Shown: one piece after another, positions 1 to 64,000 of the stretch
How the letters are laid out: each line of letters begins with the position of its first letter
Position numbering within the stretch: the stretch's first letter is position 1
Source: Kiritimatiellaceae bacterium
GTDB lineage: Bacteria > Verrucomicrobiota > Kiritimatiellia > Kiritimatiellales > Tichowtungiaceae
Direction: 5' to 3'
Assembly (NCBI GenBank): GCA_013141415.1
Contig: JABFQY010000003.1
Coordinates: 271,729-335,728, forward strand
DNA: 64,000 nucleotides
The notes under the pieces: generated by a model
What the model was told of the DNA's origin: nothing
The model's input: only the letters and a program-made list of their open reading frames with translations
Databases searched by the model: none
Made by a program: the position numbers and the translations under genes

Positions 1-1171
1 GGCCCAGTTCGCGCGTGGTGAGTACATAATCCACATCGCGGACACCGCTATCATCCATCTCTTCACGCTGGCTCTCAAACTTCTTGGCCGTGCACGGCAT
101 GACGGAAACGACCACCATATCCTCCGGCTTCACGCCGATCTTCTGTGCATAATAGGTCTTGGCGACCGCGCCGAACATCTGCTGCGGCGATTTGCAGGTC
201 GAAAGATTCGGCAGAAATTCGGGATAATAATATTCCGCGAAGTTAATCCAGCCGGGCGAACAGCTGGTAAACATCGGTAACGGAACTTTTTCGCCGTCCA
301 CCAGCGCTTTTTTTAAACGCGTCAGCAGTTCGGTGCCCTCTTCCATGATGGTGAGGTCGGCAGTGAAGTTCGTATCGAACACGCCGTTGAAGCCAAGTGC
401 GCGCAATGCGCTAACCATCTTACCGGTGACGCGGGTGCCCGGTTCGCAACCGAAGCATTCGCCGAGCGCGGCGCGAATAGCCGGTGCCGTCTGCACAACG
501 ACTGTTTTCTTCGGATTTTCGAGTTCTTTCCAGACCGCTTCCACATGGCTCTTTTCAGAAATAGCACCCACCGGACAAACGGCGGCGCACTGTCCGCATT
601 GCACGCACGCCACGCCATCCAGATTCAGCGTGAAGGCCGGGCCGATCACGGTATCGAAGCCGCGTCCCTGCGGATGCAGTGCACCGACGCCCTGCACCTG
701 CGAACAGACGGTGACACAACGGCGGCACTTGATGCACTTGGAGTTGTCACGAACCAGCGCCGGTGTGCTGTTGTCGATACGGGCTTTAGCTTTTTCACCT
801 TCGTAGGCGATTTCGCGAATTCCCAGCTCGGAGGCCAGCGCCTGCAACTCACAGTCCTGATTGCGGTCACAGACCGGACAGTTGCCGTTGTGTTCGGAAA
901 GAAGCAATTCGACCACCTGTCGGCGTGCGGCGCGGACACGCGGACTGTTGGTTTTAATATCCATTCCGTTCGCTACCGGCGTCGAGCAGGCCGCCATCAG
1001 CGTACGCGCACCGGCAATTTCGACCAGACAGACACGGCAGGCACCGATCGGCTCGCGCTTCTCAAGAAAGCAGAGTGTCGGAATTCGAATTCCGGCACGG
1101 CGCGCTGTTTCCAGAATGGTCGCACCATCCGGCGCTTCAATGGATTTTCCGTTGATCGTCAGTTTATACAT
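1..1171 (-). CDS. hydA: [FeFe]-hydrogenase catalytic subunit, first copy (C-terminus cut off by window edge)
   Basis: Catalytic subunit that reduces protons or oxidises H2 at the H-cluster in a trimeric cytoplasmic HydABC-type enzyme. The frame is open to base 1, giving 390 visible residues. In order it shows an N-terminal [2Fe-2S] domain (CFLEKREPIGAC and following Cys, about residues 28-65), a His-Cys3 cluster site (H then CPVCDRNQDC), two [4Fe-4S] motifs (CIKCRRC and CVQCGQC), then the start of the H-cluster domain with TSCSPGW (Cys304, Ser305) and MPCTAKKFE near residue 357. The third motif lies off the window. The start ATG follows a GAGGAGG-type ribosome site and overlaps the stop of the upstream fusion gene by 8 bases, so the two are translationally coupled. 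Odd: L1 reads TSCSPGW where the second copy has TSCCPAW. Confidence 0.95.
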   Translation of the reverse strand, partial: MYKLTINGKSIEAPDGATILETARRAGIRIPTLCFLEKREPIGACRVCLVEIAGARTLMAACSTPVANGMDIKTNSPRVRAARRQVVELLLSEHNGNCPVCDRNQDCELQALASELGIREIAYEGEKAKARIDNSTPALVRDNSKCIKCRRCVTVCSQVQGVGALHPQGRGFDTVIGPAFTLNLDGVACVQCGQCAAVCPVGAISEKSHVEAVWKELENPKKTVVVQTAPAIRAALGECFGCEPGTRVTGKMVSALRALGFNGVFDTNFTADLTIMEEGTELLTRLKKALVDGEKVPLPMFTSCSPGWINFAEYYYPEFLPNLSTCKSPQQMFGAVAKTYYAQKIGVKPEDMVVVSVMPCTAKKFESQREEMDDSGVRDVDYVLTTRELG

Positions 1172-4100
1172 TGGAGGCCTCCTCATTACATGCCGTGCAT
1201 TTTCCATAGTCACAACGCAAACAGCGCCGGGCCTGCCGAACCGCTTCGGATTCATTCCACGACTGCTCCACTTCATCAAAGTTACTGCGCCGTTTATCAA
1301 CCGGCATCATCCGCAGTTTCTCTCGCGGATACGGCACCGGCTCGGAATCAGGGTCGTAGTTGGTGGTGTTTTCCTGCTCAGCGCGCCAAAAGGCATGCTT
1401 CCCGCCGCTCAGAAGTTGATCTATGCCGACCGCCGCACGTTCGCCGTCGCCGATCGCGTGAACCACCGACATCGGCCCGGTCACGGAATCGCCACCGGCA
1501 AAAACACCTTCTAGAGAAGTTTTTCCGGTAACCGGATCGGCTTTAATCCATCCGCGTTCATCAAGTGCCAGTGCCCCGCCGAATACCGAACCGTCGAGTG
1601 CTTGGCCGACTGCCATAATGACCTGATCGGCTGCGACAACGAAACTTTCGTCCTTGCCCGCTTCGGGGCGGCGACGACCGGAACGGTCGAATTCGCCCAG
1701 ATGCATGTGAAGACATTTCACGCCAGTGATTTTGCCTTTGGCAGCGACGATTTCTTCCGGTGCCGTCAGCGCTTCAATCGTTACGCCTTCCTGAAGTGCT
1801 TCTTCAATCTCTTCGGCGTAAGCAGGCATTTCTTCGCGGGTGCGGCGATACAGCACCGTCACCGAATCCGCGCCAAGGCGGATCGCGGTGCGCGCGGCGT
1901 CAATCGCGGCGTTACCGCCGCCGATCACAACAACCTTTTTGCCGACCGGCACCGAGCCGCGAATGTTGTACTCGCGCAGAAACGCCATGGCATCCGCCAC
2001 GCCTTTTGCGTCACTGCCCGGCAGTTCAACGCGGATTCCTTCCGGCGCGCCGATGGCGACAAAAACAGCCTCGTATCCATCGTCTTTCAAACTTTGGATG
2101 GTGAAATCTTTGCCGAGCGTTTTGCCGGTTTTTATTTTTACGCCCATGTTTTCAACAAGGCGGATTTCGCGAGCGAGCGTTTCACGCGGCAGGCGGTAGG
2201 CCGGAATGGCCTGAACCAGCATGCCGCCGGGGCGGGCCTCTTTTTCAAAGACGACCGGTTTATAGCCGAGGCGGGCGAGGAAAAAGGCGCACGAAATACC
2301 AGCCGGGCCGCCGCCGATGATTGCGATTTTCTTTTTCGCGTTTGCCCCGTTGGCGCGGACTTCCGGCATCTGCAGTTCTTTTTCCTGATCCACCATGAAG
2401 CGTTTCACGCCGCGGATAGAAACGGAATTATCGAGCGAGGCGCGGCGGCATTTATCTTCACAGGTATGGAAGCAGACGCGGGCGCAAACGCTGGCAAACG
2501 GATTACGGCTGCGATGAAGTTTGAGTGCTTCGTCGTAGCGCTTTTCGCCGACCAGCGAAACAAAGCCGGGAATATCCACTCCAGCCGGACAGGCGCTCTG
2601 GCACGGCGCGCGCACCAGCGAGGCGCAGACGCCCGCACGGCAGTGGCGATCGCGGATATGTTCGACATATTCTTCGCGGAAGTGGCGGATGGTCGAAAGC
2701 ACCGGATTGGGCGCGGTCTGCCCCAGTCCGCAAAGTGAGCCCTGCTTGATGAACTCGCCGAGTTCGATCAACCGGTCAATGTCATCCATGCGCCCCTGCC
2801 CGTCGCAGATGCGCGTCAGGATTTCGAGCATCCGTTTGGTGCCGACACGGCATGGCACGCATTTGCCGCAGGATTCCTCCTGCACAAATTCGATGAAGAA
2901 ACGGGCGACGTCCACCATGCAGGCATCATCGTCCATGACGATCAATCCGCCTGAACCCATGATGGCGCCGAGTTCGCTGAGCGATTCGTAATCGAGCGGT
3001 ACATTCAAATGCTGACGCGGAATACAGCCGCCGGACGGGCCGCCGAGCTGGGCGGCTTTGAACGGCTTGTTGTTCACGATGCCGCCGCCGATATCGTAGA
3101 TCAGTTCGCCGAGCGGCGTGCCGACCGGAACTTCGACCAAACCGGTGTTACGAACCGCACCAGCCAGCGCAAACACTTTGGTGCCTTTGCTCTTTTCGGT
3201 TCCGAACGAAGCGTACCACTGTGCGCCCTTGCCGATAATGGCTGGCACGTTAGCAAAAGTTTCTACGTTATTTAAAACCGTCGGCTTGCCCCACAGCCCT
3301 TTTTGCGCCGGAAACGGCGGACGCGGACGCGGTTCGCCGCGCTTGCCTTCGATGGAAGCCATCAGCGCGGTTTCTTCGCCGCAGACAAACGCGCCGGACC
3401 CCATACGGATTTCGAGATCGAACGAAAAGCCGCTGCCGAGAATGTTGTTACCAAGCAGTCCGTGGGCGTTGGCGTCATCAATCGCTTTCTGCAACCGGGC
3501 GACAGCCAGCGGATATTCGGCGCGCACATAAACATAACCTTGCGATGCGCCGATGGCGTATGCGCCGATAATCATCCCTTCGATCAAACTATGCGGATCG
3601 CCTTCGAGAACACTGCGATCCATGTAAGCGCCGGGATCGCCTTCGTCGGCGTTGCACAGCATATAGCGCTGATCGGACGGAGTCTGGCGGGTGAAATTCC
3701 ATTTCATCCAGGTCGGGAAGCCCGCACCGCCGCGTCCGCGCAGTCCGGAGACTTTCATCTCGCTGATCACATCATCGGCACTCATGCCGTCGAGCACTTT
3801 GCCAAGCGCCTGATAGACACCGACGTTGAGAGCATCATCAATACTTTCTGGATCAATCCGTCCGCAGTTGCGCAAAACGATTTTGGTCTGCTTCTTGAAG
3901 AAATCGATGTCGTTGATGTTGGCAACGGCCGCGCCGCCTTTGGCGTCACGGGCGACGAGCCGGTCGATTATTTTTCCGCCGACAGCGTGTGCCTTAATAA
4001 TTTCGGCGGCGTCTTCGGGTTTGACGCGCTGATAGAATGTCATGTCGTCAACCATCAGCATGACCGGTCCTTCGGCGCAGAGTCCCATACAGCCGACGGC

Positions 4101-4301
4101 GGTCACGTTGACTTTGCCGGCTAGTTTCTGTTTGAGCACTTCGTCACGCAGTGCCGCGATGACTTTGTCGGATCCGGAAGCGAGGCATCCTCCGCCTGCG
4201 CAAACCAGAATCTGTTTTACGCCTTTGGGTGCAGTATGTTCCTGCGGAATTTTGCGCAGTTCCTTGACGGATGAAATCGTTTTTTTAGCGGGCGCGATCA
4301 T
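1164..4301 (-). CDS. NuoF/HydB-type diaphorase fused to a GltD-like NAD(P)H flavoprotein
   Basis: A 1045-residue fusion expected to move electrons between NAD(P)(H), FMN, FAD and the hydrogenase FeS chain. Residues about 25-115 form a thioredoxin-like [2Fe-2S] domain (CAGGGC, GCMGLC). About 130-560 is the NuoF core, with the FMN site LRGRGGAGFPTWMKW, the NADH-site segment CGEETALMASIEGKRG and the [4Fe-4S] segment ESCGKCVPC followed by SLCGLGQTAPNP. Instead of the usual C-terminal ferredoxin domain there is a GltD/NfnL-like module from about 570: a Cys-rich linker (CQSACPAG, CARVC, CEDKC), a first Rossmann site IAIIGGGPAG and a second VVVIGGGNAA. The tail has CLRCDYGKCTAC, another possible cluster site. 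It overlaps hydC by 4 bases (ATGA) and hydA by 8. The GltD half suggests coupling to NADP(H) as well as NAD(H); that is inferred. Confidence 0.9.
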   Translation of the reverse strand: MIAPAKKTISSVKELRKIPQEHTAPKGVKQILVCAGGGCLASGSDKVIAALRDEVLKQKLAGKVNVTAVGCMGLCAEGPVMLMVDDMTFYQRVKPEDAAEIIKAHAVGGKIIDRLVARDAKGGAAVANINDIDFFKKQTKIVLRNCGRIDPESIDDALNVGVYQALGKVLDGMSADDVISEMKVSGLRGRGGAGFPTWMKWNFTRQTPSDQRYMLCNADEGDPGAYMDRSVLEGDPHSLIEGMIIGAYAIGASQGYVYVRAEYPLAVARLQKAIDDANAHGLLGNNILGSGFSFDLEIRMGSGAFVCGEETALMASIEGKRGEPRPRPPFPAQKGLWGKPTVLNNVETFANVPAIIGKGAQWYASFGTEKSKGTKVFALAGAVRNTGLVEVPVGTPLGELIYDIGGGIVNNKPFKAAQLGGPSGGCIPRQHLNVPLDYESLSELGAIMGSGGLIVMDDDACMVDVARFFIEFVQEESCGKCVPCRVGTKRMLEILTRICDGQGRMDDIDRLIELGEFIKQGSLCGLGQTAPNPVLSTIRHFREEYVEHIRDRHCRAGVCASLVRAPCQSACPAGVDIPGFVSLVGEKRYDEALKLHRSRNPFASVCARVCFHTCEDKCRRASLDNSVSIRGVKRFMVDQEKELQMPEVRANGANAKKKIAIIGGGPAGISCAFFLARLGYKPVVFEKEARPGGMLVQAIPAYRLPRETLAREIRLVENMGVKIKTGKTLGKDFTIQSLKDDGYEAVFVAIGAPEGIRVELPGSDAKGVADAMAFLREYNIRGSVPVGKKVVVIGGGNAAIDAARTAIRLGADSVTVLYRRTREEMPAYAEEIEEALQEGVTIEALTAPEEIVAAKGKITGVKCLHMHLGEFDRSGRRRPEAGKDESFVVAADQVIMAVGQALDGSVFGGALALDERGWIKADPVTGKTSLEGVFAGGDSVTGPMSVVHAIGDGERAAVGIDQLLSGGKHAFWRAEQENTTNYDPDSEPVPYPREKLRMMPVDKRRSNFDEVEQSWNESEAVRQARRCLRCDYGKCTACNEEASNV

Positions 4302-4825
4302 TGGGCGTCTCCTTTCTCACCGGCGGCATAAGCTTTCAGCAGTTCGCCGACTTTCGACGGCTTCACGCGCTGATGGACGTCGTCGTTCACCATAATGACC
4401 GGAGCGAGGCCGCAGGCACCGAAGCAGCGACCGACATCGAGCGAAAAGAGTCTGTCTTCGGTGGTCTGGCCGACATCAATACCGAGTTGTTTTTTGAGAG
4501 CAGAGAGAACCTCTTTGCCGCCGCGCACATAGCAGGCCGTGCCGAGGCAGGCGCGAACGACAAATTTTCCGCGCGGCACGGTGGAGAAGAAGGAATAGAA
4601 ACTGACCACACCGGCCACTTCGCTGTAGGGCTTATTGAAATCAGAGCTGATCTTTTTCAGCACACCTTCCGAAAGGTATCCGAACCGACCTTGCGCGATT
4701 TGCAGGGCAGGAATTAATCCGCCCGGCTTATCGCGGTATTCGTCGAGAATCTCCGTGAGCTGCAAAACCATTTCCTCTTCGGTCAATGACTCCGAACAGG
4801 CACAACACGTTGCATTCTCCGTCAT
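4298..4825 (-). CDS. hydC: NuoE/HydC-type [2Fe-2S] subunit of hydrogenase, first copy
   Basis: A 175-residue small subunit of the NADH-linked diaphorase part of the first hydrogenase. It has the NuoE fold: a helical N-terminal region and a thioredoxin-like [2Fe-2S] domain with CLGTAC (about residues 93-98) and CFGAC (about 134-138), the four expected ligands. It also begins with three extra cysteines (CCACSE), which the second copy at 11465 lacks. First gene of a leftward operon: it overlaps the next gene by 4 bases. A run of six Gs six bases ahead of the ATG is a plausible ribosome site. No Rex-operator-like sequence was seen in the 112 bases upstream. Confidence 0.93.
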   Translation of the reverse strand: MTENATCCACSESLTEEEMVLQLTEILDEYRDKPGGLIPALQIAQGRFGYLSEGVLKKISSDFNKPYSEVAGVVSFYSFFSTVPRGKFVVRACLGTACYVRGGKEVLSALKKQLGIDVGQTTEDRLFSLDVGRCFGACGLAPVIMVNDDVHQRVKPSKVGELLKAYAAGEKGDAQ

Positions 4826-4937
4826 CAGATACCCCCCGTTTTACAGATGGATGCCAAAAAGCGTTGGCAGTGTACACGAAAGATTTCGGGGATAAAAGCC
4901 GGATTCAGCCAATTTGGCAGAAAACTCCTAAAAACAA

Positions 4938-6497
4938 CTATGGAGCGACCTGTTTTCTGTCAGCATCTTTTTGAATCGCGTACAGATTTTCGCCGGCAAC
5001 AATATACAGGCACCCGTTAGCCGCAGAGCATAGCCCGTTAATCTGCCCGTTCAGCTTCGTACTGTGGAGCAGTTCCATATCTTTTCCTTCTTTGAAGATG
5101 AAAAACTCGCCCCGTCCGTTGCCTACAAATATTTTCCCGTCCGCCACCAACGTACCTGCCCGTATCTGGAACTGAGTATCAAACGTCCAGTACAACTCTC
5201 CGGTGCCTTCGTCGATGCAATGGACTTTCCCGTAAAGGTCTGCTGCGTATAAAAGCCCCTTTGAAATGGAAACCGCGCCGTTGATCAGGCCGACGCCGCG
5301 GCATTCCCATATTTTTCCGGTTTCGGTGATATCACCCTTTTTCGTTGCATCGATGCAGACGATAATTCCGTCTTCTTTCGGATGGGTCCAATCCTCGCTC
5401 AGCGAAACAAAGACGCGGTTGCTGTTACACACGGGAGCCCCGTAGATTTCAAACCGGCGGCTACCCTTAAGGTAAAAATTAGGATCAAACGACCAGATTG
5501 CCTTGAGCGTACCTGTTTTCTCCCAAAACCATTTTTTCGGCGCGGGATCAAATGCATATACCTTGCCGTCACAGCCGCCAAAAAGTATCTGTGCCTTGCC
5601 ATTCACCATGCCGACTGATGGCGTACCCCACTGTCCGTGAATTATATTTCGGCTCATCTTTTCGTTATCAACTGCAATCAGTTTCCCGGTCTTTTTATTC
5701 AGCACCATCAGGCTGGGGGTCTCTTCGTTAAAACGCGGACGCGGGAGCTTTTCGAATTCCTTTTTATCCCATCCGCAATTACCGGTTGTGGCATAGACAT
5801 AATCGCCGTAAACAAGCGGAGCAAAGGCGTACGCATTGTGGTAGTGAACGTTGGAAATGTTCTCTTCAATATCAAACATCCAGACCACATCGGCATCCGT
5901 TTTGTCGAGCGTTTGGGGCGGTTCGATCCCGTAGATTAACGCCTCATTAACAAAAGGCCCTGCATTGGTACCGAAAAGACCATCCGTCGTCAGACAGAAA
6001 AACTGCAGGTTTCCGCCGCACAGATAAAGACGGTTGCTTTCTACCACAGGCGCTGTGGTCAGTCCAAACTGCCCAGAGGTGACACCTTTTTCTTTCCCAA
6101 TGAATTGCCACAGCATCTCGCCTGTTTTTTCATCGAAGCAGTAAAGTGCTCCGCGTTTCGGAATCAGGGGGTATTTCGGACTTCCATCTTTTGCATCTGC
6201 CGCCAGATACACTTTCCCGTTCGCAATGACAGGTACTCCCATACTTTTCGCCCCGATCGGTGCCACCCATTTGATGTTTTTCCGAGGATTCTGTTCACTG
6301 CCGACCTCGAATGAATCGGGAAGTCCTTTTGTATCCGAAACCGCGTTGCGGAAAATTGTACCGCCATGCTGCGGCCAGTCGTACCGTCCGGTTCCCGGCG
6401 ACGGAAACTGAGTCTGCGACTCAGATGCGGTAGCAACCGCTATGAACAGTACGCTAAGAAGCGTGCTTATGGTAACTGCTGATACGCATTTCCGCAT
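4938..6497 (-). CDS. Secreted PQQ-type beta-propeller repeat protein
   Basis: About 519 residues with a signal peptide (MRKCVSAVTISTLLSVLF, cleavage likely near ATASES), so it acts outside the cytoplasm. Repeated blades carry the pattern hydrophobic-KVYLA, RLYLCGG, DYVYATTG, RVFVSLSED and KIFVGNGRGEF at regular spacing, typical of the PQQ_2/WD-like propeller family. The blade sequences alone do not show whether PQQ binds or which substrate is used. An ATG five codons upstream (6512) is in frame, but AGGGGG sits six bases ahead of the ATG at 6497, which is why that start was chosen. It is probably separate from the hydrogenase operon downstream, from which it is spaced by 112 bases. Confidence 0.8.
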   Translation of the reverse strand: MRKCVSAVTISTLLSVLFIAVATASESQTQFPSPGTGRYDWPQHGGTIFRNAVSDTKGLPDSFEVGSEQNPRKNIKWVAPIGAKSMGVPVIANGKVYLAADAKDGSPKYPLIPKRGALYCFDEKTGEMLWQFIGKEKGVTSGQFGLTTAPVVESNRLYLCGGNLQFFCLTTDGLFGTNAGPFVNEALIYGIEPPQTLDKTDADVVWMFDIEENISNVHYHNAYAFAPLVYGDYVYATTGNCGWDKKEFEKLPRPRFNEETPSLMVLNKKTGKLIAVDNEKMSRNIIHGQWGTPSVGMVNGKAQILFGGCDGKVYAFDPAPKKWFWEKTGTLKAIWSFDPNFYLKGSRRFEIYGAPVCNSNRVFVSLSEDWTHPKEDGIIVCIDATKKGDITETGKIWECRGVGLINGAVSISKGLLYAADLYGKVHCIDEGTGELYWTFDTQFQIRAGTLVADGKIFVGNGRGEFFIFKEGKDMELLHSTKLNGQINGLCSAANGCLYIVAGENLYAIQKDADRKQVAP

Positions 6498-6652
6498 GAT
6501 CGTCCCCCTCATAATTTGAAAATGTGAGCACCAAAACTTGCGGTGCGTTATACGCTAAAAATCCGTATCACCAAAGCCGGATTTCATAAAATTATCCGCC
6601 TTTTTACCACTCAGTGGTTGGAGCAGTTGATTTTTCCTATAAACTGCCGCCT

Positions 6653-7489
6653 ATGAAATCAATCGGAGCCCATGTCAGCGCAAGCGGCGGAGTGGAAAAC
6701 GCCCCGCTCAACGCCAAAGCGATCGGCGCGAATGCGTTCGCGCTGTTTACCAAAAACCAAAAACAGTGGGCTGCCGCACCGCTTTCCAGCGAAAGCATTC
6801 AGGCCTTCAATAAAAATTGTGCAGGCACCTTTTCCGCCGCACAGATTCTTCCGCACGACAGCTATCTCATTAACCTCGGCCATCCCGAAACCGAAGGACT
6901 GGAAAAATCACGCGCCGCGTTTCTGGATGAAATGCAGCGCTGTGAACAGCTCGGACTTGACCGGCTCAATTTTCATCCGGGAAGTCATTTGGGGAAATGT
7001 TCGGAAAGCGAATGCATTGCGCTCATCGCTGAGTCGATCAATCTGGCGCTGGCACAAACCAAAGGCGTCACCGCCGTGATTGAAAATACAGCTGGGCAAG
7101 GCACGAACATGGGCTACCGCTTCGACCAGCTCGCGGAAATGATCGCACAGGTTCATGACAAAACGCGCGTCGGCGTCTGCATTGATACCTGCCACACCTT
7201 CGCGGCGGGTTACGACCTGCGCACTGAAAAAACTTTCGCGGCGACATTTGAGGAATTCGGTAAAACCGTCGGCTTCCAATACCTGAAAGGAATGCACATC
7301 AACGATTCCAAGAAGGATATCGGAACACGGGTTGACCGCCACGAATGCCTTGGCAAAGGATTCATCGGCATCGACTGCTTCCGATTCCTGATGACGGACG
7401 AACGGTTTAACGGTATTCCATTGATTCTGGAAACTCCCGATCCATCCATCTGGGCCGATGAAATCAAACTGCTCCGCAGTTTTGAATAA
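6653..7489 (+). CDS. nfo: Endonuclease IV (AP endonuclease)
   Basis: A 278-residue TIM-barrel DNA repair enzyme that cuts 5' of abasic sites using three zinc ions. The metal ligands are visible along the chain: GAHVSASGG at the N-terminus, HPGSH, the Glu in [32 protein letters not shown] and [11 protein letters not shown], and a C-terminal ETPD. The length is normal. The ATG beginning [13 protein letters not shown] was preferred over an upstream in-frame start at 6614 because the family begins here. Divergent from the propeller gene, with a 155-base gap that should hold both promoters. Confidence 0.97.
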
Positions 7490-7516
7490 AATAACGAATT
7501 AGGCGGACTGACCCTG

Positions 7517-7531
7517 GTGACTTTATCACCC
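7517..7531. repeat. Short hairpin after nfo
   Basis: GGTGA-CTTTA-TCACC forms a perfect 5-bp stem, enclosed by GGCGG (about 7503) and CCGCC. It has no T-run, so it is a structured spacer rather than a clear terminator. Marks the left edge of the accessory island. Confidence 0.5.
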
Positions 7532-7553
7532 GCCGCACTTGATTCCCCTCCCG

Positions 7554-7601
7554 CCAACCTGTTAAAAACATCCCGTGCCGCAAGCGTTTTTGGAAACTAA
7601 A
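7554..7601 (+). repeat. Island repeat copy A (about 45 bp)
   Basis: First of three related sequences that each precede an ORF in the island. It shares CCTG(T/C)TAAAAA near its start and CCGC..GCGTTTTT towards its end with the copies near 8112 and 8966. AAAAAC and GTTTTT form an inverted repeat around a variable centre. The next ORF starts directly after it. Confidence 0.6.
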
Positions 7602-7711
7602 TGATGAAACAAACATTCCGACCCGTGATCAAGGAGTCCGACATCGCCAGCGACGATCTATTGCATGCCCTACGCGAGCATCCACAGTCCATAGGTGGTA
7701 TCCATGAGTGA
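7601..7711 (+). CDS. Very small hypothetical protein
   Basis: A 36-residue frame (MMKQTFRPVIKESDIASDD...) too short to recognise. It is included because it starts right after the island repeat and its stop overlaps the start of the next ORF (ATG at 7704), an arrangement typical of translationally coupled genes. No function proposed. Confidence 0.35.
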   Translation: MMKQTFRPVIKESDIASDDLLHALREHPQSIGGIHE

Positions 7712-7979
7712 CCCCGCCCAGACATGCCCCAAGCACGGCGACGAGTTAATCCAGCGCTTTAATGGACTGGGATCGGCTTACTTCCAATGCCCGACCTGCA
7801 CCGCCGTGGCGCAGCAGGTCTACGTCCACCGCAAACTTAGCGACGCCGAACTCGCCGCCAAGGAAGAACGCACCAAGGTGACGTATAAACGCACGATGGC
7901 GGCTATCCGGCTCGTCCGCCGTGAGCGCACAATACCCTCGGCGGAAAAGAGAGCGAATGATCGCATCCCAATGGCTTAA
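7704..7979 (+). CDS. Small zinc-ribbon-like hypothetical protein
   Basis: 91 residues. The N-terminal half has CPKHG (residues 8-12) and CPTC about 20 residues later, a spacing compatible with one zinc-binding knuckle pair; the C-terminal half is basic (KVTYKRT, RLVRRERT). Such proteins often bind nucleic acid, but no family is recognised. It overlaps the 36-residue ORF upstream and the 55-residue ORF downstream, as if the three form one cassette. Confidence 0.5.
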   Translation: MSDPAQTCPKHGDELIQRFNGLGSAYFQCPTCTAVAQQVYVHRKLSDAELAAKEERTKVTYKRTMAAIRLVRRERTIPSAEKRANDRIPMA

Positions 7980-8124
7980 ACAGGCGATCGGAGCTGAGCA
8001 CGATATCTCGGTACTCCTGCGCCACGACGGTTTGATTTTCGCGACCGACCGTAAGCGCCTGCATTCGTTGCTCGGCGGGCCGGACGAAGTCGGGGGCAAG
8101 GCCAGCGCCGGGGTAACCTGCTAA
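7957..8124 (+). CDS. Small hypothetical protein
   Basis: 55 residues (MIASQWLKQAIGAEHDIS...) overlapping the end of the preceding gene by 23 bases. The last codons run into a GC-rich stem (GCCAGCG, pairing with CGCTGGC downstream), so the real C-terminus or even the gene is uncertain. No recognisable family. Confidence 0.3.
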   Translation: MIASQWLKQAIGAEHDISVLLRHDGLIFATDRKRLHSLLGGPDEVGGKASAGVTC

Positions 8125-8160
8125 AAATCACCCATTCCGCTGGCGTTTTTTGAAACGGAA
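8101..8160 (+). repeat. Island repeat copy B with terminator-like stem
   Basis: Second copy of the island repeat. GCCAGCG at its left pairs with CGCTGGC, which is followed by GTTTTTT, so this copy may also end transcription of the small ORFs. It shares CCTGCTAAAAA and GCGTTTTTT with copies A and C. Confidence 0.55.
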
Positions 8161-8212
8161 ATAAAGAAATAATAGACTGACACTGGGGACAGAAACGACA
8201 GGGGACTTTGAT

Positions 8213-8926
8213 ATGATAAACACACAAAAACGCCACGCAAAAAATATCCTGCGCCGAAACTCTTTAATCTGCTATGTACCTATTCACCAAAGGATGGAAC
8301 GATTAAACTACTCACGTTTAAGAGCAATCCGGGCAACGTGTTACGGATTCATTCTGCCCACCGCGCTTGTGCTTCTGGCTTTGCCCAGCGGCGCACAGCA
8401 ACCCGATGCGCGACAACTTGCCTACGATATAACCGCGTTTAACCGCATACCGCCCAACCCAGCGCCCCACGTATGCGAGCCGCCGGTACAATGGCCAGGC
8501 GTTGGACTTTGGACGCTAACCGACGGAGCGCGCGAGGAGTTGGAGACCATAGCGTTTTGCCTTTGGAATGAGGCGCACGAAGACGGCCGCCCCGCCATAG
8601 AGGCAGTAGCGAGCGTTATTCATAACCGCGCACGCTATGAGACATCGAGATACGTGGACATTATCGCAAGATCGGGCCAGTTTTCCGGGTACCGCGCGAC
8701 AGTGCCGGACGACTTCATACACCCCAACGTCCAGGCGCTCAGCTATTCCGGCGAGCTCCAAGCTTGGACAGATTGCCACTTGTACGCCGAGCGCATGATA
8801 CGGGGCGGATTCCAGCCGGCGAATAACTCAGACCATTTTTATAGTGGCCCGCCGCCGGCCTGGAGCAAAAACTTGACCAACGTACACACCAAAGGCCGAT
8901 TGACCTTTGGCCGAATGCAGAAATAA
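8213..8926 (+). CDS. SleB/CwlJ-type cell-wall hydrolase, exported
   Basis: 237 residues from this start, 210 if the ATG at 8294 is used. The second start gives a cleaner signal peptide (basic stretch, then CYGFILPTALVLLALPSGAQQ); GGGGAC eight bases ahead supports the first. The C-terminal domain matches the Hydrolase_2 (SleB) family: a catalytic-type Glu in LWNEAHEDGRPAIEAVASVI, then HNRA, then QFSGY and a final HFYSG. The enzyme should cleave glycan strands of peptidoglycan in the periplasm. It lies between two island repeats, which suggests it arrived as a cassette. Annotation of the domain is firmer than its role here. Confidence 0.8.
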   Translation: MINTQKRHAKNILRRNSLICYVPIHQRMERLNYSRLRAIRATCYGFILPTALVLLALPSGAQQPDARQLAYDITAFNRIPPNPAPHVCEPPVQWPGVGLWTLTDGAREELETIAFCLWNEAHEDGRPAIEAVASVIHNRARYETSRYVDIIARSGQFSGYRATVPDDFIHPNVQALSYSGELQAWTDCHLYAERMIRGGFQPANNSDHFYSGPPPAWSKNLTNVHTKGRLTFGRMQK

Positions 8927-8962
8927 ACCCGAACGCACCGCGCCCCCGCCACCTGCCCGCGA

Positions 8963-9014
8963 TCCTGCTAAAAACGGCCTGTCCCGCCGATGTTCGGCAA
9001 AATGAATGACAAAA
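8963..9014 (+). repeat. Island repeat copy C
   Basis: Third copy of the island repeat, the most divergent: CCTGCTAAAAAC is kept, then CCCGCCGATGTT in place of the GCGTTTTT end. It sits directly ahead of the DUF2971-like gene. Confidence 0.5.
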
Positions 9015-9027
9015 AAAGGATGAAAAA

Positions 9028-9903
9028 GTGAATTCCGACATACTTTATCACTACTGCTCAAATGAAGCGTTCCACTCGATAGTCAGCAACCACTCAATTC
9101 GCCTATCGTCCCTTCTGCTATCAAATGACTCCATGGAAGGCAGGCTGGTTTCCGGCTTAATCACCGAGCTGGCAAAAGAAAATGGTTTAGACCAAGCCAA
9201 GGCACAACGACTTCAAGAAAATATAATTCAGTTTGAAAGCATGTTTGACGGCCTCGGGTTTTGTTTTTCCGAAAAAGGAGATTTGTTAAGCCAGTGGCGA
9301 GGATATGCAGACGATGCCAGTGGCGTATCAATCGGGTTCTCTAAAAAATATCTAACTCGGCTGCCCGCTGCTTACAAAGATAAAAGGAAGGACGGGTTCT
9401 TTTTAGATCAAGTTACGTATGACCGCGAAACTCAAAAAAAACTCATAACCCCTATATTCAAAGAGATGATTGAGCGCATAAACCGCGGAGCCTTTAACAT
9501 CCCAAACCACGGTACGATTATATTTCCAAGATCGGCTGAGGATATTGCTCAAGAGGAAGGACAAATCGCACTGGCACTGGCTGACTTACATCTTAAAAGC
9601 CTAGATCTGTTCGGCGTAATCTTTTCATTTAAAACCTCTGCATTTTCCGAAGAGAGTGAGTGGCGATTGCTTTCTCATCTCTTCCATATAGGAAAAATAG
9701 ATACTGAGTGCGAATTCCGTGTGGTCAGAAAAAAGATCGTGCCATACCGTGAATTTCCTCTGCAAAAGTTAGAATTAAACGCGATCCATGATGTCTTTCT
9801 CGGCCCCAAAAATACGACTCCTGAAAACGTCGTCAGAGGGCTTCTTGAGTCTAATGGGTTTTCAGATGTCACAGTAAAACGATCTTCCGCTTCATACAAA
9901 TGA
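9028..9903 (+). CDS. DUF2971-like protein
   Basis: 291 residues. Family-like pattern: LYHYCSNEAFHSI near the N-terminus, IRLSSLLLSNDSMEG, then CFSEKGDLLSQWRGYADD and GVSIGFSKKYL around residues 80-110, and a central EWRLL segment. DUF2971 proteins are of unknown biochemical function and are frequent in mobile cassettes and defence-like islands. The gene is clearly AT-richer than nfo or the hydrogenase genes. A ribosome site AAAAAAGGATG lies upstream. It is the last gene of the island; no fourth repeat copy was found after it. Confidence 0.75.
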   Translation: MNSDILYHYCSNEAFHSIVSNHSIRLSSLLLSNDSMEGRLVSGLITELAKENGLDQAKAQRLQENIIQFESMFDGLGFCFSEKGDLLSQWRGYADDASGVSIGFSKKYLTRLPAAYKDKRKDGFFLDQVTYDRETQKKLITPIFKEMIERINRGAFNIPNHGTIIFPRSAEDIAQEEGQIALALADLHLKSLDLFGVIFSFKTSAFSEESEWRLLSHLFHIGKIDTECEFRVVRKKIVPYREFPLQKLELNAIHDVFLGPKNTTPENVVRGLLESNGFSDVTVKRSSASYK

Positions 9904-9954
9904 AGAACCGGAGTGAAAGGTACCGGTCCTATCTTTTAACCTTTGGTTGGGATT

Positions 9955-10653
9955 TTACTTCCGGAGCAATTTTTGAAACGCGGCGCGTAGCGCTGGAACG
10001 GTGAAGGCTTCGGTTTCGATTTCGGTGAACCGGCGGGCGATCTGATCCGGATAATGTGAATCAGAAAACCGGACAACGAACCAGCGGCGGGCGATTTCAG
10101 AATCAATTGCGCCGACGACTTCGACGGCGTCGTACGGTAAATCAGGAAGAAATCCCAAATGCGAAATAGCGCCGCACATTTCTCGATCGATATGAGATGG
10201 AATGCAGAGCGCACCGGCTTTTAGCGCCATCGGCACCAGATCGAAAAATGAAATGTCGGTTCCGGTGTTCAGGAGTTTTTCAGCGAAGCGCGTTACCGTT
10301 TCGTCAACCGTTACAACAGGCTGGTCGCCGAAAAGTTTTGAATCAGTAGGGATGTCAGGCAGATGACTGTAGATCATACGTCCAAAATCAAGCGCACGGT
10401 TCAGGTCGTCAAAGAGGCAGAGAACGTGAACTTCTTCGGATGTGGAGACTTCCAGTCCGTACAGACAGGCCATTCCGGCCTCGGCGCAGGCATCGTGAAA
10501 GGCGGGAAGATTTTCGGTACAGCCGTGGTCGGTGAGTGCGATGCAATCGATCCCGGCCGCTTGGGAACGTGCAACGATGGTGCGCGGCGACATTTCCAGC
10601 GCGGCGCACGGTGAGAGGCAGGAGTGAATGTGGAAATCAATACGTGACTTCAT
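9955..10653 (-). CDS. PHP-domain metal-dependent phosphoesterase
   Basis: 232 residues with PHP hallmarks: DFHIHSCLSPC at the N-terminus (His-x-His metal ligands), ALTDHG about residue 42, GLEVST and a late SDSHYPDQI. Likely a cytoplasmic phosphohydrolase, substrate unknown. It overlaps the rex stop by 4 bases (ATGA) and so is cotranscribed with rex. PHP genes next to rex and hydrogenase genes are known in Thermotoga- and Clostridium-type hydrogenase clusters, but no function in H-cluster assembly has been shown to my knowledge. Confidence 0.88.
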   Translation of the reverse strand: MKSRIDFHIHSCLSPCAALEMSPRTIVARSQAAGIDCIALTDHGCTENLPAFHDACAEAGMACLYGLEVSTSEEVHVLCLFDDLNRALDFGRMIYSHLPDIPTDSKLFGDQPVVTVDETVTRFAEKLLNTGTDISFFDLVPMALKAGALCIPSHIDREMCGAISHLGFLPDLPYDAVEVVGAIDSEIARRWFVVRFSDSHYPDQIARRFTEIETEAFTVPALRAAFQKLLRK

Positions 10654-11297
10654 TGGGATGCACCGGCGGAAGGTTCGGAACTTTCGGAAAAGTGTATCTG
10701 ATAAAAAATATTTTCAATTTCCTGTTCAACGTTGATGTTTTGAATAATGAAATTTTCCGAACTGCGCAGCGAGAGCGGCGCAAAATTGATAACACCTTTG
10801 ATGCAGGTTTTTTTCAACGAATCAATAATGGACTGCGCTGATGACTCGGGTACTGTCAGCGCGGCCACCTGAATATTTTTTTCGGCAATGAAATCTTTGA
10901 TCTTACTGATATGCAGAATCGGAATCGGCGCGGCTTCATCTAAAACGGATGGATCGCTGTCGAATCCGGCAGCAACGCGGATTCCAACCCTCGGAAACCC
11001 GTTATAGTTCATCAGTGCCCGACCCATTTTCCCGCAGCCGATAATAATAATTTTCTGTTTGCGGTCTTTGCCAAGAATGACGTTAAGCCGTCCGATCAGC
11101 TCTTCGATTTGATATCCGCCGCGCTTATTTCCGGTAAGGCCGAATACGGAAAAATCTTTGCGAACCAGTGAGGGCGAGACACCCACAGAATCGGCCAAGT
11201 TGTCGGAAAAGACCCGGACGAAGCCGAGACCTTTCATTTTTTGCATGACATCACGGTATTTCAGAATACGCTCAATGACTGCGGTTTGAGTTTTCAT
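10650..11297 (-). CDS. rex: Redox-sensing transcriptional repressor Rex
   Basis: 215 residues. The N-terminal winged helix (ERILKYRDVMQKMKGLGFVRVFSDNLADSVGVSPSLVRKDFS...FG; positions about 7-55) is followed by a Rossmann domain with IIIIGCGKMGRALMNY, which senses the NADH/NAD+ ratio. The start chosen has GGAG seven bases ahead; a longer in-frame ATG at 11450 would run through the AT-rich promoter region and is unlikely. Divergent from the second hydrogenase operon. Rex normally represses fermentation and hydrogenase genes until NADH rises, which fits this neighbourhood. Confidence 0.93.
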   Translation of the reverse strand: MKTQTAVIERILKYRDVMQKMKGLGFVRVFSDNLADSVGVSPSLVRKDFSVFGLTGNKRGGYQIEELIGRLNVILGKDRKQKIIIIGCGKMGRALMNYNGFPRVGIRVAAGFDSDPSVLDEAAPIPILHISKIKDFIAEKNIQVAALTVPESSAQSIIDSLKKTCIKGVINFAPLSLRSSENFIIQNINVEQEIENIFYQIHFSESSEPSAGASQ

Positions 11298-11313
11298 GAT
11301 CCATCTCCATGTT

Positions 11314-11331
11314 TTGTTATTTAATTCACAT
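11314..11331. promoter_or_regulatory. Probable Rex operator
   Basis: TTGTTATTTAATTCACAT matches the Rex consensus TTGTGA-N6-TCACAA at 10 of 12 fixed positions. It lies 17 bases ahead of the rex ATG, in the 167-base gap between rex and the hydrogenase operon. Autoregulation of rex is the simplest reading. Confidence 0.6.
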
Positions 11332-11386
11332 ATTTTTAGTATTCCATCAGTATTAATGTCAATATTATTATAGATATTGGCTATAA

Positions 11387-11404
11387 AATAACTTTTTATC
11401 ACAA
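11387..11404. promoter_or_regulatory. Possible second Rex half-site, hydrogenase side
   Basis: A perfect right half TCACAA (11399-11404) with a poor left half. It lies about 60 bases ahead of the hydC start, where a repressor of the hydrogenase operon would bind. Weak by itself. Confidence 0.3.
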
Positions 11405-11464
11405 AATTTAGTTGTACCCTTTTAATTAGTGAGTACCCTTTCGGCTTCAATTTTGGAGGAACAC

Positions 11465-11935
11465 ATGTCTGAGAACAAACTAACTGCTGAACTGATCAGC
11501 TTTATCAATGAGTGGAAAAACAAGCAGGGCAACCTGATTATGGTGCTGCACAAAGTGCAGGAGCATTTTGGTTATATCCCGCGTGAAATCGCTTTCGAAG
11601 TGGCCGATCTGCTGGACGTGCCTGTGGCAAAAATCTACGGCGTCGTCACATTCTATCATCTCTTCAAACTCACAAAGCCCGGTCGCAACCAAATCTCGGT
11701 CTGCATGGGCACAGCCTGCTATCTCAAGGGCGGCGAAGACATCATTCTCGATCTGGAACGTCAGCTCGGCGTCGGCCTCAATGCCGTTACGCCGGACGGT
11801 GAGTTCTCGATGGAAGCCGTCCGTTGTATCGGATGTTGCGGACTGGCTCCGGTCATGACGGTCAACGGTGAAGTCTTCGGCAGTGTAAAAACCGCGCAGC
11901 TCAAAACCATTCTGGCAAAATTTAGAGGAAAATAA
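11465..11935 (+). CDS. hydC: NuoE/HydC-type [2Fe-2S] subunit of hydrogenase, second copy
   Basis: 156 residues. Helical N-terminus, then the thioredoxin-like [2Fe-2S] domain with CMGTAC (about residues 80-85) and CIGCC (about 121-125). It is the diaphorase small subunit of the second trimeric hydrogenase. GGAGG five bases ahead of the ATG decides the start over an upstream in-frame ATG. Only two bases separate it from hydB. First gene of the rightward operon that includes the maturation genes. Confidence 0.94.
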   Translation: MSENKLTAELISFINEWKNKQGNLIMVLHKVQEHFGYIPREIAFEVADLLDVPVAKIYGVVTFYHLFKLTKPGRNQISVCMGTACYLKGGEDIILDLERQLGVGLNAVTPDGEFSMEAVRCIGCCGLAPVMTVNGEVFGSVKTAQLKTILAKFRGK

Positions 11936-11937
11936 TT

Positions 11938-13773
11938 ATGAAGTTTACACGCGATACTCTGAAATCTCACCGTAGTGGCCTCCATGCAGCCCAAGCCGGC
12001 ACAACGGTTCTGGTCGGCATGGGAACCTGCGGAATCGCCGCCGGCGCCAAAGCGGCTTTCCAGACACTGGAAAAAGCGATTGCGGATAAAAAACTGAAAA
12101 ACGTCGTTTTGAAGAAAACCGGCTGTCTCGGCCTTTGTTTTTCCGAACCGACCGTGGAAGTAAAAAATGCGAACGGCTCTTCAACTGTTTATGGCAATGT
12201 GGACGCCGCATTGGCGGAACGCATAGCCGTCGAACATCTGGCGGGCGGCAAGCCGCTGACTGAAAATGTTTACGAGCAGCCCGCCGCCGATATCTTCAAC
12301 CAAAGTGCTTCCCCGTTAAAACAAACCCGCATCGTCCTGCGCAACTGCGCCGTCATCAATCCGGAGATCATTGACGAATATATTGCCCGCGACGGCTACG
12401 CCGCGCTCGAAAAAGCCTTGTTTGACATGACTCCCGATGATGTCGTGAAAGAGATCACCGACTCCGGCCTGCGCGGGCGCGGCGGTGCCGGTTTCCCGAC
12501 CGGCCGCAAATGGCAGTTCACCAAAAACACCCCGGCCGATCAGAAATATATCGTCTGTAACGCCGATGAAGGCGATCCCGGTGCCTACATGGATCGCAGT
12601 GTCCTGGAAGGCGACCCCCACTCCGTCCTCGAGGCGATGGCCATCGCCGGATACACCGTCGGTGCGAGCAAAGGATTCATTTACATTCGCGCGGAATATC
12701 CGCTGGCGATCGAACGGCTGAACACCGCCATCGCTCAAGCCAAGCAATGCGGACTGCTCGGAGAAAAAATTCTCGGCACTGAATTTTCGTTCGACATCGA
12801 ACTGCGCCTCGGCGCGGGCGCATTTGTCTGCGGCGAAGAAACCGCTCTGCTGACTTCAATTGAAGGCAACCGCGGCATGCCGGTACCGCGCCCTCCCTTC
12901 CCGGCCGTCAAAGGCCTGTGGGGTAAACCGACCGTCATCAACAACGTTGAAACCTACGCCGCCATTCCGATTGTTCTGCTCAAGGGCAGCAAATGGTTCA
13001 GCCGCATCGGCACGGAAACATCCAAGGGAACCAAGGTTTTTGCGGTGACCGGAAAAATTAAAAATTCCGGCCTCATTGAAGTGCCGATGGGAACAACCTT
13101 GCGCGAAATCATCTATAACATCTGCGGCGGCATTGCCAGCGGCAGACAGTTTAAAGCCGCGCAAACCGGCGGCCCGTCCGGCGGCTGTATCACCCCCGAG
13201 TTCCTCGACACCCCGATCGACTACGAGAGCCTGCAAGCTATCGGCTCCATGATGGGCTCCGGCGGGATGATCATCATGGACGAAGACGATTGCATGATCG
13301 ACGTCACCAAATTCTATCTGGAATTTACGGTGGATGAATCCTGCGGCAAATGCGCCCCGTGCCGCATCGGCGGGCGTACCTGCTACAACATCCTCGACCG
13401 GATCAGCAAAGGTAAAGGTCAATTAGACGATCTCCAGAAACTGAAAGATATCGGCCATGCCATGCGCAAGGCATCGCTCTGCGGACTTGGCCAGACTGCG
13501 CCCAATCCGTTCATGTCGACCATGAAATATTTCGAAGAGGAATACCGTGCGCATATCGTCGATAAGAAGTGTGCGGCGGGCAAATGTAAAGAGATGCTCA
13601 CCTACAGCATTGACGCAGAAAAATGTGTCGGCTGTACCGCCTGCGCGCGGCGCTGCCCGGTTTCCTGCATCGCCGGTGAAGTGAAAAAACTTCATGTCAT
13701 CGACCAATCGAAGTGTATCAAGTGCGGCCAGTGCTTCACCGCCTGCAAATTTGATGCCGTCAAAAAAGGATAA
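11938..13773 (+). CDS. hydB: NuoF/HydB-type NADH-binding diaphorase subunit, second copy
   Basis: 611 residues, standard HydB layout: thioredoxin-like [2Fe-2S] region (GTCGIAAG, GCLGLC; about 1-100), NuoF core with the FMN site LRGRGGAGFPTGRKW and NADH-site segment CGEETALLTSIEGNRG, [4Fe-4S] site ESCGKCAPC then SLCGLGQTAPNP, and a C-terminal two-cluster ferredoxin domain CVGCTACARRC and CIKCGQCFTAC. Compared with the first copy, the GltD module is absent and the ferredoxin is kept. Such HydABC enzymes can use NADH and reduced ferredoxin together (electron confurcation); which mode applies here is not shown by sequence alone. Confidence 0.95.
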   Translation: MKFTRDTLKSHRSGLHAAQAGTTVLVGMGTCGIAAGAKAAFQTLEKAIADKKLKNVVLKKTGCLGLCFSEPTVEVKNANGSSTVYGNVDAALAERIAVEHLAGGKPLTENVYEQPAADIFNQSASPLKQTRIVLRNCAVINPEIIDEYIARDGYAALEKALFDMTPDDVVKEITDSGLRGRGGAGFPTGRKWQFTKNTPADQKYIVCNADEGDPGAYMDRSVLEGDPHSVLEAMAIAGYTVGASKGFIYIRAEYPLAIERLNTAIAQAKQCGLLGEKILGTEFSFDIELRLGAGAFVCGEETALLTSIEGNRGMPVPRPPFPAVKGLWGKPTVINNVETYAAIPIVLLKGSKWFSRIGTETSKGTKVFAVTGKIKNSGLIEVPMGTTLREIIYNICGGIASGRQFKAAQTGGPSGGCITPEFLDTPIDYESLQAIGSMMGSGGMIIMDEDDCMIDVTKFYLEFTVDESCGKCAPCRIGGRTCYNILDRISKGKGQLDDLQKLKDIGHAMRKASLCGLGQTAPNPFMSTMKYFEEEYRAHIVDKKCAAGKCKEMLTYSIDAEKCVGCTACARRCPVSCIAGEVKKLHVIDQSKCIKCGQCFTACKFDAVKKG

Positions 13774-13786
13774 TTTGGAGAAACCC

Positions 13787-15535
13787 ATGAATATGATTGA
13801 ACTCGAAATCAACGGAATTCCGGTATCGGTAAAACCAGGCACATCTTTAATCGACGCAGCCAAACTGGTCGGCGTAAAAATCCCGACGCTCTGTTACCAC
13901 AGCGACCTCGAACCGTGGGCTGCCTGCGGTATCTGCGTGGTCAAGGTGGAAGGCTCACCAAAAATGCTGCGCGCCTGCGCCACACCGGCAGGCCCCGGCA
14001 TGAAGGTGATCACCCACGACCCGGAAATCGTCAATGTACGCCGCACGGTACTTGAACTGATTCTGTCAACCCATCCCAACGACTGCCTCCAGTGCAGCCG
14101 TAACCGCAACTGCGAGCTGCAGACTCTGACGGAAGAATTCGGCATCCGCGAAGTGCCGTTTGAAAAGCGGTTGCGCGACCTGCCGGTTGACAACTCCACC
14201 ACCTCTATCGTACTCAATCCGGAAAAATGTATTTCCTGCGGACGGTGCGCGAAGGTTTGCCAAAATATGCAGGGGGTTTGGGCTCTTGAGTTCATCGGAC
14301 GCGGCGAAAACACCCGAATCGCTCCTGCGGCGGATGTCACGCTCGACGAAAGTCCCTGCATCAAATGCGGCCAGTGCTCCGCGCACTGCCCGGTTGGTGC
14401 CATCTATGAAAAAGACCAGACCCGCGAGGTCTGGAATGCCATTGAAGAGAACAAAAAGCATTGTGTTGTGCAAATTGCTCCGGCTGTGCGCGTCGCCATC
14501 GGCGAAGCCTTCGGCTATGAGCCCGGAGAAGTACTCACCGGTCAACTTTACACCGCGCTGCGCCGTCTCGGTTTCAATGCCGTGTTCGACACCAACTTCA
14601 CCGCCGACCTCACCATCATGGAAGAGGGTTCAGAATTCGTCCGGCGCGTAACCGAAGGTGGTGTCCTGCCGCAGATCACCTCGTGCTGTCCGGCATGGAC
14701 CGACTACATGGAAAAATTCGCTCCAGACTTCATCCCGAACTTTTCATCGGCCAAGTCGCCGCAGCAGATGCTTGGTGCCGTTGCCAAGACCTACTACGCC
14801 GAAAAGGCCGGCATTGATCCGAAAGATATGTACGTCGTTTCCGTCATGCCCTGCACAGCGAAAAAGTTCGAAGTTTCGCGTTGCGAAACGATGACTTCAT
14901 CCGGCTTTCAGGATGTGGATGTATCCATCACGACCCGCGAGCTGGCTCACATGATCAAACAGGCCGGCATCGACTTCAAAAACCTGCCGGAAGAGGAACC
15001 GGACAGCTTGCTCGCCGAGTACTCCGGCGCTGGCACCATCTTTGGCGTCACTGGCGGCGTCATGGAAGCCGCTCTGCGCAGCGCCTATTTCCTCATCACC
15101 AAAGAAGACCTCAAGGACGTTCACTTCATGGATGTCCGCGGCCTCGAAGGTGTGAAAGCCGCCACGGTGGACATCAAAGGCACTAAAGTTCGCGTTGCAG
15201 TCGCCCATCAGATGGGCAACGTCGAAGCAGTGCTCAACCAGATCCGCGCGGCGAAGGAAAAAGGCGAAGAACTGCCCTACCACTTTATTGAGGTAATGGC
15301 CTGTCGCGGCGGTTGTATCGGCGGCGGCGGACAGCCCCACGGCGCAACCGACGAGATCCGCAAGAAGCGGATTGCCGGGATTTACACCGATGACGAAAAG
15401 AGCGTCCAGCGGTGCTCCCACCGCAACCCGATGATCACAAAAATTTACGAAGATTTCTTGGGTAAACCGTTGGGGCACAAGGCTCACGAACTATTGCACA
15501 CCGGGTACCAAGAACGAAAAGTGTACAAGAAGTAA
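13787..15535 (+). CDS. hydA: [FeFe]-hydrogenase catalytic subunit, second copy
   Basis: 582 residues. N-terminal [2Fe-2S] domain (CYHSDLEPWAACGIC), His-Cys3 site (HPNDCLQC with a further Cys), two [4Fe-4S] motifs (CISCGRCAKVC, CIKCGQCSAHC), then all three H-cluster motifs: TSCCPAW, MPCTAKKFE and EVMACRGGCIGGGGQP. The C-terminus carries the small-subunit-like tail (YEDFLGKPLGHKAHELLH). The start chosen has GGAG six bases ahead; the open frame upstream overlaps hydB and lacks a ribosome site. This complete, canonical copy makes a direct comparison with the variant first copy possible. Confidence 0.97.
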   Translation: MNMIELEINGIPVSVKPGTSLIDAAKLVGVKIPTLCYHSDLEPWAACGICVVKVEGSPKMLRACATPAGPGMKVITHDPEIVNVRRTVLELILSTHPNDCLQCSRNRNCELQTLTEEFGIREVPFEKRLRDLPVDNSTTSIVLNPEKCISCGRCAKVCQNMQGVWALEFIGRGENTRIAPAADVTLDESPCIKCGQCSAHCPVGAIYEKDQTREVWNAIEENKKHCVVQIAPAVRVAIGEAFGYEPGEVLTGQLYTALRRLGFNAVFDTNFTADLTIMEEGSEFVRRVTEGGVLPQITSCCPAWTDYMEKFAPDFIPNFSSAKSPQQMLGAVAKTYYAEKAGIDPKDMYVVSVMPCTAKKFEVSRCETMTSSGFQDVDVSITTRELAHMIKQAGIDFKNLPEEEPDSLLAEYSGAGTIFGVTGGVMEAALRSAYFLITKEDLKDVHFMDVRGLEGVKAATVDIKGTKVRVAVAHQMGNVEAVLNQIRAAKEKGEELPYHFIEVMACRGGCIGGGGQPHGATDEIRKKRIAGIYTDDEKSVQRCSHRNPMITKIYEDFLGKPLGHKAHELLHTGYQERKVYKK

Positions 15536-15640
15536 AACTTGGTGTACTTTTTCGGGGTTTTCTGCGGCAAGGGGCCCGTCCCTGACCCAAGGCAAATGGA
15601 CAATTTAGGAAAACGGTTTGCATAGCTGCCTACCGTCTCC

Positions 15641-15677
15641 TGCTCCGCCGCAGAGATGCGGCGGAGCACTTTTTTTG
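15641..15677 (+). terminator. Intrinsic terminator between hydA and the maturation genes
   Basis: TGCTCCGCCGCA, loop GAGA, TGCGGCGGAGCA, then C and seven Ts: a perfect 12-bp GC-rich stem with a U-tract. The ribosome site of the next gene (TTGGAG) begins within the tail. Transcripts should end here in part, so the maturation genes depend on read-through or another promoter. Confidence 0.8.
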
Positions 15678-15688
15678 GAGAAATAGCT

Positions 15689-15940
15689 ATGCAGACGAGA
15701 CTCGGATTCATCGGAATCATTATCGAAGACCGTGAAGCCAACGCGACAGCGGTCAACGAACTGTTGGGACAGTTCGGCGAACTGATCGTTGCCCGGATGG
15801 GTGTTCCCTACGAAAAACGCTCCTGTTCCGCCATCACGCTCATCGTCGACGCCACCACCGACGAACTCGGCGTTCTCACCGGAAAACTCGGAGCCCTGTC
15901 CGGCGTCTCCGTCAAATCCATGCTGAGCAAATCGAAATGA
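15689..15940 (+). CDS. TM1266-type putative iron-only hydrogenase system regulator
   Basis: 83 residues resembling the small ACT/NikR-C-like family found next to [FeFe]-hydrogenase genes (TM1266 in Thermotoga). Pattern: RLGFIGIIIEDREA at the N-terminus, GELIVARMGVPYEKR in the middle and SAITLIVDATTDELGVLTGKLG. The family is annotated as a regulator, but its ligand and mode of action are not established. The start follows GGAG. Its stop overlaps the aspA start by 4 bases, so it heads the maturation operon. Confidence 0.85.
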   Translation: MQTRLGFIGIIIEDREANATAVNELLGQFGELIVARMGVPYEKRSCSAITLIVDATTDELGVLTGKLGALSGVSVKSMLSKSK

Positions 15941-17256
15941 AAAACCGGATCGAAACAGATTTACTTGGATCAAAGGAAATCCCGGCAGACGCCGCATGGG
16001 GAATCCACACCGCCCGGGCACTGGAAAATTTTCCGATCCCCGGACATTCCGTTAACCCGCGTCTGCTCAAAGCGTATGCTCAGGTCAAAAAGGCCTGCGC
16101 TCTCACCAATAAGGAACTCGGTTTTCTCTCTAAAGAAAAAGCAGACCGCATTATCGAAGCCTGTTCCCTGACTCCTGACTCCTGTCCCCTGTCTGCCCTT
16201 CAGGGCGGCGCCGGGACTTCAACCAACATGATGGTCAACGAAGTGATCAGCCATCTCGCCGGAGCGCATCCGATTGAAGAGGTCAACCTGCACCAGTCCA
16301 CGAACGACACCTACCCGACGGCACTGAAAGTTGCCGCCATCGGAGCCGTTCGTGAACTCAGCGAAGCGTTCGCCGCGCTTCAGGGTGCTTTCCAGACTCT
16401 AGAAAAAACGTGGGCCAACCTCCCGATTCTCGGAAAAACCGAGCTGATGGATGCCGTTCCACTGACACTCGGCGCACAGTTCGCCTCGTTCGCCGAAGCC
16501 TTCGCGCGTGACCGCTGGCGTACATTCAAGTGCGAAGAGCGTCTGCGCACCGTCACCCTTGGCGGCACGGCAATCGGTACCGGAATTACAGCGCCGCGCA
16601 GCTATATTTTCCTCGTCATCGAAAAACTGCGCGAAGTGACCGGCCTCGGCCTCAGCCGCGCCGAAAATATGGTCGAAGCCACCGCCAACGCCGACTGCTT
16701 CGTCGAAGTATCCGGCATCCTCAATGCCGCCGCTATCAATTTGATCAAAGTCAGCGATGATCTGCGGCGGCTCGCGATGCTCGGCGAAATTAAACTGCCC
16801 GCCGTGCAAGCCGGTTCGTCCATCATGCCGGGCAAAGTAAATCCGGTTATTCTGGAGTCGGTCATCCAAATCGGCATCAAAGTGAAAGCGAACAACAACA
16901 TCGTTGCCGACTGCGCCGCGCGCGGTTCTCTCCAGATCTGCGAGTTCATGCCGTTGCTGGCCGACGCCCTGCTCGAATCGATCGACCTGCTGATCGCCGC
17001 CGCGCGAATGCTGGCGAAACATGTCCCCGGAATTGACGCGGATCAAGGTAAATGTCTGGAACGCCTGTATGCTTCTCCCGAAATCATCACTGCGTTTGTT
17101 CCGATGCTTGGATATGACCGCTGTTCAGAGCTGTTCAAGCAGTTCGAACGGCACGGTAACGGAACCATTCGCGAGTTTTTGGAGAAGGAACTAGGCAAAG
17201 AGACGGTTGAAAAGACGCTCTCGCCGCAGAATTTGATGGCTATGGGTTATAAATGA
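15937..17256 (+). CDS. aspA: Aspartate ammonia-lyase within the hydrogenase maturation operon
   Basis: 439 residues, slightly short for the family. It converts aspartate to fumarate and ammonia. Fumarase/aspartase signatures are present: GGAGTSTNMMVNEVI, HQSTNDTYPTA, and the catalytic loop GSSIMPGKVNPV. It overlaps the regulator upstream and hydF downstream by 4 bases each, so it is locked into the maturation operon. Other [FeFe] clusters also carry an ammonia-lyase next to hydF; a role in supplying ammonia for the dithiomethylamine bridge of the H-cluster is plausible but inferred. Odd: residues about 78-89 are coded by a low-complexity tract of repeated CTGACTC and CCTGT that replaces a longer family segment. 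Confidence 0.92.
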   Translation: MKNRIETDLLGSKEIPADAAWGIHTARALENFPIPGHSVNPRLLKAYAQVKKACALTNKELGFLSKEKADRIIEACSLTPDSCPLSALQGGAGTSTNMMVNEVISHLAGAHPIEEVNLHQSTNDTYPTALKVAAIGAVRELSEAFAALQGAFQTLEKTWANLPILGKTELMDAVPLTLGAQFASFAEAFARDRWRTFKCEERLRTVTLGGTAIGTGITAPRSYIFLVIEKLREVTGLGLSRAENMVEATANADCFVEVSGILNAAAINLIKVSDDLRRLAMLGEIKLPAVQAGSSIMPGKVNPVILESVIQIGIKVKANNNIVADCAARGSLQICEFMPLLADALLESIDLLIAAARMLAKHVPGIDADQGKCLERLYASPEIITAFVPMLGYDRCSELFKQFERHGNGTIREFLEKELGKETVEKTLSPQNLMAMGYK

Positions 17257-18458
17257 AAACCGCACCGAAAAGTTTAAGACTGCATATCGCGCTGTTCGGC
17301 CGAACCAACGTCGGCAAGTCGAGTTTTCTAAACCTGATTGCCGGTCAGGATGTTTCGATTGTCTCGGAACAGCCCGGCACGACGACCGACGTCGTCGAAA
17401 AAACGATGGAACTGCTCCCCATCGGGCCGGTGGTTTTCATCGACACCGCCGGACTCGATGACAAGACGCTTCTCGGCGGCAAGCGCGTCGAAAAAACCGA
17501 AAAGGTTTTCGACCGCACTGATGTCATTCTGCTGATCTGTGAGGGCGACCGGTTTGGAGAATTTGAAAAAGTAGTTTGTGAAAAAGCGGGCGCAACTCCC
17601 GTCATCAAAATTGCCAATAAGTCCGATCTGTCCAATCCGTCCGATCCGTCTTATCTGCCTTGCAACTCAACCGACTTGAACAGCAGAGAAAAAATTCTTT
17701 CCCAGCTCAAAGCCCGGCTGATTGAAGTTTGTCCCGAAGAATTCATTCAACCGCCGCCGCTGGTCGGTGATCTGGTGAAGCCCGGCGGCATCGCCGTGCT
17801 GATTGTACCGATCGACTTGCAGGCACCGAAAGGCCGACTGATTCTGCCGCAGGTTTCAACCATCCGCGACGCGCTCGATAACGACGCCGCCGCGCTGGTG
17901 GTGAAGGAGCGGGAATACACCCACATGCTCGGCCAGCTGAAAACTCCGCCGGATCTGGTCGTCTGCGACTCGCAGGTCGTGCTGAAGATGATCGGCGACA
18001 CGCCGAAAGAAATTCCCTGCACCACCTTTTCGATTCTATTCGCGCGGCTCAAAGGCGATTTACCAAAACTGGCGGCGGGCGCCGCGGCGATCGACAAACT
18101 GAAAGACGGCGACAAGGTACTGATTGCCGAATCGTGCAGTCACCACGCCGCCGAGGACGACATCGGTCGCGTTAAAATTCCGCGCTGGCTCCGGCAATAT
18201 TGCGGATGCGAATTGCAAATCGACGTCTATGCCGGGCGTGACTTTCCGGACAACCTGAACGAGTACAGCCTTGTGGTGCAATGCGGCGGCTGTATGCACA
18301 ACCGGCGCGAAATTCTCTCGCGCATCGAAAAGTGCGAGGCCGCCGGCGTGCCGATCACCAACTACGGACTTTGTATTTCACAGACGCAGGGCGTGCTGAA
18401 ACGGGTGCTGTCGCCCTTCCCCGCCGCGCTGGATGCTTTTGAAAGGAATCTAAAATGA
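17253..18458 (+). CDS. hydF: [FeFe]-hydrogenase maturation GTPase/scaffold HydF
   Basis: 401 residues. N-terminal GTPase domain with P-loop GRTNVGKSSFLN, switch region PGTTTDVV, DTAGLDD and NKSD; middle dimerisation domain; C-terminal cluster domain with CSHH (about residue 292) and CGGCM (about 344), the Cys/His ligands of the [4Fe-4S] cluster on which the diiron precursor is held. Coupled to aspA and hydG by 4-base overlaps. Just after NKSDLS the DNA carries tandem TCCGATC-like repeats coding SNPSDPS, an in-frame low-complexity stretch. Confidence 0.96.
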   Translation: MKTAPKSLRLHIALFGRTNVGKSSFLNLIAGQDVSIVSEQPGTTTDVVEKTMELLPIGPVVFIDTAGLDDKTLLGGKRVEKTEKVFDRTDVILLICEGDRFGEFEKVVCEKAGATPVIKIANKSDLSNPSDPSYLPCNSTDLNSREKILSQLKARLIEVCPEEFIQPPPLVGDLVKPGGIAVLIVPIDLQAPKGRLILPQVSTIRDALDNDAAALVVKEREYTHMLGQLKTPPDLVVCDSQVVLKMIGDTPKEIPCTTFSILFARLKGDLPKLAAGAAAIDKLKDGDKVLIAESCSHHAAEDDIGRVKIPRWLRQYCGCELQIDVYAGRDFPDNLNEYSLVVQCGGCMHNRREILSRIEKCEAAGVPITNYGLCISQTQGVLKRVLSPFPAALDAFERNLK

Positions 18459-19864
18459 AAATTGATACGGAAGGGCTGAAATCCTTCATTCCCGAAAACG
18501 AAATTTTCCAATGGTTGGAAAAGACAACGAATCCGACTCCGGAACGGGTGCGCGAGGTGATTCAGAAGTCGTTGAATAAAAACCGGCTCGACCCCGAAGA
18601 GATGGCAGTGCTGATCAACGCGGAATCGCCGGAGCTGGTGAATGAAATTTTCGAAGGCGCGCGCGAACTGAAGCAGCGCATTTACGGCAACCGCATCGTG
18701 CTGTTTGCTCCGCTCTACATCGGTAACGAGTGCATCAACAACTGCCAGTATTGCGGGTTCCGATGCACCAACAAGGACGTCAGCCGCAAAACGCTGACGA
18801 TGCCCGAACTCGACCGCGAGATCGAAGCGCTGGTGAAGCGCGGACACAAGCGGCTGATTCTGGTGTACGGCGAACATCCGCAGTACGACGCGCAGTTCAT
18901 TCACGACACCGTGGTGGAAGTTTATAAACAGAAACACGGCAACGGCGAAATCCGCCGCGTGAACATCAACGCCGCGCCGCTGGATGTCGAAGGCTTCAAA
19001 CTGGTGAAGTCCGCCGGCATCGGCACCTACCAGATTTTTCAGGAAACCTATCATCAGGAAACCTATAAGCAGATGCATCCGTCGGGACCGAAGAGTAATT
19101 TTCTCTGGCGGCTCCATGGACTCGACCGCGCCCAGCAGGCCGGCATCGACGACGTCGGCATCGGCGCACTGATGGGACTGTTCGACTGGCGTTTCGAAAC
19201 GATGGCCCTGCTCTATCACACGATTCATCTGGAAGAAAAATTCCACGTCGGACCGCATACCATTTCGTTCCCGCGCATCGAACCGGCCATCGGCACCGCG
19301 CTGTGCGACAAGCCGCCGCAGGGAGTCAGTGACTACGACTTCAAACGGCTGGTCGCCATTCTGCGCCTCGCCGTGCCGTACACCGGACTGATTCTCACCT
19401 GCCGAGAATCGGTCGCCATTCGCAATGAAATTATCCAGTTCGGCGTGTCGCAGATTGATGCCGGATCCGACATCGGCGTTGGAGCCTATTCGCAGGATGA
19501 CGAAGAGTCTTATAAAAAGAGCCAGTTTGTGCTGAACGACGGACGCTCGCTTGATCAGGTGATCCGTGAGCTGTGCGAAGCCGACTTTATCCCCAGCTTC
19601 TGTACCGGTTGCTATCGTCTTGGCCGCACCGGCGAGCATTTTATGGAATTTGCCATTCCCGGTTTCGTGAAACGGTTCTGCACGCCCAACGCCGTACTGA
19701 CCTTCCTCGAATACATGGAGGACTATTCGTCGCCGGAAACCCGCAAGGCGGGCATGAAGCAGATAGAGCGCGAACTCGAACGGATGCCCGACGGGGAACA
19801 AAAAACCAAACTGCTCGAACGCATCGAGCAGATTAAAGCCGGTGATCGCGACCTTTATTTTTGA
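18455..19864 (+). CDS. hydG: [FeFe]-hydrogenase maturation radical-SAM tyrosine lyase HydG
   Basis: 469 residues, normal length. Cleaves tyrosine to make the CO and CN- ligands of the H-cluster. The SAM cluster motif CINNCQYCGF lies near residue 92, and a C-terminal Cys pair (SFCTGCYRLGRTGEHFM, about 385-400) binds the auxiliary cluster that distinguishes HydG from ThiH. Overlaps hydF by 4 bases; hydE follows after 19 bases. Confidence 0.96.
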   Translation: MKIDTEGLKSFIPENEIFQWLEKTTNPTPERVREVIQKSLNKNRLDPEEMAVLINAESPELVNEIFEGARELKQRIYGNRIVLFAPLYIGNECINNCQYCGFRCTNKDVSRKTLTMPELDREIEALVKRGHKRLILVYGEHPQYDAQFIHDTVVEVYKQKHGNGEIRRVNINAAPLDVEGFKLVKSAGIGTYQIFQETYHQETYKQMHPSGPKSNFLWRLHGLDRAQQAGIDDVGIGALMGLFDWRFETMALLYHTIHLEEKFHVGPHTISFPRIEPAIGTALCDKPPQGVSDYDFKRLVAILRLAVPYTGLILTCRESVAIRNEIIQFGVSQIDAGSDIGVGAYSQDDEESYKKSQFVLNDGRSLDQVIRELCEADFIPSFCTGCYRLGRTGEHFMEFAIPGFVKRFCTPNAVLTFLEYMEDYSSPETRKAGMKQIERELERMPDGEQKTKLLERIEQIKAGDRDLYF

Positions 19865-19883
19865 TCAGACAGATTGGCCTGAT

Positions 19884-20975
19884 ATGAAAGATCTCATTTT
19901 AACAAAAGTTGACCGCGACGAAACGCTGACTCCGGCGGAGATGAAGACATTGCTGGAAATCAGCGACCCGTCGGAGTTGCAGGCGCTGTATGACTGCGCG
20001 TACCGGGTGAAGGCCAAATATGTCGGCAAGGTCGCCTATTTCCGCGGCATCATTGAGTGCAGCAATATCTGCATTAAGGACTGCTACTACTGCGGCATCC
20101 GCAAGAGCAACACCAACGTGAAGCGCTTCCAGATGGACGAAAAGGAAATGGTGCGCGAAGCGATCTGGGCGTTTGAAAACGAATACGGCTCGGTCGTGAT
20201 TCAGTCCGGCGAACGGCAGGATGCCGCCTACATTGAGCTGATTGAACGGGTGCTCCGGCGGATTAAAGAGAACACGGACGGCAAACTCGGCGTCACGCTG
20301 TCGCTCGGCGAACAGACGGAAGAAACCTACCGCCGCTGGCGTGAGGCGGGTGCGCACCGCTATCTGCTCCGCATTGAAACCACCAATCCGCTGCTGTATC
20401 GCCAACTGCATCCGGCGGATCACGATTTTGAAGTGCGCAAGAACTGCCTTGCCCTGCTCAAAAAGACCGGCTATCAGGTCGGCACCGGCGTCATGATGGG
20501 ACTGCCCGGCCAGACGATGGACGATCTGGTCAACGACATTCTGTTCATGAAGAAACTCGACGTGGATATGGTCGGCATGGGGCCGTACATTCCGCACCAC
20601 GATACGCCGATGGGCGCAGAAATTCCGCCATACACTGACGAACAGAAACAGGCCGCACTCGCGCTCGGACTCAAGATGATCGCTGTCACACGCATTGTGC
20701 TGAAGGACGTCAACATCGCCGCCGCCACCGCGCTTCAGGCCTTAGAGCATTCCGGGCGCGAAATGGGATTGCTGTGCGGCGCAAATGTCATCATGCCAAA
20801 CGTCACCGAAACCGAGTTCCGCCCGAACTATGTACTCTACGACAACAAGCCGTGCCTCGATGAAAACTCATCCATGTGCCGCGGCTGTCTGACCCGCCGC
20901 ATTGAAGGTATCGGCGAAACCATCGGCTTCAACCAGTGGGGTGATTCGAAGCACTTCGCCAAGCGTACTGCGTAA
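19884..20975 (+). CDS. hydE: [FeFe]-hydrogenase maturation radical-SAM enzyme HydE
   Basis: 363 residues. BioB-like radical-SAM fold with CIKDCYYCGI (about residues 63-72) binding the SAM cluster; acts on the iron-cysteine synthon released by HydG. The ATG beginning MKDLILTKVDRDE was chosen over an upstream GTG at 19842 that overlaps hydG; its ribosome site is weak, so coupling to hydG translation is likely. Last gene of the operon; all three maturases are in this window. Confidence 0.95.
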   Translation: MKDLILTKVDRDETLTPAEMKTLLEISDPSELQALYDCAYRVKAKYVGKVAYFRGIIECSNICIKDCYYCGIRKSNTNVKRFQMDEKEMVREAIWAFENEYGSVVIQSGERQDAAYIELIERVLRRIKENTDGKLGVTLSLGEQTEETYRRWREAGAHRYLLRIETTNPLLYRQLHPADHDFEVRKNCLALLKKTGYQVGTGVMMGLPGQTMDDLVNDILFMKKLDVDMVGMGPYIPHHDTPMGAEIPPYTDEQKQAALALGLKMIAVTRIVLKDVNIAAATALQALEHSGREMGLLCGANVIMPNVTETEFRPNYVLYDNKPCLDENSSMCRGCLTRRIEGIGETIGFNQWGDSKHFAKRTA

Positions 20976-21090
20976 CGAGTAATGCGTAATGAAGATTGGT
21001 TCATAGAACCAACACTACATCAGCCTGAAATGTAGAGTCGGCTCTGTGAGCCGAAAACAGAACCTCAAATGGACGCAAATTAACGCAAAT

Positions 21091-21148
21091 GTAGGCCGGG
21101 TGCCCTCACCCGGCGGAATAACGCCCGCTGAGGGCAGCGGGCCTACAC
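21091..21148. repeat. REPIN-like double-hairpin element E1
   Basis: Outer GTAGGCC/GGCCTAC enclosing two hairpins, CCGGGTG-ccct-CACCCGG and CCCGCTG-aggg-CAGCGGG, with a 10-base spacer. Preceded by TTAACGCAAATG, which also precedes the copy at 37821. Lies between hydE and miaB, which converge. Confidence 0.85.
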
Positions 21149-21151
21149 GCA

Positions 21152-21204
21152 ACAAGGCCGCCGGGACGGCGGCGATACGTATCGCAGGCGTCTCGCCTGC
21201 CTTG
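21152..21204. repeat. REPIN-like double-hairpin element E2
   Basis: Outer CAAGGC/GCCTTG, hairpins GCCGCC-gggac-GGCGGC and AGGCG-tct-CGCCT, and a central 12-bp palindrome CGATACGTATCG. Same architecture as E1 with unrelated stems. Could act as a two-way terminator for hydE and miaB. Confidence 0.75.
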
Positions 21205-21207
21205 TCT

Positions 21208-22515
21208 TCAGACCGCGCGGCCGATCATGGAGAACGGGCCGGTCCAGTCCAGCTTCACCTTTACGAGCTGGCCGAGGCAGTCGCCTTCGTGCTCGAAGAA
21301 GACCAGTTTATTCTGCGGTGTGCGGCCGCGCCAGCGGCCTTTACTTTCCTGAAATTCTTCCGCGAGTACTTCGACCACGGTTCCAAGATGCGGCGCATTG
21401 TTTTCGCCCATCACTTGCGCGACCAGTTCGTCGAAGCGGTTCGCGCGGCTTTCTTTTTCCTCTTCGGAAACATCGTCGGGCATTTTGGATGAAACGGTGC
21501 GCGGACGCGGCGAGTATTTGGCGATATGCGCCAGATCGAGTTTTAGCTCGCCGTAGAGTTTCATCGTGTCCATGAAGTCGGCTTCGGTTTCGGTCGGGTA
21601 GCCGACGATGACGTCGGTGTTGATCGAAGCGTCAGGAATGATTTTCCGGATATCGGCCACGACCTGCCGGTATTCGGCGTTGGTGTAGCCGCGCCGCATC
21701 GATTCGAGAATCCGGTCGCTGCCCGCCTGAAACGGCAGTTCAAAGTATGGACAGACTTTTTCCGTTTCCGCCACGGCACGGATAAGTTCTTCGTCAATGT
21801 ACGACGGATGGCTGGTCAAAAACCGGACTCGCAAAATGCCGTCGATTTTCGCCGCCTCTTTGAGAAGCCACGCCAGATTTTTTCCGTCGCCAAGATCAAA
21901 TCCATAGCGGTCAACAATTTGTCCGAGAAGTGTCACCTCTTTCACGCCCTGCCCGGCCAGCGAGCGCACTTCGGCGAGAATTTCTTCCGGCTTGCGACTA
22001 CGGTCAGGGCCGCGGCGGTACGGAATGATGCAATAGGAACAGGCATGCGAACAGCCCAGCGTGATCGGCACAAACGCGGTGATTGCCTTTTCGCGGTTGA
22101 CGGCGGGCAGCCGGTAGTCGGCCAGCTCAATCTGCGAACGGTCGAGATGACTGTATTCGTCGCGGCTCAGTACATAATCAATCAGCGCGTCGGTCTGTGA
22201 CGGCGCCATGAAAACATCCACGAACGGAAACCGGTTCGCCAAGTCTTCCGCCTCGCGTTTACCAACCATGCAGCCCATCAGGGCGATAATCATCCGGCGC
22301 TTGTTTTTCTTGGTGTCGCCCAGCGACAGCAGTTTGGAAACGGCTTTATCCTCCGGCTGCTGGCGCACCACGCAGGTATTGAGCACGGCGATGTCGGCAT
22401 GCTCCGCCCGCGGAGTTTCCGCAAAACCCAGTGCTTCGAGCTGCGAAGCGAGGTACCGCGAATCGGCCTCGTTCATTTGGCAGCCGATCGTCCAGATGTG
22501 ATAGGTTCCGGTCAT
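21208..22515 (-). CDS. miaB: tRNA-2-methylthio-N6-dimethylallyladenosine synthase
   Basis: 435 residues. Methylthiolates A37 of tRNAs reading UNN codons. N-terminal UPF0004 domain with three cluster cysteines (TIGCQMNEADS, LNTCVVRQ, MGCMVG), radical-SAM domain with CSHACSYCIIPYRRGPDRS, and a C-terminal TRAM domain (EFQESKGRWRGRTPQNKLVFF). The motifs match MiaB better than RimO or MtaB. Three bases separate it from argF upstream on the same strand, so argF-miaB are probably cotranscribed. Confidence 0.93.
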   Translation of the reverse strand: MTGTYHIWTIGCQMNEADSRYLASQLEALGFAETPRAEHADIAVLNTCVVRQQPEDKAVSKLLSLGDTKKNKRRMIIALMGCMVGKREAEDLANRFPFVDVFMAPSQTDALIDYVLSRDEYSHLDRSQIELADYRLPAVNREKAITAFVPITLGCSHACSYCIIPYRRGPDRSRKPEEILAEVRSLAGQGVKEVTLLGQIVDRYGFDLGDGKNLAWLLKEAAKIDGILRVRFLTSHPSYIDEELIRAVAETEKVCPYFELPFQAGSDRILESMRRGYTNAEYRQVVADIRKIIPDASINTDVIVGYPTETEADFMDTMKLYGELKLDLAHIAKYSPRPRTVSSKMPDDVSEEEKESRANRFDELVAQVMGENNAPHLGTVVEVLAEEFQESKGRWRGRTPQNKLVFFEHEGDCLGQLVKVKLDWTGPFSMIGRAV

Positions 22516-22518
22516 TGA

Positions 22519-23445
22519 CTAGACAGCACCGCAGAGGGTGAGCATGACGGCTTTCTGAGCGTGGAGCCGGTTTTCGGCTTCGTCGAAGACGACCGATTGC
22601 GGGCCGTCGATCACTTCAGCGGTCTGCTCGGCGCCGCGCAGGGCTGGCAGACAGTTCATAAAGATGGCGTCCGGTTTGGCGTGCTTCATCAGCGCGGCGT
22701 TGACCTGATACGGTGTGAATAGTTTAACGCGCGCGGCTTCTTCATCCTTCGGAATGTGGTAGCTCATCCATGAGTCGGTATAGACGATGTCGGCGTCTTT
22801 GATCGCTTCGACCGGATCGTCGGTGACGACCAGTTCACAGCCCGATTCCCGCGCAAACTGCGCGCAGAGTTCGGTGACTTCGACGGCGGGCATCTGTTCT
22901 TCCGGCGAGCCGACACTGCAATGCATTCCGAGTTTGGTGCAGCCTTGCATGAGCGAATGGGTGACGTTGTTGTAGCCGTCGCCGAGATAGGCCAGCTTCA
23001 ATCCTTTGAGCGCGCCTTTCTTTTCATGAATGGTCATTAAGTCGGCCAGGATCTGGCAGGGATGGCCTTCGTCGGTCAGCGCGTTAATCACCGGAATGGT
23101 GGCGTACTCAGCCATTTCGAGAATGTCGGAGTGGCTGAACAGGCGCGCCATGACGATATTGCACATGCGGCTGATCACTTTGATGGAGTCCTCGATAGTT
23201 TCCTTGCCGCCGCCCATGGGCGAAGTACTCATGTCGTAGTAAATGGCGTGGCCGCCGAGCTGGGTCATGCCGATTTCAAACGACAGCCGTGTGCGCAGAC
23301 TCGGCTTTTCAAAAATCATCAGCAGAGTTTTCTGCTTCATGGAGTCCGCGTATTTCTGCGGCTTGGCTTTGACTTTGGCGGCCAGTTCCAGCACATCGAG
23401 AATTTCCTGTGAGCTCCAGTCTTTGAGTGAGATCAGGTGTTTCAT
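22519..23445 (-). CDS. argF: Ornithine carbamoyltransferase
   Basis: 308 residues. Makes citrulline from ornithine and carbamoyl phosphate in arginine synthesis. Carbamoyl-phosphate site FEKPSLRTRLSFE, HPCQILADL, and the ornithine-site loop MNCLPALRG, where the more common form is MHCLPA. The ATG beginning MKHLISLKDWS matches the family; upstream in-frame ATGs lie within pyrB. It overlaps pyrB by 4 bases, so two carbamoyltransferases using the same donor are translationally coupled. Confidence 0.92.
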   Translation of the reverse strand: MKHLISLKDWSSQEILDVLELAAKVKAKPQKYADSMKQKTLLMIFEKPSLRTRLSFEIGMTQLGGHAIYYDMSTSPMGGGKETIEDSIKVISRMCNIVMARLFSHSDILEMAEYATIPVINALTDEGHPCQILADLMTIHEKKGALKGLKLAYLGDGYNNVTHSLMQGCTKLGMHCSVGSPEEQMPAVEVTELCAQFARESGCELVVTDDPVEAIKDADIVYTDSWMSYHIPKDEEAARVKLFTPYQVNAALMKHAKPDAIFMNCLPALRGAEQTAEVIDGPQSVVFDEAENRLHAQKAVMLTLCGAV

Positions 23446-24527
23446 CGTTTCATCTCCCTGTAATAATTTCGCACGGCGCCGTCGCATTCGAAAATGCTCA
23501 GAATCAGCGCGGCACGGATCCACATTCCGTTACGAACCTGCCGCCAGTAAACGGCGCGCGGGTCGCTGTCGACCGCCGGATCAATTTCAAGGCGGCGCGG
23601 CAGCGGGTGCATAATAACGGCGGTTGGCTTGAGAACAGTAAGGTGCTCTTTGGTGAAGTAGTAGGATGCGGTGTTGATCCGGCTGCTTTCATTATCCACA
23701 TCCCACTCATCCTGAATGCGGGTCATGTAGATCGCGTCCACTTCCGGAATCACCTTGGCAAAGTCGTGACTGATTTCGTACGGCATACCGGCCGCATCGA
23801 GCTGTTTGAGAATGTCGTCGCCAATCTGCAGTTCCGGCGGCGCAACGAAATAGGCTTTGACGCCTTTGTACTGCGTGAGGAGCCACGCCAGCGACCGGAC
23901 TGTGCGACCGCGTTTCAGGTCGCCGACGAAAGCGATCTTCTTGCCGTCAATGCCGCCTATATTTTCAAAGCTGCGGGCCAGTGTGTAGATATCAAGCAGA
24001 GCCTGCGTCGGGTGCTGGTCTTTACCGGAACCGGCGTTGACAACCGGTACGGGCCGATGTGTATTGGAAAGCATCCACGCGATCCGCTCGGCAAAGCCGC
24101 CCGCCGGATGGCGCATAATGATCAGGTCGGCGTACGAGCTGAACGTCCGGACAGAATCTTCCGGCGACTCCCCTTTCATTTCGCTGGAGGTTGAACTGTC
24201 GCGCACATTCATGGTCTGCATGCCGACAATCTGGCAGGCGGAATAAAACGAAAGATACGTGCGGGTCGAAGGCTGGGCGAAGTAAAGCATCGCCCGTTTG
24301 TCAAAAAGCTGTTTCTGGAGAAAGGTGTTTCCGTCGCGGGTTTTAGCAATGCGGCGAACACAGGTCGCCAGCGAACAAAGGTCTTCAAGCATTGAACGGC
24401 TGAACTGCTGGGCGACCAGCGCATGGAATGACCGGCCGTTTTCGACGAAGTATGGGGCTTTCTCAACGGCGCTTAATCCGCTGAGGTCGTCCCACAAAAT
24501 CTGATTCAGTATCGCCGTTTTACTCAT
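23442..24527 (-). CDS. pyrB: Aspartate carbamoyltransferase-type protein
   Basis: 361 residues, longer than a classic catalytic chain by about 50. First committed step of pyrimidine synthesis. Motifs: AQPSTRTYLSF for carbamoyl phosphate, HPTQALLDIYT, and the aspartate-site segment HPLPRRLEIDPAVDSDPRA. An N-terminal extension of about 70 residues precedes the usual core. No regulatory chain (pyrI) is nearby. First gene of a leftward pyrB-argF-miaB group. Confidence 0.9.
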   Translation of the reverse strand: MSKTAILNQILWDDLSGLSAVEKAPYFVENGRSFHALVAQQFSRSMLEDLCSLATCVRRIAKTRDGNTFLQKQLFDKRAMLYFAQPSTRTYLSFYSACQIVGMQTMNVRDSSTSSEMKGESPEDSVRTFSSYADLIIMRHPAGGFAERIAWMLSNTHRPVPVVNAGSGKDQHPTQALLDIYTLARSFENIGGIDGKKIAFVGDLKRGRTVRSLAWLLTQYKGVKAYFVAPPELQIGDDILKQLDAAGMPYEISHDFAKVIPEVDAIYMTRIQDEWDVDNESSRINTASYYFTKEHLTVLKPTAVIMHPLPRRLEIDPAVDSDPRAVYWRQVRNGMWIRAALILSIFECDGAVRNYYREMKR

Positions 24528-24598
24528 GAAGCCTCCGTTTCAGAATCGTTGCCGCTTTATATGCCATTTCTCTGTGGATTGGAAATTGTTTGAACAGG

Positions 24599-26368
24599 TT
24601 AATGTTGAAGCTGCTGCATTTCAAAAAAGTAACCGCGGCGGGTCATCAGTTCATCGTACGATCCGACTTCTTCAATCTGCCCGTCCTTCATAACGACAAT
24701 GCGGTTGGCCTTCCGGATGGTGGAAAGGCGGTGCGCGACGATGAAGGTCGTGCGGTGCTGTACTGCCAGCTCGATCGCCTCCTGCACCTTTTTCTCAGAA
24801 ACCACATCGAGCGCGGAGGTGGCTTCGTCGAGCACCAGAATACGCGGATTGCGAATCAGCGCCCGGGCAATGGCAATACGCTGGCGCTGACCGCCGGAAA
24901 GCAGCGCGCCGTCCTCGCCGATGCGTGTGTCGAGGCCTTTGGGAAGTCCATCAACCAGCTCAATCAGATTGGCGGCGGCGAGTATTTCGCGCAGGCGTTC
25001 ATCTCTGACACCGGTCAGTCCGTAGGTGATATTCTCGCGAATGGTGCCGGAAAAAAGAACCGTCTCCTGCGGCACAACGGAAATGAAGCGGCGGGCTGTG
25101 CGCATATCGATTTCTTCCATATCCTGTCCGTCGAAAAGAATCCGGCCTTGCTGCGGACGGCGGAAGCCGATCAGCAATTGCATCAGCGTGGATTTCCCGC
25201 CGCCGCTCGGCCCGACCAGCGCGATACATTCGCCCGGCGCTACATCGAGTGAAAAATTCCGGATCGCCGGGCCTTTTTCTTTCTCATAGGAAAAAGTCAT
25301 ATCTTGAAACTGAACATGCCCGTTCATGGCATCAACGGTGCGGCGTCCGCGGTTATATTCCAGATCCGGAGATTCCATCACTTCGCCGATGGAGCGAACC
25401 GACTCAATCCCGCGGGCCAGTTGCGGATACATATTCATCAGCTGCGAAACGCTCATCACGATCGTGCTGAACATGCTCTGGTAAAGGACAATGTCGCCGA
25501 CGGTGATCCAGCCTTTACGGCAGAACCAGCTCATCACAATCAGTCCGAATACCATGGAAAGCTGAAAAACCACAAAGGCGGAAGATCCGAAAACTGCATT
25601 GAGAATATCCAGTCGGCGTCCTCGCTCGTTGACCGCACCGAACTGCGCTTCCATCCGGCGGGCCGCCTCTTCTTCCAGTCCGTGCGCCCGCACCACCGGA
25701 ATCATGTTAAGCATTTCTGTCACCTCGGCTGACATCTGCTCGACTTCCGACCGGAAGGCCGTGTTGCGTTCGCGAATCCGACGCTCAAAAATAAAACGCA
25801 AGCCGTTGATCACCGGGATCAGCAGGATAAAAAATACCAGCAGGCGCGGCTGGCGGACGGCGGTCACGATCACGGCGAAGAAAAATGAAAGCACCGCCAG
25901 AGAGCCGGAATCGCCGATCTGCATGCAGAACATCTGCACCTGCTCGACATCGCGCAACAATTTTGCCTGAAGGCGGCCCGTTTCCGTGCGGTCATGAAAG
26001 GCAATTGAAAGATGCTGAAGTCGCGTCACCAGCGCACTGCGCAACGTGCGTTCCAGATCACGCACCGCGCCGCTCAGCATGGAAACATAAAGCGTGTGCG
26101 TTGGAATGTTCTGCACAATCAGGACGACCACTGCCGCGAAATACAGCGTCAGTTGCGAGGCGGGAAACGCGACCGGGTCGGCCAGGCTGTTGATTACCCG
26201 TGCGATCAAAAACGGAATAACCCACATCGGCGAATGCTTGATGACCATAACCAGCAAGGTGGCAACGTAAAACCACCGGGGGCGATTCAACAGACCGAGA
26301 AGCGTCCGAACAGGCTGTTTGCTACTGTAATTATATTCAAGCGGTCTAAAGGGCGTCTGTGGACACAT
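24599..26368 (-). CDS. ABC exporter, fused membrane and ATPase domains (MsbA-like)
   Basis: 589 residues. A six-helix membrane domain (about 30-330) followed by the ATPase: Walker A GPSGGGKST, signature LSGGQRQRIAIARAL, Walker B ILVLDEATSALD and the switch His in IVAHRLSTI. A half-transporter that works as a dimer in the inner membrane. The layout fits MsbA/lipid or multidrug exporters; the substrate cannot be told from sequence. Stands alone between pyrB and birA. Confidence 0.92.
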   Translation of the reverse strand: MCPQTPFRPLEYNYSSKQPVRTLLGLLNRPRWFYVATLLVMVIKHSPMWVIPFLIARVINSLADPVAFPASQLTLYFAAVVVLIVQNIPTHTLYVSMLSGAVRDLERTLRSALVTRLQHLSIAFHDRTETGRLQAKLLRDVEQVQMFCMQIGDSGSLAVLSFFFAVIVTAVRQPRLLVFFILLIPVINGLRFIFERRIRERNTAFRSEVEQMSAEVTEMLNMIPVVRAHGLEEEAARRMEAQFGAVNERGRRLDILNAVFGSSAFVVFQLSMVFGLIVMSWFCRKGWITVGDIVLYQSMFSTIVMSVSQLMNMYPQLARGIESVRSIGEVMESPDLEYNRGRRTVDAMNGHVQFQDMTFSYEKEKGPAIRNFSLDVAPGECIALVGPSGGGKSTLMQLLIGFRRPQQGRILFDGQDMEEIDMRTARRFISVVPQETVLFSGTIRENITYGLTGVRDERLREILAAANLIELVDGLPKGLDTRIGEDGALLSGGQRQRIAIARALIRNPRILVLDEATSALDVVSEKKVQEAIELAVQHRTTFIVAHRLSTIRKANRIVVMKDGQIEEVGSYDELMTRRGYFFEMQQLQH

Positions 26369-26487
26369 GAAAAAACTCCTGATTGAAACCTCTGCCGGAA
26401 GGCCAAGGCCTTAAATTTTCCGGCGAACTGGCGGCAATAGTCCTTCTTCGGAGTTCTTTTCTCAATACTCAGATTAAGAAAAATGAT

Positions 26488-27201
26488 TCAGCCAGAAAGA
26501 TCGCCAGCCCAAATCGGGCTGACTGCACCGTTTCCGTCGCGCAACAGCAGTTCGCCGTCCGGCCCGAAGCCGGCAAGAATTCCGGTGCGAACCGCTGTGC
26601 CGTTACGCACCATGACGGATTTTCCGATGTTCGGAATTTTTGATTCCCAGTTCTTCCGGATTTCCGGAAAGCCGCCCTGCGCCCATTCATCAAGCCGGAC
26701 GGAAAGACGCTTCAGCAGCTTTTCGAGCAGTTCATCGATGTCGCGGCGTTTGCCGGTTTCAATCAGAACCGACGTGGCGGGCTGATCAATGTGCTCCGCA
26801 TTCTGCATATTGACATTCAGGCCGATGCCGATGATGACGCCATCGGCAATTCCTTCGGAAAGAATCCCGCAGATTTTCTTCCCGTTCACCAGCACGTCGT
26901 TCGGCCATTTCAGCGACGGGTTCAGCCCTTCCGCTTCGAGCAGTTCGGCGACGGCAATCGCAGCGGCCATGGAAGCGGACGGTAACTTCCGGGGATTGAA
27001 TTTTCCGCACAGAAGAATTGAAAAGGTGAGATTGGCGCCAACCGACGAAACCCATTCACGGTCGAGCCGTCCCCGACCCTGCGTCTGTTCGCGCGCCGCA
27101 ACCACCGTGCCGGACGGAAGACTGTTCTCCACCGCCAGCCGTTCCTTAAGAAAGGTGTTGGTGGATGGAAGCCGCGCATACCACTGGAGATAAAATTTCA
27201 C
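26488..27201 (-). CDS. birA: Biotin-[acetyl-CoA-carboxylase] ligase, no DNA-binding domain
   Basis: 237 residues. Attaches biotin to carboxylase carrier domains. Biotinyl-AMP loop GRGRLDREWVS and KWPNDVLVNGKKICGIL are present, with a short C-terminal SH3-like domain. The N-terminal helix-turn-helix of bifunctional BirA is missing, so it should be an enzyme only, without repressor function. Confidence 0.92.
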   Translation of the reverse strand: MKFYLQWYARLPSTNTFLKERLAVENSLPSGTVVAAREQTQGRGRLDREWVSSVGANLTFSILLCGKFNPRKLPSASMAAAIAVAELLEAEGLNPSLKWPNDVLVNGKKICGILSEGIADGVIIGIGLNVNMQNAEHIDQPATSVLIETGKRRDIDELLEKLLKRLSVRLDEWAQGGFPEIRKNWESKIPNIGKSVMVRNGTAVRTGILAGFGPDGELLLRDGNGAVSPIWAGDLSG

Positions 27202-27268
27202 TGAGAAATGTATGCCCGTTCCGGCAGAAAACGGCCATCAGAAAAACGATAACAAATGCGTCCAGCTT

Positions 27269-29134
27269 CTATTGAGCCGCTCCAGCCTGATGGTATTTCA
27301 GAATCATTTGGTTCAGCTCGGCCCCTTTATCTCTGGCAAGATCCTTCGGATAACGCCCGCGTTTGTCACATATCTGGGGATTTGCACCATGCTCCAACAG
27401 CACTCTAATGTTTTCGGTTGCATCCCCTCCCACAGCAACATGTAAAGCAGTCACGCCGGCTTGATCCTGATGGTTTGGATCCGCACCTGCTTCTAAGAGC
27501 AAGGGAAGGATGCTATCCGTTTTGCCCCAATTCCATATCGCCGCATCTAACAGAGGTGTGCGACCTTTTGAATCGGCACTATTCACATCCGCCCCGTACT
27601 GAAGCAGTAATACCATAATTTGTAAGCCCGACGCATTGTGTGCAGCCCATCCGAGAGCTGTCCGGCCATCCATATCTTTATCGTTCGGGTCAGCCCCACC
27701 TATGAGCAACTCTTGGCAGAGAGCATAATCCCTTGCCTTAACAGCCTGATGCAACGGGTTCGCCAAAACCGAAGCCTGTGCAGCACCCGCGTTCTGCAGT
27801 GCCGCAATGATGGGTCGATTTCCCCGCTGGACGGCGTACTCCATGACCGACAGACCGGCGCGATCTGTGGCATTCACATCCGCTCCATGTGAAATTAAGC
27901 CGCGAACCTGCCGCAAATGTCCGGAGCGAACGGCATTCATCAGCACCGAAACGCCTTTCTCATCCTGAAAGTTTACCTGCGCTCCGGCGGCAATCAGTGC
28001 CTCACGAATGTTGTCGGAATGTGACGTATCGCCCCAGCACACGGCATAAAACAACGGAGTGCGTAAAACACGGCTGTTCACTTCTGCTTTAGCCCCGCGC
28101 ATAAGCAGGTATGACAAGGCATCATACTTTTCGTTCTGCACAGCGGCGAAAAGCGCGGTACGACCGATTGTATCCGGCTCTTCAATCGGAAATCCATTAG
28201 CCAACAGCCAGTCTAAGACCCGGATCTGCCCCGTAAAGCCCGCGCCCTGTCCGGCAGTCATTCCTCTTTGATCATGGACGGTGAGCGGCATACCCGCCTG
28301 ATAGAAGAGATTCAGCATTTCCAGCTCGCCCTTTTCTGCAAATCGAACAAAGCAGTCGGCCGTGAAATCGCTGCCATCCACCGAAATTCCATTGATAAAT
28401 TCGATGATTTTATCCGGTGAAAGTTTCGACGCCGTTTCAAAGTACGACACATGCGGTTTTTCTATTACCTGATCGATCTGGACAGGTTTTGCCGGATCGC
28501 AAGCCTGCTGAAGACTGCGCACAAGCTCATTGGAAGAACTTAAAGGATCGCCAAGCCGCTTAGCCATTTCGAGCACTCCGGCGGACTGCGGAGCGTCAAT
28601 TCCAATGGCGGCCGGAATGAGGATCAGACTATGGACGGCTAACGGTCCGGACAGCCGCCGAATACAAATTTTTGATGCGCTGGGATAATCCATCAAAGGA
28701 ATAACCAGCGTACTTACATTGATCGCCCCCATGACATCGGCGACATTGGAAAACAAATCCAATGCCACGATTTGATCCTTATCATTCAGTAATTGGATAA
28801 TAAAATTCGCATTGCTGCTGGCGCAGACAAATGACATGGCGAGATCGGACGTTAATTTAGTCCGATCCAATTCAAGAACCAGCTTACCCCTGCCCCACGG
28901 CTTCTCTGAATCGACAGACCACCGCGCAGGAGCCGCGGGAAAAGCCCCGTCCTGCTGATTCACGCGTACAACCCATTCAGCACCGCTTAACGTCGGTTTG
29001 CCTTCTGCAAAACTCACGGAAGCCCAGGGGGAAGAAGGTTCTGCGAAGGCCCGGGACTCAAGCAGAAATACGCCCGACAACATTATGATGCACAATAAAC
29101 TGAGGCGACGGTTCACGCGGAATACAGTTTTCAT
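27269..29134 (-). CDS. Exported ankyrin-repeat protein
   Basis: 621 residues with a signal peptide (RRLSLLCIIMLSGVFLLESRAFAEP). Residues about 30-200 form a beta-rich domain without recognised family; the rest holds roughly ten ankyrin repeats with the GADVNAxDxxGxTPL pattern, for example GADPNDKDMDGRTALGWA and GADVNSADSKGRTPLLDA. It should act outside the cytoplasm as a protein-binding scaffold; the partner is unknown. ATG at 29134 with GGAGG seven bases ahead was preferred over an adjacent GTG. Confidence 0.85.
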   Translation of the reverse strand: MKTVFRVNRRLSLLCIIMLSGVFLLESRAFAEPSSPWASVSFAEGKPTLSGAEWVVRVNQQDGAFPAAPARWSVDSEKPWGRGKLVLELDRTKLTSDLAMSFVCASSNANFIIQLLNDKDQIVALDLFSNVADVMGAINVSTLVIPLMDYPSASKICIRRLSGPLAVHSLILIPAAIGIDAPQSAGVLEMAKRLGDPLSSSNELVRSLQQACDPAKPVQIDQVIEKPHVSYFETASKLSPDKIIEFINGISVDGSDFTADCFVRFAEKGELEMLNLFYQAGMPLTVHDQRGMTAGQGAGFTGQIRVLDWLLANGFPIEEPDTIGRTALFAAVQNEKYDALSYLLMRGAKAEVNSRVLRTPLFYAVCWGDTSHSDNIREALIAAGAQVNFQDEKGVSVLMNAVRSGHLRQVRGLISHGADVNATDRAGLSVMEYAVQRGNRPIIAALQNAGAAQASVLANPLHQAVKARDYALCQELLIGGADPNDKDMDGRTALGWAAHNASGLQIMVLLLQYGADVNSADSKGRTPLLDAAIWNWGKTDSILPLLLEAGADPNHQDQAGVTALHVAVGGDATENIRVLLEHGANPQICDKRGRYPKDLARDKGAELNQMILKYHQAGAAQ

Positions 29135-29274
29135 CACTCATCCTCCTGTCACTCTGCCGGATACTTTTTAATTCAGGAAACATGTATAAAGAACAACTCC
29201 CTGACCGGCTCAGAACATAATGGCTCGATAATAATCTTGCAAAACAAAAGCAGACTCCGGCTTCATAGGAGACT

Positions 29275-30576
29275 ATGAAATTGCACATTATCGGCATTGG
29301 CGGAACGGGGATGAACGGCATCGCCCAGCTGGCCGCACATGCCGGATATTCTGTCTCCGGCTCCGACCGCGCGACCGGTCTGCCAATTTTCAATACGCTG
29401 GAAAAACTGGGCGTCCGGATTGTTCCTCAGGACGGCTCCGGTATCACCGCCGATACCAATGCCGTCGTCTACAGCACCGCCATTGAATCCGACAATCCAG
29501 ACATCCAACAATCCAAACTCCTTAACATCCCCCTGCTCCACCGCGCCGATATGCTGGCAAAGCTCTGTGAAGGCAAAGAGGTAATCGCCGTCGCTGGAAC
29601 CGCCGGAAAATCCACCGTCACCGGAATGCTTGGTTGGATTTTTCAATGCCTCGGCAAAGACCCGACCGTCTATTGCGGAGCCCCGGTTTTGAATTGGCAA
29701 CGTAGAGGCGACGCCCCCGTCGCCTTCTCCAATAAACGCGACGAGGGCGTCGCGTCTACGCTGGGAAACGTTCGATTTGGAACCGGCCCATGGATCATCG
29801 AAGCCGACGAAAGCGACAAGTCGTTCCTTAAGTTTCATCCACACCACGCGATTATCACCAACATCGCCGAGGATCACTTTTCGCTGGCCGAACTTCACCA
29901 ACTCTTCGCGCAGTTTGAGTCGCAGGTTTCCGGCACCGTCGTCAAAAAACCCGAACAGTTCGACGTAAAGCTTTCCATCCTCGGCGAACACAATGTTGAA
30001 AACGCCAACAACGCGCTGACGCTCTGCAAAGCGCTCGGCCTTGATATGCAAAAGTGCGTCGCCGCAGTCGCAACCTTTAGGGGAATCGAACGGCGGCTCG
30101 AACGGGTCGGCCCGAAAGTGATCGACGACTTCGCGCACAGCCCGATCAAGATCGCCGCCGCGCTTGAGGCAGTTTCCGGCGAGTTCTCGGCGTTCTCGGC
30201 CTACTGGCGTCCGCACGGTTACACACCGCTTTTCCAAGGATTGGACGGTTTCATAGCGGTTTTTGCCAATGCCTGGAAAGCGCCGCGTGAGGGCACGCGG
30301 CCTACAGCAGATTGTAGGCCCGGTGACCCCACCGGGCGTTTAAAACATTTATTCATCCTGCCGGTTTATTTCGCCGGCGGAACGGTAAATATCAAAATCA
30401 CCTCGGAACAGTTTGTTGAAAAACTGAACGCCGCCGGTGTTCCGGCAGAGTTCGTCCCGGACTACGCCTCACTGGAAAAACAGCTGTTAAAAAAAGCACT
30501 CCCTGTGCTATGTATGGGCGCTCGTGATCCGGACCTGCCGCTTTTTGCCCGCAGACTCGCCGCGGTTTTGAAGTGA
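29275..30576 (+). CDS. Mur ligase family protein (MurC/Mpl-like) carrying two in-frame palindromic inserts
   Basis: 433 residues. The N-terminal Rossmann domain (LHIIGIGGTGMNGIA), the P-loop AGTAGKSTVTGML, EADESDKSFL and the central NANNALTLCKALG with FRGIERRLERVG and DDFAHSP place it among UDP-N-acetylmuramate-type ligases, closest to MurC or the recycling ligase Mpl. Odd: the usual GTHGKT is GTAGKST. Odder: residues about 143-162 and 337-355 are coded by GC-rich palindromes (29701-29760 and 30283-30338) in loops where the family has no such sequence, and both keep the frame. Whether the enzyme is active with these inserts cannot be seen. Confidence 0.8.
   Translation: MKLHIIGIGGTGMNGIAQLAAHAGYSVSGSDRATGLPIFNTLEKLGVRIVPQDGSGITADTNAVVYSTAIESDNPDIQQSKLLNIPLLHRADMLAKLCEGKEVIAVAGTAGKSTVTGMLGWIFQCLGKDPTVYCGAPVLNWQRRGDAPVAFSNKRDEGVASTLGNVRFGTGPWIIEADESDKSFLKFHPHHAIITNIAEDHFSLAELHQLFAQFESQVSGTVVKKPEQFDVKLSILGEHNVENANNALTLCKALGLDMQKCVAAVATFRGIERRLERVGPKVIDDFAHSPIKIAAALEAVSGEFSAFSAYWRPHGYTPLFQGLDGFIAVFANAWKAPREGTRPTADCRPGDPTGRLKHLFILPVYFAGGTVNIKITSEQFVEKLNAAGVPAEFVPDYASLEKQLLKKALPVLCMGARDPDLPLFARRLAAVLK
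29701..29760. repeat. REPIN-like element E3, in frame inside the Mur ligase gene
   Basis: Exactly 60 bases. Outer CGTAGA/TCTACG; hairpins GGCGACG-cccc-CGTCGCC and CGCGACG-aggg-CGTCGCG. Codes 20 residues (RRGDAPVAFSNKRDEGVAST) without breaking the frame. Confidence 0.85.
30283..30338. repeat. REPIN-like element E4, in frame inside the Mur ligase gene
   Basis: Hairpins CCGCGTG-aggg-CACGCGG and CCCGGT-gacccc-ACCGGG flank a central inverted repeat GGCCTACA-gcagat-TGTAGGCC. The order of parts is the reverse of E1, with the GTAGGCC pairs in the middle. Codes a loop rich in R, P, G and T. Confidence 0.8.
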
Positions 30577-30588
30577 AAGGAAATGTGC

Positions 30589-32010
30589 ATGAAACAAATC
30601 ATTACAGCTCTTCCTGCAGTGCTTATCGCAACCGCCGGCGTTCACAGTCAGGCGGCAACGCGGCCCGTTAAACCGAATTTTGTTTTCTTTCTGGTTGATG
30701 ATCTGGGCTGGGGAGATTTGGGCTGCTTCGGAAGCACGTTCCATGAAACACCGAATATCGATAAGCTGTGTTCCCAAGGGATGAAATTCACCATGGCCTA
30801 TTCGGCCTGCACGGTCTGCTCTCCGAGCCGGGCCGCCATCCTGACCGGTCGCTATCCGGCACGGTTGCATCTGACGGACTATATCCCCGGGCGCGTCAAA
30901 AATCCTTTGGCTAAGCTTATCATCCCGGACTGGAAGATGTTCATCGACCATGAGCGGATTACGCTGCCTGAAGCCTTGAAAAAAGAAGGCGGCTATACGA
31001 CTCAGCTTATTGGAAAATGGCATATGATGCCTAGTCGGACGCCCGAACTGTGTCCAGAACATACTCCGGAAAAGCACGGGTTTGACGGAAATATCGCGGG
31101 CTGCGCATCTGGACAGCCATCCGGTCCAGGAAAATATTTTTATCCATGGAACCTGCCGAACCTTGACGGCGGGAAAGAAGGCGATTTCCTGACAGACCGG
31201 CTGACGGATAAAGCTGAGGAGTTTATTACATCTACCGGTGAAAAACCGTTTCTGCTCTATATGGCCTACTATGCGGTGCATGAACCGGTGATGACCAAAC
31301 CGGAGTACGAAAAAAAATATGCGGACAAGCTGGCGAAGGCTCCGACAAATACCTACCCGCAAACGAATCCAAAGTATGCAGGGCTGGTGCAAAGCGTGGA
31401 TGACAGCGTCGGGCGGATCGTTGAAAAACTGCGGGCGGAAGGAAAGCTGGAAAATACAATCTTCATTTTCACCAGTGACAATGGCGGTTTAAAAAATGAC
31501 TACAACGGCGGGCTGGCAGGAACGAAAGGTACGGCCTTCGAAGGCGGAACGCGCGTGCCGGCATTTATTGTCTGGCCAGGCGTAACCAAGGCGGGAAGCA
31601 CATCGGACGTTCCGGTCATCGGAACCGATTATTACCCCACCATACTCGAAATGGCCGGCCTGCCGCCCAAACCAGAAGAGCATAAAGACGGCGTGAGTCT
31701 TGTGCCGTTACTTAAACAGTCCGGGACGCTCAGCCGGGACGCATTGTATTGGCATTATCCCCATTATCACGCCACCAAGCCGTATGGCGCGATTCAGCAC
31801 AAAGGCTGGAAGCTGATCGAGTTTTTCGAGGACGGAGAATTGATGCTTTTCGATCTCGCCAAGGATCCGAAGGAAGAAAACAATCTCGCCCAAAGCAAAC
31901 CGGAAAAAGCCGCCGAATTGCTGAAAAAACTACAGGAATGGCGCCTGTCGGTAAACGCCCAGATGCCGACGTCGAATCCGAACTATGATCCGCAAAAGGC
32001 AAAAAAATAA
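30589..32010 (+). CDS. Secreted sulfatase (type I, formylglycine-dependent)
   Basis: 473 residues with a signal peptide (MKQIITALPAVLIATAGVHSQA). The metal-site motif VDDLGWGDLGCFGS is followed by CSPSRAAILTGRYPAR, whose Cys is converted to formylglycine by a maturase; GKWHMM and TSDNGG further on complete the active site. Hydrolyses sulfate esters, probably on a sulfated polysaccharide, in the periplasm or outside. The ATG at 30589 was chosen because AAAGGA lies eight bases ahead; ATG 30583 is too close. Sulfatases are very numerous in marine Kiritimatiellota and Planctomycetota. Confidence 0.93.
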   Translation: MKQIITALPAVLIATAGVHSQAATRPVKPNFVFFLVDDLGWGDLGCFGSTFHETPNIDKLCSQGMKFTMAYSACTVCSPSRAAILTGRYPARLHLTDYIPGRVKNPLAKLIIPDWKMFIDHERITLPEALKKEGGYTTQLIGKWHMMPSRTPELCPEHTPEKHGFDGNIAGCASGQPSGPGKYFYPWNLPNLDGGKEGDFLTDRLTDKAEEFITSTGEKPFLLYMAYYAVHEPVMTKPEYEKKYADKLAKAPTNTYPQTNPKYAGLVQSVDDSVGRIVEKLRAEGKLENTIFIFTSDNGGLKNDYNGGLAGTKGTAFEGGTRVPAFIVWPGVTKAGSTSDVPVIGTDYYPTILEMAGLPPKPEEHKDGVSLVPLLKQSGTLSRDALYWHYPHYHATKPYGAIQHKGWKLIEFFEDGELMLFDLAKDPKEENNLAQSKPEKAAELLKKLQEWRLSVNAQMPTSNPNYDPQKAKK

Positions 32011-32049
32011 AAAAGGTTCGGGCACGCTGAACAATAATTGAACTGCGCT

Positions 32050-33522
32050 ATGAGTTTTAAAATCTACAACACGATGTCCCGCTCGCAGGAAGAGCTGGTT
32101 CCGCTGAAAGACAACCACGTCCGCATGTACACCTGCGGCCCGACGGTTTACAACTACGCCCATATCGGCAACTACCGCGCCTATATGTTCGAAGACCTGC
32201 TTCGCCGCTGGATCAAATACAAAGGGTTCAAGGTGACACAGGTGCAGAACCTGACGGACGTGGACGACAAGACCATCCGCGGCTCGCGCGAAACCGGCCT
32301 GCCGCTGCGCGAGTACACCCAGAAATACAAGGACGCCTTTTTCGCCGACCTCAAATCGCTCAATATCGAGCCCGCCGAGTTTTATCCCGCCGCGACCGAC
32401 TGCATTCCCGAAATGATCGCCATTATCGAAAAGCTCTTCGCTAAAGGACTGGCCTACAAGTCCGATGACGGCTCGGTCTATTTCCCGATCGATAAGTTTC
32501 CTGAATACGGAAAACTGGCGCACCTCGACCGCGAAGGAATGCGCTCCGGCGCGCGCGTCGCGCAGGACGAATACGACAAGGAAAACGCCGCCGACTTCGC
32601 CCTTTGGAAAGGCTACGACGAAGCCGACGGCGATGTCGTCTGGGATTCGCCGTGGGGCAAAGGCCGCCCCGGCTGGCATATCGAGTGTTCCGCCATGAGC
32701 ATGAAATATCTCGGCGAGACCTTCGATCTGCACACCGGCGGCGTGGACAACATTTTTCCGCACCACGAAGACGAAATCGCTCAGAGCGAAGGTGCCAACG
32801 GTTGCATGTATTCCAAATACTGGATGCACTGCGCCCACCTGCAAGTGGACGGTAAAAAAATGTCCAAGTCGCTCGGCAACTTCTACACGCTGCGCGAGAT
32901 TCTGGAAAAAGGTTTCACCGGACGCGAAATCCGCTACGAACTGATCGGTACGCACTATCGCCAAAGCCTCAACTTTACCTTCGCCTCGCTGAACGCCAAC
33001 CGCGCCGCCCTCGCCCGCCTCGACGAATTCTACGCCAAGGTCAAAGACGCTGCGCGGGACGAGCTTGTAGGACAGGCTTCTCTGTACCCAGAGAGCCTGT
33101 GTGGTAGTAACGAGAACACACGCTCCCGAATACGGGAAGCGTGTCCTACAATGAAAGACCTGCCCGGCTGGGCCATTGAACTCGAAAAGCGGTTCGCCGA
33201 ATCGCTCGACGACGACCTTAACATCGCTGGCGGACTCGGCGCACTATTCGACGGCGTCCATGAAGGCAACAAAGCGTTTCCGATGGATTCAAAAACCGCG
33301 CTGGCTGTTTCCAACCTTTGGAAAAAACTGGATAGCGTCCTCGGATTCCTTGAGCCGCCCGCCGCTGAAATTCCGGCGGAACTGATTCTGATGGCCGAAG
33401 CGCGCGTCGCCGCAAAAAAAGCCAAAAACTTCGCCGAAGCCGACCGCCTGCGCGACGCCATCACCGCCGCCGGTTGGACCGTTCAAGACACTCCGACCGG
33501 TCCGAAGTTGAAGAAAAATTAG
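32050..33522 (+). CDS. cysS: Cysteinyl-tRNA synthetase with an in-frame palindromic insert
   Basis: 490 residues. Charges tRNA-Cys. HIGH-type motif in GPTVYNYAHIGNYRAY, zinc ligands (CGPT, CSAMS, HHEDE) and KMSKS in KKMSKSLGNF. Odd: residues about 340-368 (LVGQASLYPESLCG...EACPTM) are coded by a palindromic element between KDAARDE and KDLPGWAIE, at the start of the C-terminal helical region. The frame is preserved, and the gene must be functional unless a second cysS exists. The ATG starting MSFKIYNT was chosen over a TTG further up. Confidence 0.95.
   Translation: MSFKIYNTMSRSQEELVPLKDNHVRMYTCGPTVYNYAHIGNYRAYMFEDLLRRWIKYKGFKVTQVQNLTDVDDKTIRGSRETGLPLREYTQKYKDAFFADLKSLNIEPAEFYPAATDCIPEMIAIIEKLFAKGLAYKSDDGSVYFPIDKFPEYGKLAHLDREGMRSGARVAQDEYDKENAADFALWKGYDEADGDVVWDSPWGKGRPGWHIECSAMSMKYLGETFDLHTGGVDNIFPHHEDEIAQSEGANGCMYSKYWMHCAHLQVDGKKMSKSLGNFYTLREILEKGFTGREIRYELIGTHYRQSLNFTFASLNANRAALARLDEFYAKVKDAARDELVGQASLYPESLCGSNENTRSRIREACPTMKDLPGWAIELEKRFAESLDDDLNIAGGLGALFDGVHEGNKAFPMDSKTALAVSNLWKKLDSVLGFLEPPAAEIPAELILMAEARVAAKKAKNFAEADRLRDAITAAGWTVQDTPTGPKLKKN
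33065..33151. repeat. REPIN-like element E5, in frame inside cysS
   Basis: 87 bases (29 codons). Outer TTGTAGGACA/TGTCCTACAA; inner stems AGGCTtCTCTG with CAGAGAGCCT and ACGCTcCCG with CGGGAAGCGT; unpaired middle. Longer than E1 and E3 but with the same outer-repeat-plus-two-hairpins plan. Confidence 0.85.
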
Positions 33523-33576
33523 CCACGAAAAGGCACGAAAACAGGATTTAAATTTTTGTGTTTTTTGTGGCGATTA
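33523..33576. terminator. Inverted repeat after cysS
   Basis: CCACGAAAAGGCACGAAAA pairs imperfectly with TTTTTGTGTTTTTTGTGG across a short AT spacer, followed by few Ts. It lies between two converging genes and may stop transcription from both sides. Confidence 0.45.
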
Positions 33577-33583
33577 ACTACCC

Positions 33584-34246
33584 CTATAAATCCGGAACAG
33601 TTTCGAGGAAGAGCTGACCGGTCGGGCTGATTTTGAAGACGCAAATCACGCCGGGTTGAAGTTTTTGATAAACCGCATTGCCGTAGATGGCTTTGATGCC
33701 GTACTGCCGGAGTGCGTCGGGATTGTTAGCCAAATCCCATATGGCAGTCCAGAAAAGTTTCCGCTCAGAAAAATGCAGCCGCTTGAGCAAATCCCGGTAG
33801 CGGGCGGGCGGGACTCCGTCCTTTTCGATCGCAAAACCGAACGCGGGCGGCTGGGTTTCGCCGTAGATGCGCCGCCAGAGATAGAGCGAACGCTCTTTGC
33901 CATCCATGACGGCCTGCCCGGGAAAGGTGACGATGAGTGCGTCGAAGTGAACAACGTCGCCTTGAATTTCATATTCTTTTTCGAGCACCATCTTGAGCGG
34001 ATTATCGCGCGCCGTTTCAACAAAGCGGATGGCCGTGTAGAGTTTGCCGTTACGGGTTTCCTGCCGGACGACTTTGGCGTAACCGATCTGGTCTTCGTGC
34101 ATGAGCGTCGCCAGAGACTGCTTAAGTTTTTTATTTTCACCGAGCAGGTCGTGAACGGTTTTGGTGCCATAGAAAAGGGCCCCGGAAATAAAAATGACCG
34201 CCACCAGCGCCAGCAGGCCGAAAACAGTTCTGATCAGCTTTTTCAT
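33584..34246 (-). CDS. Membrane-anchored protein of unknown function
   Basis: 220 residues. One N-terminal transmembrane helix (LIRTVFGLLALVAVIFISGALFYG) is followed by a short coiled coil (LLGENKKLKQSLATLMHEDQIGYAKVV) and a mixed alpha/beta domain that faces the periplasm if the anchor is a type II signal anchor. No known family recognised. It lies between converging cysS and the divergent tmk-holB pair and seems to be monocistronic. Confidence 0.75.
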   Translation of the reverse strand: MKKLIRTVFGLLALVAVIFISGALFYGTKTVHDLLGENKKLKQSLATLMHEDQIGYAKVVRQETRNGKLYTAIRFVETARDNPLKMVLEKEYEIQGDVVHFDALIVTFPGQAVMDGKERSLYLWRRIYGETQPPAFGFAIEKDGVPPARYRDLLKRLHFSERKLFWTAIWDLANNPDALRQYGIKAIYGNAVYQKLQPGVICVFKISPTGQLFLETVPDL

Positions 34247-34330
34247 GACCGGAATCTTACTCCGGTTTTCCGAGCTTTGGAAGGCAACGAAGTTGCATTT
34301 CGGCGCTTTCGCGGTTAACTTCTTTTCCGT

Positions 34331-34978
34331 ATGCGCGGCAAATTCATAACTTTAGAGGGGCCGGAAGGCTCCGGAAAATCGACGCAGGCCAAGACGCTGA
34401 TCCGGCGGCTGGCCGGTTGCGGTATCGAAGCCGTTTACGCCCGCGAGCCGGGCGGTACGGCAATCGGCGAAGCGATCCGCAATATTCTCCAGCATAATGA
34501 GGCGGGCGAAGCCCCTTGTGAACGGGCGGAACTGCTTCTGTTCGAAGCCAGCCGTAATCAGCTGGTTGAAAAAGTGATCCGACCTCATCTCAAAAAAGGC
34601 ATTTGGGTAATCTGTGACCGTTTTATGGATTCAACCACCGCCTATCAGGGCTACGGTCGCAACCTGCCGGTCGAAGAAATTCAGGCCATTAACCGGTTCA
34701 GCGTCAATGGCGTTTCTCCCGACCTCACTTTGCTACTCGATCTGGATGTCGCCACCGGTTTTAAACGGATCGCCCAGCGCTATCTCGCGCTCGGCGAATC
34801 GGCGGATCGCTTCGAACAGGAAGATCGCTCGTTTCACGAACGGGTTCGGGAAGGTTATCTAAAGCTGGCGAAGCAAGACCCGAAACGTTTTTACATCATC
34901 AATGCCGCGAAAAAACCTGACGCCGTCGCCGTCGCAATCTGGGATACCGTTACCGATGTCTTCCGGCAGTCAATTTAG
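34331..34978 (+). CDS. tmk: Thymidylate kinase
   Basis: 215 residues. Phosphorylates dTMP to dTDP. P-loop GPEGSGKSTQ, the DR(F/Y) motif in CDRFMDSTTAYQGYGR and a Lid region rich in R and E. Overlaps the next gene by 23 bases; tmk next to holB is a common arrangement in bacteria. Confidence 0.96.
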   Translation: MRGKFITLEGPEGSGKSTQAKTLIRRLAGCGIEAVYAREPGGTAIGEAIRNILQHNEAGEAPCERAELLLFEASRNQLVEKVIRPHLKKGIWVICDRFMDSTTAYQGYGRNLPVEEIQAINRFSVNGVSPDLTLLLDLDVATGFKRIAQRYLALGESADRFEQEDRSFHERVREGYLKLAKQDPKRFYIINAAKKPDAVAVAIWDTVTDVFRQSI

Positions 34979-35891
34979 TTCCGCATGGACGGGCATCGAA
35001 ACCAGCTGGCGCAACGGCCAGCTGGCTCATGCTTATCTGTTGCAAGGCGCGCCGCACGGTGCGGCATTGCGGTTTGCCGAAAAACTGCTCAACCTGATTT
35101 TTAATAATCATCCGCAGGTTCAGACGCACGTCCATCCCGACATTGTCTGGATCGAACCGCAGAGTAAAAGCCGCCAGATTATCATCGAAGAAATCCGCGA
35201 CCTGATCCGCCAGCTTTCACAAACCTCATTCGCAGGCGGCTGGAAAGCCGGTGTGATTCTATGCGCCGACCGCATGACGGATCAGGCGGCCAACGCACTC
35301 CTGAAGACGCTCGAAGAGCCGTCGGCCAGAACTTTGCTGATTTTAGTGACCGATGAACCGCAGGCGCTACTGCCAACTATTTCGTCGCGCTGTCAGCGCA
35401 TCTCGCTATCCGACGAGGACGAGGAAGTCGCCCGGCACTGGAAAGACCCCATGCTCGATATTCTCGGTGAACTGCCGCCAGCCAGCATTCCGGAAGCGAG
35501 TTTGTTTACGGGCCGCATCACCGGCATTCTCAACGAGTTGAAAGAAAAGTTTGAAACCGAAGAATCCGAACGGTTGCCGGAAGATTTATCAGCCAAAGAG
35601 GCCAAAGACCTGCTGGCAGCCCGCTCGACGGCGCGCCTAATTGAATCGCGCACCGAAATTCTGCGTACCCTGCTCCAGTGGCAGCGCGACATCTTGATGC
35701 TGGTTCTGGAACAGGATGAAAGCACCCTGCACTTTCAGGACGATACCGAACAACTGAAACGGCAGGCGATGATTTGTACGCGGACCGAAGCGCTTCGCCG
35801 CATCGCCGCAGTGGATGAGATGTGCCGTCAGTTTGACCGCAACCTGCCCGCCGAACTGGTGTTCAACAACTTTTTCGCGCAGTTGGTTTAG
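34956..35891 (+). CDS. holB: DNA polymerase III subunit delta prime-like
   Basis: 311 residues. Clamp-loader subunit. The AAA+ fold is recognisable by AHAYLLQGAPHGAA (a degenerate P-loop, as expected for delta prime), ADRMTDQAANALLKTLEEPSA, LILVTDEPQALLPTISSRC and the SRC motif for contact with the neighbouring ATPase. The ATG inside tmk was chosen because the delta-prime core begins right after it. Expected to be cotranscribed with tmk. Confidence 0.85.
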   Translation: MSSGSQFSSAWTGIETSWRNGQLAHAYLLQGAPHGAALRFAEKLLNLIFNNHPQVQTHVHPDIVWIEPQSKSRQIIIEEIRDLIRQLSQTSFAGGWKAGVILCADRMTDQAANALLKTLEEPSARTLLILVTDEPQALLPTISSRCQRISLSDEDEEVARHWKDPMLDILGELPPASIPEASLFTGRITGILNELKEKFETEESERLPEDLSAKEAKDLLAARSTARLIESRTEILRTLLQWQRDILMLVLEQDESTLHFQDDTEQLKRQAMICTRTEALRRIAAVDEMCRQFDRNLPAELVFNNFFAQLV

Positions 35892-35895
35892 AACG

Positions 35896-35949
35896 GGAGG
35901 GTTTCGCTCCGTCGAAACCAAATTCGGCGGCGACAGAGCGCCGCCCTCC
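35896..35949. repeat. REPIN-like double-hairpin element E6
   Basis: Outer GGAGGG/CCCTCC; stems GTTTC-gctccgtc-GAAAC and GGCGGCG-acaga-CGCCGCC (one G unpaired). Lies between converging holB and aroQ. Confidence 0.75.
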
Positions 35950-35958
35950 GGATACGAT

Positions 35959-36411
35959 TTATCCGCGCAGGTGTTTCACCAGCGCCTGCAAGGCGAGGAT
36001 GTAGCCGTGGCCTTTGAATCCCATGATCTGACCGATACAGCCGGGAGCGGTGAGACTTTTGTGGCGGATTTCTTCGCGGGCATGGGTGTTGCTCAAATGC
36101 ACTTCCACCATCGGAACTTCTTTGGCGACCGCTTTAACGGCGTCGCCCAGTCCAAGGCTGGTATGGGTGTAAGCGGCCGGATTGATGATGATGCCGTTAA
36201 ATTTTCCGCGGCTTTCGCCAATCCAGGTAATCAGATCGCTCTCCGCATTGCTCTGCCGAAATTCGAGCTCTACCGCCCCCAGTTTTCCGGCGCAGGCGTT
36301 CATGTCCTGCGCGATGGAGGCCAGCGTTTCGGTGCCGTAAACCTCCGGCTCGCGCGTGCCAAGCAGGTTGAGGTTCGGGCCGTTCAGAACGAGAATTTTG
36401 AGCGTTTTCAT
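35959..36411 (-). CDS. aroQ: 3-dehydroquinate dehydratase, type II
   Basis: 150 residues, typical of the dodecameric type II enzyme of the shikimate pathway. LNGPNLNLLGTREPEVYG carries the catalytic Arg and Tyr, NPAAYTHTS and EVHLSNTHAREEIRHKS the rest of the active site. The start was set at the ATG before MKTLKILVLNGP; a longer frame has no family support. Divergent from the amidohydrolase gene with a 109-base shared promoter region. Confidence 0.95.
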   Translation of the reverse strand: MKTLKILVLNGPNLNLLGTREPEVYGTETLASIAQDMNACAGKLGAVELEFRQSNAESDLITWIGESRGKFNGIIINPAAYTHTSLGLGDAVKAVAKEVPMVEVHLSNTHAREEIRHKSLTAPGCIGQIMGFKGHGYILALQALVKHLRG

Positions 36412-36520
36412 GGCGGGAGTTTTACCAAAGATGGCGTGAATAGCAAGGGAAGCCTGCATGATGCACCCGCCGATTTATTATGGTCTTTGCGTTTTCACAA
36501 AGCTATTCTCTGCATCAGCC

Positions 36521-37771
36521 ATGAGTATTTTAATCAGACAGGTTGAGTGGAATGGGTCGCCCGTTGATGTGCACATCAGCGGCAACCGGATCAAAAAAAT
36601 CGGCGACTGTTCCGGCCAGACCGCCGAAACAGTTCTCGACGGACGGAACAAGGCGATTCTGCCGACGTTTCATAATGCCCACACTCATGCAGCGATGGCT
36701 TATATGCGCAGTTATGCCGACGACCTCGAACTGTTCACCTGGCTGAACCATCATGTCTGGCCGTTCGAAAGCAAAGTTACCGAAGCGGATGTTTATGACG
36801 GCGCACGGCTGGCCTGTCTGGAAATGATTAAGTCCGGCACGACGTTCTTTAATGACATGTACTGGTTCTGGCACGGCACCGCCCGCGCTGTCGATGAACT
36901 GGGAATGCGCGCCGCCCTCTCCGCCGTCTTCATCGACTTCGATGATCCGGCCAAAGCCAAAGAACAGATGGAACAGAACAAACGGCTGTTCGAAGAACGG
37001 ACGCAGTACAGCGACCGGATTATTTTCCAGCTCGGTCCGCATGCGATTTATACCGTGTCAGAAAAATCGCTCCGCTGGTGCGCGGAGTTCGCCGCGATAC
37101 ATAACCTGATGATTCACATCCATCTTTCTGAAACGCAAAAGGAAGTGGCCGATTGCATTCAAAAGCACGGTATGCGTCCGCCGGAATACCTCGAATCAAT
37201 CGGCTTCCTCGGCCCGAACGTCACCGCCGCGCACTGCATCTGGCTCGAACAGTCCGAAATGGAACTGCTGGCCCAGCGCGGCGTGAAAGCCCTGCACTGT
37301 CCGAGCTCCAATATGAAACTTGCCTCCGGCAAGTTCCGCTTCACCGACGCAATCAACGCCGGACTGCAAGTGGCGATCGGCACTGACGGTTGCGCTTCCA
37401 ATAACTGTCTCGATATGGGTTCCGAAATCAAAATGGCCGCCCTGCTCGAAAAACATTTTACCGGTGACACGACCGTTTTGAATGCACAAACCGCATGGCA
37501 TGCTGGGACCTGCGCCGGAGCGGAATTTTTCGGTCTCGACAGCGGCATCATTGCCGAAGGCGCACTGGCTGACTGCATGCTGGTTGATCTGAATAACGAA
37601 CGGCTGATCCCTGGGCACCACCTGATCGCCGATATGGTTTACAGCGCGGATAGTTCCTGCATTGACACCGTGATTTGCGATGGAAAAATTCTGATGCAAA
37701 ACCGTCGCGTACCGGGCGAAGAAGAAATCATCGCTAAAGGCCGCGCCCTCCGGGAAAAATTCAAACGCTGA
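36521..37771 (+). CDS. mtaD: Amidohydrolase, probable 5-methylthioadenosine/S-adenosylhomocysteine deaminase
   Basis: 416 residues. Metal-dependent deaminase fold: HNAHTHAAM (first metal His pair), HIHLSETQKEV, the His in TAAHCIWL and GTDGCASNNCLDM with the catalytic Asp. This pattern fits the MtaD/SsnA branch that deaminates 5-methylthioadenosine and S-adenosylhomocysteine; guanine deaminase or chlorohydrolase relatives share the motifs, so the substrate is less certain than the reaction. Confidence 0.85.
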   Translation: MSILIRQVEWNGSPVDVHISGNRIKKIGDCSGQTAETVLDGRNKAILPTFHNAHTHAAMAYMRSYADDLELFTWLNHHVWPFESKVTEADVYDGARLACLEMIKSGTTFFNDMYWFWHGTARAVDELGMRAALSAVFIDFDDPAKAKEQMEQNKRLFEERTQYSDRIIFQLGPHAIYTVSEKSLRWCAEFAAIHNLMIHIHLSETQKEVADCIQKHGMRPPEYLESIGFLGPNVTAAHCIWLEQSEMELLAQRGVKALHCPSSNMKLASGKFRFTDAINAGLQVAIGTDGCASNNCLDMGSEIKMAALLEKHFTGDTTVLNAQTAWHAGTCAGAEFFGLDSGIIAEGALADCMLVDLNNERLIPGHHLIADMVYSADSSCIDTVICDGKILMQNRRVPGEEEIIAKGRALREKFKR

Positions 37772-37820
37772 TCAGTCCGCCGGTGAACTAACCGCGAATG
37801 AACATGAATTAACGCAAATG

Positions 37821-37870
37821 CAGGCCGGGTGCCCTCACTCGGCGGAACAACGCCCACCGGGGGCAACAGT
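37821..37870. repeat. Degenerate REPIN-like element E7
   Basis: CAGGCCGGGTGCCCTCACTCGG, whose first stem is now imperfect, then CCCACCG-gggg, mostly unpaired. It has the same upstream flank TTAACGCAAATG as E1, so it is a decayed copy of that family. Lies in the 269-base gap after the amidohydrolase gene. Confidence 0.65.
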
Positions 37871-38040
37871 CCGCGCGGAAAGTAATCAACATTTTTATAA
37901 AGAGAGCAACGAAGGATTGATATAATCATTGTAATAATCCAATTTGACTATTATAAGTTTCCCAGAATGGGTAGCCCAAGAACAATAAGATTGGCTGTCA
38001 GAATCAAAACAGAACGATGTAATTATGAGGAAAAGAAGCT

Positions 38041-41000
38041 ATGATAAATAATTGTTTTGTCGGGTTTTTGGTCTGCATCCAAACGTGTGCGCCTATATTT
38101 GCTGATCTACCCGTCATTTATCCATCGGCATCTGATGCCATGATTGTAAATGTCACCAATCCACCTGATGGTCTTGCCGCAGCTATTCCAAATGACGGAA
38201 TTGATGACACGTCCGCCATCAACGCCATATTGTCGAAATATAACGGAATGTCATTAAATGCAATTACGCCGGAAGTTCCTACGGCATCACGCGTCGTTTA
38301 TTTCCCGGAAGGAACATATAATATCAGTGATACTTTGATTCCTCTCATGCCAGACGGTCTTCCATCCACATCCGTCGCCATTTCCGGCGCAGGCATGGGC
38401 AGAACTATTTTCAAACTCAAAGATAATGCGAACGGTTTCAATGATACCACCCATCCAAAACCACTGATCTTTCAAGGCAAACGATATGCGGATGGCGACC
38501 CGATGGGAAGCGGTCCGTGTTCGGCGATCGGTAATTTAGTGCGAAATTTAAGCATAAACTTAGGCAATAATCCGGGTGCAGCAGGAATTTTTGTGCTATT
38601 GGCAAATATGGGTGAAATATACAACGTGTCAATTTCCGCAACTCATGCTTTTGCCGGCCTGATAACATATGATCGCGCCGGAACTGGCTTGATAAAGAAT
38701 GTTAGTATAGATGGATGTAATTATGGAATTTACCAGCTATGGGATAATACAAACCATTATTATCTGCCTTTCCCGGAAGAGTCCCTTAACGACGGTTTGG
38801 TGTTTGAGCACATCACCATTTCAAACTATAAAATCTCGGCTATTTATAATTATGGCCGACATTATATTATGCGAGATGCGCTCCTTTCATCAACCAACGC
38901 CACTGGCCCGGCTATTGTACTCGGCCATTATATGCAAAATCCGGCCCAGTATGAGGCTTATGATCTACAAATTGCCGGAACACCAACCAAACCCGGGATC
39001 AAATTGCTGAGCGATCAGATTTTTATGTTCCTTAGAGACGCGAAAATCACCGACTGCTCCGTTCCAATTGACTTGTATACGGGAACTGACATAACTCAAA
39101 CGACGATCGATCAGTTTTCCTCTTTATCTACTCAGTCAAAATACCGTCCGGGATCAGAGTTGACACTCCGTCTTCCAGTAAAAGAAGTGCCGGTTTATCT
39201 TCCTGGAACCGCCGATTGGACAAAAACGAGCATGCGAACAAGTTATGACTCCACAAATAACAAAATCGCCTTACAAAATGATGTAAATAATTGCACAACA
39301 CCCGTGCTTTATATCCCGTATGGGCAGTACTCGCTGACGGGCACAATTAATGTCAGCAATGCCGCCTTGCGAATGATCAAAGGATTCTTCCCATACATGG
39401 TTGGATCTCCACAGATAAAAATCAGTGATGCCAATACTTGTATGAACATTGAAGATATTGTTTTTTCAGTAAATCATCAGATCATACAGGATATGAGCAA
39501 ACCTCTTGTTCTTAAAAATATTGGTGTTGGCCCAAAAATCAAAAATTCTTCCGTGGCGACAGGCGATATTTTCATTGAAAACATCGGTGCGCATCCTCAA
39601 ATCAGCGTAAGCAACAACATACACATGTACATTCGCCAGCTTAATCGTGAACACATGGGACTGACAAATGATGGAGCTATTATCTGGTGTCTCGGAGATA
39701 ATATAGAGTCGATGGGGGATCCATGTACCATGCCATGGACTACTAAAAACGGCGGTATATCTGAAATTTTAGGCGCTCAATTTGACGCAGAGACGTCCGC
39801 AGCTAATTATTATAATGCAACGAATTATGTTTATCAAATTGATGGAGAATCCAGTCGGCTGTCCGTACTGGGCAGCGGAACATTTGCAACAAATCTTAAT
39901 CATGGATGGGATCTTCTCATCACCGACAACCTAGGAGAAAAATACCAAACCACCGGAACAAATAGAGACTATTTGATTTTCAACTACCCAAATAATGCTT
40001 GGGGCAGAATGATATTACCTCCATACGTGGTTGATCGGCGGAATTTGGCCTTTTATCCAATGAGCGACGGCGTGAATAATACGGATTACTCGTTATATCA
40101 TATCTCTACAATGACCCCGTCCCGTATAGCCCAACGCTCCAATTTTGGGTTTTTGTATAAGACATTCACTAACGCCCTCAGTCGAAATGGCGTCAGCAAG
40201 AATATCAATGCGGTGTACCTTGAGGATAACAACTTGGCGCTGAATAATTTTAAAACGAACTACTGTGATTTCAGCGTCGCCCCTCAGGCTGGATATACAA
40301 TGAACATTTCCGGCATATCGTTTGACTATGCGGGAGAAAACAACGGCTACGGCAGTACTTACACCATGCGATTTTATTTAACGACAGATGACACAACCCC
40401 TCAGACATTAGGCTATGCTGAAATGGTCGTCACAAATAATGCATTCACCGACTGGAAAACCTGCTGGGTTGACTTGGGAAGCAACACCAACTTCCAAAAT
40501 CTGACGACATCAAAAACGTTCAGAATGTATTTTACCGCAAACGTTGTGCACTGGAAATGCATTGGATATTTTGACAATGTAGCTGTGCACGGAACGTGCG
40601 ATGAGCGGCTTGTAGATTTTGATTTTACAAGCAGTCTGGAACCGGTCTATCAGGATCCGCAAACAACTGGCCAGACTTTATACGAGGGAAGATTGCGTCA
40701 TGTGAACGACCTCGGACTTGCTTTACAGGACGGAATGGCACGTTTATTAGCCAGTAGAACACAAAATACGATCAGCAATTCAATTGCCGCCGACCAATAT
40801 CTTGTTTTTGACATCCAACCTTCTTCTTCATCCAGTATGAATTTAAAAAAGCTCATGTTTGATATGAAAATGGCTCAACTGGGTTCCTTTGGTCCGATTA
40901 CATATACTGTTTCAGTTCAATCTTCCGTTAAAGGATTTGACGCGTACAAAACCATAGCTGAGTTTACTGAGATATTCAGCGACACAAACGCCGTCAAATC

Positions 41001-41142
41001 CAAGGTAATTGATCTGGATTACCCGGAATATCAAAACTTACAGGGTGAAGTTTCATTCCGGTTGTATATTGCCGATGATCAGGCGGGCTATTTGTATCGT
41101 CCTTCTATCGACAATCTGAAAGTTCGTGGCGTAACGAAATAG
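38041..41142 (+). CDS. Large secreted beta-helix protein, pectate-lyase-like N-terminal domain
   Basis: 1033 residues with a probable signal peptide (FVGFLVCIQTCAPIFA). Residues about 45-330 show the pattern of pectate-lyase-superfamily (Pectate_lyase_3) proteins: NDGIDDTSAINAIL, VVYFPEGTYNISDTL and SGAGMGRTIFKLKDN, followed by ladder-like repeats. A second similar block seems to begin near residue 400 (TTPVLYIPYGQYSLTG). The C-terminal 350 residues are beta-rich, likely sandwich domains. Probable role: polysaccharide binding or cleavage; no catalytic residues can be named. The gene is markedly AT-rich next to its neighbours, which suggests transfer. Ribosome site GAGG ahead of the ATG. Confidence 0.75.
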   Translation: MINNCFVGFLVCIQTCAPIFADLPVIYPSASDAMIVNVTNPPDGLAAAIPNDGIDDTSAINAILSKYNGMSLNAITPEVPTASRVVYFPEGTYNISDTLIPLMPDGLPSTSVAISGAGMGRTIFKLKDNANGFNDTTHPKPLIFQGKRYADGDPMGSGPCSAIGNLVRNLSINLGNNPGAAGIFVLLANMGEIYNVSISATHAFAGLITYDRAGTGLIKNVSIDGCNYGIYQLWDNTNHYYLPFPEESLNDGLVFEHITISNYKISAIYNYGRHYIMRDALLSSTNATGPAIVLGHYMQNPAQYEAYDLQIAGTPTKPGIKLLSDQIFMFLRDAKITDCSVPIDLYTGTDITQTTIDQFSSLSTQSKYRPGSELTLRLPVKEVPVYLPGTADWTKTSMRTSYDSTNNKIALQNDVNNCTTPVLYIPYGQYSLTGTINVSNAALRMIKGFFPYMVGSPQIKISDANTCMNIEDIVFSVNHQIIQDMSKPLVLKNIGVGPKIKNSSVATGDIFIENIGAHPQISVSNNIHMYIRQLNREHMGLTNDGAIIWCLGDNIESMGDPCTMPWTTKNGGISEILGAQFDAETSAANYYNATNYVYQIDGESSRLSVLGSGTFATNLNHGWDLLITDNLGEKYQTTGTNRDYLIFNYPNNAWGRMILPPYVVDRRNLAFYPMSDGVNNTDYSLYHISTMTPSRIAQRSNFGFLYKTFTNALSRNGVSKNINAVYLEDNNLALNNFKTNYCDFSVAPQAGYTMNISGISFDYAGENNGYGSTYTMRFYLTTDDTTPQTLGYAEMVVTNNAFTDWKTCWVDLGSNTNFQNLTTSKTFRMYFTANVVHWKCIGYFDNVAVHGTCDERLVDFDFTSSLEPVYQDPQTTGQTLYEGRLRHVNDLGLALQDGMARLLASRTQNTISNSIAADQYLVFDIQPSSSSSMNLKKLMFDMKMAQLGSFGPITYTVSVQSSVKGFDAYKTIAEFTEIFSDTNAVKSKVIDLDYPEYQNLQGEVSFRLYIADDQAGYLYRPSIDNLKVRGVTK

Positions 41143-41214
41143 CTTTTTAAACTGTCAGTTTTTCCCGATCTGCACATTTTTATGCGCCGATCAAAATACA
41201 AATTTTCGGCGGAA

Positions 41215-41889
41215 TTATAAATCCGCTTTTTCTGCAATCAGCAGATTGGCGGTGTAAAAGAGCATGATAAATACCAGCTCAAGAGATTCTTCAAAACAGG
41301 GAAGAATGGAAAGATCGGCCCGCTCCAGAATGCTCAATCCATCGACCGCTTCACAAAGAACAACCAGCCCTACAGCAACCCAGGCCAGCAGAAAACAGAT
41401 GCCGGGGGCTTTGCTCGCGGCCGCTTTGATCATACGGCGGTAGAAGCTGAACAGAAGACCGGCGATCACGACGGCAATCGGAGCGTAGAGAAGTACCCAG
41501 GAATAGCCGCGTTGATCAAGCCGGGTATCCTTAACAATGCCGGTGGCCTGCTCCAGTTCATAGCCCATGAATTCATGGAGCGACAGCGCCTCGTCAGCCG
41601 AGAGAAAACAGAAGCCGAGCGCCATCAGAACCAGCAGGGCTTTCCCAGGCTTTGGAAGCGCCGGATGACGGCTGACTAGAAAGAAGGAAAGCCCGGCAAT
41701 CACGAAAAGGATGCTTTCGAACCATGTACCGATGGTGCGCTCCTCACGCAGATCAATAATGGCGTTCAGGTAGTCCAGCAGTTTGGATGTGCCTTGCGTG
41801 TAATAGGCGAAAAATGCCTGCGCAATGACGAGCAGGCAGAGGATGATCAGTGGCCACAGTAACAGACGGAGCAGTTCACGGACTTTCAA
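41215..41889 (-). CDS. Polytopic inner-membrane protein of unknown function
   Basis: 224 residues with about six hydrophobic segments (LLLWPLIILCLLVIAQAFF, ESILFVIAGLSFFLV, ALLVLMALGFCFLSADEA, WVLLYAPIAVVIAGLLF, ICFLLAWVAVGLVVL and a last one near the C-terminus). Acidic residues (SADEALSLHE, CEAVD, CFEESLE) sit at helix ends, which might bind metal or protons. No family recognised. Confidence 0.7.
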   Translation of the reverse strand: MKVRELLRLLLWPLIILCLLVIAQAFFAYYTQGTSKLLDYLNAIIDLREERTIGTWFESILFVIAGLSFFLVSRHPALPKPGKALLVLMALGFCFLSADEALSLHEFMGYELEQATGIVKDTRLDQRGYSWVLLYAPIAVVIAGLLFSFYRRMIKAAASKAPGICFLLAWVAVGLVVLCEAVDGLSILERADLSILPCFEESLELVFIMLFYTANLLIAEKADL

Positions 41890-41963
41890 AATAACACCTC
41901 TTTTGTTAGATGGAATCTATACATTAAAATGCGCGCTGGAAACGAATAACAATTGCCTTCGGC

Positions 41964-43196
41964 TCACTTGACGGGGTTCAGGACGACGTACGTCGGCAGG
42001 CCCAGCACTCCGAAATGATCAAGAATTTCCTTGGCTGGTGATTCGTCGTAGTTTGAGGCATCAAACTTGATCACCTTGTACCGCTCCATGCGGGATTTGA
42101 TTTTTGGATCGGCAAATGTGGTCTTATCCATTGCGCGGCAGTTCTTACACCAGTCGGCCCAGAAATCGATAAAGACCGGTTGATTGGCCGCCAAAGCTTC
42201 CGATAGAACATCTTTGAAGCAGGTTGATTTATTTTCGCAAACCACCAGATGCTCCTCGCCGCCGGATGGCTTCATGTGTGCTATCAGCAGACGTCCGCCC
42301 AGCTGCCCGTAATAACCGGCCAGTAATAGAATCAGCACGCCGAATCCGCGCTTTACCCATTCCATCCATGCGCCCGGCCTCGGCAGGAACGACAGCCCCG
42401 CTCCGGCAAACGGCCACGGCAGTGCCATGCCCAGACCCAGCACAAACGGCAAAGCCAGCCCGGCATGCACGCCGTTGGTGTACAGATTGCCGGAAAGAAG
42501 CAGTACAGCAATCACCACCGGGGCCACGCAGGCACCGGCCAGCAGAGCTGACAGTCCGCCGATACCGAACGCGGCCAGATATTCCTCTTCGACCTGCCGA
42601 CGGCTTAGATGCTGATGGAGTTTTGCCAGATCAATATGAAATACGTTGAACATCGCCAGCGCCAGTAGCAGAAAAATCACCGCGATGATGAGATTAAACC
42701 ACGGACTGGCATTCAGTGCGCCGAACCGTGCGCCGCCCAGCACCACCGCCAGTCCGAGAAGTCCGTAAACCACCGTAATCCCCAGTCCGTACGCCGAACC
42801 GAGCGCAAACCCTTTGCGGCGCGATTCCGACTGTGCCCCGGCCCCGATGATCGCCAGATTCACCGGAATCATCGGCAGAACGCATGGCGTCAGGTTCAAC
42901 GCCAACCCGCCGAACAGGATTAGCAGCAATGTCGGCCACAAACCCCAGTTCTCATAAAACGTAACCGGCCGCGCCGTAAACCGTTTGAAAATTCCGGGCT
43001 TCTTGCGCATCCCTTCCGCACGATCCAGAAATTCCGTAAAGTCTCCAACATCCATGTATCCCGTGCCGGTTCGTACGACGGTGAACTGCTTTACAACATC
43101 CTGCCAGGATGTTTCGGCTGGTTTCTGCACAGGACTCTGCGCGGTAGCGGTCAGCACCGCCGCAAGAAGAAGAGAGAAAAGGATTAACTTTTTCAT
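41964..43196 (-). CDS. DsbD-like thiol:disulfide interchange protein (CcdA plus thioredoxin domain)
   Basis: 410 residues. Signal sequence (MKKLILFSLLLAAVLTATAQS), a short periplasmic segment, a CcdA-type membrane domain with the redox cysteines in NLTPCVLPMIP and AGACVAPV, and a C-terminal thioredoxin-like domain with WADWCKNCRAMD. It passes electrons from cytoplasmic thioredoxin to periplasmic thiols. The N-terminal DsbD-alpha domain is missing: only about 55 residues precede the first membrane helix, against about 140 in Escherichia coli DsbD, so its partner must be another protein. Confidence 0.9.
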   Translation of the reverse strand: MKKLILFSLLLAAVLTATAQSPVQKPAETSWQDVVKQFTVVRTGTGYMDVGDFTEFLDRAEGMRKKPGIFKRFTARPVTFYENWGLWPTLLLILFGGLALNLTPCVLPMIPVNLAIIGAGAQSESRRKGFALGSAYGLGITVVYGLLGLAVVLGGARFGALNASPWFNLIIAVIFLLLALAMFNVFHIDLAKLHQHLSRRQVEEEYLAAFGIGGLSALLAGACVAPVVIAVLLLSGNLYTNGVHAGLALPFVLGLGMALPWPFAGAGLSFLPRPGAWMEWVKRGFGVLILLLAGYYGQLGGRLLIAHMKPSGGEEHLVVCENKSTCFKDVLSEALAANQPVFIDFWADWCKNCRAMDKTTFADPKIKSRMERYKVIKFDASNYDESPAKEILDHFGVLGLPTYVVLNPVK

Positions 43197-43222
43197 AGGT
43201 ACACTCCAGACTCACCGCACTT

Positions 43223-44608
43223 ATGGACAGCGACGAGCATACCGCGTTAAAAATTTTGAAGCAAATCCGCAAGGCAGGTTTTTCCGCTTTCTTTGCTGGC
43301 GGCTCGGTGCGCGATAAACTGCTGGGCCGTATAGCCAAAGACTATGACATCGCCACCAGCGCCACGCCGGACCAAATCGAAGCACTCTTTCCGAAAACCG
43401 TTGCCGTCGGCAAAGCCTTCGGTGTCATCGTCGTTGTGCAGGATGGAACCGAAACCGAAGTCGCCACGTTCCGCGCCGATGGCGGCTATCAGGATGGTCG
43501 CCGCCCCGACTCCATTCATTTCTGCGGCGCGGAGGAAGATGCCAAACGCCGCGACTTCACCGTCAACGGCATGTTCTATGATCCGCTCGAAGACAAAGTA
43601 ATCGACTATGTCGGCGGACAGGTTGACCTCGAAAAGAAGATTATCCGTGCCATCGGCGATCCGGAAAAGCGTTTTTCCGAAGACCATCTGCGAATGCTCC
43701 GCGCCGTTCGTTTCGCACACACCCTCGGATTTGAAATCGAACGGGCGACCCGCGCCGCGATTAAAAAGTTCGCGCCGGATATCGCCAAAATCAGCGCCGA
43801 ACGGATCGAAAATGAATTTTCGCGCACGCTCACCGAAAGCATCAAACCCGGTGATGCGCTGAAAGACCTGGTCGACCTCGGACTCATGGCGCACATCATC
43901 CCCGAAATTCTTCCAATGATCGGACAGGAACAGCCGCCGGAATTTCATCCGGAAGGCGATGTCTTTGTACACACCTGCCTCATGCTCAACCTGATGAAAA
44001 ATCGTGACGCAGACACCCTCGCCTTCGGCAAATGGCAGACGGGGGCGTCTGCCCCACAACTACAGAACACACCACCCAACTTCAATAAGCTCCTCGCCTA
44101 CACCGCGCTCCTGCACGATGTCGGGAAACCTGCGACAGCCTTTATGGGTGCAGACCGTCTGCGTTTCCACGGTCACGAACGAAAGAGCGCCGAAATGGCG
44201 GAAGAAATTCTGCGCCGTCTGAAACTGCCGTCGAAAGAGATTAAACAGATCGTCACCGCCGTTGACGGCCACATGCGCTTCAAGGATGTGCAGAAGATGA
44301 ATAAATCGACTCTGCGTAAACTGATGGGTGCGGAGACATTTGACCTCGAACTGGAGTTGCACCGCGTCGACTGCTCCGGCAGTCACGGCCTGCTAGACAA
44401 CTATCACTTCCTGCTCGCAAAAGCCGAAGAGATGAAAAACGAGCCGATCCTGCCCGAACGGTGGGTCACCGGAAAAGACCTGCGCGAACTCGGCGTCGCT
44501 CCCGGCCCGCGCATGGGCGAACTGATCCAGCTCGCCTACGACGCCCAGCTCGAAGGCCGCTTCCCCGACCGCGACGCCCTGCTCGTCTGGCTTAAGACAC
44601 AGATCTGA
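43223..44608 (+). CDS. CCA tRNA nucleotidyltransferase / poly(A) polymerase family
   Basis: 461 residues. Nucleotidyltransferase head [25 protein letters not shown] with the metal-binding Asp pair, [12 protein letters not shown], and an RNA-binding neck ([11 protein letters not shown]). A C-terminal HD domain follows ([19 protein letters not shown]). CCA-adding and poly(A)-adding enzymes cannot be told apart by eye. Odd: residues 270-277 are coded by a perfect hairpin (GGCAGACG-gggg-CGTCTGCC) just before the HD domain, probably half of a REPIN-like element. Confidence 0.88.
44034..44053. repeat. Single hairpin E8 inside the CCA-transferase gene
   Basis: GGCAGACG-gggg-CGTCTGCC, a perfect 8-bp stem. 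It resembles one half of the double-hairpin elements and adds residues [10 protein letters not shown] in a loop. Confidence 0.6.
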
Positions 44609-44678
44609 TTGGAAAAACCATTGCGGAAAGCCGGAAACATTGGAACACTCCGGCCACGATTTAAACGGGAGTCCTGTC

Positions 44679-45227
44679 ATGGAAGAACTGATTCGCAAAC
44701 TGCTGATTGAACTGGGCGAAAATCCGGAACGCGAAGGGCTGAAAGGAACGCCTGCCCGCGTGGCCGAGTCCTACAAATTTCTGACGAACGGCTACCACCA
44801 GAACATCGACGACGTGCTAAACGGCGCCTTTTTCGAAGCCGAGGACAGCCACATGGTGATCGTCAAAGACATCGAGGTTTACAGTCTCTGCGAACACCAC
44901 ATGCTTCCGTTTATCGGCAAGTGCCATATCGGCTACATTCCGGAAAAGAAAGTGATCGGCGTCAGCAAGCTGGCCCGTGTCGTGGATGTTTTCGCCCGCC
45001 GCCTCCAGATTCAGGAACGGCTGACCGATCAGATCGCCCATGTCATTATGGAAAAAACCGGCGCGCAAGGCGTCGGCGTGGTGATCGAGGCGCAACATCT
45101 CTGTATGATGATGCGCGGCGTCGAAAAACAGAATTCCAAGATGATCACCTCCGCCATGCACGGAACCTTCCGCTCCCAGCTGGCGACCCGTACCGAATTT
45201 CTCCGGCTGATTGGAACGATCGGTTGA
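44679..45227 (+). CDS. folE: GTP cyclohydrolase I
   Basis: 182 residues. First step of tetrahydrofolate synthesis. Zinc ligands in [12 protein letters not shown] and [22 protein letters not shown]; also [21 protein letters not shown] seven bases ahead of the chosen ATG decides against a start 13 codons upstream. recN follows closely. Confidence 0.96.
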
Positions 45228-45259
45228 CCGATCAGTCTTAAATTGGAATGATGCGCGGC

Positions 45260-46936
45260 ATGTTGAGCCGTCTGAATATCCGTAATCTGGCGCTGGTGGA
45301 CAGCCTGACCGTCTCGTTTGAAAACGGACTTAACGTCATTACCGGCGAAACCGGCGCGGGAAAATCTCTGCTGATCGGCGCGCTCCGACTGGTACTCGGC
45401 GAACGGGCCGACAAATCACTCATCCGCACCGGCGAAACAACCTGCAACATCGAAGCGGTTTTTGAGCTGGCTGATCCGACGGACGTCAACGCCGCGCTTG
45501 ATGCCGTCGGCCTGCCGCCGTGCGACGGCGGAATGCTGATTATCCGCCGCACCATCACCGAAAGCAGTTCGAAGAATCTGATTAACGACTCGCCGGTCAC
45601 CCTGCCCGTCCTCAAAGCGCTCGGCGACGTACTGGTCGATATGCACGGCCCGTACGACCACCAGTCGCTGCTGAAAACCGACGCGCAGATGGACATCCTC
45701 GACGCCTTCGGCCAGCTCGCCGCCGACCGCGCGGCCTATCAGGAAAAGTACAAACGGTTTCAAGTGCTGGAAAAACGGTTTCAGGAACTTTCCAATATTG
45801 ATGAATCCGGCCTCGCCGAACAGATCGACCTGCTCGCGTGGAAGGTCAAAGAAATCGAAGAAGCCAAGATTTCAGAAGAGGACGAAACGGCTGTTCAGCA
45901 GGAACACGAACAGATCGCCAATGCGCAGAACATTCTCGAACTGGCGCAAACCGCCGTCGGCGGACTGACCGAAGCCGAGTATTCCGCCATGGAAGGACTT
46001 TCCGCCGCCCGTAAAGCCTGCACCCAGCTTGTTAAATATATGCCTGCCGCAGAAGCCTGGGCAGAAGAACTCGAAGGCGCGGCGCGCACCGCACAGGAAA
46101 TCTCCACCATCATTCAAAGTGCCGTCGAAGACATCAACGCCGGGCCGGAGCGGTTGCAGATTCTCGACGAACGCCTTGCGCTCTACCGCAGTTTTAAACG
46201 CAAATACGCCCCGACCGTTCCTGAAATTCTCGTCAAACTCGACGAATGGAAAGCGCGGCTCAAAGATTTACAGTCCCGCGACGAACAGCGCGCCGCTGTC
46301 GGTGCCGACCGCGCCGCCGCGCTGACCGAAACGGAAAAAGCCGGGCGGGTTCTACGGAAAAAACGGCAAAAAACCTCCTCCGAACTGGCTGACGCCATTA
46401 CCATCGAATTGCGCGACCTCGGTTTCGAACACGGACTTTTTGAAGTTCAGCTGCTGGACGCCGACGAACCGGCCGCTTCCGGCATGGACGAAATCGAATT
46501 CGGCTTCGCGCCCAATGCCGGTGAAACGATGCGTCCGCTGCGGGCGATTGCTTCCAGCGGAGAAATTTCGCGCGTCATGCTGGCCGTCAAAGCCGTACTG
46601 GCCCGCCACGACCGGATTCCCCTGCTCGTCTTTGATGAAATCGACGCCAACGTCGGCGGCGAAATCGCCAACGCCGTCGGCGACAAGCTGGCACAGGTCG
46701 GCCGGACGCATCAGGTCATCGCCATCACCCACCTGCCGCAAGTCGCCGTCTGCGGCGGCGCGCACTACGCCGTCGCCAAACGGGTACAGGACGGCCGCAC
46801 CTTCACCCAGATTAATCAGCTCACCGGCGACGCGCGCACAGAGGAAGTAGCCCGCATGCTCGGCGGCAAGGATTTAACCAAAGTCACCCTCCGCCACGCG
46901 CAGGAACTGTTGCAGAATAAAAAATCTACGCGTTAA
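45260..46936 (+). CDS. recN: DNA repair ATPase RecN
   Basis: 558 residues, SMC-like. Walker A ENGLNVITGETGAGKSLLIGAL at the N-terminus, coiled-coil arms (about 150-360), then signature LRAIASSGEISRVMLAVKA, Walker B PLLVFDEIDANVGGEIA and ITHLPQVA. It promotes end joining and recombination at double-strand breaks. The start at LSRLNIRNLALVDS matches the family; ATGs at 45248 and 45251 are in frame and cannot be excluded. Codon repeats GCCGCC and GACGAA are dense but no insertion was seen. Confidence 0.95.
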   Translation: MLSRLNIRNLALVDSLTVSFENGLNVITGETGAGKSLLIGALRLVLGERADKSLIRTGETTCNIEAVFELADPTDVNAALDAVGLPPCDGGMLIIRRTITESSSKNLINDSPVTLPVLKALGDVLVDMHGPYDHQSLLKTDAQMDILDAFGQLAADRAAYQEKYKRFQVLEKRFQELSNIDESGLAEQIDLLAWKVKEIEEAKISEEDETAVQQEHEQIANAQNILELAQTAVGGLTEAEYSAMEGLSAARKACTQLVKYMPAAEAWAEELEGAARTAQEISTIIQSAVEDINAGPERLQILDERLALYRSFKRKYAPTVPEILVKLDEWKARLKDLQSRDEQRAAVGADRAAALTETEKAGRVLRKKRQKTSSELADAITIELRDLGFEHGLFEVQLLDADEPAASGMDEIEFGFAPNAGETMRPLRAIASSGEISRVMLAVKAVLARHDRIPLLVFDEIDANVGGEIANAVGDKLAQVGRTHQVIAITHLPQVAVCGGAHYAVAKRVQDGRTFTQINQLTGDARTEEVARMLGGKDLTKVTLRHAQELLQNKKSTR

Positions 46937-46957
46937 CCGGATATAAGGACATTGATC

Positions 46958-47173
46958 ATGAAACAAATAATCATAGCGATTATAATCATCATTATTGTCA
47001 AAATCGGTTTCGTAATTTTTATCAATTGCATGAATGTCGAAACCGAAAATGGAGTTTTACATGTTGCGCCTGCAAGCCCTAGAACTTTGCGTATATGGGA
47101 AGAACCCAAATCCAATATGATCATGAAAGAAGACCCATCTAACAACATCACAAACAGCAATCAGAGGTGGTAA
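46958..47173 (+). CDS. Small single-pass membrane protein
   Basis: 71 residues: an N-terminal hydrophobic segment of almost pure Ile (QIIIAIIIIIIVKIGFVIFI), then a polar tail. Its AT-rich codons match the next gene and differ from recN. It ends three bases before the next start, so the two probably form an operon. Not recognised. Confidence 0.55.
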   Translation: MKQIIIAIIIIIIVKIGFVIFINCMNVETENGVLHVAPASPRTLRIWEEPKSNMIMKEDPSNNITNSNQRW

Positions 47174-47176
47174 GCA

Positions 47177-48244
47177 ATGAAAAAACCAGGACGATGGACT
47201 AAGGCATGGATTCTCGCGGCTTGCTTAGTATGCTTAGGACCGATTGGTATTATCTTATATTTTCCAATCATCGCGTGGATGCAGAAAAACGCAGAAGAAT
47301 CCGAGAACAAGAGCCCGACAAGTAAAAAGGACGACTTGAATCCCAACGAGCCTGTTAATTTGGTGGAAAACAAACAGCCTGAGCCGCCAAAAGAACCCCT
47401 AGACTCTGAGGAGAACATGCCGTCGTCAGCATGTATCACCAAAAGCCAGAATGAAACGGTGCCAGTAGAACAGAAGCTCCCCTGCACATCGGAAACGACC
47501 AATGAAGATAAAGATAAAAACACTCATGTGGTGACCACCAGCTTAGCAATACTGATCGTGATAGTCGGAATAGCTGAACTCACAGTGATGTATTATCAAT
47601 CGAATGAAAAAGCATCAAGCCCTTACCGAACGACCAGCTCAAAACCGCCACTTTTGACTAACACTGAGGACAGCACGAAACCTGCCTTCACTCATGAAGA
47701 ATACAAACAGATACGAAATGAAAACGAAAAAACAAAAGAATACAATCGAGAAACAAAAAGCTACCTCGATTCAAAATTCGGAAGCGGATTTTCGGATGCT
47801 GTGAAAAAAGAAGGGGTGTCAACCAGCTCATCCGTAAAAGACGAGCTGAATCAAGTCATCAAAACATATGATCAAACGACACATCGTTTCCTAAACCCGA
47901 CAGCAAAAGAAAAAGGCGCTGAACTAATTGCCAAAATACAATTTCAATCTGAAGCCCTAAGTTCAATATTGCCTGGTACGCCTGAAGAAAACGCGAAAAA
48001 CCTAATCTCTTTGGGTGAACAAGCAGCTAAGCAATACGAACAAAGATTCAGCGACAGAGAGGTGTTTTTCTTCTGTTGTACATTTTCACTTGTGGATGCG
48101 AACGGTAAGGTCTCTTTAAAGAACATTACTGAAAAAGAAAAACTGTATATGATGAATTCCAAGACATCAGAAACTATGCAAAAGATGCAGGAAATCATGA
48201 GCGATGTTTTTCAGAAAAAACCAGCTGTAGAATATCCAAAATGA
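47177..48244 (+). CDS. Two-pass membrane protein of unknown function
   Basis: 355 residues. Helix one WILAACLVCLGPIGIILYFPII, a charged low-complexity linker (PEPPKEPLDSEEN, TTNEDKDKN), helix two VTTSLAILIVIVGIAELTVMYY, then about 220 residues of soluble, mostly helical sequence (EEYKQIRNENEKTKEYNRETKSY, a coiled-coil-like stretch). Basic residues before helix one put the N-terminus inside, so both ends are cytoplasmic. AT-rich and next to a repeat block, thus probably acquired. No family recognised. Confidence 0.65.
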   Translation: MKKPGRWTKAWILAACLVCLGPIGIILYFPIIAWMQKNAEESENKSPTSKKDDLNPNEPVNLVENKQPEPPKEPLDSEENMPSSACITKSQNETVPVEQKLPCTSETTNEDKDKNTHVVTTSLAILIVIVGIAELTVMYYQSNEKASSPYRTTSSKPPLLTNTEDSTKPAFTHEEYKQIRNENEKTKEYNRETKSYLDSKFGSGFSDAVKKEGVSTSSSVKDELNQVIKTYDQTTHRFLNPTAKEKGAELIAKIQFQSEALSSILPGTPEENAKNLISLGEQAAKQYEQRFSDREVFFFCCTFSLVDANGKVSLKNITEKEKLYMMNSKTSETMQKMQEIMSDVFQKKPAVEYPK

Positions 48245-48427
48245 CCAAGCGGAGCCAGAGTCAGTCCGCGCAATTAAGCATCCACTAAAAACAAAGTGGC
48301 GCAGGCATCCCTGCCTGTGCAAAAAGGCAGGCCCGCCTTCGCCATCAGGGCTTCGGCGTGGTGCACAAGAGTGTCCGGTGTCATCGGTTTGGAGGATGAA
48401 TTCGCCCGATTGAACGGGTTCGTCACC
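48245..48427. other. Non-coding spacer with a hairpin, start of the repeat block
   Basis: No gene seen. It contains GCGCAGGC-atccct-GCCTGTGC (about 48300) and a 44-bp stretch beginning GTGTCCGGTGTCATCGG (about 48373) that recurs near 48979 with a few changes. Confidence 0.6.
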
Positions 48428-48635
48428 GGACGGGGTCAGTCCGATAATTTGACAATTTCGATAACCTTGATTCTGAAACCAATCGGTCATTCAAATGGTG
48501 GAGCGTGATCGCCGAGCACGCTTTACACGCGCCGAGCCGACGCGTTCCACTTAACTGGTTGGGAATTTTGTAGGCCCGCTGCCCTCAGCGGGCGATTGCG
48601 CCGGGTGAGGTCACCCGGCCTACAGATGCAAGAAG
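48428..48635. repeat. 208-bp direct repeat, left copy
   Basis: Nearly identical to 48664-48871 (one difference seen, GACGCG against GACGCA). Each copy starts GGACGGGGTCAGTCCG and contains one REPIN-like element (48570-48623) of the GTAGGCC family, in the opposite orientation to E1. No coding capacity. Confidence 0.92.
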
Positions 48636-48669
48636 TCACGGACGGGGTCACGGACGGGGTCACGGACGG
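48634..48669. repeat. 12-bp tandem repeat, three units
   Basis: GTCACGGACGGG three times in a row, joining the two 208-bp copies. The left copy starts with a single related unit (GTCACCGGACGGG). Confidence 0.9.
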
Positions 48670-48871
48670 GGTCAGTCCGATAATTTGACAATTTCGATAA
48701 CCTTGATTCTGAAACCAATCGGTCATTCAAATGGTGGAGCGTGATCGCCGAGCACGCTTTACACGCGCCGAGCCGACGCATTCCACTTAACTGGTTGGGA
48801 ATTTTGTAGGCCCGCTGCCCTCAGCGGGCGATTGCGCCGGGTGAGGTCACCCGGCCTACAGATGCAAGAAG
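48664..48871. repeat. 208-bp direct repeat, right copy
   Basis: Offset 236 bases from the left copy. Carries the second REPIN-like element (48806-48859): GTAGGCCCGCTG-ccct-CAGCGGG, spacer, CCGGGTG-aggt-CACCCGG, CCTAC. Confidence 0.92.
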
Positions 48872-49095
48872 GCGGATCGTGACCTCCACCTCAATTTTGG
48901 TTCAGCGGCAACCGCCTCCGCAAAGCTACGGCGCGCCAGAAAGATGCCGCTTCCACCTTTGTGGAGAGGAAAGCAGGAGTGTCCGGTGTCAGCGGTTTGG
49001 CGGACGAATTCGCCGATTGGGAAGATCGTGAGGATCGGACGGTTTCGTTAAATGTTAACGATTCCTTTGCAGTCGGGATATAGCCGCTGGTTAAA
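48872..49095. other. Non-coding spacer up to the attachment site
   Basis: No gene seen. It holds a degenerate second copy of the 44-bp stretch found near 48373 and a short palindrome GTTAAATGTTAAC-like sequence near 49048. Chromosomal side of the element boundary. Confidence 0.5.
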
Positions 49096-49143
49096 TGGTA
49101 CCCCGGACAGGATTCGAACCTGTGACCGTCGGATTAGAAATCT
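49096..49143 (-). pseudogene. 3' half of tRNA-Arg(TCT): attachment-site copy of the integrated element
   Basis: Read on the minus strand it gives the anticodon loop TTTCTAA (anticodon TCT), the 3' anticodon stem TCCGA, a variable loop, the T-arm ACAGG-TTCGAAT-CCTGT, the acceptor 3' strand CCGGGGT, discriminator A and CCA. Upstream of the anticodon loop only GA of the 5' stem is left, and the sequence then departs from any tRNA. A tRNA broken at the anticodon stem is the classic crossover of tyrosine integrases. The intact tRNA should lie at the other end of the element, beyond 64 kb. Confidence 0.85.
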
Positions 49144-49354
49144 ATTTTTTAGCATTCAGCCGGTGACTTTTTGTTTCAGTAAGTCTCTGACTATCAGCAA
49201 GCTATAAAAAATAACTTGATTTGTCAAGGCCATTGAAATGGTATGAAAAACGGTGCTTTTTGATGGGTGAAAGCCACACTTTTCGCCACACTTTTCAGAG
49301 TGTTTCAGCGCCGATTTTTTGGTGTCTGCTTCCCTAAATGAGCAGATGGATGAG

Positions 49355-49383
49355 ATAATAAAAAAGCCGCCCGAAGGCGGCAA
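49355..49383 (-). terminator. Intrinsic terminator of the element's late operon
   Basis: On the minus strand: GCCGCC-TTCG-GGCGGC followed by TTTTTTATTAT. A textbook UUCG-loop terminator, 31 bases past the last minus-strand gene of the element. Confidence 0.85.
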
Positions 49384-49413
49384 GACCAGAGATCAATTTT
49401 CAGAGATCGGAGG

Positions 49414-49740
49414 TCAGTTGGGGATTTGAGCTTCGAGGTGTTTGGCGGATTCACCGTCGGCCCAGAGATTCAAAATCTCCAGCCGGGTCTGGTTGACCGC
49501 ATCAAACATTTGTTTGGCTTCGTCACCGGTGACGGCTTTGTCGGCCAGCATCGGGTCAATGAGCTGCACAAGCTCCGTTAAGTGAATAACGGTTTTGCGG
49601 ACTTGCGCAATCTGCGCGGCGGTCTTTTTGGACAGCATGATGCGCTGGATAGCGGCGGTGAGCACTTTGGCAACGATTTGTTCCAAGGGCAGTAACTTGA
49701 ACAGCGACAGCCCCAGTTTGATGAGCATAGTTTGTAGCAT
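49414..49740 (-). CDS. Small phage-element protein of unknown function
   Basis: 108 residues. Amphipathic N-terminal half (MLQTMLIKLGLSLFKLLPLEQIVAKVL), then a helical region. Ribosome site AAGGAGG ahead of the ATG, and the recurrent element motif about 17 bases further up. Last gene before the terminator. In position it resembles late structural or lysis accessory genes; no family recognised. Confidence 0.65.
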   Translation of the reverse strand: MLQTMLIKLGLSLFKLLPLEQIVAKVLTAAIQRIMLSKKTAAQIAQVRKTVIHLTELVQLIDPMLADKAVTGDEAKQMFDAVNQTRLEILNLWADGESAKHLEAQIPN

Positions 49741-49756
49741 GATGATTCCTCCTTAC

Positions 49757-49778
49757 CCTAAGGGGTAAAATCAAACGG
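49757..49778 (-). promoter_or_regulatory. Recurrent upstream motif, copy a
   Basis: Minus strand: CCGTTTGATTTTACCCCTTA then GG, about 17 bases ahead of the 108-residue gene. One of five copies sharing TTTGATTT-(A/C)CC-TTA. Confidence 0.7.
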
Positions 49779-49820
49779 AAGTACCCGAAAAATGGACGGA
49801 CACGGACTGAACGGAACGGT

Positions 49821-50033
49821 TCAGTGCAAAAATGAGGCAATGGTTTTCAGCACCGTGAGCAAGCCTTGCGGGTTGGTGGAGAGAAAAACGACCAGCGCCG
49901 TCAAAAGAACGAGGCTCCATTTTTCGAGTTTGGTGACGCGTCCGTTGGTTTTGCTGGCCTGCGCGTGGATGGCTTCGAGCTTTTCATCAATGCGGTCGAA
50001 GCGTTGCTGGCAGCCGTCGGGCAGATTACACAT
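49821..50033 (-). CDS. Holin-like/XhlA-like small membrane protein
   Basis: 70 residues from MCNLPDGC. A helical, charged N-terminal part (QQRFDRIDEKLEAIHAQASK) is followed by one membrane helix (WSLVLLTALVVFLSTN) and a short tail. This layout matches XhlA/holin-type phage lysis proteins. A longer start at 50066 is possible. No endolysin gene is visible beside it. A 22-base stretch near its 3' end recurs at 58328-58349 with two mismatches. Confidence 0.6.
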   Translation of the reverse strand: MCNLPDGCQQRFDRIDEKLEAIHAQASKTNGRVTKLEKWSLVLLTALVVFLSTNPQGLLTVLKTIASFLH

Positions 50034-50104
50034 TGGCGATTTCCGATTCATGATTTCCGATTTCAATTAAGAGAAGCGGCGCGCCCGGCGGTCACGCCCT
50101 ACCC

Positions 50105-50701
50105 TCAAGGAATGATTGCGGTGATAAGGCCGTTGGAAATGACCAGGGTGTTGCCGGCCTGAATAACGCGATTGGTGGTGATACCGGTTGTGCGCAACAG
50201 ATAGCGCCCGTCGGCATATCCTTTATTTACGATTCCCAAGGCATCTGTGGGATTTTCGGTGACGTGCCACTTTGCCCCTGCTGATCCGGTAAGAGTGCCT
50301 GTTTCAAAATCAATGGTGGTGCCGTATCCAAGATGCATAAGGGTGTTTGGCGAAACCAGAAGGCCGTCAGCGGGCACCCCAAACAGTAATGCGTCGCTTT
50401 GCGATGTTGAAAATTGCAGTCCGTCCTGAAAACTGAGCGTTTTAAAATAGCCATGATGATCTTCACTGTCCTTGGCGTAGATTTGAAGTGCGCCATTGGT
50501 TGCAGTGAGGCTTTGGGCAAACTTTAGGGGTGCGGTCATCTGGCGGGAGCCGTCGGTGTAAACGGCCTGCGGGTCGGAGACGTGGATCTCCAATGCTTGG
50601 ATACGCTGGCCGTCGAGGATCCACTGCTGTGCCTGCGCGGAGCTGCCGAGCAAAAGGGCGACAACAAGGGTCGCCCGTACATTGGAGAGGATAGCTTTCA
50701 T
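50105..50701 (-). CDS. Exported protein of the phage element
   Basis: 198 residues with a clear signal peptide (KAILSNVRATLVVALLLGSSAQAQQ). The rest is beta-rich with repeated short turns (TNGALQIYAKD, TGTLTGSAG, GNTLVISNGLITAIIP), reminiscent of fibre or adhesin domains. A Sec signal is unusual for a virion structural protein, so it may instead alter the host surface during infection or lysogeny. Ends one base ahead of the next gene's stop region; part of the late operon. Confidence 0.65.
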   Translation of the reverse strand: MKAILSNVRATLVVALLLGSSAQAQQWILDGQRIQALEIHVSDPQAVYTDGSRQMTAPLKFAQSLTATNGALQIYAKDSEDHHGYFKTLSFQDGLQFSTSQSDALLFGVPADGLLVSPNTLMHLGYGTTIDFETGTLTGSAGAKWHVTENPTDALGIVNKGYADGRYLLRTTGITTNRVIQAGNTLVISNGLITAIIP

Positions 50702-51085
50702 TTATTCGCCCTTTCGGATGATTTCAACGGTGCCGTTGGTGATGGTGCTGGTGATGTTCAAGGAATCGTTTTCGTTAAAGGGAATGTCGGCTTCCGGAAC
50801 CCAGACGGCGTGCTGATTGTTGGATAGTGTGCACCCCGTTAGAAGAAAGGCTGTTGAGCCGGTGCGGCGTTCAACGGTGATCGTGCCGGATGCCGGGGCG
50901 GCAAACCGGAAGAGCAACGCAACGGGCACCCATGTGGAGCGTTTCTGGGTGTTGGTGATGGCTACGGTGCCGGAGTTGAGGGAATGGGTGGACGCAATGC
51001 CTGCGGCGAAGGCAGCGTTGCCGACAAGCAAAAGCGCCGCCAAGACCATAGACTTTAGGCTGTAGGCTTTAGGTTTTTGTTTCAT
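50702..51085 (-). CDS. Second exported protein of the phage element
   Basis: 127 residues from MKQKPKAYSLKS, with a signal peptide (MVLAALLLVGNAAFAAG). The mature part is a short beta-sandwich-like domain (SGTVAITNTQKRSTWVPVALLF, SGTITVERRTG). It abuts the 198-residue gene and overlaps the gene upstream by 4 bases (ATGA). The upstream extension of this frame is arginine-rich noise and was dropped. Unknown function. Confidence 0.65.
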   Translation of the reverse strand: MKQKPKAYSLKSMVLAALLLVGNAAFAAGIASTHSLNSGTVAITNTQKRSTWVPVALLFRFAAPASGTITVERRTGSTAFLLTGCTLSNNQHAVWVPEADIPFNENDSLNITSTITNGTVEIIRKGE

Positions 51086-51477
51086 TGGGTTGCTCCTTTG
51101 TATGAAGGGGAAGCGATGGAACCGTCGAGGGTGGCGGGAATGGCGCCCGTCCAGATACCGCGCAGGAATACGTCGGCGCGAATCGCGGCGGCGTTTTCCG
51201 ATTCGGACATGGTGAGGCCGATTTCTTTTTTGAGCTCGAAGAGAATGGTGGTCTGCGCATAGCGCAAGCACGATTCGGGAAGAGCGGTCGCCCTGTCATC
51301 GGAAAGAGGCAGTCCGTTGGCCTGAATTGCGGAACGGAATTCGGCGGCGGTCTGCTGAATGATGGCGGCCAGACGGCCCTGCTTCTGCGGGTTGTCGAGC
51401 AGCCATTGCCGGTAAGCGGCCAGCAAAGGAGCCGACATAACGGACTCAACAAATTCAACTGACAGCAGGAAATACAT
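51082..51477 (-). CDS. Possible head-completion or connector protein
   Basis: 131 residues, or 118 from the ATG at 51438. Helical N-terminal part (AAYRQWLLDNPQKQGRLAAIIQQTAAEFRSAIQANG) and a conserved-looking tail (RADVFLRGIWTGAIP). Size and place directly after the capsid gene fit a head-tail connector or neck protein, but no family is recognised. Coupled to the exported protein by a 4-base overlap. Confidence 0.5.
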   Translation of the reverse strand: MYFLLSVEFVESVMSAPLLAAYRQWLLDNPQKQGRLAAIIQQTAAEFRSAIQANGLPLSDDRATALPESCLRYAQTTILFELKKEIGLTMSESENAAAIRADVFLRGIWTGAIPATLDGSIASPSYKGATQ

Positions 51478-51633
51478 AAGGCTTTAACCACGAATCACGC
51501 AAATGGACACGAAAGAGAGAAAAGCGAGGGAACCCACCCTTCCCTTCGGGCACCCCTCCCAATGGAGGGGAACCGAGAAGGGCCGAGGCGCCCCAGTGGA
51601 GTAAGGAAAAACGCCAAACTCCACGGGGCAAGG

Positions 51634-52569
51634 TTAAGCAACGTTGATGCGCTTGGCGGCAGCCGAGTTGGTGACCTGCACGTCTTCTGACCAGTCGAAT
51701 TTGGCGATTTCGACACGTCCGTCGTCGCGCATGTATGAACTGGGAACCATGAAGCGGTTCATCAGGCGGAACGTTTTCATGAAGCTCGGATCGCGGCGGG
51801 TCGGTTGCGCCTTGCGGGCGAAAACCAGCACGGTGCTATCCAGCAGGAATTTCACATCCTCGGTAACGCCTTCAGGGGAGTCGTCGAAGACCATGTAGCT
51901 GGTGCGGACTTCGGGCGAGCCGACAAAAAGATCGCCCGCATTGGCCTGCGTCGGGACAGCAAGGCCGACGCCGGTCTTAGAACCGGAGCCGACCACAAAG
52001 CGTCCGCGGACTTTGGCCTGATTTTTGAAAATATTCCAAGCACTGGCACCGAACAGCACACCGACGTTCATCAGCGAGCCGTATTTGCAGGCTTTGATGA
52101 CATCGAGGATGGTGTCGTCAATGTCGGCAACCGGATCGGAGGCATCGTTCCAAGTGGCATTGGTGCCGGGGCCGATGGCTTCGACCGCGAGGTCAATGAC
52201 CGCTTTTTCGTGAGCGAGCGCCGCGACTTCGGCAACGGCTACCGCGCCTTCGCGGAGCATGTTTTCGAGTCCTTCGGCTTCGAGCTGCTCGAGGTTATCC
52301 ACGGGATAGTCGAGCGCATGAGGTTCGCAGTTGAAGGTGGCATCGGACACCTCGAAGCGCAGTTCGGATGCGCGGCCGCCCAGCGTCCGAAGGGTCTTCG
52401 GAATGTGGAAGCGGTTTTTCTCGGTGTACTTCTTGAACCGTCCGGTTGAAGTCGGGACTTCAATGGTCGGCGCGATAAAATCCGCGACGGGCATGATGGC
52501 ACTCTGGGCGGCGCCCTGGGCGAATTCGCGAAGCATGGGGCTGGCACTGATTTCGGTTAGACGGGACAT
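51634..52569 (-). CDS. Major capsid (coat) protein
   Basis: 311 residues. Called from its order after protease/scaffold and decoration genes and from its layout: a flexible N-terminus with FIAPTIEVPTSTGRFKKY, a long helix (EQLEAEGLENMLREGAVAVAEVAALAHEKAVI) and the central VGVLFGASAWNIFKNQ segment typical of coat proteins. It is not similar to Mu gpT. Ribosome site AAAGGAG ahead of the ATG. Confidence 0.75.
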   Translation of the reverse strand: MSRLTEISASPMLREFAQGAAQSAIMPVADFIAPTIEVPTSTGRFKKYTEKNRFHIPKTLRTLGGRASELRFEVSDATFNCEPHALDYPVDNLEQLEAEGLENMLREGAVAVAEVAALAHEKAVIDLAVEAIGPGTNATWNDASDPVADIDDTILDVIKACKYGSLMNVGVLFGASAWNIFKNQAKVRGRFVVGSGSKTGVGLAVPTQANAGDLFVGSPEVRTSYMVFDDSPEGVTEDVKFLLDSTVLVFARKAQPTRRDPSFMKTFRLMNRFMVPSSYMRDDGRVEIAKFDWSEDVQVTNSAAAKRINVA

Positions 52570-52647
52570 GGGAACTCCTTTTTGAATTATGAACTATGAA
52601 CGATGAATGATGAAAATTGCGGCGCGCTCGGCGAGCACGCCCTACCT

Positions 52648-53070
52648 TTAGGCAACAGTGATGAGGCCGAGGTTGGCGGGACGGACAAGGATGAGTTGGC
52701 CGCTGATGCCTTTTGCTTCGGCGATACCGATGGCGCGGTATGTTCCGGCAGTGGCTGGCAGTGCGCAGACTTTGCCGGGCTGTCCTGTGACAGACGGATT
52801 GGCAATGACCAGCGTGTCGCCGGGATTGCAGGTTCCAACGAGCGGAAGCCGGACGTTGCGGTCGGGCGTGAGCGGATGGAAGTCGCCGTTTTCACCGGAC
52901 GGCGCGCCTGCAAGCACGACGTAGAGCGCGGGTGCGGTGAGTGAAGCGGGCAGAATCATCTTCGGCACTCCGCCGGAATGGCTGAGGACAGCGAGATGAT
53001 CTGCGTGGGCAGTTAAATCTGCGCCACAAGGCATGGATACGGAACCGGTCTGTACGTTGGTCTGACTCAT
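52648..53070 (-). CDS. DUF2190-like capsid decoration protein
   Basis: 140 residues from MSQTNVQTG. Small beta-rich protein (GDTLVIANPSVTGQPGKVCALPATAGTYRAIGIAEAKGISGQLILV) with the pattern of DUF2190 capsid cement proteins, which lie between protease and capsid genes in many phages, as here. A ribosome site AAAGGA lies upstream. Confidence 0.7.
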   Translation of the reverse strand: MSQTNVQTGSVSMPCGADLTAHADHLAVLSHSGGVPKMILPASLTAPALYVVLAGAPSGENGDFHPLTPDRNVRLPLVGTCNPGDTLVIANPSVTGQPGKVCALPATAGTYRAIGIAEAKGISGQLILVRPANLGLITVA

Positions 53071-53115
53071 TTTATTTTTCCTTTCAGGGGGCACCCACAC
53101 GGGATGCCCTTACGG

Positions 53116-53634
53116 TTAGTTTGAGAGTTCCTTTTCAGCGCGACGGAAAGCCTCGGTGTAAGAAACGCGCTCGGTCTTCAGGATTTCAGCAGCGCGGTTG
53201 CGGATTTTGACGGCCTGAGAGTCGGCCTCGGGGCGGGCATTGCGGTTATGCGTTGCCTGCACTTTTGAATCGCGGTTGTGTAACGGCTTCGAAGAAGCCG
53301 GGGTTCGCAGTTCAGGGTTTGCAGTTTGGGGGTTGGGCAACTTCAGGTTTTTGAAGACCGCTTCCGTCAGGGTGCGATTTTCAATGAACTGCGCACGGAC
53401 GGCGTCGCGGTTTTCGATGTGCGCGGCGTGGGCGGTGAGAAAGGCGTCGGCATCTGCTTCGAGTTGCGCATTCTGGAAAGTGGCAAGCTGGGTTTCGGCA
53501 GACTCGGCGCGATTGAGCAGCGCGGCGACCTCGGCGGGCGGGGTCATGTTTTCAATGGCGGTGAGGATGGCGCCCTCCGCTGTATCGGCGGGCAGATTCA
53601 GTTTGTTGAGCAAGGCATCAATAATCGCTTTCAT
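53116..53634 (-). CDS. Nested scaffold protein (gpZ-like) from internal start
   Basis: 172 residues sharing frame and stop with the protease. AGGAG lies six bases ahead of the internal ATG (MKAIIDALLNKLNLPADT), and recurrent motif b lies about 60 bases upstream, inside the protease coding region. Both suggest independent expression of the scaffold. Confidence 0.6.
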   Translation of the reverse strand: MKAIIDALLNKLNLPADTAEGAILTAIENMTPPAEVAALLNRAESAETQLATFQNAQLEADADAFLTAHAAHIENRDAVRAQFIENRTLTEAVFKNLKLPNPQTANPELRTPASSKPLHNRDSKVQATHNRNARPEADSQAVKIRNRAAEILKTERVSYTEAFRRAEKELSN

Positions 53635-54234
53635 GGTTTTCTCCTGTTTGGGAGGGCAGCTACGAGAGCGGCCCGTACAATTTCGGTCTTCATCTAAAGG
53701 GGTAAAATCAAACTGGGCCCGATTGGATAGCGGCAGGATGCCCTTCAGATTCGGGTCGTTAGTGACGGCGGCGTTAAGCAGGCGAACAGGACGGAAGCGG
53801 TTGTCGCCGAGGTCTTCGCAGTCAGTTTTGGCCCAAACGGGGGAAAGAAAGCGGTAGCGCCCGCCTTTGACTGCGGCTTCGCCGATGTCGGACCAGCGGA
53901 TGTGGGCAAAAAGCCCGGCGGGGCTTTTCCCAGTTATAAGTTCTGAGTTCTGAGTTATCAGTTCAGGCTCAACAAATTTCAAATCGGTGATCCAGCCAGC
54001 GGCTTCGGAGCGTTTTTCGGCATCGAGCGAAAAGTGGTCAAAATCAATGAGCAGGCCGGGGAAATTTGCGGAAGTAGCGCGGGCATTTTTAAATGCGGCA
54101 ACCATGCAGTTGCAGGCTTCGGCGTCAATGACCTGAACGATTCCGGCGGCGGCATGGGGAAACTCTCCAAGCGGGGCAAGCTGGTGCCAGCCGTCGGCAG
54201 GCATTTCGAAATTGCGGTTGAGTATTAGGTTCAT
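53116..54234 (-). CDS. Mu gpI-like prohead protease/scaffold
   Basis: 372 residues. The N-terminal half (about 1-190) resembles Mu-like protein I: GLLIDFDHFSLDAEKRSEAAGWITDL, AHIRWSDIGEAAVKGGRYRFLSPVW and LLNAAVTNDPNLKGI. The C-terminal half is a charged helical scaffold (ESAETQLATFQNAQLEADADAFL). Start ATG directly after recurrent motif c. As in Mu (I and Z), an internal in-frame start with a good ribosome site should make the scaffold alone. Confidence 0.82.
   Translation of the reverse strand: MNLILNRNFEMPADGWHQLAPLGEFPHAAAGIVQVIDAEACNCMVAAFKNARATSANFPGLLIDFDHFSLDAEKRSEAAGWITDLKFVEPELITQNSELITGKSPAGLFAHIRWSDIGEAAVKGGRYRFLSPVWAKTDCEDLGDNRFRPVRLLNAAVTNDPNLKGILPLSNRAQFDFTPLDEDRNCTGRSRSCPPKQEKTMKAIIDALLNKLNLPADTAEGAILTAIENMTPPAEVAALLNRAESAETQLATFQNAQLEADADAFLTAHAAHIENRDAVRAQFIENRTLTEAVFKNLKLPNPQTANPELRTPASSKPLHNRDSKVQATHNRNARPEADSQAVKIRNRAAEILKTERVSYTEAFRRAEKELSN
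53694..53716 (-). promoter_or_regulatory. Recurrent upstream motif, copy b (inside the protease gene)
   Basis: Minus strand: CCAGTTTGATTTTACCCCTT then TAG. It is coding (AQFDFTPLD) yet keeps the motif, about 60 bases ahead of the nested scaffold start. Confidence 0.6.
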
Positions 54235-54236
54235 CA

Positions 54237-54259
54237 CCTAAAAAGGTGAAATCAAACGG
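54237..54259 (-). promoter_or_regulatory. Recurrent upstream motif, copy c
   Basis: Minus strand: CCGTTTGATTTCACCTTTTT then AGG, ending two bases ahead of the protease ATG, so it also provides the ribosome site. Confidence 0.65.
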
Positions 54260-54409
54260 AAGTGCTGATCCAGAAGACAGATGAGGGATGACGGATGCCA
54301 GAGTTAGCCGCGTAGGCGCGCAAAGGGCTCAAAAAAAATAAATGAAAATATTTTTCTGAAAAGTTTGATATATCAAACTATGCCGGACAAATCGGACGTT
54401 TCGGACGTA

Positions 54410-55570
54410 TCATTTAGCCGCTGGAATAGCGGGGGTTTTTGTCAGGGTGTAGCCGGTTTTTTCGGAAAGCTCGGCGGGATCTACGTCGAGACCGGCGGCT
54501 TTAAGGTTCACCGCATCGAGCACGACCTGTTTGGTTTCCTGAGTGAAGCCGGGTGAGAATTCAAAGTAGGCCATGACGGGCTGGCCGGGAAAGTGCTGTT
54601 GCAGAAGCGGTACATCAATGGCGTTCTGCAAGATGCCAGCCAAGGTGATGGCATCGGCTCGGGCGATCTGCAGAAAGGTTTCCTGATGGGCGGTGCCTGC
54701 CAAGGTGCCGCTACCTGGCTCGGTGAGCATGGTTAGAATGCCGCCGGTGGCGGTGATGGTGATTTGCTCGTCGATGTATTTAATCAGTTCGCGAAACGGC
54801 GGACGTCCCCCGCCTCCGGTGACGAACTTCACATCGCTGTCGTGCGGAAGAAATCCGCGACCATTGGAAAGGAGTTGTTCGGAAACCTCCTGAAACTCCT
54901 TCTGTTTTTCTTCAGAGGCGTTGGGCGGACCGACCAAGAAGATAGACGGGATGCCGTAAACCGAGATGTAGGTATCCCAGTCGGCTTGCGAAAGGTTTTT
55001 GCGTAGGTAGAGCACGCTGAGGATGCGGTCGAGTGCGGCGGTCTCGAGGATGACAAAGTTTTCGGGGTCAATGGGCGTGCCTCGCTGACAGCCGGAAACG
55101 GCACCGGCGTTGTATTCCCAGTCGCCGAAAAGTCCGTCACGAATCCAGAACCACTGTTCTACCGGCTCAAGGCGTTCAATGAGCCCGTTGGCTGACCAGT
55201 GTTTTTCAAGATGGGCAAAGCCGCGAAAGAAGCCAGTGAACAGGAAGGATACGGCTTCGCGGAAGTTGGCGATGTTGTCATAGACCATGCGGAGAAAATC
55301 GGCCTGTTCCTGCGCGCGCGAATCGTTTTGAGACTGCGAAACGATACGGACATCCCAATCGAGCGACAGCAGTGCAGCGCGACGGCGCTGAATGACGGAG
55401 TGGATCATGGCGTCGGAGCGCTCGATGTAGTAGTAGAGCCACATCAAGTCGGTGTACTGGCCGCGCTCGCCCGCTTCCTGGAAAGAAACGAGCCGCGAGA
55501 TGTTGAGGCTGCGCAACGGGTTGTTTGCGTCGCGGGTGCCGTGGTTTTTATTCAGGTAAAGGTAGCGCAT
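54410..55570 (-). CDS. Portal protein, DUF935/Mu gp29-like
   Basis: 386 residues. Family pattern: YYYIERSDAMIHSVIQRRRAALLSLDWDV near the N-terminus, FLFTGFFRGFAHLEKHWSANG, the GIPSIFLVGPPNASEEKQKEF segment and TATGGILTMLTEPGSGTLAG. Forms the dodecameric DNA entry ring of the head. It normally follows the large terminase gene directly; here the Pycsar-like operon lies between. Confidence 0.85.
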   Translation of the reverse strand: MRYLYLNKNHGTRDANNPLRSLNISRLVSFQEAGERGQYTDLMWLYYYIERSDAMIHSVIQRRRAALLSLDWDVRIVSQSQNDSRAQEQADFLRMVYDNIANFREAVSFLFTGFFRGFAHLEKHWSANGLIERLEPVEQWFWIRDGLFGDWEYNAGAVSGCQRGTPIDPENFVILETAALDRILSVLYLRKNLSQADWDTYISVYGIPSIFLVGPPNASEEKQKEFQEVSEQLLSNGRGFLPHDSDVKFVTGGGGRPPFRELIKYIDEQITITATGGILTMLTEPGSGTLAGTAHQETFLQIARADAITLAGILQNAIDVPLLQQHFPGQPVMAYFEFSPGFTQETKQVVLDAVNLKAAGLDVDPAELSEKTGYTLTKTPAIPAAK

Positions 55571-55640
55571 AAGTTTCTCCCGTTCAAATCGTTAAAACGC
55601 CACGCTCGTTGAAGCCGTTAAAAACGAGAAGACGTTCTAA

Positions 55641-55662
55641 TATAAGGGGGGAAATCAAATGG
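55641..55662 (-). promoter_or_regulatory. Recurrent upstream motif, copy d
   Basis: Minus strand: CCATTTGATTTCCCCCCTTA then TA, about 70 bases ahead of the portal ATG and just past the end of the Pycsar-like operon. Confidence 0.65.
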
Positions 55663-55775
55663 CCAGGCGCGGTTGTTGGGCCGTTATTGAAATGTACGGA
55701 TGCGTGTGCTGACACTTTTTCCGAACGATCCAGTAACGGCATTGTTCGCTGCTTCTTTGTCTTCGGCAATCTTAA

Positions 55776-56531
55776 TCATATTCTGGTCAAGTTTCTGCCG
55801 AAGTAATACTCCAAACATCCAGCTATGCTAAGCCTGTTGAAAAGCAACGTGTCTATAGCTCCACCGTTGATGGTTGGTTCATGTTCATGGTAGAAACAGA
55901 GTGATGGCGTTAGTGGGAGGATCATGCGTTTCAGTGATGAATCTGGGACAATGAAATCGACACTCGATGAAGTCATGAGGTGCCATTTCGTGCCCTTGAA
56001 TTGTCGTAAAGATCGATTCAGCTTCGTCTGCAAAAGTCCCCCCACAATCTGGCGAGCGGGGATCGTGAAATCTGGCCTAATCGATGAAATGTTGTTCTTC
56101 TCCAGATGCTCGATATCGTCCTTCGAAAGCTTCACTGAAACATCAACAATTCCTGGAATCGGCCCCTCATCAATATCAGCATCACGAAGTGACTCCCGAA
56201 GAGACCAGAGACAATACATAGCAGACACTATCTTGGCGCCTTCTGCTGACACTGTCGTATCTCCAGAACTGAGGAGCTGATCTGCGTATCCACGATAGTC
56301 ATTCTCAATAGTGAGCATGTAGCCGCTCTCTGCCCGCTGGTCCCAAGCTCTCTTAGCACAAAAAATTGGTGCGTCTGGCTTAGCGCGAAAAGTACCTTCC
56401 GAAGATTTGCACTTAACCTCGACGGTGCCATTAGAATCGGAGAAGCGTGCTATGCAGCACTTAGGGAAGCAGTGTTGCTTTACGGTAAGTTGATGTGGAT
56501 TACCTGGCTGGGGCTTCTCGAAGGTTGACAT
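55776..56531 (-). CDS. Third gene of the Pycsar-like operon, unknown function
   Basis: 251 residues from MSTFEKPQPG, chosen because GGAGAGC lies ahead; a longer frame overlaps the cyclase. NPHQLTVKQHCFPKCCIARFSD near the N-terminus faintly recalls the start of DUF4238 proteins, with Cys and His that could bind metal. The middle is helical (GAKIVSAMYCLWSLRESLRD) and the C-terminus holds PLTPSLCFYHEHEPTINGG. Fourteen bases after the cyclase, so cotranscribed. Pycsar loci usually have two genes; this one may be an accessory or a passenger. Confidence 0.6.
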   Translation of the reverse strand: MSTFEKPQPGNPHQLTVKQHCFPKCCIARFSDSNGTVEVKCKSSEGTFRAKPDAPIFCAKRAWDQRAESGYMLTIENDYRGYADQLLSSGDTTVSAEGAKIVSAMYCLWSLRESLRDADIDEGPIPGIVDVSVKLSKDDIEHLEKNNISSIRPDFTIPARQIVGGLLQTKLNRSLRQFKGTKWHLMTSSSVDFIVPDSSLKRMILPLTPSLCFYHEHEPTINGGAIDTLLFNRLSIAGCLEYYFGRNLTRI

Positions 56532-56545
56532 TGTTGGGTGCTCTC

Positions 56546-57241
56546 CTATAAAGACCATTTCCAATTCGACCTGTAGATCTTCATGTTGTTCATGTCGGTC
56601 CACTGTGCCTCCTCCCACATGGAGACGCCGTTGTGCTTCTTCGCGTCATCTACGAGTCTGTTGTAAACATCCGCAGTAATGCGGGATGCGTGTGTGTCTG
56701 GTAGTGAAGAAAGCTTTGCCGCATAGTTCGCCGCGCGGCCAACCCATACCAAGTCATTCGCGCCTCGTGCGCCGGTACGCGCGGCGCGCAACGTGCTTCG
56801 GTCGATGCCCACGACATGTTTCAGTTGGTACTCTTTAGAGGGGTACTGCTTTAGGAGTAGAGGATTAATGATCTCCAATCGGCACCAGTTGATCTTTAGG
56901 GCGGTTCTAGCAGCTGAAGTGTTCGGCGAGTCGCCTATGTACACAGCCATGATGCGATCCCCGTCATAGGCCGTTATGCGGCCTCCTTCACTTGAGATGA
57001 TCCTTGCGGCGCAGTAGAGAAACGCTTTGTATACTTCAGCAGCGAACTGCCATGATTCAGCGTTCACCAAGGCTGTCGAACCAGACATGTCTGCGTAAAG
57101 GACAACCGCATCTTCAAGTTTCACGGCTTCATTCGCCATGGCAACTGTGTCGGCATCTGGAACAACCCGACCATCGCGCTCAGTCCATTGTTCTCTGAAG
57201 AACTTCCCAACTTGCTCAACCAGTTCATCTTTCAGTGACAT
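56546..57241 (-). CDS. Class III nucleotide cyclase, Pycsar cyclase-like (PycC)
   Basis: 231 residues, a stand-alone class III cyclase domain. The first metal Asp is in VVLYADMSGSTALV (about residues 45-58), the second in YDGDRIMAVYIG (about 90-100); RTGARGANDLVWVGRAANYAAKL (about 155-178) holds the transition-state Asn/Arg region. Small size, absence of sensor domains and a cNMP-binding TIR effector directly upstream match the Pycsar anti-phage system, where such enzymes make cUMP or cCMP on infection. The base used cannot be told from sequence by eye. Seven bases after the effector gene. Confidence 0.82.
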   Translation of the reverse strand: MSLKDELVEQVGKFFREQWTERDGRVVPDADTVAMANEAVKLEDAVVLYADMSGSTALVNAESWQFAAEVYKAFLYCAARIISSEGGRITAYDGDRIMAVYIGDSPNTSAARTALKINWCRLEIINPLLLKQYPSKEYQLKHVVGIDRSTLRAARTGARGANDLVWVGRAANYAAKLSSLPDTHASRITADVYNRLVDDAKKHNGVSMWEEAQWTDMNNMKIYRSNWKWSL

Positions 57242-57248
57242 AGAAAAC

Positions 57249-58163
57249 CTACCTGCTTTTCATCTTCTGAATCGCGAGTGATATCTCGTCCGCTGACGTT
57301 CTGACGGCGTCTTGGGGTGAGGCTGCGGTTGGGTCGTATTTTACTACGTTGATTCCGAGAAGATCGGATGGAATCTTCACATCAATCCCCTGGGGTGTAA
57401 TGAGGAATGTTCTGTGTCGGGTAATTGCGCCCATGAACAGTCCGAGTTCAAAAACAATATTGTCCCTTGGTGCCTGTGTGGATACGCCTCGACTCGTCAC
57501 TTGGTCGTCTGCTGTGGCAACCAATGCTGCAAAGTCCGAGCATTGCACTCGTGTGGCCAAGTCTTCCATTGGAAAGTGCGAAGCACCGAATACGCCCTCG
57601 GACCACAAACTCACAACTGCCAGCTTGGGGTCAATTCGTGAGGCAAGAGCCTTGGCAATGGCGATCCCCTCGCGGGATGATCCAATGAATAGTTGAGGTG
57701 TCTCGTTGGGTGAACTGTGGAACTTGCATCGTTCGTCCAATCGTCGTACAAGCTGGATGCCAATCTGGCGCCAGAGGATTGGATGCGCGTTGGCGATGGC
57801 AACGAAGTTGGGTTCGCAAACTTGTGCGTATGTCGTTGGCTCACGGGACACCACCGTTGCTGTCCGACGTGATGCGGGGTCAACTAGGGCCATTTCGCCG
57901 ACATGTTGTCCGGCTCCTCGGGTAGCGACTTCTCTTTCATTGATGAGAATGCGGGCGCTACCACTGAACATGAAGTAGATATCGTTGTCAGAGTCGCCCT
58001 GCCGAATCAATACATCGCCAGCCGAATGACTAACGATTTTGCATGCGGGTGCCAGTGCTTGTGCGACCGGTTCGCTTCCTCGAACGAGCTGCTGTTGCAG
58101 AAGCAGATCAATCAGAATCCGTCCAGTTGTATCGGCTGCGATTCTGTCGCCTATTGATGTCAT
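57249..58163 (-). CDS. cNMP-binding/TIR-like effector, PycTIR-like
   Basis: 304 residues. Residues about 20-150 are a cyclic-nucleotide-binding domain: DVLIRQGDSDNDIYFMFSGSARI and the phosphate-binding cassette VGEMALVDPASRRTATV. Residues about 165-300 are a TIR-like predicted nucleotide-binding domain (PQLFIGSSREGIAIAKALASRI, DNIVFELGLFMGAITRHRTFLI) of the kind seen in Cap12 effectors, where a Glu cleaves NAD+; VFELGLF holds the likely catalytic Glu. Expected action: bind the cyclic pyrimidine made by the cyclase, then deplete NAD+ and stop infection. First gene of the operon. Confidence 0.83.
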   Translation of the reverse strand: MTSIGDRIAADTTGRILIDLLLQQQLVRGSEPVAQALAPACKIVSHSAGDVLIRQGDSDNDIYFMFSGSARILINEREVATRGAGQHVGEMALVDPASRRTATVVSREPTTYAQVCEPNFVAIANAHPILWRQIGIQLVRRLDERCKFHSSPNETPQLFIGSSREGIAIAKALASRIDPKLAVVSLWSEGVFGASHFPMEDLATRVQCSDFAALVATADDQVTSRGVSTQAPRDNIVFELGLFMGAITRHRTFLITPQGIDVKIPSDLLGINVVKYDPTAASPQDAVRTSADEISLAIQKMKSR

Positions 58164-58365
58164 AGCTTTATCATCAGTGTTACTGAACGTACTTCAAGTT
58201 CGTTGTTTTAGGGGTGCCCTTTTGAACTCGACTGGACAGTAGCGGGTCGTTCGGCGGTGATCAATTCAAATAAGAGATTCGTGATGCGGTGGTTATACAT
58301 TCGGTGTATTCCAGATGGCCGTAATTAGTTTTGAGCACCGTGAACAAGCTTTAGGGGGAACGGTG
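58164..58365. other. Control region of the Pycsar-like operon
   Basis: About 200 bases with no gene. On the minus strand TTGAAG is followed 18 bases later by TGATAA, a weak promoter candidate very close to the start. At 58328-58349 it carries a 22-base echo of the holin-like gene (20 of 22 bases equal to 49843-49864), suggesting the operon arrived with flanking phage DNA. Confidence 0.45.
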
Positions 58366-59643
58366 TTAGCTATTTATGCTACGGGATCGTTTCGCAAAGG
58401 GAGCGAAGCGGTGTTTATGCGCAAGCGGAATCATTGAGCCGCAGGATTCGGTTTCCCAGCGGCGGTGGTTAGCGAGCGCGAGCGCCATGACGCAATCATC
58501 GTGAAAGCCTGACGGGGCGTTGTAGCTGACGTGCCCGCGCGGGGAAATTTCGTATTCGTAGCGTTGCATTTCGTTGGTGAGCACCTGCCATTCCTCCGGC
58601 CAGCTGACTTTCTGGTGTTCGACGGCCCCCATGAGGCGCTGTACCAGTTCGGCTTTCGAGATGGATGAGAATTTGAAGGGCTCAATGTTTGAATAGCGTC
58701 GGCAAAGGTCGTCGTAAATTGGATCCCCTGCCCCGGTGGCATCGAGGATCAAGCGGCCTTGCCATTTGCGCGCGAATTGCAGGATGCGGTCTTTCTGCAC
58801 CGGCCAGTTGAGCTGATTGAAGCGTTCCATTTCAAAGCAGCGGCCCGTTTTCAGGTTCATGGCAACGAGCACGGTGAAGTCGGTATGCTTGGCCACATCG
58901 CAACCGATGACCACCGGCCCGGTGCGGTCGTCGCGGGTGATTGTCTTTTCAGGAAACAGGCACGAGCTGACACCGCGAAATACTCCCGCAGAGTCTTCAA
59001 GAAACTCGGCTTCGTATTCCTGCTTGAACACATCGGCGGGCAAGGTGCGCTTAGCGTCGTCCCATTCGGTCGGCGGAAAATACGGGCTGGCATTGCTGGG
59101 GAACTTGAATGACTTGTAGGCTGTTTCTTGCGGATCGAGTCCGCGGGTGTACAGGTCAAAAAACCAGTTGCGGCCTTTGGGTGTCGAAATGAATACGGCC
59201 CAGCCTTCCGTCTGCGCGATGGTCGGCCTCAAAACGTAATTCCATACATCGAGTGGGATCACCGCCGCTTCATCTACTACAAGACCTTTGAAGCCGTACC
59301 CACGGATGTTCTCGGGATTGTCGGCAGACAAAAACCAGACACGGGAAATTTTTCCGTCCCGGCTCTCGAAATCAACCCGCGAAGGCGTCCGCCCGATAAA
59401 GCGCAGGTACCACGATTCTGCGGCGGCGATAAACGCCTCCCGCCCGCGCTCCGCCACGTTGTAGGTGGGCGCTACCCATCCGTATTCGCCGGAGTCGAGG
59501 AAGGCGCACTCGAGCAACTCTCCGGCAAGGCAGAGGGTCTTTCCGAATCGTCGTCCGGTGCAGACAATTCGAAATCGCTTATCGCGGGCATTATGAATTT
59601 CTTTTTGAGCCCAATGGGGGGTGTATTTGACAGGAGACGCCAT
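58366..59643 (-). CDS. terL: Terminase large subunit
   Basis: 425 residues. ATPase part with Walker A CTGRRFGKT and Walker B GLVVDEAA, coupling motif FISTPKG; nuclease part with VVIGCDVAKHTDFTVLV, the Asp in LILDATGAGDPI and a late HDDCVMALALA. Packages DNA into the head. Overlaps the small-terminase gene by 172 bases, a long overlap for phage genes. Its C-terminal 20 residues are basic and probably dispensable. Confidence 0.93.
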   Translation of the reverse strand: MASPVKYTPHWAQKEIHNARDKRFRIVCTGRRFGKTLCLAGELLECAFLDSGEYGWVAPTYNVAERGREAFIAAAESWYLRFIGRTPSRVDFESRDGKISRVWFLSADNPENIRGYGFKGLVVDEAAVIPLDVWNYVLRPTIAQTEGWAVFISTPKGRNWFFDLYTRGLDPQETAYKSFKFPSNASPYFPPTEWDDAKRTLPADVFKQEYEAEFLEDSAGVFRGVSSCLFPEKTITRDDRTGPVVIGCDVAKHTDFTVLVAMNLKTGRCFEMERFNQLNWPVQKDRILQFARKWQGRLILDATGAGDPIYDDLCRRYSNIEPFKFSSISKAELVQRLMGAVEHQKVSWPEEWQVLTNEMQRYEYEISPRGHVSYNAPSGFHDDCVMALALANHRRWETESCGSMIPLAHKHRFAPFAKRSRSINS

Positions 59644-59885
59644 TCTATAACTCCTTCGTGTTCGATGTTGACCGTGGCTTCTTTGGGAAGCATCGGCATG
59701 ATGATGTTGCGAAAAAACGAAACGGGGTCTTTTGTTAAGGATTCTTGCAGGCCATCCAGCAAAGCTTGCTGATTGGCATCGGACTGCAACATAAGGTCAA
59801 TGGCCTTAACGAGCTGAGTGCGTCCGCTGACTGCGCCTTTGGGCTTGCCGGCTGGGTTGCCTGATTGTCCTGGTTTAAATTGCAT
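59472..59885 (-). CDS. DUF5681-type protein, probable small terminase
   Basis: 137 residues from MQFKPGQSGNPAGKPKGA, the signature of DUF5681 proteins that stand just ahead of terL in many phages and probably recognise packaging sites. The N-terminal half fits the family; the C-terminal third lies over terL in another frame and is low complexity (ESCSSAPSSTPANTDG). TTGGAGG ahead of the ATG and recurrent motif e just upstream support this start. Confidence 0.75.
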   Translation of the reverse strand: MQFKPGQSGNPAGKPKGAVSGRTQLVKAIDLMLQSDANQQALLDGLQESLTKDPVSFFRNIIMPMLPKEATVNIEHEGVIEWRLLSNTPPIGLKKKFIMPAISDFELSAPDDDSERPSALPESCSSAPSSTPANTDG

Positions 59886-59897
59886 CGTGTCCTCCAA

Positions 59898-59920
59898 CCT
59901 AAGGAGGGAAATCAAACTAT
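59898..59920 (-). promoter_or_regulatory. Recurrent upstream motif, copy e
   Basis: Minus strand: TAGTTTGATTTCCCTCCTTA then GG, about 12 bases ahead of the small-terminase ATG. Heads the head-gene operon. Confidence 0.7.
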
Positions 59921-61552
59921 GACTGTTTCAGGATGTTTCAAATTCCCTGTAAATATCAGGAAAATACAGGAGGGGCCCCACACACACGTTGGTTTACAGG
60001 CGGACGGGTACCGAAGTAGCCATACTCGAAGACATCTTTTCCTCCGAGGCTCCGATGGGCCGAGGAGTTGCAGAGCATTCGTGAAAAAGGTGAAGCCTTG
60101 GTTTCCGATGGCTGGAATACCCTGCCCCGCAGGGGAGCGTAGCGACGACGCAACAGCGGCGGAATTTTTCCGAAGGCGGCGGCAAGGGACGCGGGAATGA
60201 TGAAGGATGAAAGATGAACTATGAAAGTGGATGGACGATTCACCGTGTGCGTTGAAGAAGATTCGCCGGCGAGGAAAGGCTGTTGCGGGTGAACGGAAGA
60301 GCTGGGCCCAGAGAAAACCCTTGGACGGTATGCCGGACTCGGGTTTTCGTCGGGCTCGGCTCTGGAGTGAATCACCCCACAACAGAGATTGGCTGAAACG
60401 CGGGGCTGGCGCGATTTCTGCCGCGACGAAGGAGCCAGCACGAAACCGTGACAGCTTTGGGGAAAAGGGGTGAGGCCGGAGGCCGAAGGGGGAAGCGGGG
60501 CGAAGCGGGGCTTCCCCCTGGGAAAGGAGTGAGGCTTTTGCACAGCAAACGCCGAGAGGAAAACCCGTCCGGAGGATGGGTTTGCTTCTTCGGTTGAGCG
60601 GGACAAGTGAAACCGTTGAGGCCATCGAGGCCCGCCGCCGTGCGAGGGCGCGAGCCGGTGCGGGCGGAGCCCTGCGAAGACGGAACGGCTGAACACAGCC
60701 GGACGGATGAGCGCGAGGCGGCCCAGACAGAACTGGTTCTGTTGAGTGAACGGGTTGAAGCAAAGCGCCAACGTGCATCGCGCACGCATAATTGATCAAT
60801 TATGCGATGTTGGCCGGTCCGCTGTATTCAGCGGTTGCGAAACCCTGCGCGTGGCCGCCGAGTTACTATCGGGGAGCAAGCCGGTGAATTCCGTTATCGC
60901 GGAACTGAACCGGTTTGCGATGACCCCTACCACCCCACGGAGTGTTGCCTGCAACAGCAGGCAGCCCGAGGGAGTCCGCCCCGAAACATGATGGGGCGCG
61001 TATTCGTGACCCATGATGTTCGGGATCAAGCGGACTGCCGAGGTAGGAGGCCCGTTCCGGCGCTGAAGCGGACACCCAAGGGCCGAGGGCGTTGCGAAGC
61101 AACGTAGGAGGCTCGCAGGGTGGAACGATGAAGAGCCGGTTCGGGCCGCACAACTACATCCCCCAAAGGGCCGCAGCCGGTTGCGAAGCAACCGTAGGCG
61201 GTCTGCATGGGGGCTTGGGGGATAAATACCACCCGCGCCGAAAAGGATTTGTGAAGCATGTTTGAAACGCCTTCACGGGAAACAACTCCGAAGGACAACA
61301 GACAAAAACCGTGAAGCGGTTCAAGCTGCGGAACAATTCCTTTTGCGCGGTTACATCCCCCCATTTGGGGGGCTTGGGGGGCGAGTGCAATGAAGTGGAT
61401 TTTGGAGACGGGCTGAATGAGGTACGAGTGAAGCCCGGTGACAAAAGACACTTGATTGCGCGAGACCATAGAGAGAAGTCGGAAAGCAGAATGATCAATA
61501 ACCAATGAACAGTGACAAACTTACAAGGGGTGAAAAAATGATAGAGAAAAAT
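59921..61552. ncRNA. Long non-coding, hairpin-rich region; candidate structured RNA
   Basis: About 1.6 kb without a convincing gene, although several frames stay open because the DNA is GC-rich. It is full of strong stems: GGGGGAAGC with GCTTCCCCC near 60500, GTTGCGAAGCAAC twice (about 61094 and 61182) each followed by GTAGG(A/C)GG, and a 22-bp perfect palindrome at 60785-60806. A unit with GTAGGAGG also follows a stem near 61042. Long ornate RNAs (GOLLD, ROOL) are known from prophages and are a possible analogy; I cannot match it to one. The transcribed strand is not clear. Confidence 0.4.
60785..60806. repeat. 22-bp perfect palindrome
   Basis: CGCATAATTGA followed by its exact reverse complement; AT-rich within a GC-rich region. 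CCAA and CATC on the left pair with GATG and TTGG on the right, extending the stem with bulges. It could be an operator, a replication or recombination site, or the tip of an RNA helix. Confidence 0.7.
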
Positions 61553-62008
61553 CTACTCGTTGGAAAGACGGCGGCGGCGCCTGGCAACTTTTTCAGGGAA
61601 CAATGTCCGCAAAATCGGACACTTCCTCAAAGCAAGCTTGTGCCGCATCTCTGCCAACTGAGACGAAGTCCCCTGCCGATCAGCAATCTCTTTGTACGAC
61701 AGGCCCTGAAACCGCCAGGCGACGATGTCGCGCTGTTCAGGGGGAAGGCGCAACAGGCTGTCAAAAAAACTCACCAAGGAGCCATAAACCAACTGTTCTG
61801 CCACTGTATCAGGCATGGCCGGGGAATCGCCGAGCGCACGCACCGGATTGCCCAAGGCAGAAGCGGGAGGGTTTTCCTCGTCCAGAGGAACAGAATAAAA
61901 CGTATCCTCGCCCAGCTTGCAACCGGAACAAGGAATCTCGTTCCAAGGTTTGGTATCGTACTCGCCACGCTTAACGGCATCGTGATGAGGACAGGAATGG
62001 CATTTCAT
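61553..62008 (-). CDS. Zinc-ribbon plus sigma-region-4-like regulator
   Basis: 151 residues from MKCHSCPHHDAVKRG. N-terminal cysteines CHSC and CSGC (about 20 residues apart) suggest a zinc ribbon; the C-terminal part reads LRLPPEQRDIVAWRFQGLSYKEIADRQGTSSQLAEMRHKLAL, a helix-turn-helix like sigma-70 region 4, ending in a basic tail (RRRRRL). No region 2 is present, so it is not a full sigma factor. A phage-encoded regulator of late genes is the likely role; the recurrent motif is a candidate target. Confidence 0.65.
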   Translation of the reverse strand: MKCHSCPHHDAVKRGEYDTKPWNEIPCSGCKLGEDTFYSVPLDEENPPASALGNPVRALGDSPAMPDTVAEQLVYGSLVSFFDSLLRLPPEQRDIVAWRFQGLSYKEIADRQGTSSQLAEMRHKLALRKCPILRTLFPEKVARRRRRLSNE

Positions 62009-62298
62009 GAATGGACTCCGGTTAAAGAGTGGCAAGGTGAGGACAGAGGACGGAGGACAGCAGACCGCAAGAAGTGGTTCCAAGGATCAGGAACGTAGTG
62101 ACAGATGACAGGAAACAATTTGAAACCGTCACCGATGAGAAGCCTGCAAATAAAGGGCGATACCGCTTATGACACTTCTTATAGTATATATAAATAATAT
62201 ATATAAGAGAGAGCGGAGCCGCGCACAGCCACATCCATAATACCGTATGGTGACGGGAAAATACTTTTTTAAGTGCAGTGTCACGCGTCAGTCTGTCA
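62009..62298. other. Gap with a strongly AT-rich tract
   Basis: No gene seen. About 62176-62208 is nearly all A and T with alternating TATATA, a possible promoter or unwinding site between helicase and regulator genes. Confidence 0.4.
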
Positions 62299-64000
62299 TT
62301 AAAAAGGTGTTGTTCCATCGCCAGTTCCTTTCGTAAGTTCCTGAACATCAATACTCCAGATGCGACGAGCGCCCGTGCGCGTTTGTGACAGCGAATAGTT
62401 TTGCGATGCCAACTTGGATAACTCCCGACCTACCTTGTCCGGTGTGTATTTGGCCGCAATGCCGGCAAGACCGTCGTCGTCGTTGAGCATGGCGCTGAGA
62501 AGTTCGGTTGCTGATCCCGTCCAAACATCGGAAACCTGTCCCTCGAAAAATTTCAATAAGACCTCAAGGAACGAATAGGCACTGGATGAATGACGGGCCG
62601 CTTCAAATAGCGACGCCTCACAGTACGTTTGAACACCGTAACGGGAATCGCCAAGGACTTTGTCCGGCGGCGTCCAGTTGAGAAGCCAGCGTAAGAAAAA
62701 GGGTAATTCCGCCTGAATGATTTCCGCGACGTTACGGGGAAAAGTGAAGGAATCCCGATCAGCTACACGAAACAGATTGATTTTGTCCCGGTTCGATAAA
62801 TCCACGTCCGGCAAAATACGAATAGACTCCGGATCGGTATTACACGTCACTACCACTCGGCCATTCCACTCGATCAACTTGTCCACCCGGTACTTCTCGC
62901 GGACTGAAAAAGTACGATTGGCCGCCATTTTTTTAATGAGCGCTGAAAAGCGCAGATGGGTTTTGGTATCGGTCAACGGAACCACATCGTCTACTGCCCA
63001 GACAGCGCTGTTAAACAAGTGACTGTTGAAATTATCCTCACCGGACAAAAAGTTACTGGCGTCGATATGACCACCGAAAATTCGTGAAAGTATTGCGGTA
63101 GAGAGCAGTGTCTTTCCGGTATTCGGGGCACCGGCAAAAAATGAAGCCTGACCGGGAAGCATACAACCATCGAGCGCAGAGGCATACCAGCGACGAAGCC
63201 ATGCGTAAAAATAGTCCAACTGCTCAACCGGATCGAATAGCGTTTGAAAATACGAACTCAACCACGGGAAATCACGGGAAGGATCAACCTGTGAATCCTC
63301 CGAAGGTTGGAACATTTCGACGGTAGATGTGTTTAACACCCGCTGGCCGTTGACGATGACGATGCCTTTGGGGCGGTGAATCAGAGGTGCGGCACAGGCA
63401 ATGTATTGCTGTTTTCGGATACGATTAAGGGCCAAAACAACCTCACTGGCAGCAGAACCGCGAGGAACTGTAGAACTAAGGCCGCGCTCTGCCTGTAGGT
63501 CATTCGCCATGTCCGATTTGTTTGTGGCTTGCCACTGCCCGTTTGAAAGTTGCGTCCAGTATTCACGCCCGTCAAAATAGACTTCAGTGACCGCACCACC
63601 GACCCGGTCGGCTTCAAACTGATTTACAAACTGTCTTCCAAGGATTGCTGACCACGGGACAAAAGCCTGCCCCCCTGTAAAGCATTGCATGCCAGATTCA
63701 CGAATGACGGCGGCGGTTTGATTATCCGCGGATGAATCCCAAAAACGAACCCCACGAACACCGACAGCGAACTCACCTTGCCAGCGACCGGGATACTGCT
63801 TTTCAACTTCGGCAGCAACGCGGTCAATCGGGATCGGATCACCTAGCTTGTTCCATGCGTAGTTGTGGGAGGATTCAATCGCCCACTGCATGATGAAGGC
63901 TGACGGGATTACATCGTCCGAAAGATGAACCCAGTCGGTACCAGATTCATAGTATTTACAGGGATCCACAAGAGCTTCTTCATCGAGTCCGACCAGAATC
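62299..64000 (-). CDS. SF3/D5-like helicase-primase protein (N-terminus beyond window)
   Basis: 567 residues visible; the frame stays open to the window edge (ILVGLDEEALVDP precedes the GTG at 63969), so the start lies outside. The helicase core shows Walker A FFAGAPNTGKTLLSTAIL, Walker B-like AVWAVDDVVPL, SALIKKMAANRTFSVREKY and motif C VVVTCNTDPESIRILP. It resembles DUF5906/D5-type replication helicases of phages and satellites. A primase domain, if present, would be in the missing part. Its C-terminal 100 residues may be a winged helix (SKLASQNYSLSQTRTGARRIWSI). Confidence 0.85.
   Translation of the reverse strand, partial: ILVGLDEEALVDPCKYYESGTDWVHLSDDVIPSAFIMQWAIESSHNYAWNKLGDPIPIDRVAAEVEKQYPGRWQGEFAVGVRGVRFWDSSADNQTAAVIRESGMQCFTGGQAFVPWSAILGRQFVNQFEADRVGGAVTEVYFDGREYWTQLSNGQWQATNKSDMANDLQAERGLSSTVPRGSAASEVVLALNRIRKQQYIACAAPLIHRPKGIVIVNGQRVLNTSTVEMFQPSEDSQVDPSRDFPWLSSYFQTLFDPVEQLDYFYAWLRRWYASALDGCMLPGQASFFAGAPNTGKTLLSTAILSRIFGGHIDASNFLSGEDNFNSHLFNSAVWAVDDVVPLTDTKTHLRFSALIKKMAANRTFSVREKYRVDKLIEWNGRVVVTCNTDPESIRILPDVDLSNRDKINLFRVADRDSFTFPRNVAEIIQAELPFFLRWLLNWTPPDKVLGDSRYGVQTYCEASLFEAARHSSSAYSFLEVLLKFFEGQVSDVWTGSATELLSAMLNDDDGLAGIAAKYTPDKVGRELSKLASQNYSLSQTRTGARRIWSIDVQELTKGTGDGTTPF

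Follow-up and report, generated by a model that had tools for sequence, protein, structure and literature searches.

According to the accessible part of their description, cf-PICIs encode capsid, protease, portal, connector and terminase, and obtain their tails from a helper (PMC10690885). Set against that account, the element reported here likewise encodes a capsid, a protease, a portal, a large terminase and, by predicted fold only, a connector. It differs from cf-PICIs in its Mu-like head proteins, its PVC hosts, element sizes of ~34–52 kb with large cargo, and a family-A DNA polymerase of its own; its small terminase is represented only by a candidate, p59472, and no HNH nuclease family was seen among the Pfam matches for the element. 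The Streptomyces satellites MulchRoom and MiniFlayer also have their own capsid and packaging genes and, in the text available, are described as lacking primases and as having known virulent helpers (PMC10690885), whereas this element has replication genes and no helper was found in the two-model search given below. Tycheposons, as far as the accessible source presents them, are likewise bordered by tRNA, with a tyrosine recombinase and large variable cargo (PMC10872708); in the present element the constant part is a core of head, packaging and replication genes. In the P2/P4 defence hotspots, too, phages and satellites carry anti-phage systems in their variable slots, according to the portion of the source available (PMC9122126), although hosts and phage family are different here and the relatives also bear polysaccharide enzymes. 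Mu-headed tailed phages of PVC bacteria share a related capsid, portal and I protein, but these sister loci carry tail-family genes past the capsid gene.

A literature search, which covered few subscription papers, found no paper on such elements in Kiritimatiellota. The evidence on integration and gene content is strong, and the element is placed among capsid-encoding, satellite-like elements as a new variant that would depend on a helper. It is interpreted here as one of a group of head-making, tail-lacking integrative elements of Kiritimatiellota and other PVC bacteria that probably work like tail-borrowing, capsid-forming satellites.

Integration into tRNA-Arg(TCT)

The element occupies C3:320823–361592 (40,770 bp including both cores), and its G+C content of 51% differs little from that of the flanks (53% and 52%). 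Its left part lies in the window, the whole 64,000-nucleotide stretch of a Kiritimatiellaceae genome that was analysed; the remainder, to the right of the window, reaches into L006. The ends are marked by the following features.

49095–49142, minus strand: attachment core with the displaced 3′ half of tRNA-Arg(TCT), the element's left end; 48-bp exact repeat of L006 11546–11593
49273–49283, plus strand: candidate integrase arm-type site GCCACACTTTT, left arm copy 1; exact 11-mer
49285–49295, plus strand: candidate arm-type site GCCACACTTTT, left arm copy 2; exact 11-mer
L006 11461–11471: candidate arm-type site GCCACACTTTT, third exact copy, 75 bp from the right core

The exact 48-bp core occurs once within the window. 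Its tRNA-derived portion, 49096–49142 on the minus strand, corresponds to nt 31–77 of the tRNA, to which the core adds one base, and comprises the end of the anticodon stem, the anticodon TCT, the T arm, the acceptor strand and CCA. The first-pass annotation had described this content, with a break in the anticodon stem, and its reading agrees with nt 31–77; of the interval it gave, 49096–49143, the start is exact for the tRNA and the end lies one base beyond the true end at 49142. ARAGORN called no tRNA in the window, because only half a tRNA is present there.

A whole-genome search located the second core copy at C3:361542–361592, inside an intact tRNA-Arg(TCT) on the minus strand (L006 11547–11623; C3:361546–361622), to the right of the window and 40.7 kb from the displaced half. 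The intact tRNA anticipated at the far end is thus in place, beyond the window, and the identical stretch expected to be about 45 bp long measures 48 bp. The tyrosine integrase foreseen beside it is encoded at L006 10041–11477 on the minus strand (Pfam Phage_integrase PF00589, 1.3e-14). Its reading frame is intact; the likely ATG at L006 11393 gives a protein of 450 aa, and the start lies ~70–150 bp from the tRNA, depending on the start codon chosen. That a tRNA half is repeated exactly over 48 bp, with an integrase next to the intact copy, is not due to chance, and it establishes the displaced half as the element boundary that the annotation had proposed. With a repeat at both ends, one of them in an intact tRNA, and an adjoining integrase, the assignment as a tRNA-integrating tyrosine-recombinase element is well supported. 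The displaced half itself is an ordinary attachment site.

Used as a query against its own genome, tRNA-Arg(TCT) matched eight places: the intact tRNA, the displaced half and six others (tRNA-Arg TCG, CCT and ACG, tRNA-Lys, tRNA-His, and one without a callable tRNA). The anticodon arm gave a single exact match, the intact tRNA-Arg(TCT); a further 13 places differ from it by two mismatches, of which one is the displaced half and another six, on inspection, hold no tRNA. Because neither search gave a second, the target is the sole intact tRNA-Arg(TCT) found in this genome, rated 95.5% complete. A separate 40-bp match to the tRNA 5′ half (nt 4–43, 85%) at G000:C3:573227–573266 (L180), with no ARAGORN call, is perhaps another broken tRNA. 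In the left flank, one short relative sequence matches both 48429–48455 and 48665–48691, 236 bp apart, which suggests a duplication.

The 11-mer GCCACACTTTT has three copies in the window, L005 and L006 together, all near the element's two ends, where ~0.03 would be expected in the element; the distances between the left core and the two left-arm copies are 131 and 143 bp. Such end-proximal 11-bp sites fit the arm sites of lambda-type integration, and we take them to be bound by the integrase. G013, whose integrase is 96% identical, carries GCCACACTTTT in both arms, G009b also has it, and G009d has a near variant; by eye, the motif is AACTTCTGTTT on both sides of G009c and AAACTACGGGTTT on the single side seen of G009a. 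Judged on these sequences, the arm motif appears to vary along with the integrase. Seven stretches in IMG/VR fit the pattern, none with a gene of the element.

The 40.7-kb element would have entered the only tRNA-Arg(TCT) gene found, with its integrase presumably held by the 11-bp arm sites flanking the core. The tRNA 3′ half carried by the element would then have recombined with the chromosomal tRNA, strand exchange probably falling inside the anticodon arm, so that the tRNA adjoining the integrase stayed whole and the old 3′ half was displaced to window 49095.

Two same-genus genomes show use of the tRNA-Arg(TCT) site by relatives. In G013, contig C21 has an integrase beside an intact tRNA-Arg(TCT), and C36 has a displaced half (nt 31–77) next to a homologue of the small end gene p49414 (95%); in G002 a displaced half, again nt 31–77, adjoins a p49414 homologue (85%). 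A tRNA-Arg half in G007 also starts at nt 31. The site looks empty in G008 (rated 97% complete), where tRNA-Arg(TCT) is intact and no displaced half was seen; the flank on the tRNA-upstream side alone matches (305 bp, 86%). An empty site with both flanks conserved was not found. In relatives the tRNA is not flanked by RecN and the right-flank hydrolase, which were tried as synteny anchors. Short terminase and portal remnants were observed in G013 (L160 4390–6423), on the C36 contig that bears the displaced half. Weaker tRNA-Arg 3′ halves (82–84%) occur in G006 and G013 (L164 7974–9437; L165 258–302), the one in G006 adjoined by a different integrase (29% identity); other elements use this kind of site.

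Gene content of the element

The genes of the element within the window are listed below.

49414–49740, minus strand: small end gene p49414, 108 aa; homologues adjoin displaced tRNA-Arg halves in G013 and G002
49821–50066, minus strand: short protein p49821 with one hydrophobic segment, putatively holin-like; matched in 4/4 G009 elements
50105–50701, minus strand: fibre-like protein (by eye) with a signal-peptide-like N-terminus; no PHROG match
50702–51085, minus strand: beta-sandwich protein p50702 with a signal-peptide-like N-terminus; homologues in other clade loci
51082–51477, minus strand: predicted neck or head-tail adaptor; structure model and VIA
51634–52569, minus strand: major head protein; phrog_1005, 2.9e-27
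52648–53100, minus strand: conserved head-module protein, putatively decoration-like; conserved position
53116–54237, minus strand: Mu-like I protein, head protease/scaffold; PF10123, 2.4e-23; phrog_328, 2.7e-26
54410–55570, minus strand: Mu-like portal; PF06074, 6.8e-48; phrog_113
56546–57241, minus strand: Pycsar cyclase PycC; PDLC00766, 6.1e-100
57249–58163, minus strand: Pycsar effector PycTIR (cNMP-binding and TIR); PDLC02371, 2.7e-88; PF10137, PF00027
58366–59643, minus strand: terminase large subunit; PF03237, 4.2e-12; PF17289, 8.2e-07
59472–59915, minus strand: p59472, small protein before the terminase, candidate small subunit; phrog_4114, no assigned function
61553–62083, minus strand: sigma-70 region-4-like regulator; PF08281, 1.8e-09
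62299–63969, minus strand: primase/helicase-like protein (DUF5906); PF19263, 5.5e-08; phrog_1156 DNA primase, 7.5e-09

Beyond the window the element continues with a family-A DNA polymerase (DNA polymerase A), a DUF2800/exonuclease-family protein, an ERCC4-like nuclease and an excisionase-like HTH protein. These are followed by SspA, H, G, F, D, C and B in that order and, after SspB, by a circularly permuted YpsA-like protein, a staphylococcal-nuclease-like protein, the integrase and the tRNA. Two defence systems are present. In Pycsar, PycC adjoins the cNMP-binding effector (PADLOC and Pfam); for SspABCD-SspFGH, PADLOC models match all seven proteins (SspA, B, C, D, F, G and H), SspA scoring nearly equally for the DndA model and the full reading frame of SspG comprising 511 aa. 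The stretch at window 59916–61552, which separates the terminase module from the sigma-like gene, is GC-rich, is without a convincing gene, and has blocks conserved at the same place in 4/4 G009 elements; it is possibly an origin, a packaging site or an RNA.

The head genes are under strong purifying selection, with dN/dS of 0.07–0.09 for the capsid, 0.10–0.11 for the portal and 0.07–0.12 for the terminase (rough values, against two to four relatives, with several dS >1). The ratio is 0.39 for the neck gene where dS is unsaturated, and 0.27–0.38 for p50702.

The product of 51082–51477 is predicted to be the neck adaptor or connector. Its structure model, built from 18 sequences (pLDDT 86.8), matched Mu neck chains in VIA with Z-scores of 11.1, 10.8 and 10.7, followed by connector, neck and adaptor chains of other phages, the first unrelated row appearing at Z 4.3; Foldseek alone gave no significant match to the model (best E 0.58). 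For p50702, Foldseek returned mixed beta-sandwich matches, with nucleoplasmin-like chains first and a phage cement protein at rank 23. No function was assigned to it. By eye, a signal-peptide-like N-terminus is present in 12 of 15 aligned p50702 homologues and absent from those of G009a, b and d.

Related elements and their cargo

The same-genus genome G009, a complete chromosome in a single 3.88-Mb contig, holds four close relatives (a–d). The core, from p49821 through the HTH gene, is matched in each of them; the exception is that G009d has no match to the polymerase and primase-like genes, in place of which stands an unmatched 765-aa ORF. Their integrases lie near tRNA-Val(CAC), tRNA-Val(GAC), tRNA-Pro(CGG) and tRNA-Ala(GGC). 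Repeats of a tRNA 3′ half, starting at tRNA offset 31–32, bound three of the four: 27 + 23 bp with one mismatch between in G009b (~34 kb), 19 bp in G009c (~52 kb) and 45 bp in G009d (~48.5 kb). No such repeat or far end was found for G009a. In G009a–c the core is reversed relative to the integrase end, as compared with G009d and the element itself, so cargo either adjoins the integrase or sits at the far end.

Kiritimatiellota are known for large sets of sulfatases. Four sulfatases were found among 100 G009 ORFs scanned and were placed by eye, two in G009c and two in G009d, where lyase, glycosidase and transporter families also occur; in two of the four G009 elements, both bounded by tRNA repeats, a head and packaging module thus stands next to genes for sulfatase-like proteins, glycosidases and transporters. 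Similar ORFs follow the core of G009a by eye, with the element end not found, and the cargo of G009b is a type III restriction-modification system with a helicase. The Pycsar and Ssp proteins had no match across the nine relative regions compared. If the elements move, phage-like particles would be a vehicle for polysaccharide-degradation islands and paired defence systems.

Tail genes and life style

A PHROG scan of 20 of the element's own genes, a set that leaves the terminase, defence and accessory genes outside, gave no match to a tail tube, tape measure or baseplate. The clade used for comparison consists of 50 capsids, chosen by eye from a midpoint-rooted FastTree tree of 115 sequences; its node has a support of 0.684, and the element's own group of 11 capsids has a support of 1.0. 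Across 21 clade loci (141 of 142 ORFs used), no tail family is among the 25 of 45 matched PHROGs listed, whereas in the sister control (14 loci, 94 of 95 ORFs) the 25 of 44 listed include head-tail adaptor, baseplate and tape-measure families. The ORFs left out are a 2266-aa antisense ORF (L050) and a 2212-aa ORF (L105). The scan of 100 of the 115 non-core ORFs of G009, which omits four ORFs that straddle a locus end and 11 from G009a located past C1:717000, gave no tube, tape measure or baseplate among 25 of 57 PHROGs listed; the tail-labelled ones among them are fibre or 'tail protein' families, matched in G009a and G009b by one protein each in the post-neck region.

Post-capsid proteins of the sister loci match one another: 77 of 94 match another of 26 sister loci, a count inflated by the near-duplicate contigs L111/L112, L132/L133 and L067/L068. 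Only one of the 94 matches one of 51 clade sequences, and does so upstream of that capsid gene. In five clade contigs an integrase relative (~29–63% identity over the matched parts) begins 1.7–3.7 kb past the capsid gene, and in G009a–c it does so 2.9–5.1 kb past it. Possibly a tail is encoded that has diverged too far for PHROGs or Pfam. Ten post-capsid proteins of the distant Mu-headed relative in G008 gave one fibre-type and one weak DNA-pilot match, so not every sister locus has recognised tail genes; nor do these matches mark this relative as a helper. With tailed sister loci to compare against a clade that encodes heads but lacks any recognised tail, the question of how capsid-forming satellites arose can be tested in a further phylum.

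Integration is well supported; a satellite life style with helper dependence is inferred. The element carries genes for what would be its own heads, neck adaptor, packaging motor, DNA polymerase and primase-like protein. Most probably it leaves the cell only when a tailed phage, either co-resident or infecting, supplies tails to its heads, in the manner of capsid-forming satellites. Cargo in the variable slots may pay for the element's stay; it consists of Pycsar and Ssp phosphorothioation defence in this element and of sulfated-polysaccharide enzymes or restriction-modification in its sisters. Element sizes of ~34–52 kb with ~90% identical capsids fit poorly with uniform headful packaging.

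There is a small but real chance that the element is instead a complete temperate virus, building a short tail or spike from unrecognised post-neck proteins and needing no helper. Fibre-type and beta-sandwich proteins do follow the neck gene, replication genes are present, and a resident helper is not evident, PF10145 and PF04865 each matching 0/6 genus genomes in what is, with two models only, a weak search. However, no tube- or tape-measure-like gene was recognised, and signal-peptide-like N-termini on post-neck proteins are odd for cytoplasmic virion assembly.

Decay of an ordinary tailed prophage, with tail genes lost and defence genes inserted later, is unlikely. The core without a recognised tail recurs in four elements of one genome and at further PVC loci; the purifying selection on the head genes, the intact integrase frame, the candidate arm sites and the core repeat likewise speak against decay, even though distant relatives carry tail genes after the capsid gene and all that G013:C36 retains of a copy is fragments of the terminase and portal genes.

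Signal-peptide-like N-termini, scored by a home-made rule, occur in 48 of 138 ORFs downstream as against 6 of 169 upstream in 37 clade loci, and in 9 of 137 downstream as against 15 of 186 upstream in 24 sister loci. It is conceivable, and quite improbable, that the phage tail has been replaced, heads being finished at the envelope by exported adsorption proteins to give a virion without a true tail and helper-free transfer. If so, tail-replacement virions would carry islands for defence and polysaccharide degradation from one PVC bacterium to another. It is very hard to credit that the host retains the element as a packaging system that is domesticated or resembles a gene transfer agent, as might be suggested by the lack of a tail set alongside the head and packaging genes, the several copies in one chromosome and the metabolic cargo. 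The elements have their own integrases next to five different tRNA genes, they carry replication genes, and their occurrence is patchy (any portal relative in 15/58 genomes, own included), which points to a mobile element.

Distribution of capsid relatives

At 1e-5, tblastn gave no match to the capsid protein among 50,697 phage records. Capsid relatives were located in 53 genome loci, 37 of them labelled as PVC-group bacteria, 13 only as uncultured bacterium and three as other groups; these three may be binning errors. G019 is of the same order, Kiritimatiellales, as the window's genome; the Pontiellaceae belong to this order within Kiritimatiellota. In a few relatives a head or packaging gene is interrupted: the terminase gene of G025 is split by ~1.4 kb (L032 500–3107), and the I-protein matches of G048 and G054 are split by ~4 kb (L033 8076–12595; L035 2020–6861), which, judging from the sequences, may represent inserted elements or inteins.

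Follow-up and report, generated by a model that had tools for sequence, protein, structure and literature searches.

The gap between the terminase genes and a sigma-70 region 4 gene in a prophage of a Kiritimatiellaceae bacterium encodes a conserved structured RNA, which lies on the plus strand, antisense to both of its neighbors. This conclusion is strongly supported, and the large structured RNA that a preliminary description of this DNA had proposed is upheld by covariation, by strand-specific noncanonical motifs, and by a fixed place in 17 near-complete homologues. As to what the RNA is, we consider the chances about even that it is a giant noncoding RNA of Kiritimatiellota phages and prophages, of a family absent from Rfam, that is made late, acts in trans, and perhaps associates with itself. 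The stretch of DNA analyzed (the window; 64 kb, G000:C3:271729-335728) comes from a genome of 2.2 Mb and is filled from ~49 kb on by a minus-strand prophage, in which the gene order on the minus strand is primase (DUF5906), sigma-70 region 4 gene, the gap, terS (DUF5681), terL, a Pycsar cassette, Mu-like portal, protease, and major head protein. The features of the locus, in window coordinates, are as follows.

58366 to 59643, minus strand: terL, terminase large subunit (Terminase_6N/6C; Pfam E values of 4e-12 and 8e-7)
59472 to 59885, minus strand: terS-like gene (DUF5681) that opens the late operon, with its ATG at ~59885 behind GGAGG
59916 to 60115, unstranded: divergent control region that separates terS from the RNA body, seen in an alignment of upstream regions
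59925 to 59940, minus strand: TGAAAC-N4-TGAAAC direct repeat oriented toward terS, matched exactly nowhere else in the 64 kb (0.01 matches expected)
60116 to 61478, plus strand: conserved structured RNA body of ~1.36 kb with approximate ends, from blastn block limits in homologues, the z-score scan, and folds
60195 to 60240, unstranded: interspersed ATGAAAGATGAAAG-type repeat, inserted into a variable part of the RNA and common at many places in related genomes
60399 to 60500, plus strand: 5' core, with the long hairpin GGGGCTGGCGCGGTTT...AAACCGTGACAGCTTTGGGG and GGGGTGAGGCCGAAGGCCGAGGGG, the most conserved block (alignment A3, n = 17; model R2, 104.5 bits)
60782 to 60801, plus strand: GCATAA-N-TTATGC hairpin, its apex variable in many homologues
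60974 to 61035, plus strand: central helix GTCCGC..ACATGATG / CATGATGT..GCGGAC with a UGA/UGA G.G motif (alignment A4)
61380 to 61470, plus strand: 3' hairpin domain with an apical GGAATGAGGTACGAATG-type loop (alignment A2, model R1)
61553 to 62083, minus strand: gene whose product contains Cys pairs and, at its C terminus, a sigma-70 region 4 (Pfam Sigma70_r4_2, E value of 1.8e-9)

The gap, 59916-61552, is bounded by terS and the sigma-70 region 4 gene, both on the minus strand. tblastn against the homologues revealed no conserved open reading frame (ORF) between the start of terS (~59885) and the end of the sigma-70 region 4 gene (61553), so that the gap is indeed gene free, as first described; its left edge had been drawn slightly generously, since 59916-60115 is the divergent control region and not part of the RNA body. 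Long spurious ORFs do cross the gap (for example, 59956-60789 on the minus strand), and in the homologues these show stops and frame changes, with a protein identity of ~35 to 60% over long stretches that falls well short of the DNA identity of 76 to 87%. A protein-coding gene in the gap was rejected because the ORFs are not kept in frame across homologues. The DUF5681 match of the terS-like gene (E value of 6e-8) was scored on a longer, TTG-start ORF (59472-59915), and the identity of the terS-like protein in relatives is ~50 to 66%. The sigma-70 region 4 gene is a conserved neighbor in most homologous loci, and terS and terL, the Mu-like portal and protease, and the major head protein nearby give the RNA its phage setting. 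A tRNA scan of the window and 18 loci found no tRNA.

Several other observations were made in and around the prophage. A Pycsar anti-phage system is carried as cargo between terL and the portal gene at window positions 55776-58163 (PycC, 56546-57241; PycTIR, 57249-58163); the PycC and PycTIR genes are also adjacent in L033, and other cargo lies there in L035 (7542-9129). Because relatives carry Pycsar genes or other cargo at this place, the terL-portal interval is a cargo hotspot. On its left the prophage probably ends at ~49097-49146, where the 3' half of a tRNA lies (by eye, probably tRNA-Arg, TCT); the 17 kb to the right of the window (L205) showed no second half to match it. Just beyond the prophage, L205 encodes at 7621-16984, as judged by eye, a DndA-like cysteine desulfurase and three large DptFGH-like genes; DptFGH is a phosphorothioation-dependent defense.

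When 250-nt windows were slid along the sequence, strong folding was seen only at ~60125-61550, with z-scores reaching -7.4 on the plus strand and values near 0 in neighboring genes. Long-range folds gave z = -14.0 on the plus strand versus -6.0 on the minus strand for 60650-61560 and -8.7 versus -4.7 for 60000-60980, and full-length folds gave -10.4 in the window, -14.3 in L033, and -11.3 in L113. Hairpin density exceeds chance, in agreement with the preliminary description. Tandem GA/GA internal loops, whose stability is confined to one RNA strand, as written, occur 9 times in the window RNA, 8 times in L033, and 11 times in L113, against ~1 in shuffles (maximum, 4) and 0 on the opposite strand, and a G.G mismatch in a UGA/UGA context recurs in independent helices of every homologue folded. 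Because both the GA/GA loops and the folding z-scores favor the plus over the minus strand, we place the RNA on the plus strand.

Homologues in a place and orientation like the window's were collected by blastn against relatives and terminase-bearing viral contigs; 17 are near complete, the window counted, and 5 are fragments, and their carriers are related phages and prophages of Kiritimatiellota and viral contigs. Because aligning all regions together left too many gaps, the three subfamilies were aligned separately: A (the window, L033, L034, L158, and fragments of G013), B (L035 and L113-L117), and C (L123-L128, L130, and L135). L123 and L117 also have named versions in the database, L136 and L137, respectively, and it is the type strain Pontiella sulfatireligans F21 that carries L136. 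The complete, single-contig genome G009 (3.9 Mb) holds four copies of the RNA, one in each of four prophages. In every locus that includes its surroundings, the RNA is placed between terS and the sigma-70 region 4 gene on the opposite strand; L126 and L127 have no recognizable terminase within the stretch examined.

The distribution of the RNA is narrow. The nearest genomes with it belong to one genus and one other family in the same order as the source, and Kiritimatiellota are the source of the terminase relatives, among them those of Pontiella sulfatireligans F21 and Pontiellaceae bacterium B12227. Across 193 genomes of the class and 388 of the phylum, covariance model R1, built on the 3' hairpin, found only hosts of this phage lineage, plus one borderline match (27 bits, E value of 0.009). 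A DNA search of 50,697 phage records (isolated phage genomes) gave no match to the RNA, and the terL relatives among isolated phage genomes all have <60% identity. Pattern searches of viral contigs with GGAATGAGGTACGARTG and CCGTGACMGCTWTGGGG gave mostly chance matches: loci of ordinary unrelated phage DNA (L131, L133, and L134) or with ≤19 nt in common (L196-L198, L200, L201, and L203). No description of the RNA was found in the literature searched.

The RNA is laid out as a conserved 5' core, a variable middle, and a conserved 3' hairpin domain that is often duplicated. For the 3' hairpin, 96.2% of the cells in an alignment of 15 sequences from all three subfamilies are standard pairs, falling to 34 to 45% when the register is slid; two-sided change is seen at 13 of the 20 pairs, and the covariation score was reached by none of 500 shuffles. 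The covariation among homologues that had been suggested as a check on the RNA is therefore present. Outside its training set, R1 found second tandem copies of the hairpin, at 78.9 bits in L114 and more weakly, at 29 to 48 bits, in C-subfamily loci, and we conclude from these copies that the 3' domain is tandemly duplicated in several members. The central helix, kept in subfamilies A and B, has 26 predicted pairs, 4 of them with two-sided change (A4, 8 sequences). Across 17 sequences the 5' core hardly varies and therefore shows little covariation; RNAalifold was uninformative on the block for this reason. The apices of the GCATAA hairpin are palindromic in some homologues only, and we do not claim them as a kissing loop. 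Certain motifs are repeated within one RNA, namely the UGA/UGA G.G loops and GAGGUACGA apices. The repeated stem of the preliminary description, GTTGCGAAGCAAC, does exist in exact copies at 61091-61103 and 61180-61192 (~0.14 expected in the window; two matches in 2 of 100 shuffles); copy 1 aligns in two relatives as GGTTGCGTAGCAACC and copy 2 lies in a window-only stretch, making the repeat a minor, incidental feature. The RNA also contains two ACATCCCCC...GGGGGCTTGGGGG hairpin modules, at 61157-61222 and 61354-61380, similar ones of which recur in homologues; their CCCCCAAGCCCCC arm occurs nowhere else in the 64 kb.

The control region holds GGGGCCCCACAC at ~59974, common to the window and the C subfamily. 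Opposite the repeat that faces terS, an inverted TGAAAC-N4-TGAAAC copy faces the RNA and is exact in many relatives; this RNA-side element has 2 mismatches in L158, and none was found within 2 mismatches in L034 or in the window, where the copy is degenerate. The whole 3.9 Mb of G009 contains 8 exact sites, which make up four inverted pairs, one per prophage, and 0 sites for the control pattern. That the elements are paired, two per prophage, suggests a late RNA divergently coexpressed with the packaging genes. The spacing of the inverted repeats ranges from ~90 to 390 bp, and such variability is easier to reconcile with promoters than with a packaging site of rigid layout. No sigma-70 promoter and no convincing terminator were found at the RNA ends. 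Separately, several late genes have a leader element right ahead of their start codons: GTTTGATTT, after which comes a short hairpin or a TTTAGG-type stretch, or sometimes directly the start codon. The element was seen in the window at 59917, 54257, 53713, and 49776 (all on the minus strand) and also in L033, L113, L116, L135, and L158, and may serve translation or expression throughout these phages.

From this arrangement we infer that the TGAAAC repeats would serve as divergent late promoter or activator sites for the packaging operon and the RNA, and the sigma-70 region 4 protein encoded next door is a candidate, probably the one, for the regulator that reads them, that is, the proposed late activator. 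The RNA would then be made late in infection along with the packaging and head genes and, by analogy with GOLLD and ROOL, might act in trans in the form of a folded particle, perhaps one that associates with itself, instead of serving as an mRNA leader or antisense RNA. It is possible, though we hold this only tentatively, that a giant RNA coregulated with the terminase operon through the direct repeat either self-assembles or serves packaging late in infection.

The main rival explanation, which we consider unlikely, is a packaging role, in which the terminase would make use of the RNA, or of the DNA flanked by the inverted repeats, and TGAAAC would be TerS-binding sites; phi29 pRNA and lambda cosB are precedents for such a role. 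In the window's lineage the position beside terS-terL never varies, two inverted copies of the repeat element adjoin terS, and structured noncoding gaps at terS are also found in more distant terminase relatives, all of which this explanation would account for, but the spacing of the inverted repeats varies, a 1.4-kb RNA with 5' and 3' domains is far larger than a binding site, and the GA/GA motifs and covariation point to action as RNA, not as DNA. It is quite unlikely that the RNA acts in cis, either as a long late transcript that silences the sigma-primase operon or as a structured leader or attenuator: silencing needs neither conserved tertiary-type motifs nor duplicated domains, the conserved structure stops short of the sigma gene, and there is no downstream gene on the RNA strand to lead, although the RNA is convergent with the sigma-70 region 4 and DUF5906 primase genes and a divergent control element is present.

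Identical motifs repeated in one RNA, together with a TGAAAC repeat near both the terS leader and the RNA 5' region, could also indicate a decoy that titrates a regulator binding UGAAAC or the UGA/UGA motif, much as CsrB titrates CsrA; large, unique, conserved domains would be superfluous in such a sponge, and we regard this as very unlikely. We give almost no credence to the view that there is no RNA here and that the region consists of chance GC-rich repeats, hairpin-rich DNA, or a decayed gene. Interspersed host-type repeats and the long spurious ORFs across the region are what it has in its favor, and it is contradicted by the covariation, the strand-specific motifs, and the conserved place in 17 homologues, and by ORFs that are not conserved.

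More distant terminase relatives, from other phyla, also have structured noncoding DNA at this place and may widen the picture. Long noncoding gaps before terS are found in relatives of 57 to 68% identity (L147, L148, L155, L157, L159, L160, and L161), and those scanned (L147, L160, and L161) fold strongly. GC-rich, structured, apparently noncoding gaps of 2 to 4 kb upstream of terS were noted in L147, L148, and L157, in L155 and L160, and in L161 (Verrucomicrobiota and other relatives). For L147 and L148, the terS strand folds better, an apparent orientation opposite to that of the window RNA, and one-sided (G-U type) changes in four chunks number 18, 16, 8, and 8 on the terS strand versus 11, 5, 4, and 5 on the other. 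R1 found nothing convincing in terL relatives of 47 to 68% identity, and R2 gave weak matches of up to 23 bits in distant terL relatives. There may be a superfamily of terminase-linked giant RNAs that includes more distant relatives in other phyla, a doubtful extension of the coregulated-RNA reading. In L160, the stretch just downstream of terL (7548-7713) matches a group II intron domain (RF02001) at 89.5 bits.

The ribosome, RNase P, and introns aside, very few RNAs of comparable size and complexity have been described. The new family, which comprises no fewer than three diverged subfamilies, keeps a fixed place beside the terminase, and has a common control element, provides a fresh target for structure determination and a specific hypothesis on expression time and partner genes, which the covariance model and alignments make directly testable. 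Rfam 15, applied at the gathering threshold to the whole window and also at E ≤ 5 to the RNA region, gave no plausible match in the region or in the homologue loci; the matches that did appear, to PyrR205, sR2, and HOTTIP_3, are implausible. The GOLLD, ROOL, and HEARO models named in the preliminary description were thus without a match even at lax thresholds: GOLLD stayed below the gathering threshold, with no match at E ≤ 5 in the region and none in homologues, and ROOL did not reach the gathering threshold in the window, region, or homologues. Neither OLE nor the catalytic core of a group I or II intron or other ribozyme was matched, the latter in the window or the RNA homologues.

Like the HEARO/OMEGA RNAs, this RNA is structured and carried on mobile DNA; those RNAs go with an ORF for an IscB-type nuclease, and the Pfam-identified neighbors here are terminase, sigma-70 region 4, and primase, with no IscB-like nuclease. 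OLE is likewise a large, ornate bacterial RNA and is not known as a phage RNA. The phi29 pRNA, which works with the gp16 ATPase, is a phage RNA tied to packaging genes, as this one is, but it is 174 nt long and has no Rfam match to this RNA. GOLLD and ROOL each form RNA-only cages, expression of GOLLD rises in phage lysis, and OLE RNA is dimeric (PMC12286853). GOLLD resembles this RNA in being a large, ornate noncoding RNA of phages and prophages with one less conserved part and a conserved 3' region; unlike it, many GOLLD members are >800 nt, compared with ~1.4 kb here, with no match in sequence or structure, and GOLLD often lies near or contains tRNAs, whereas this RNA has none nearby, sits beside terS on the opposite strand, and belongs to another host clade. 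ROOL, also a large, ornate phage or prophage RNA with a variable part (its variable linker), is ~0.6 kb and often near tRNA islands, whereas this RNA lacks tRNAs nearby. The likeness to GOLLD and ROOL first drawn for this region does not extend to membership in their Rfam families or to a tRNA-island setting, but it holds in size, ornateness, and prophage setting; beside these two RNA-only nanocages of unknown function, this RNA is a third phage family, and by analogy with them it may form a compact, multidomain RNA particle.
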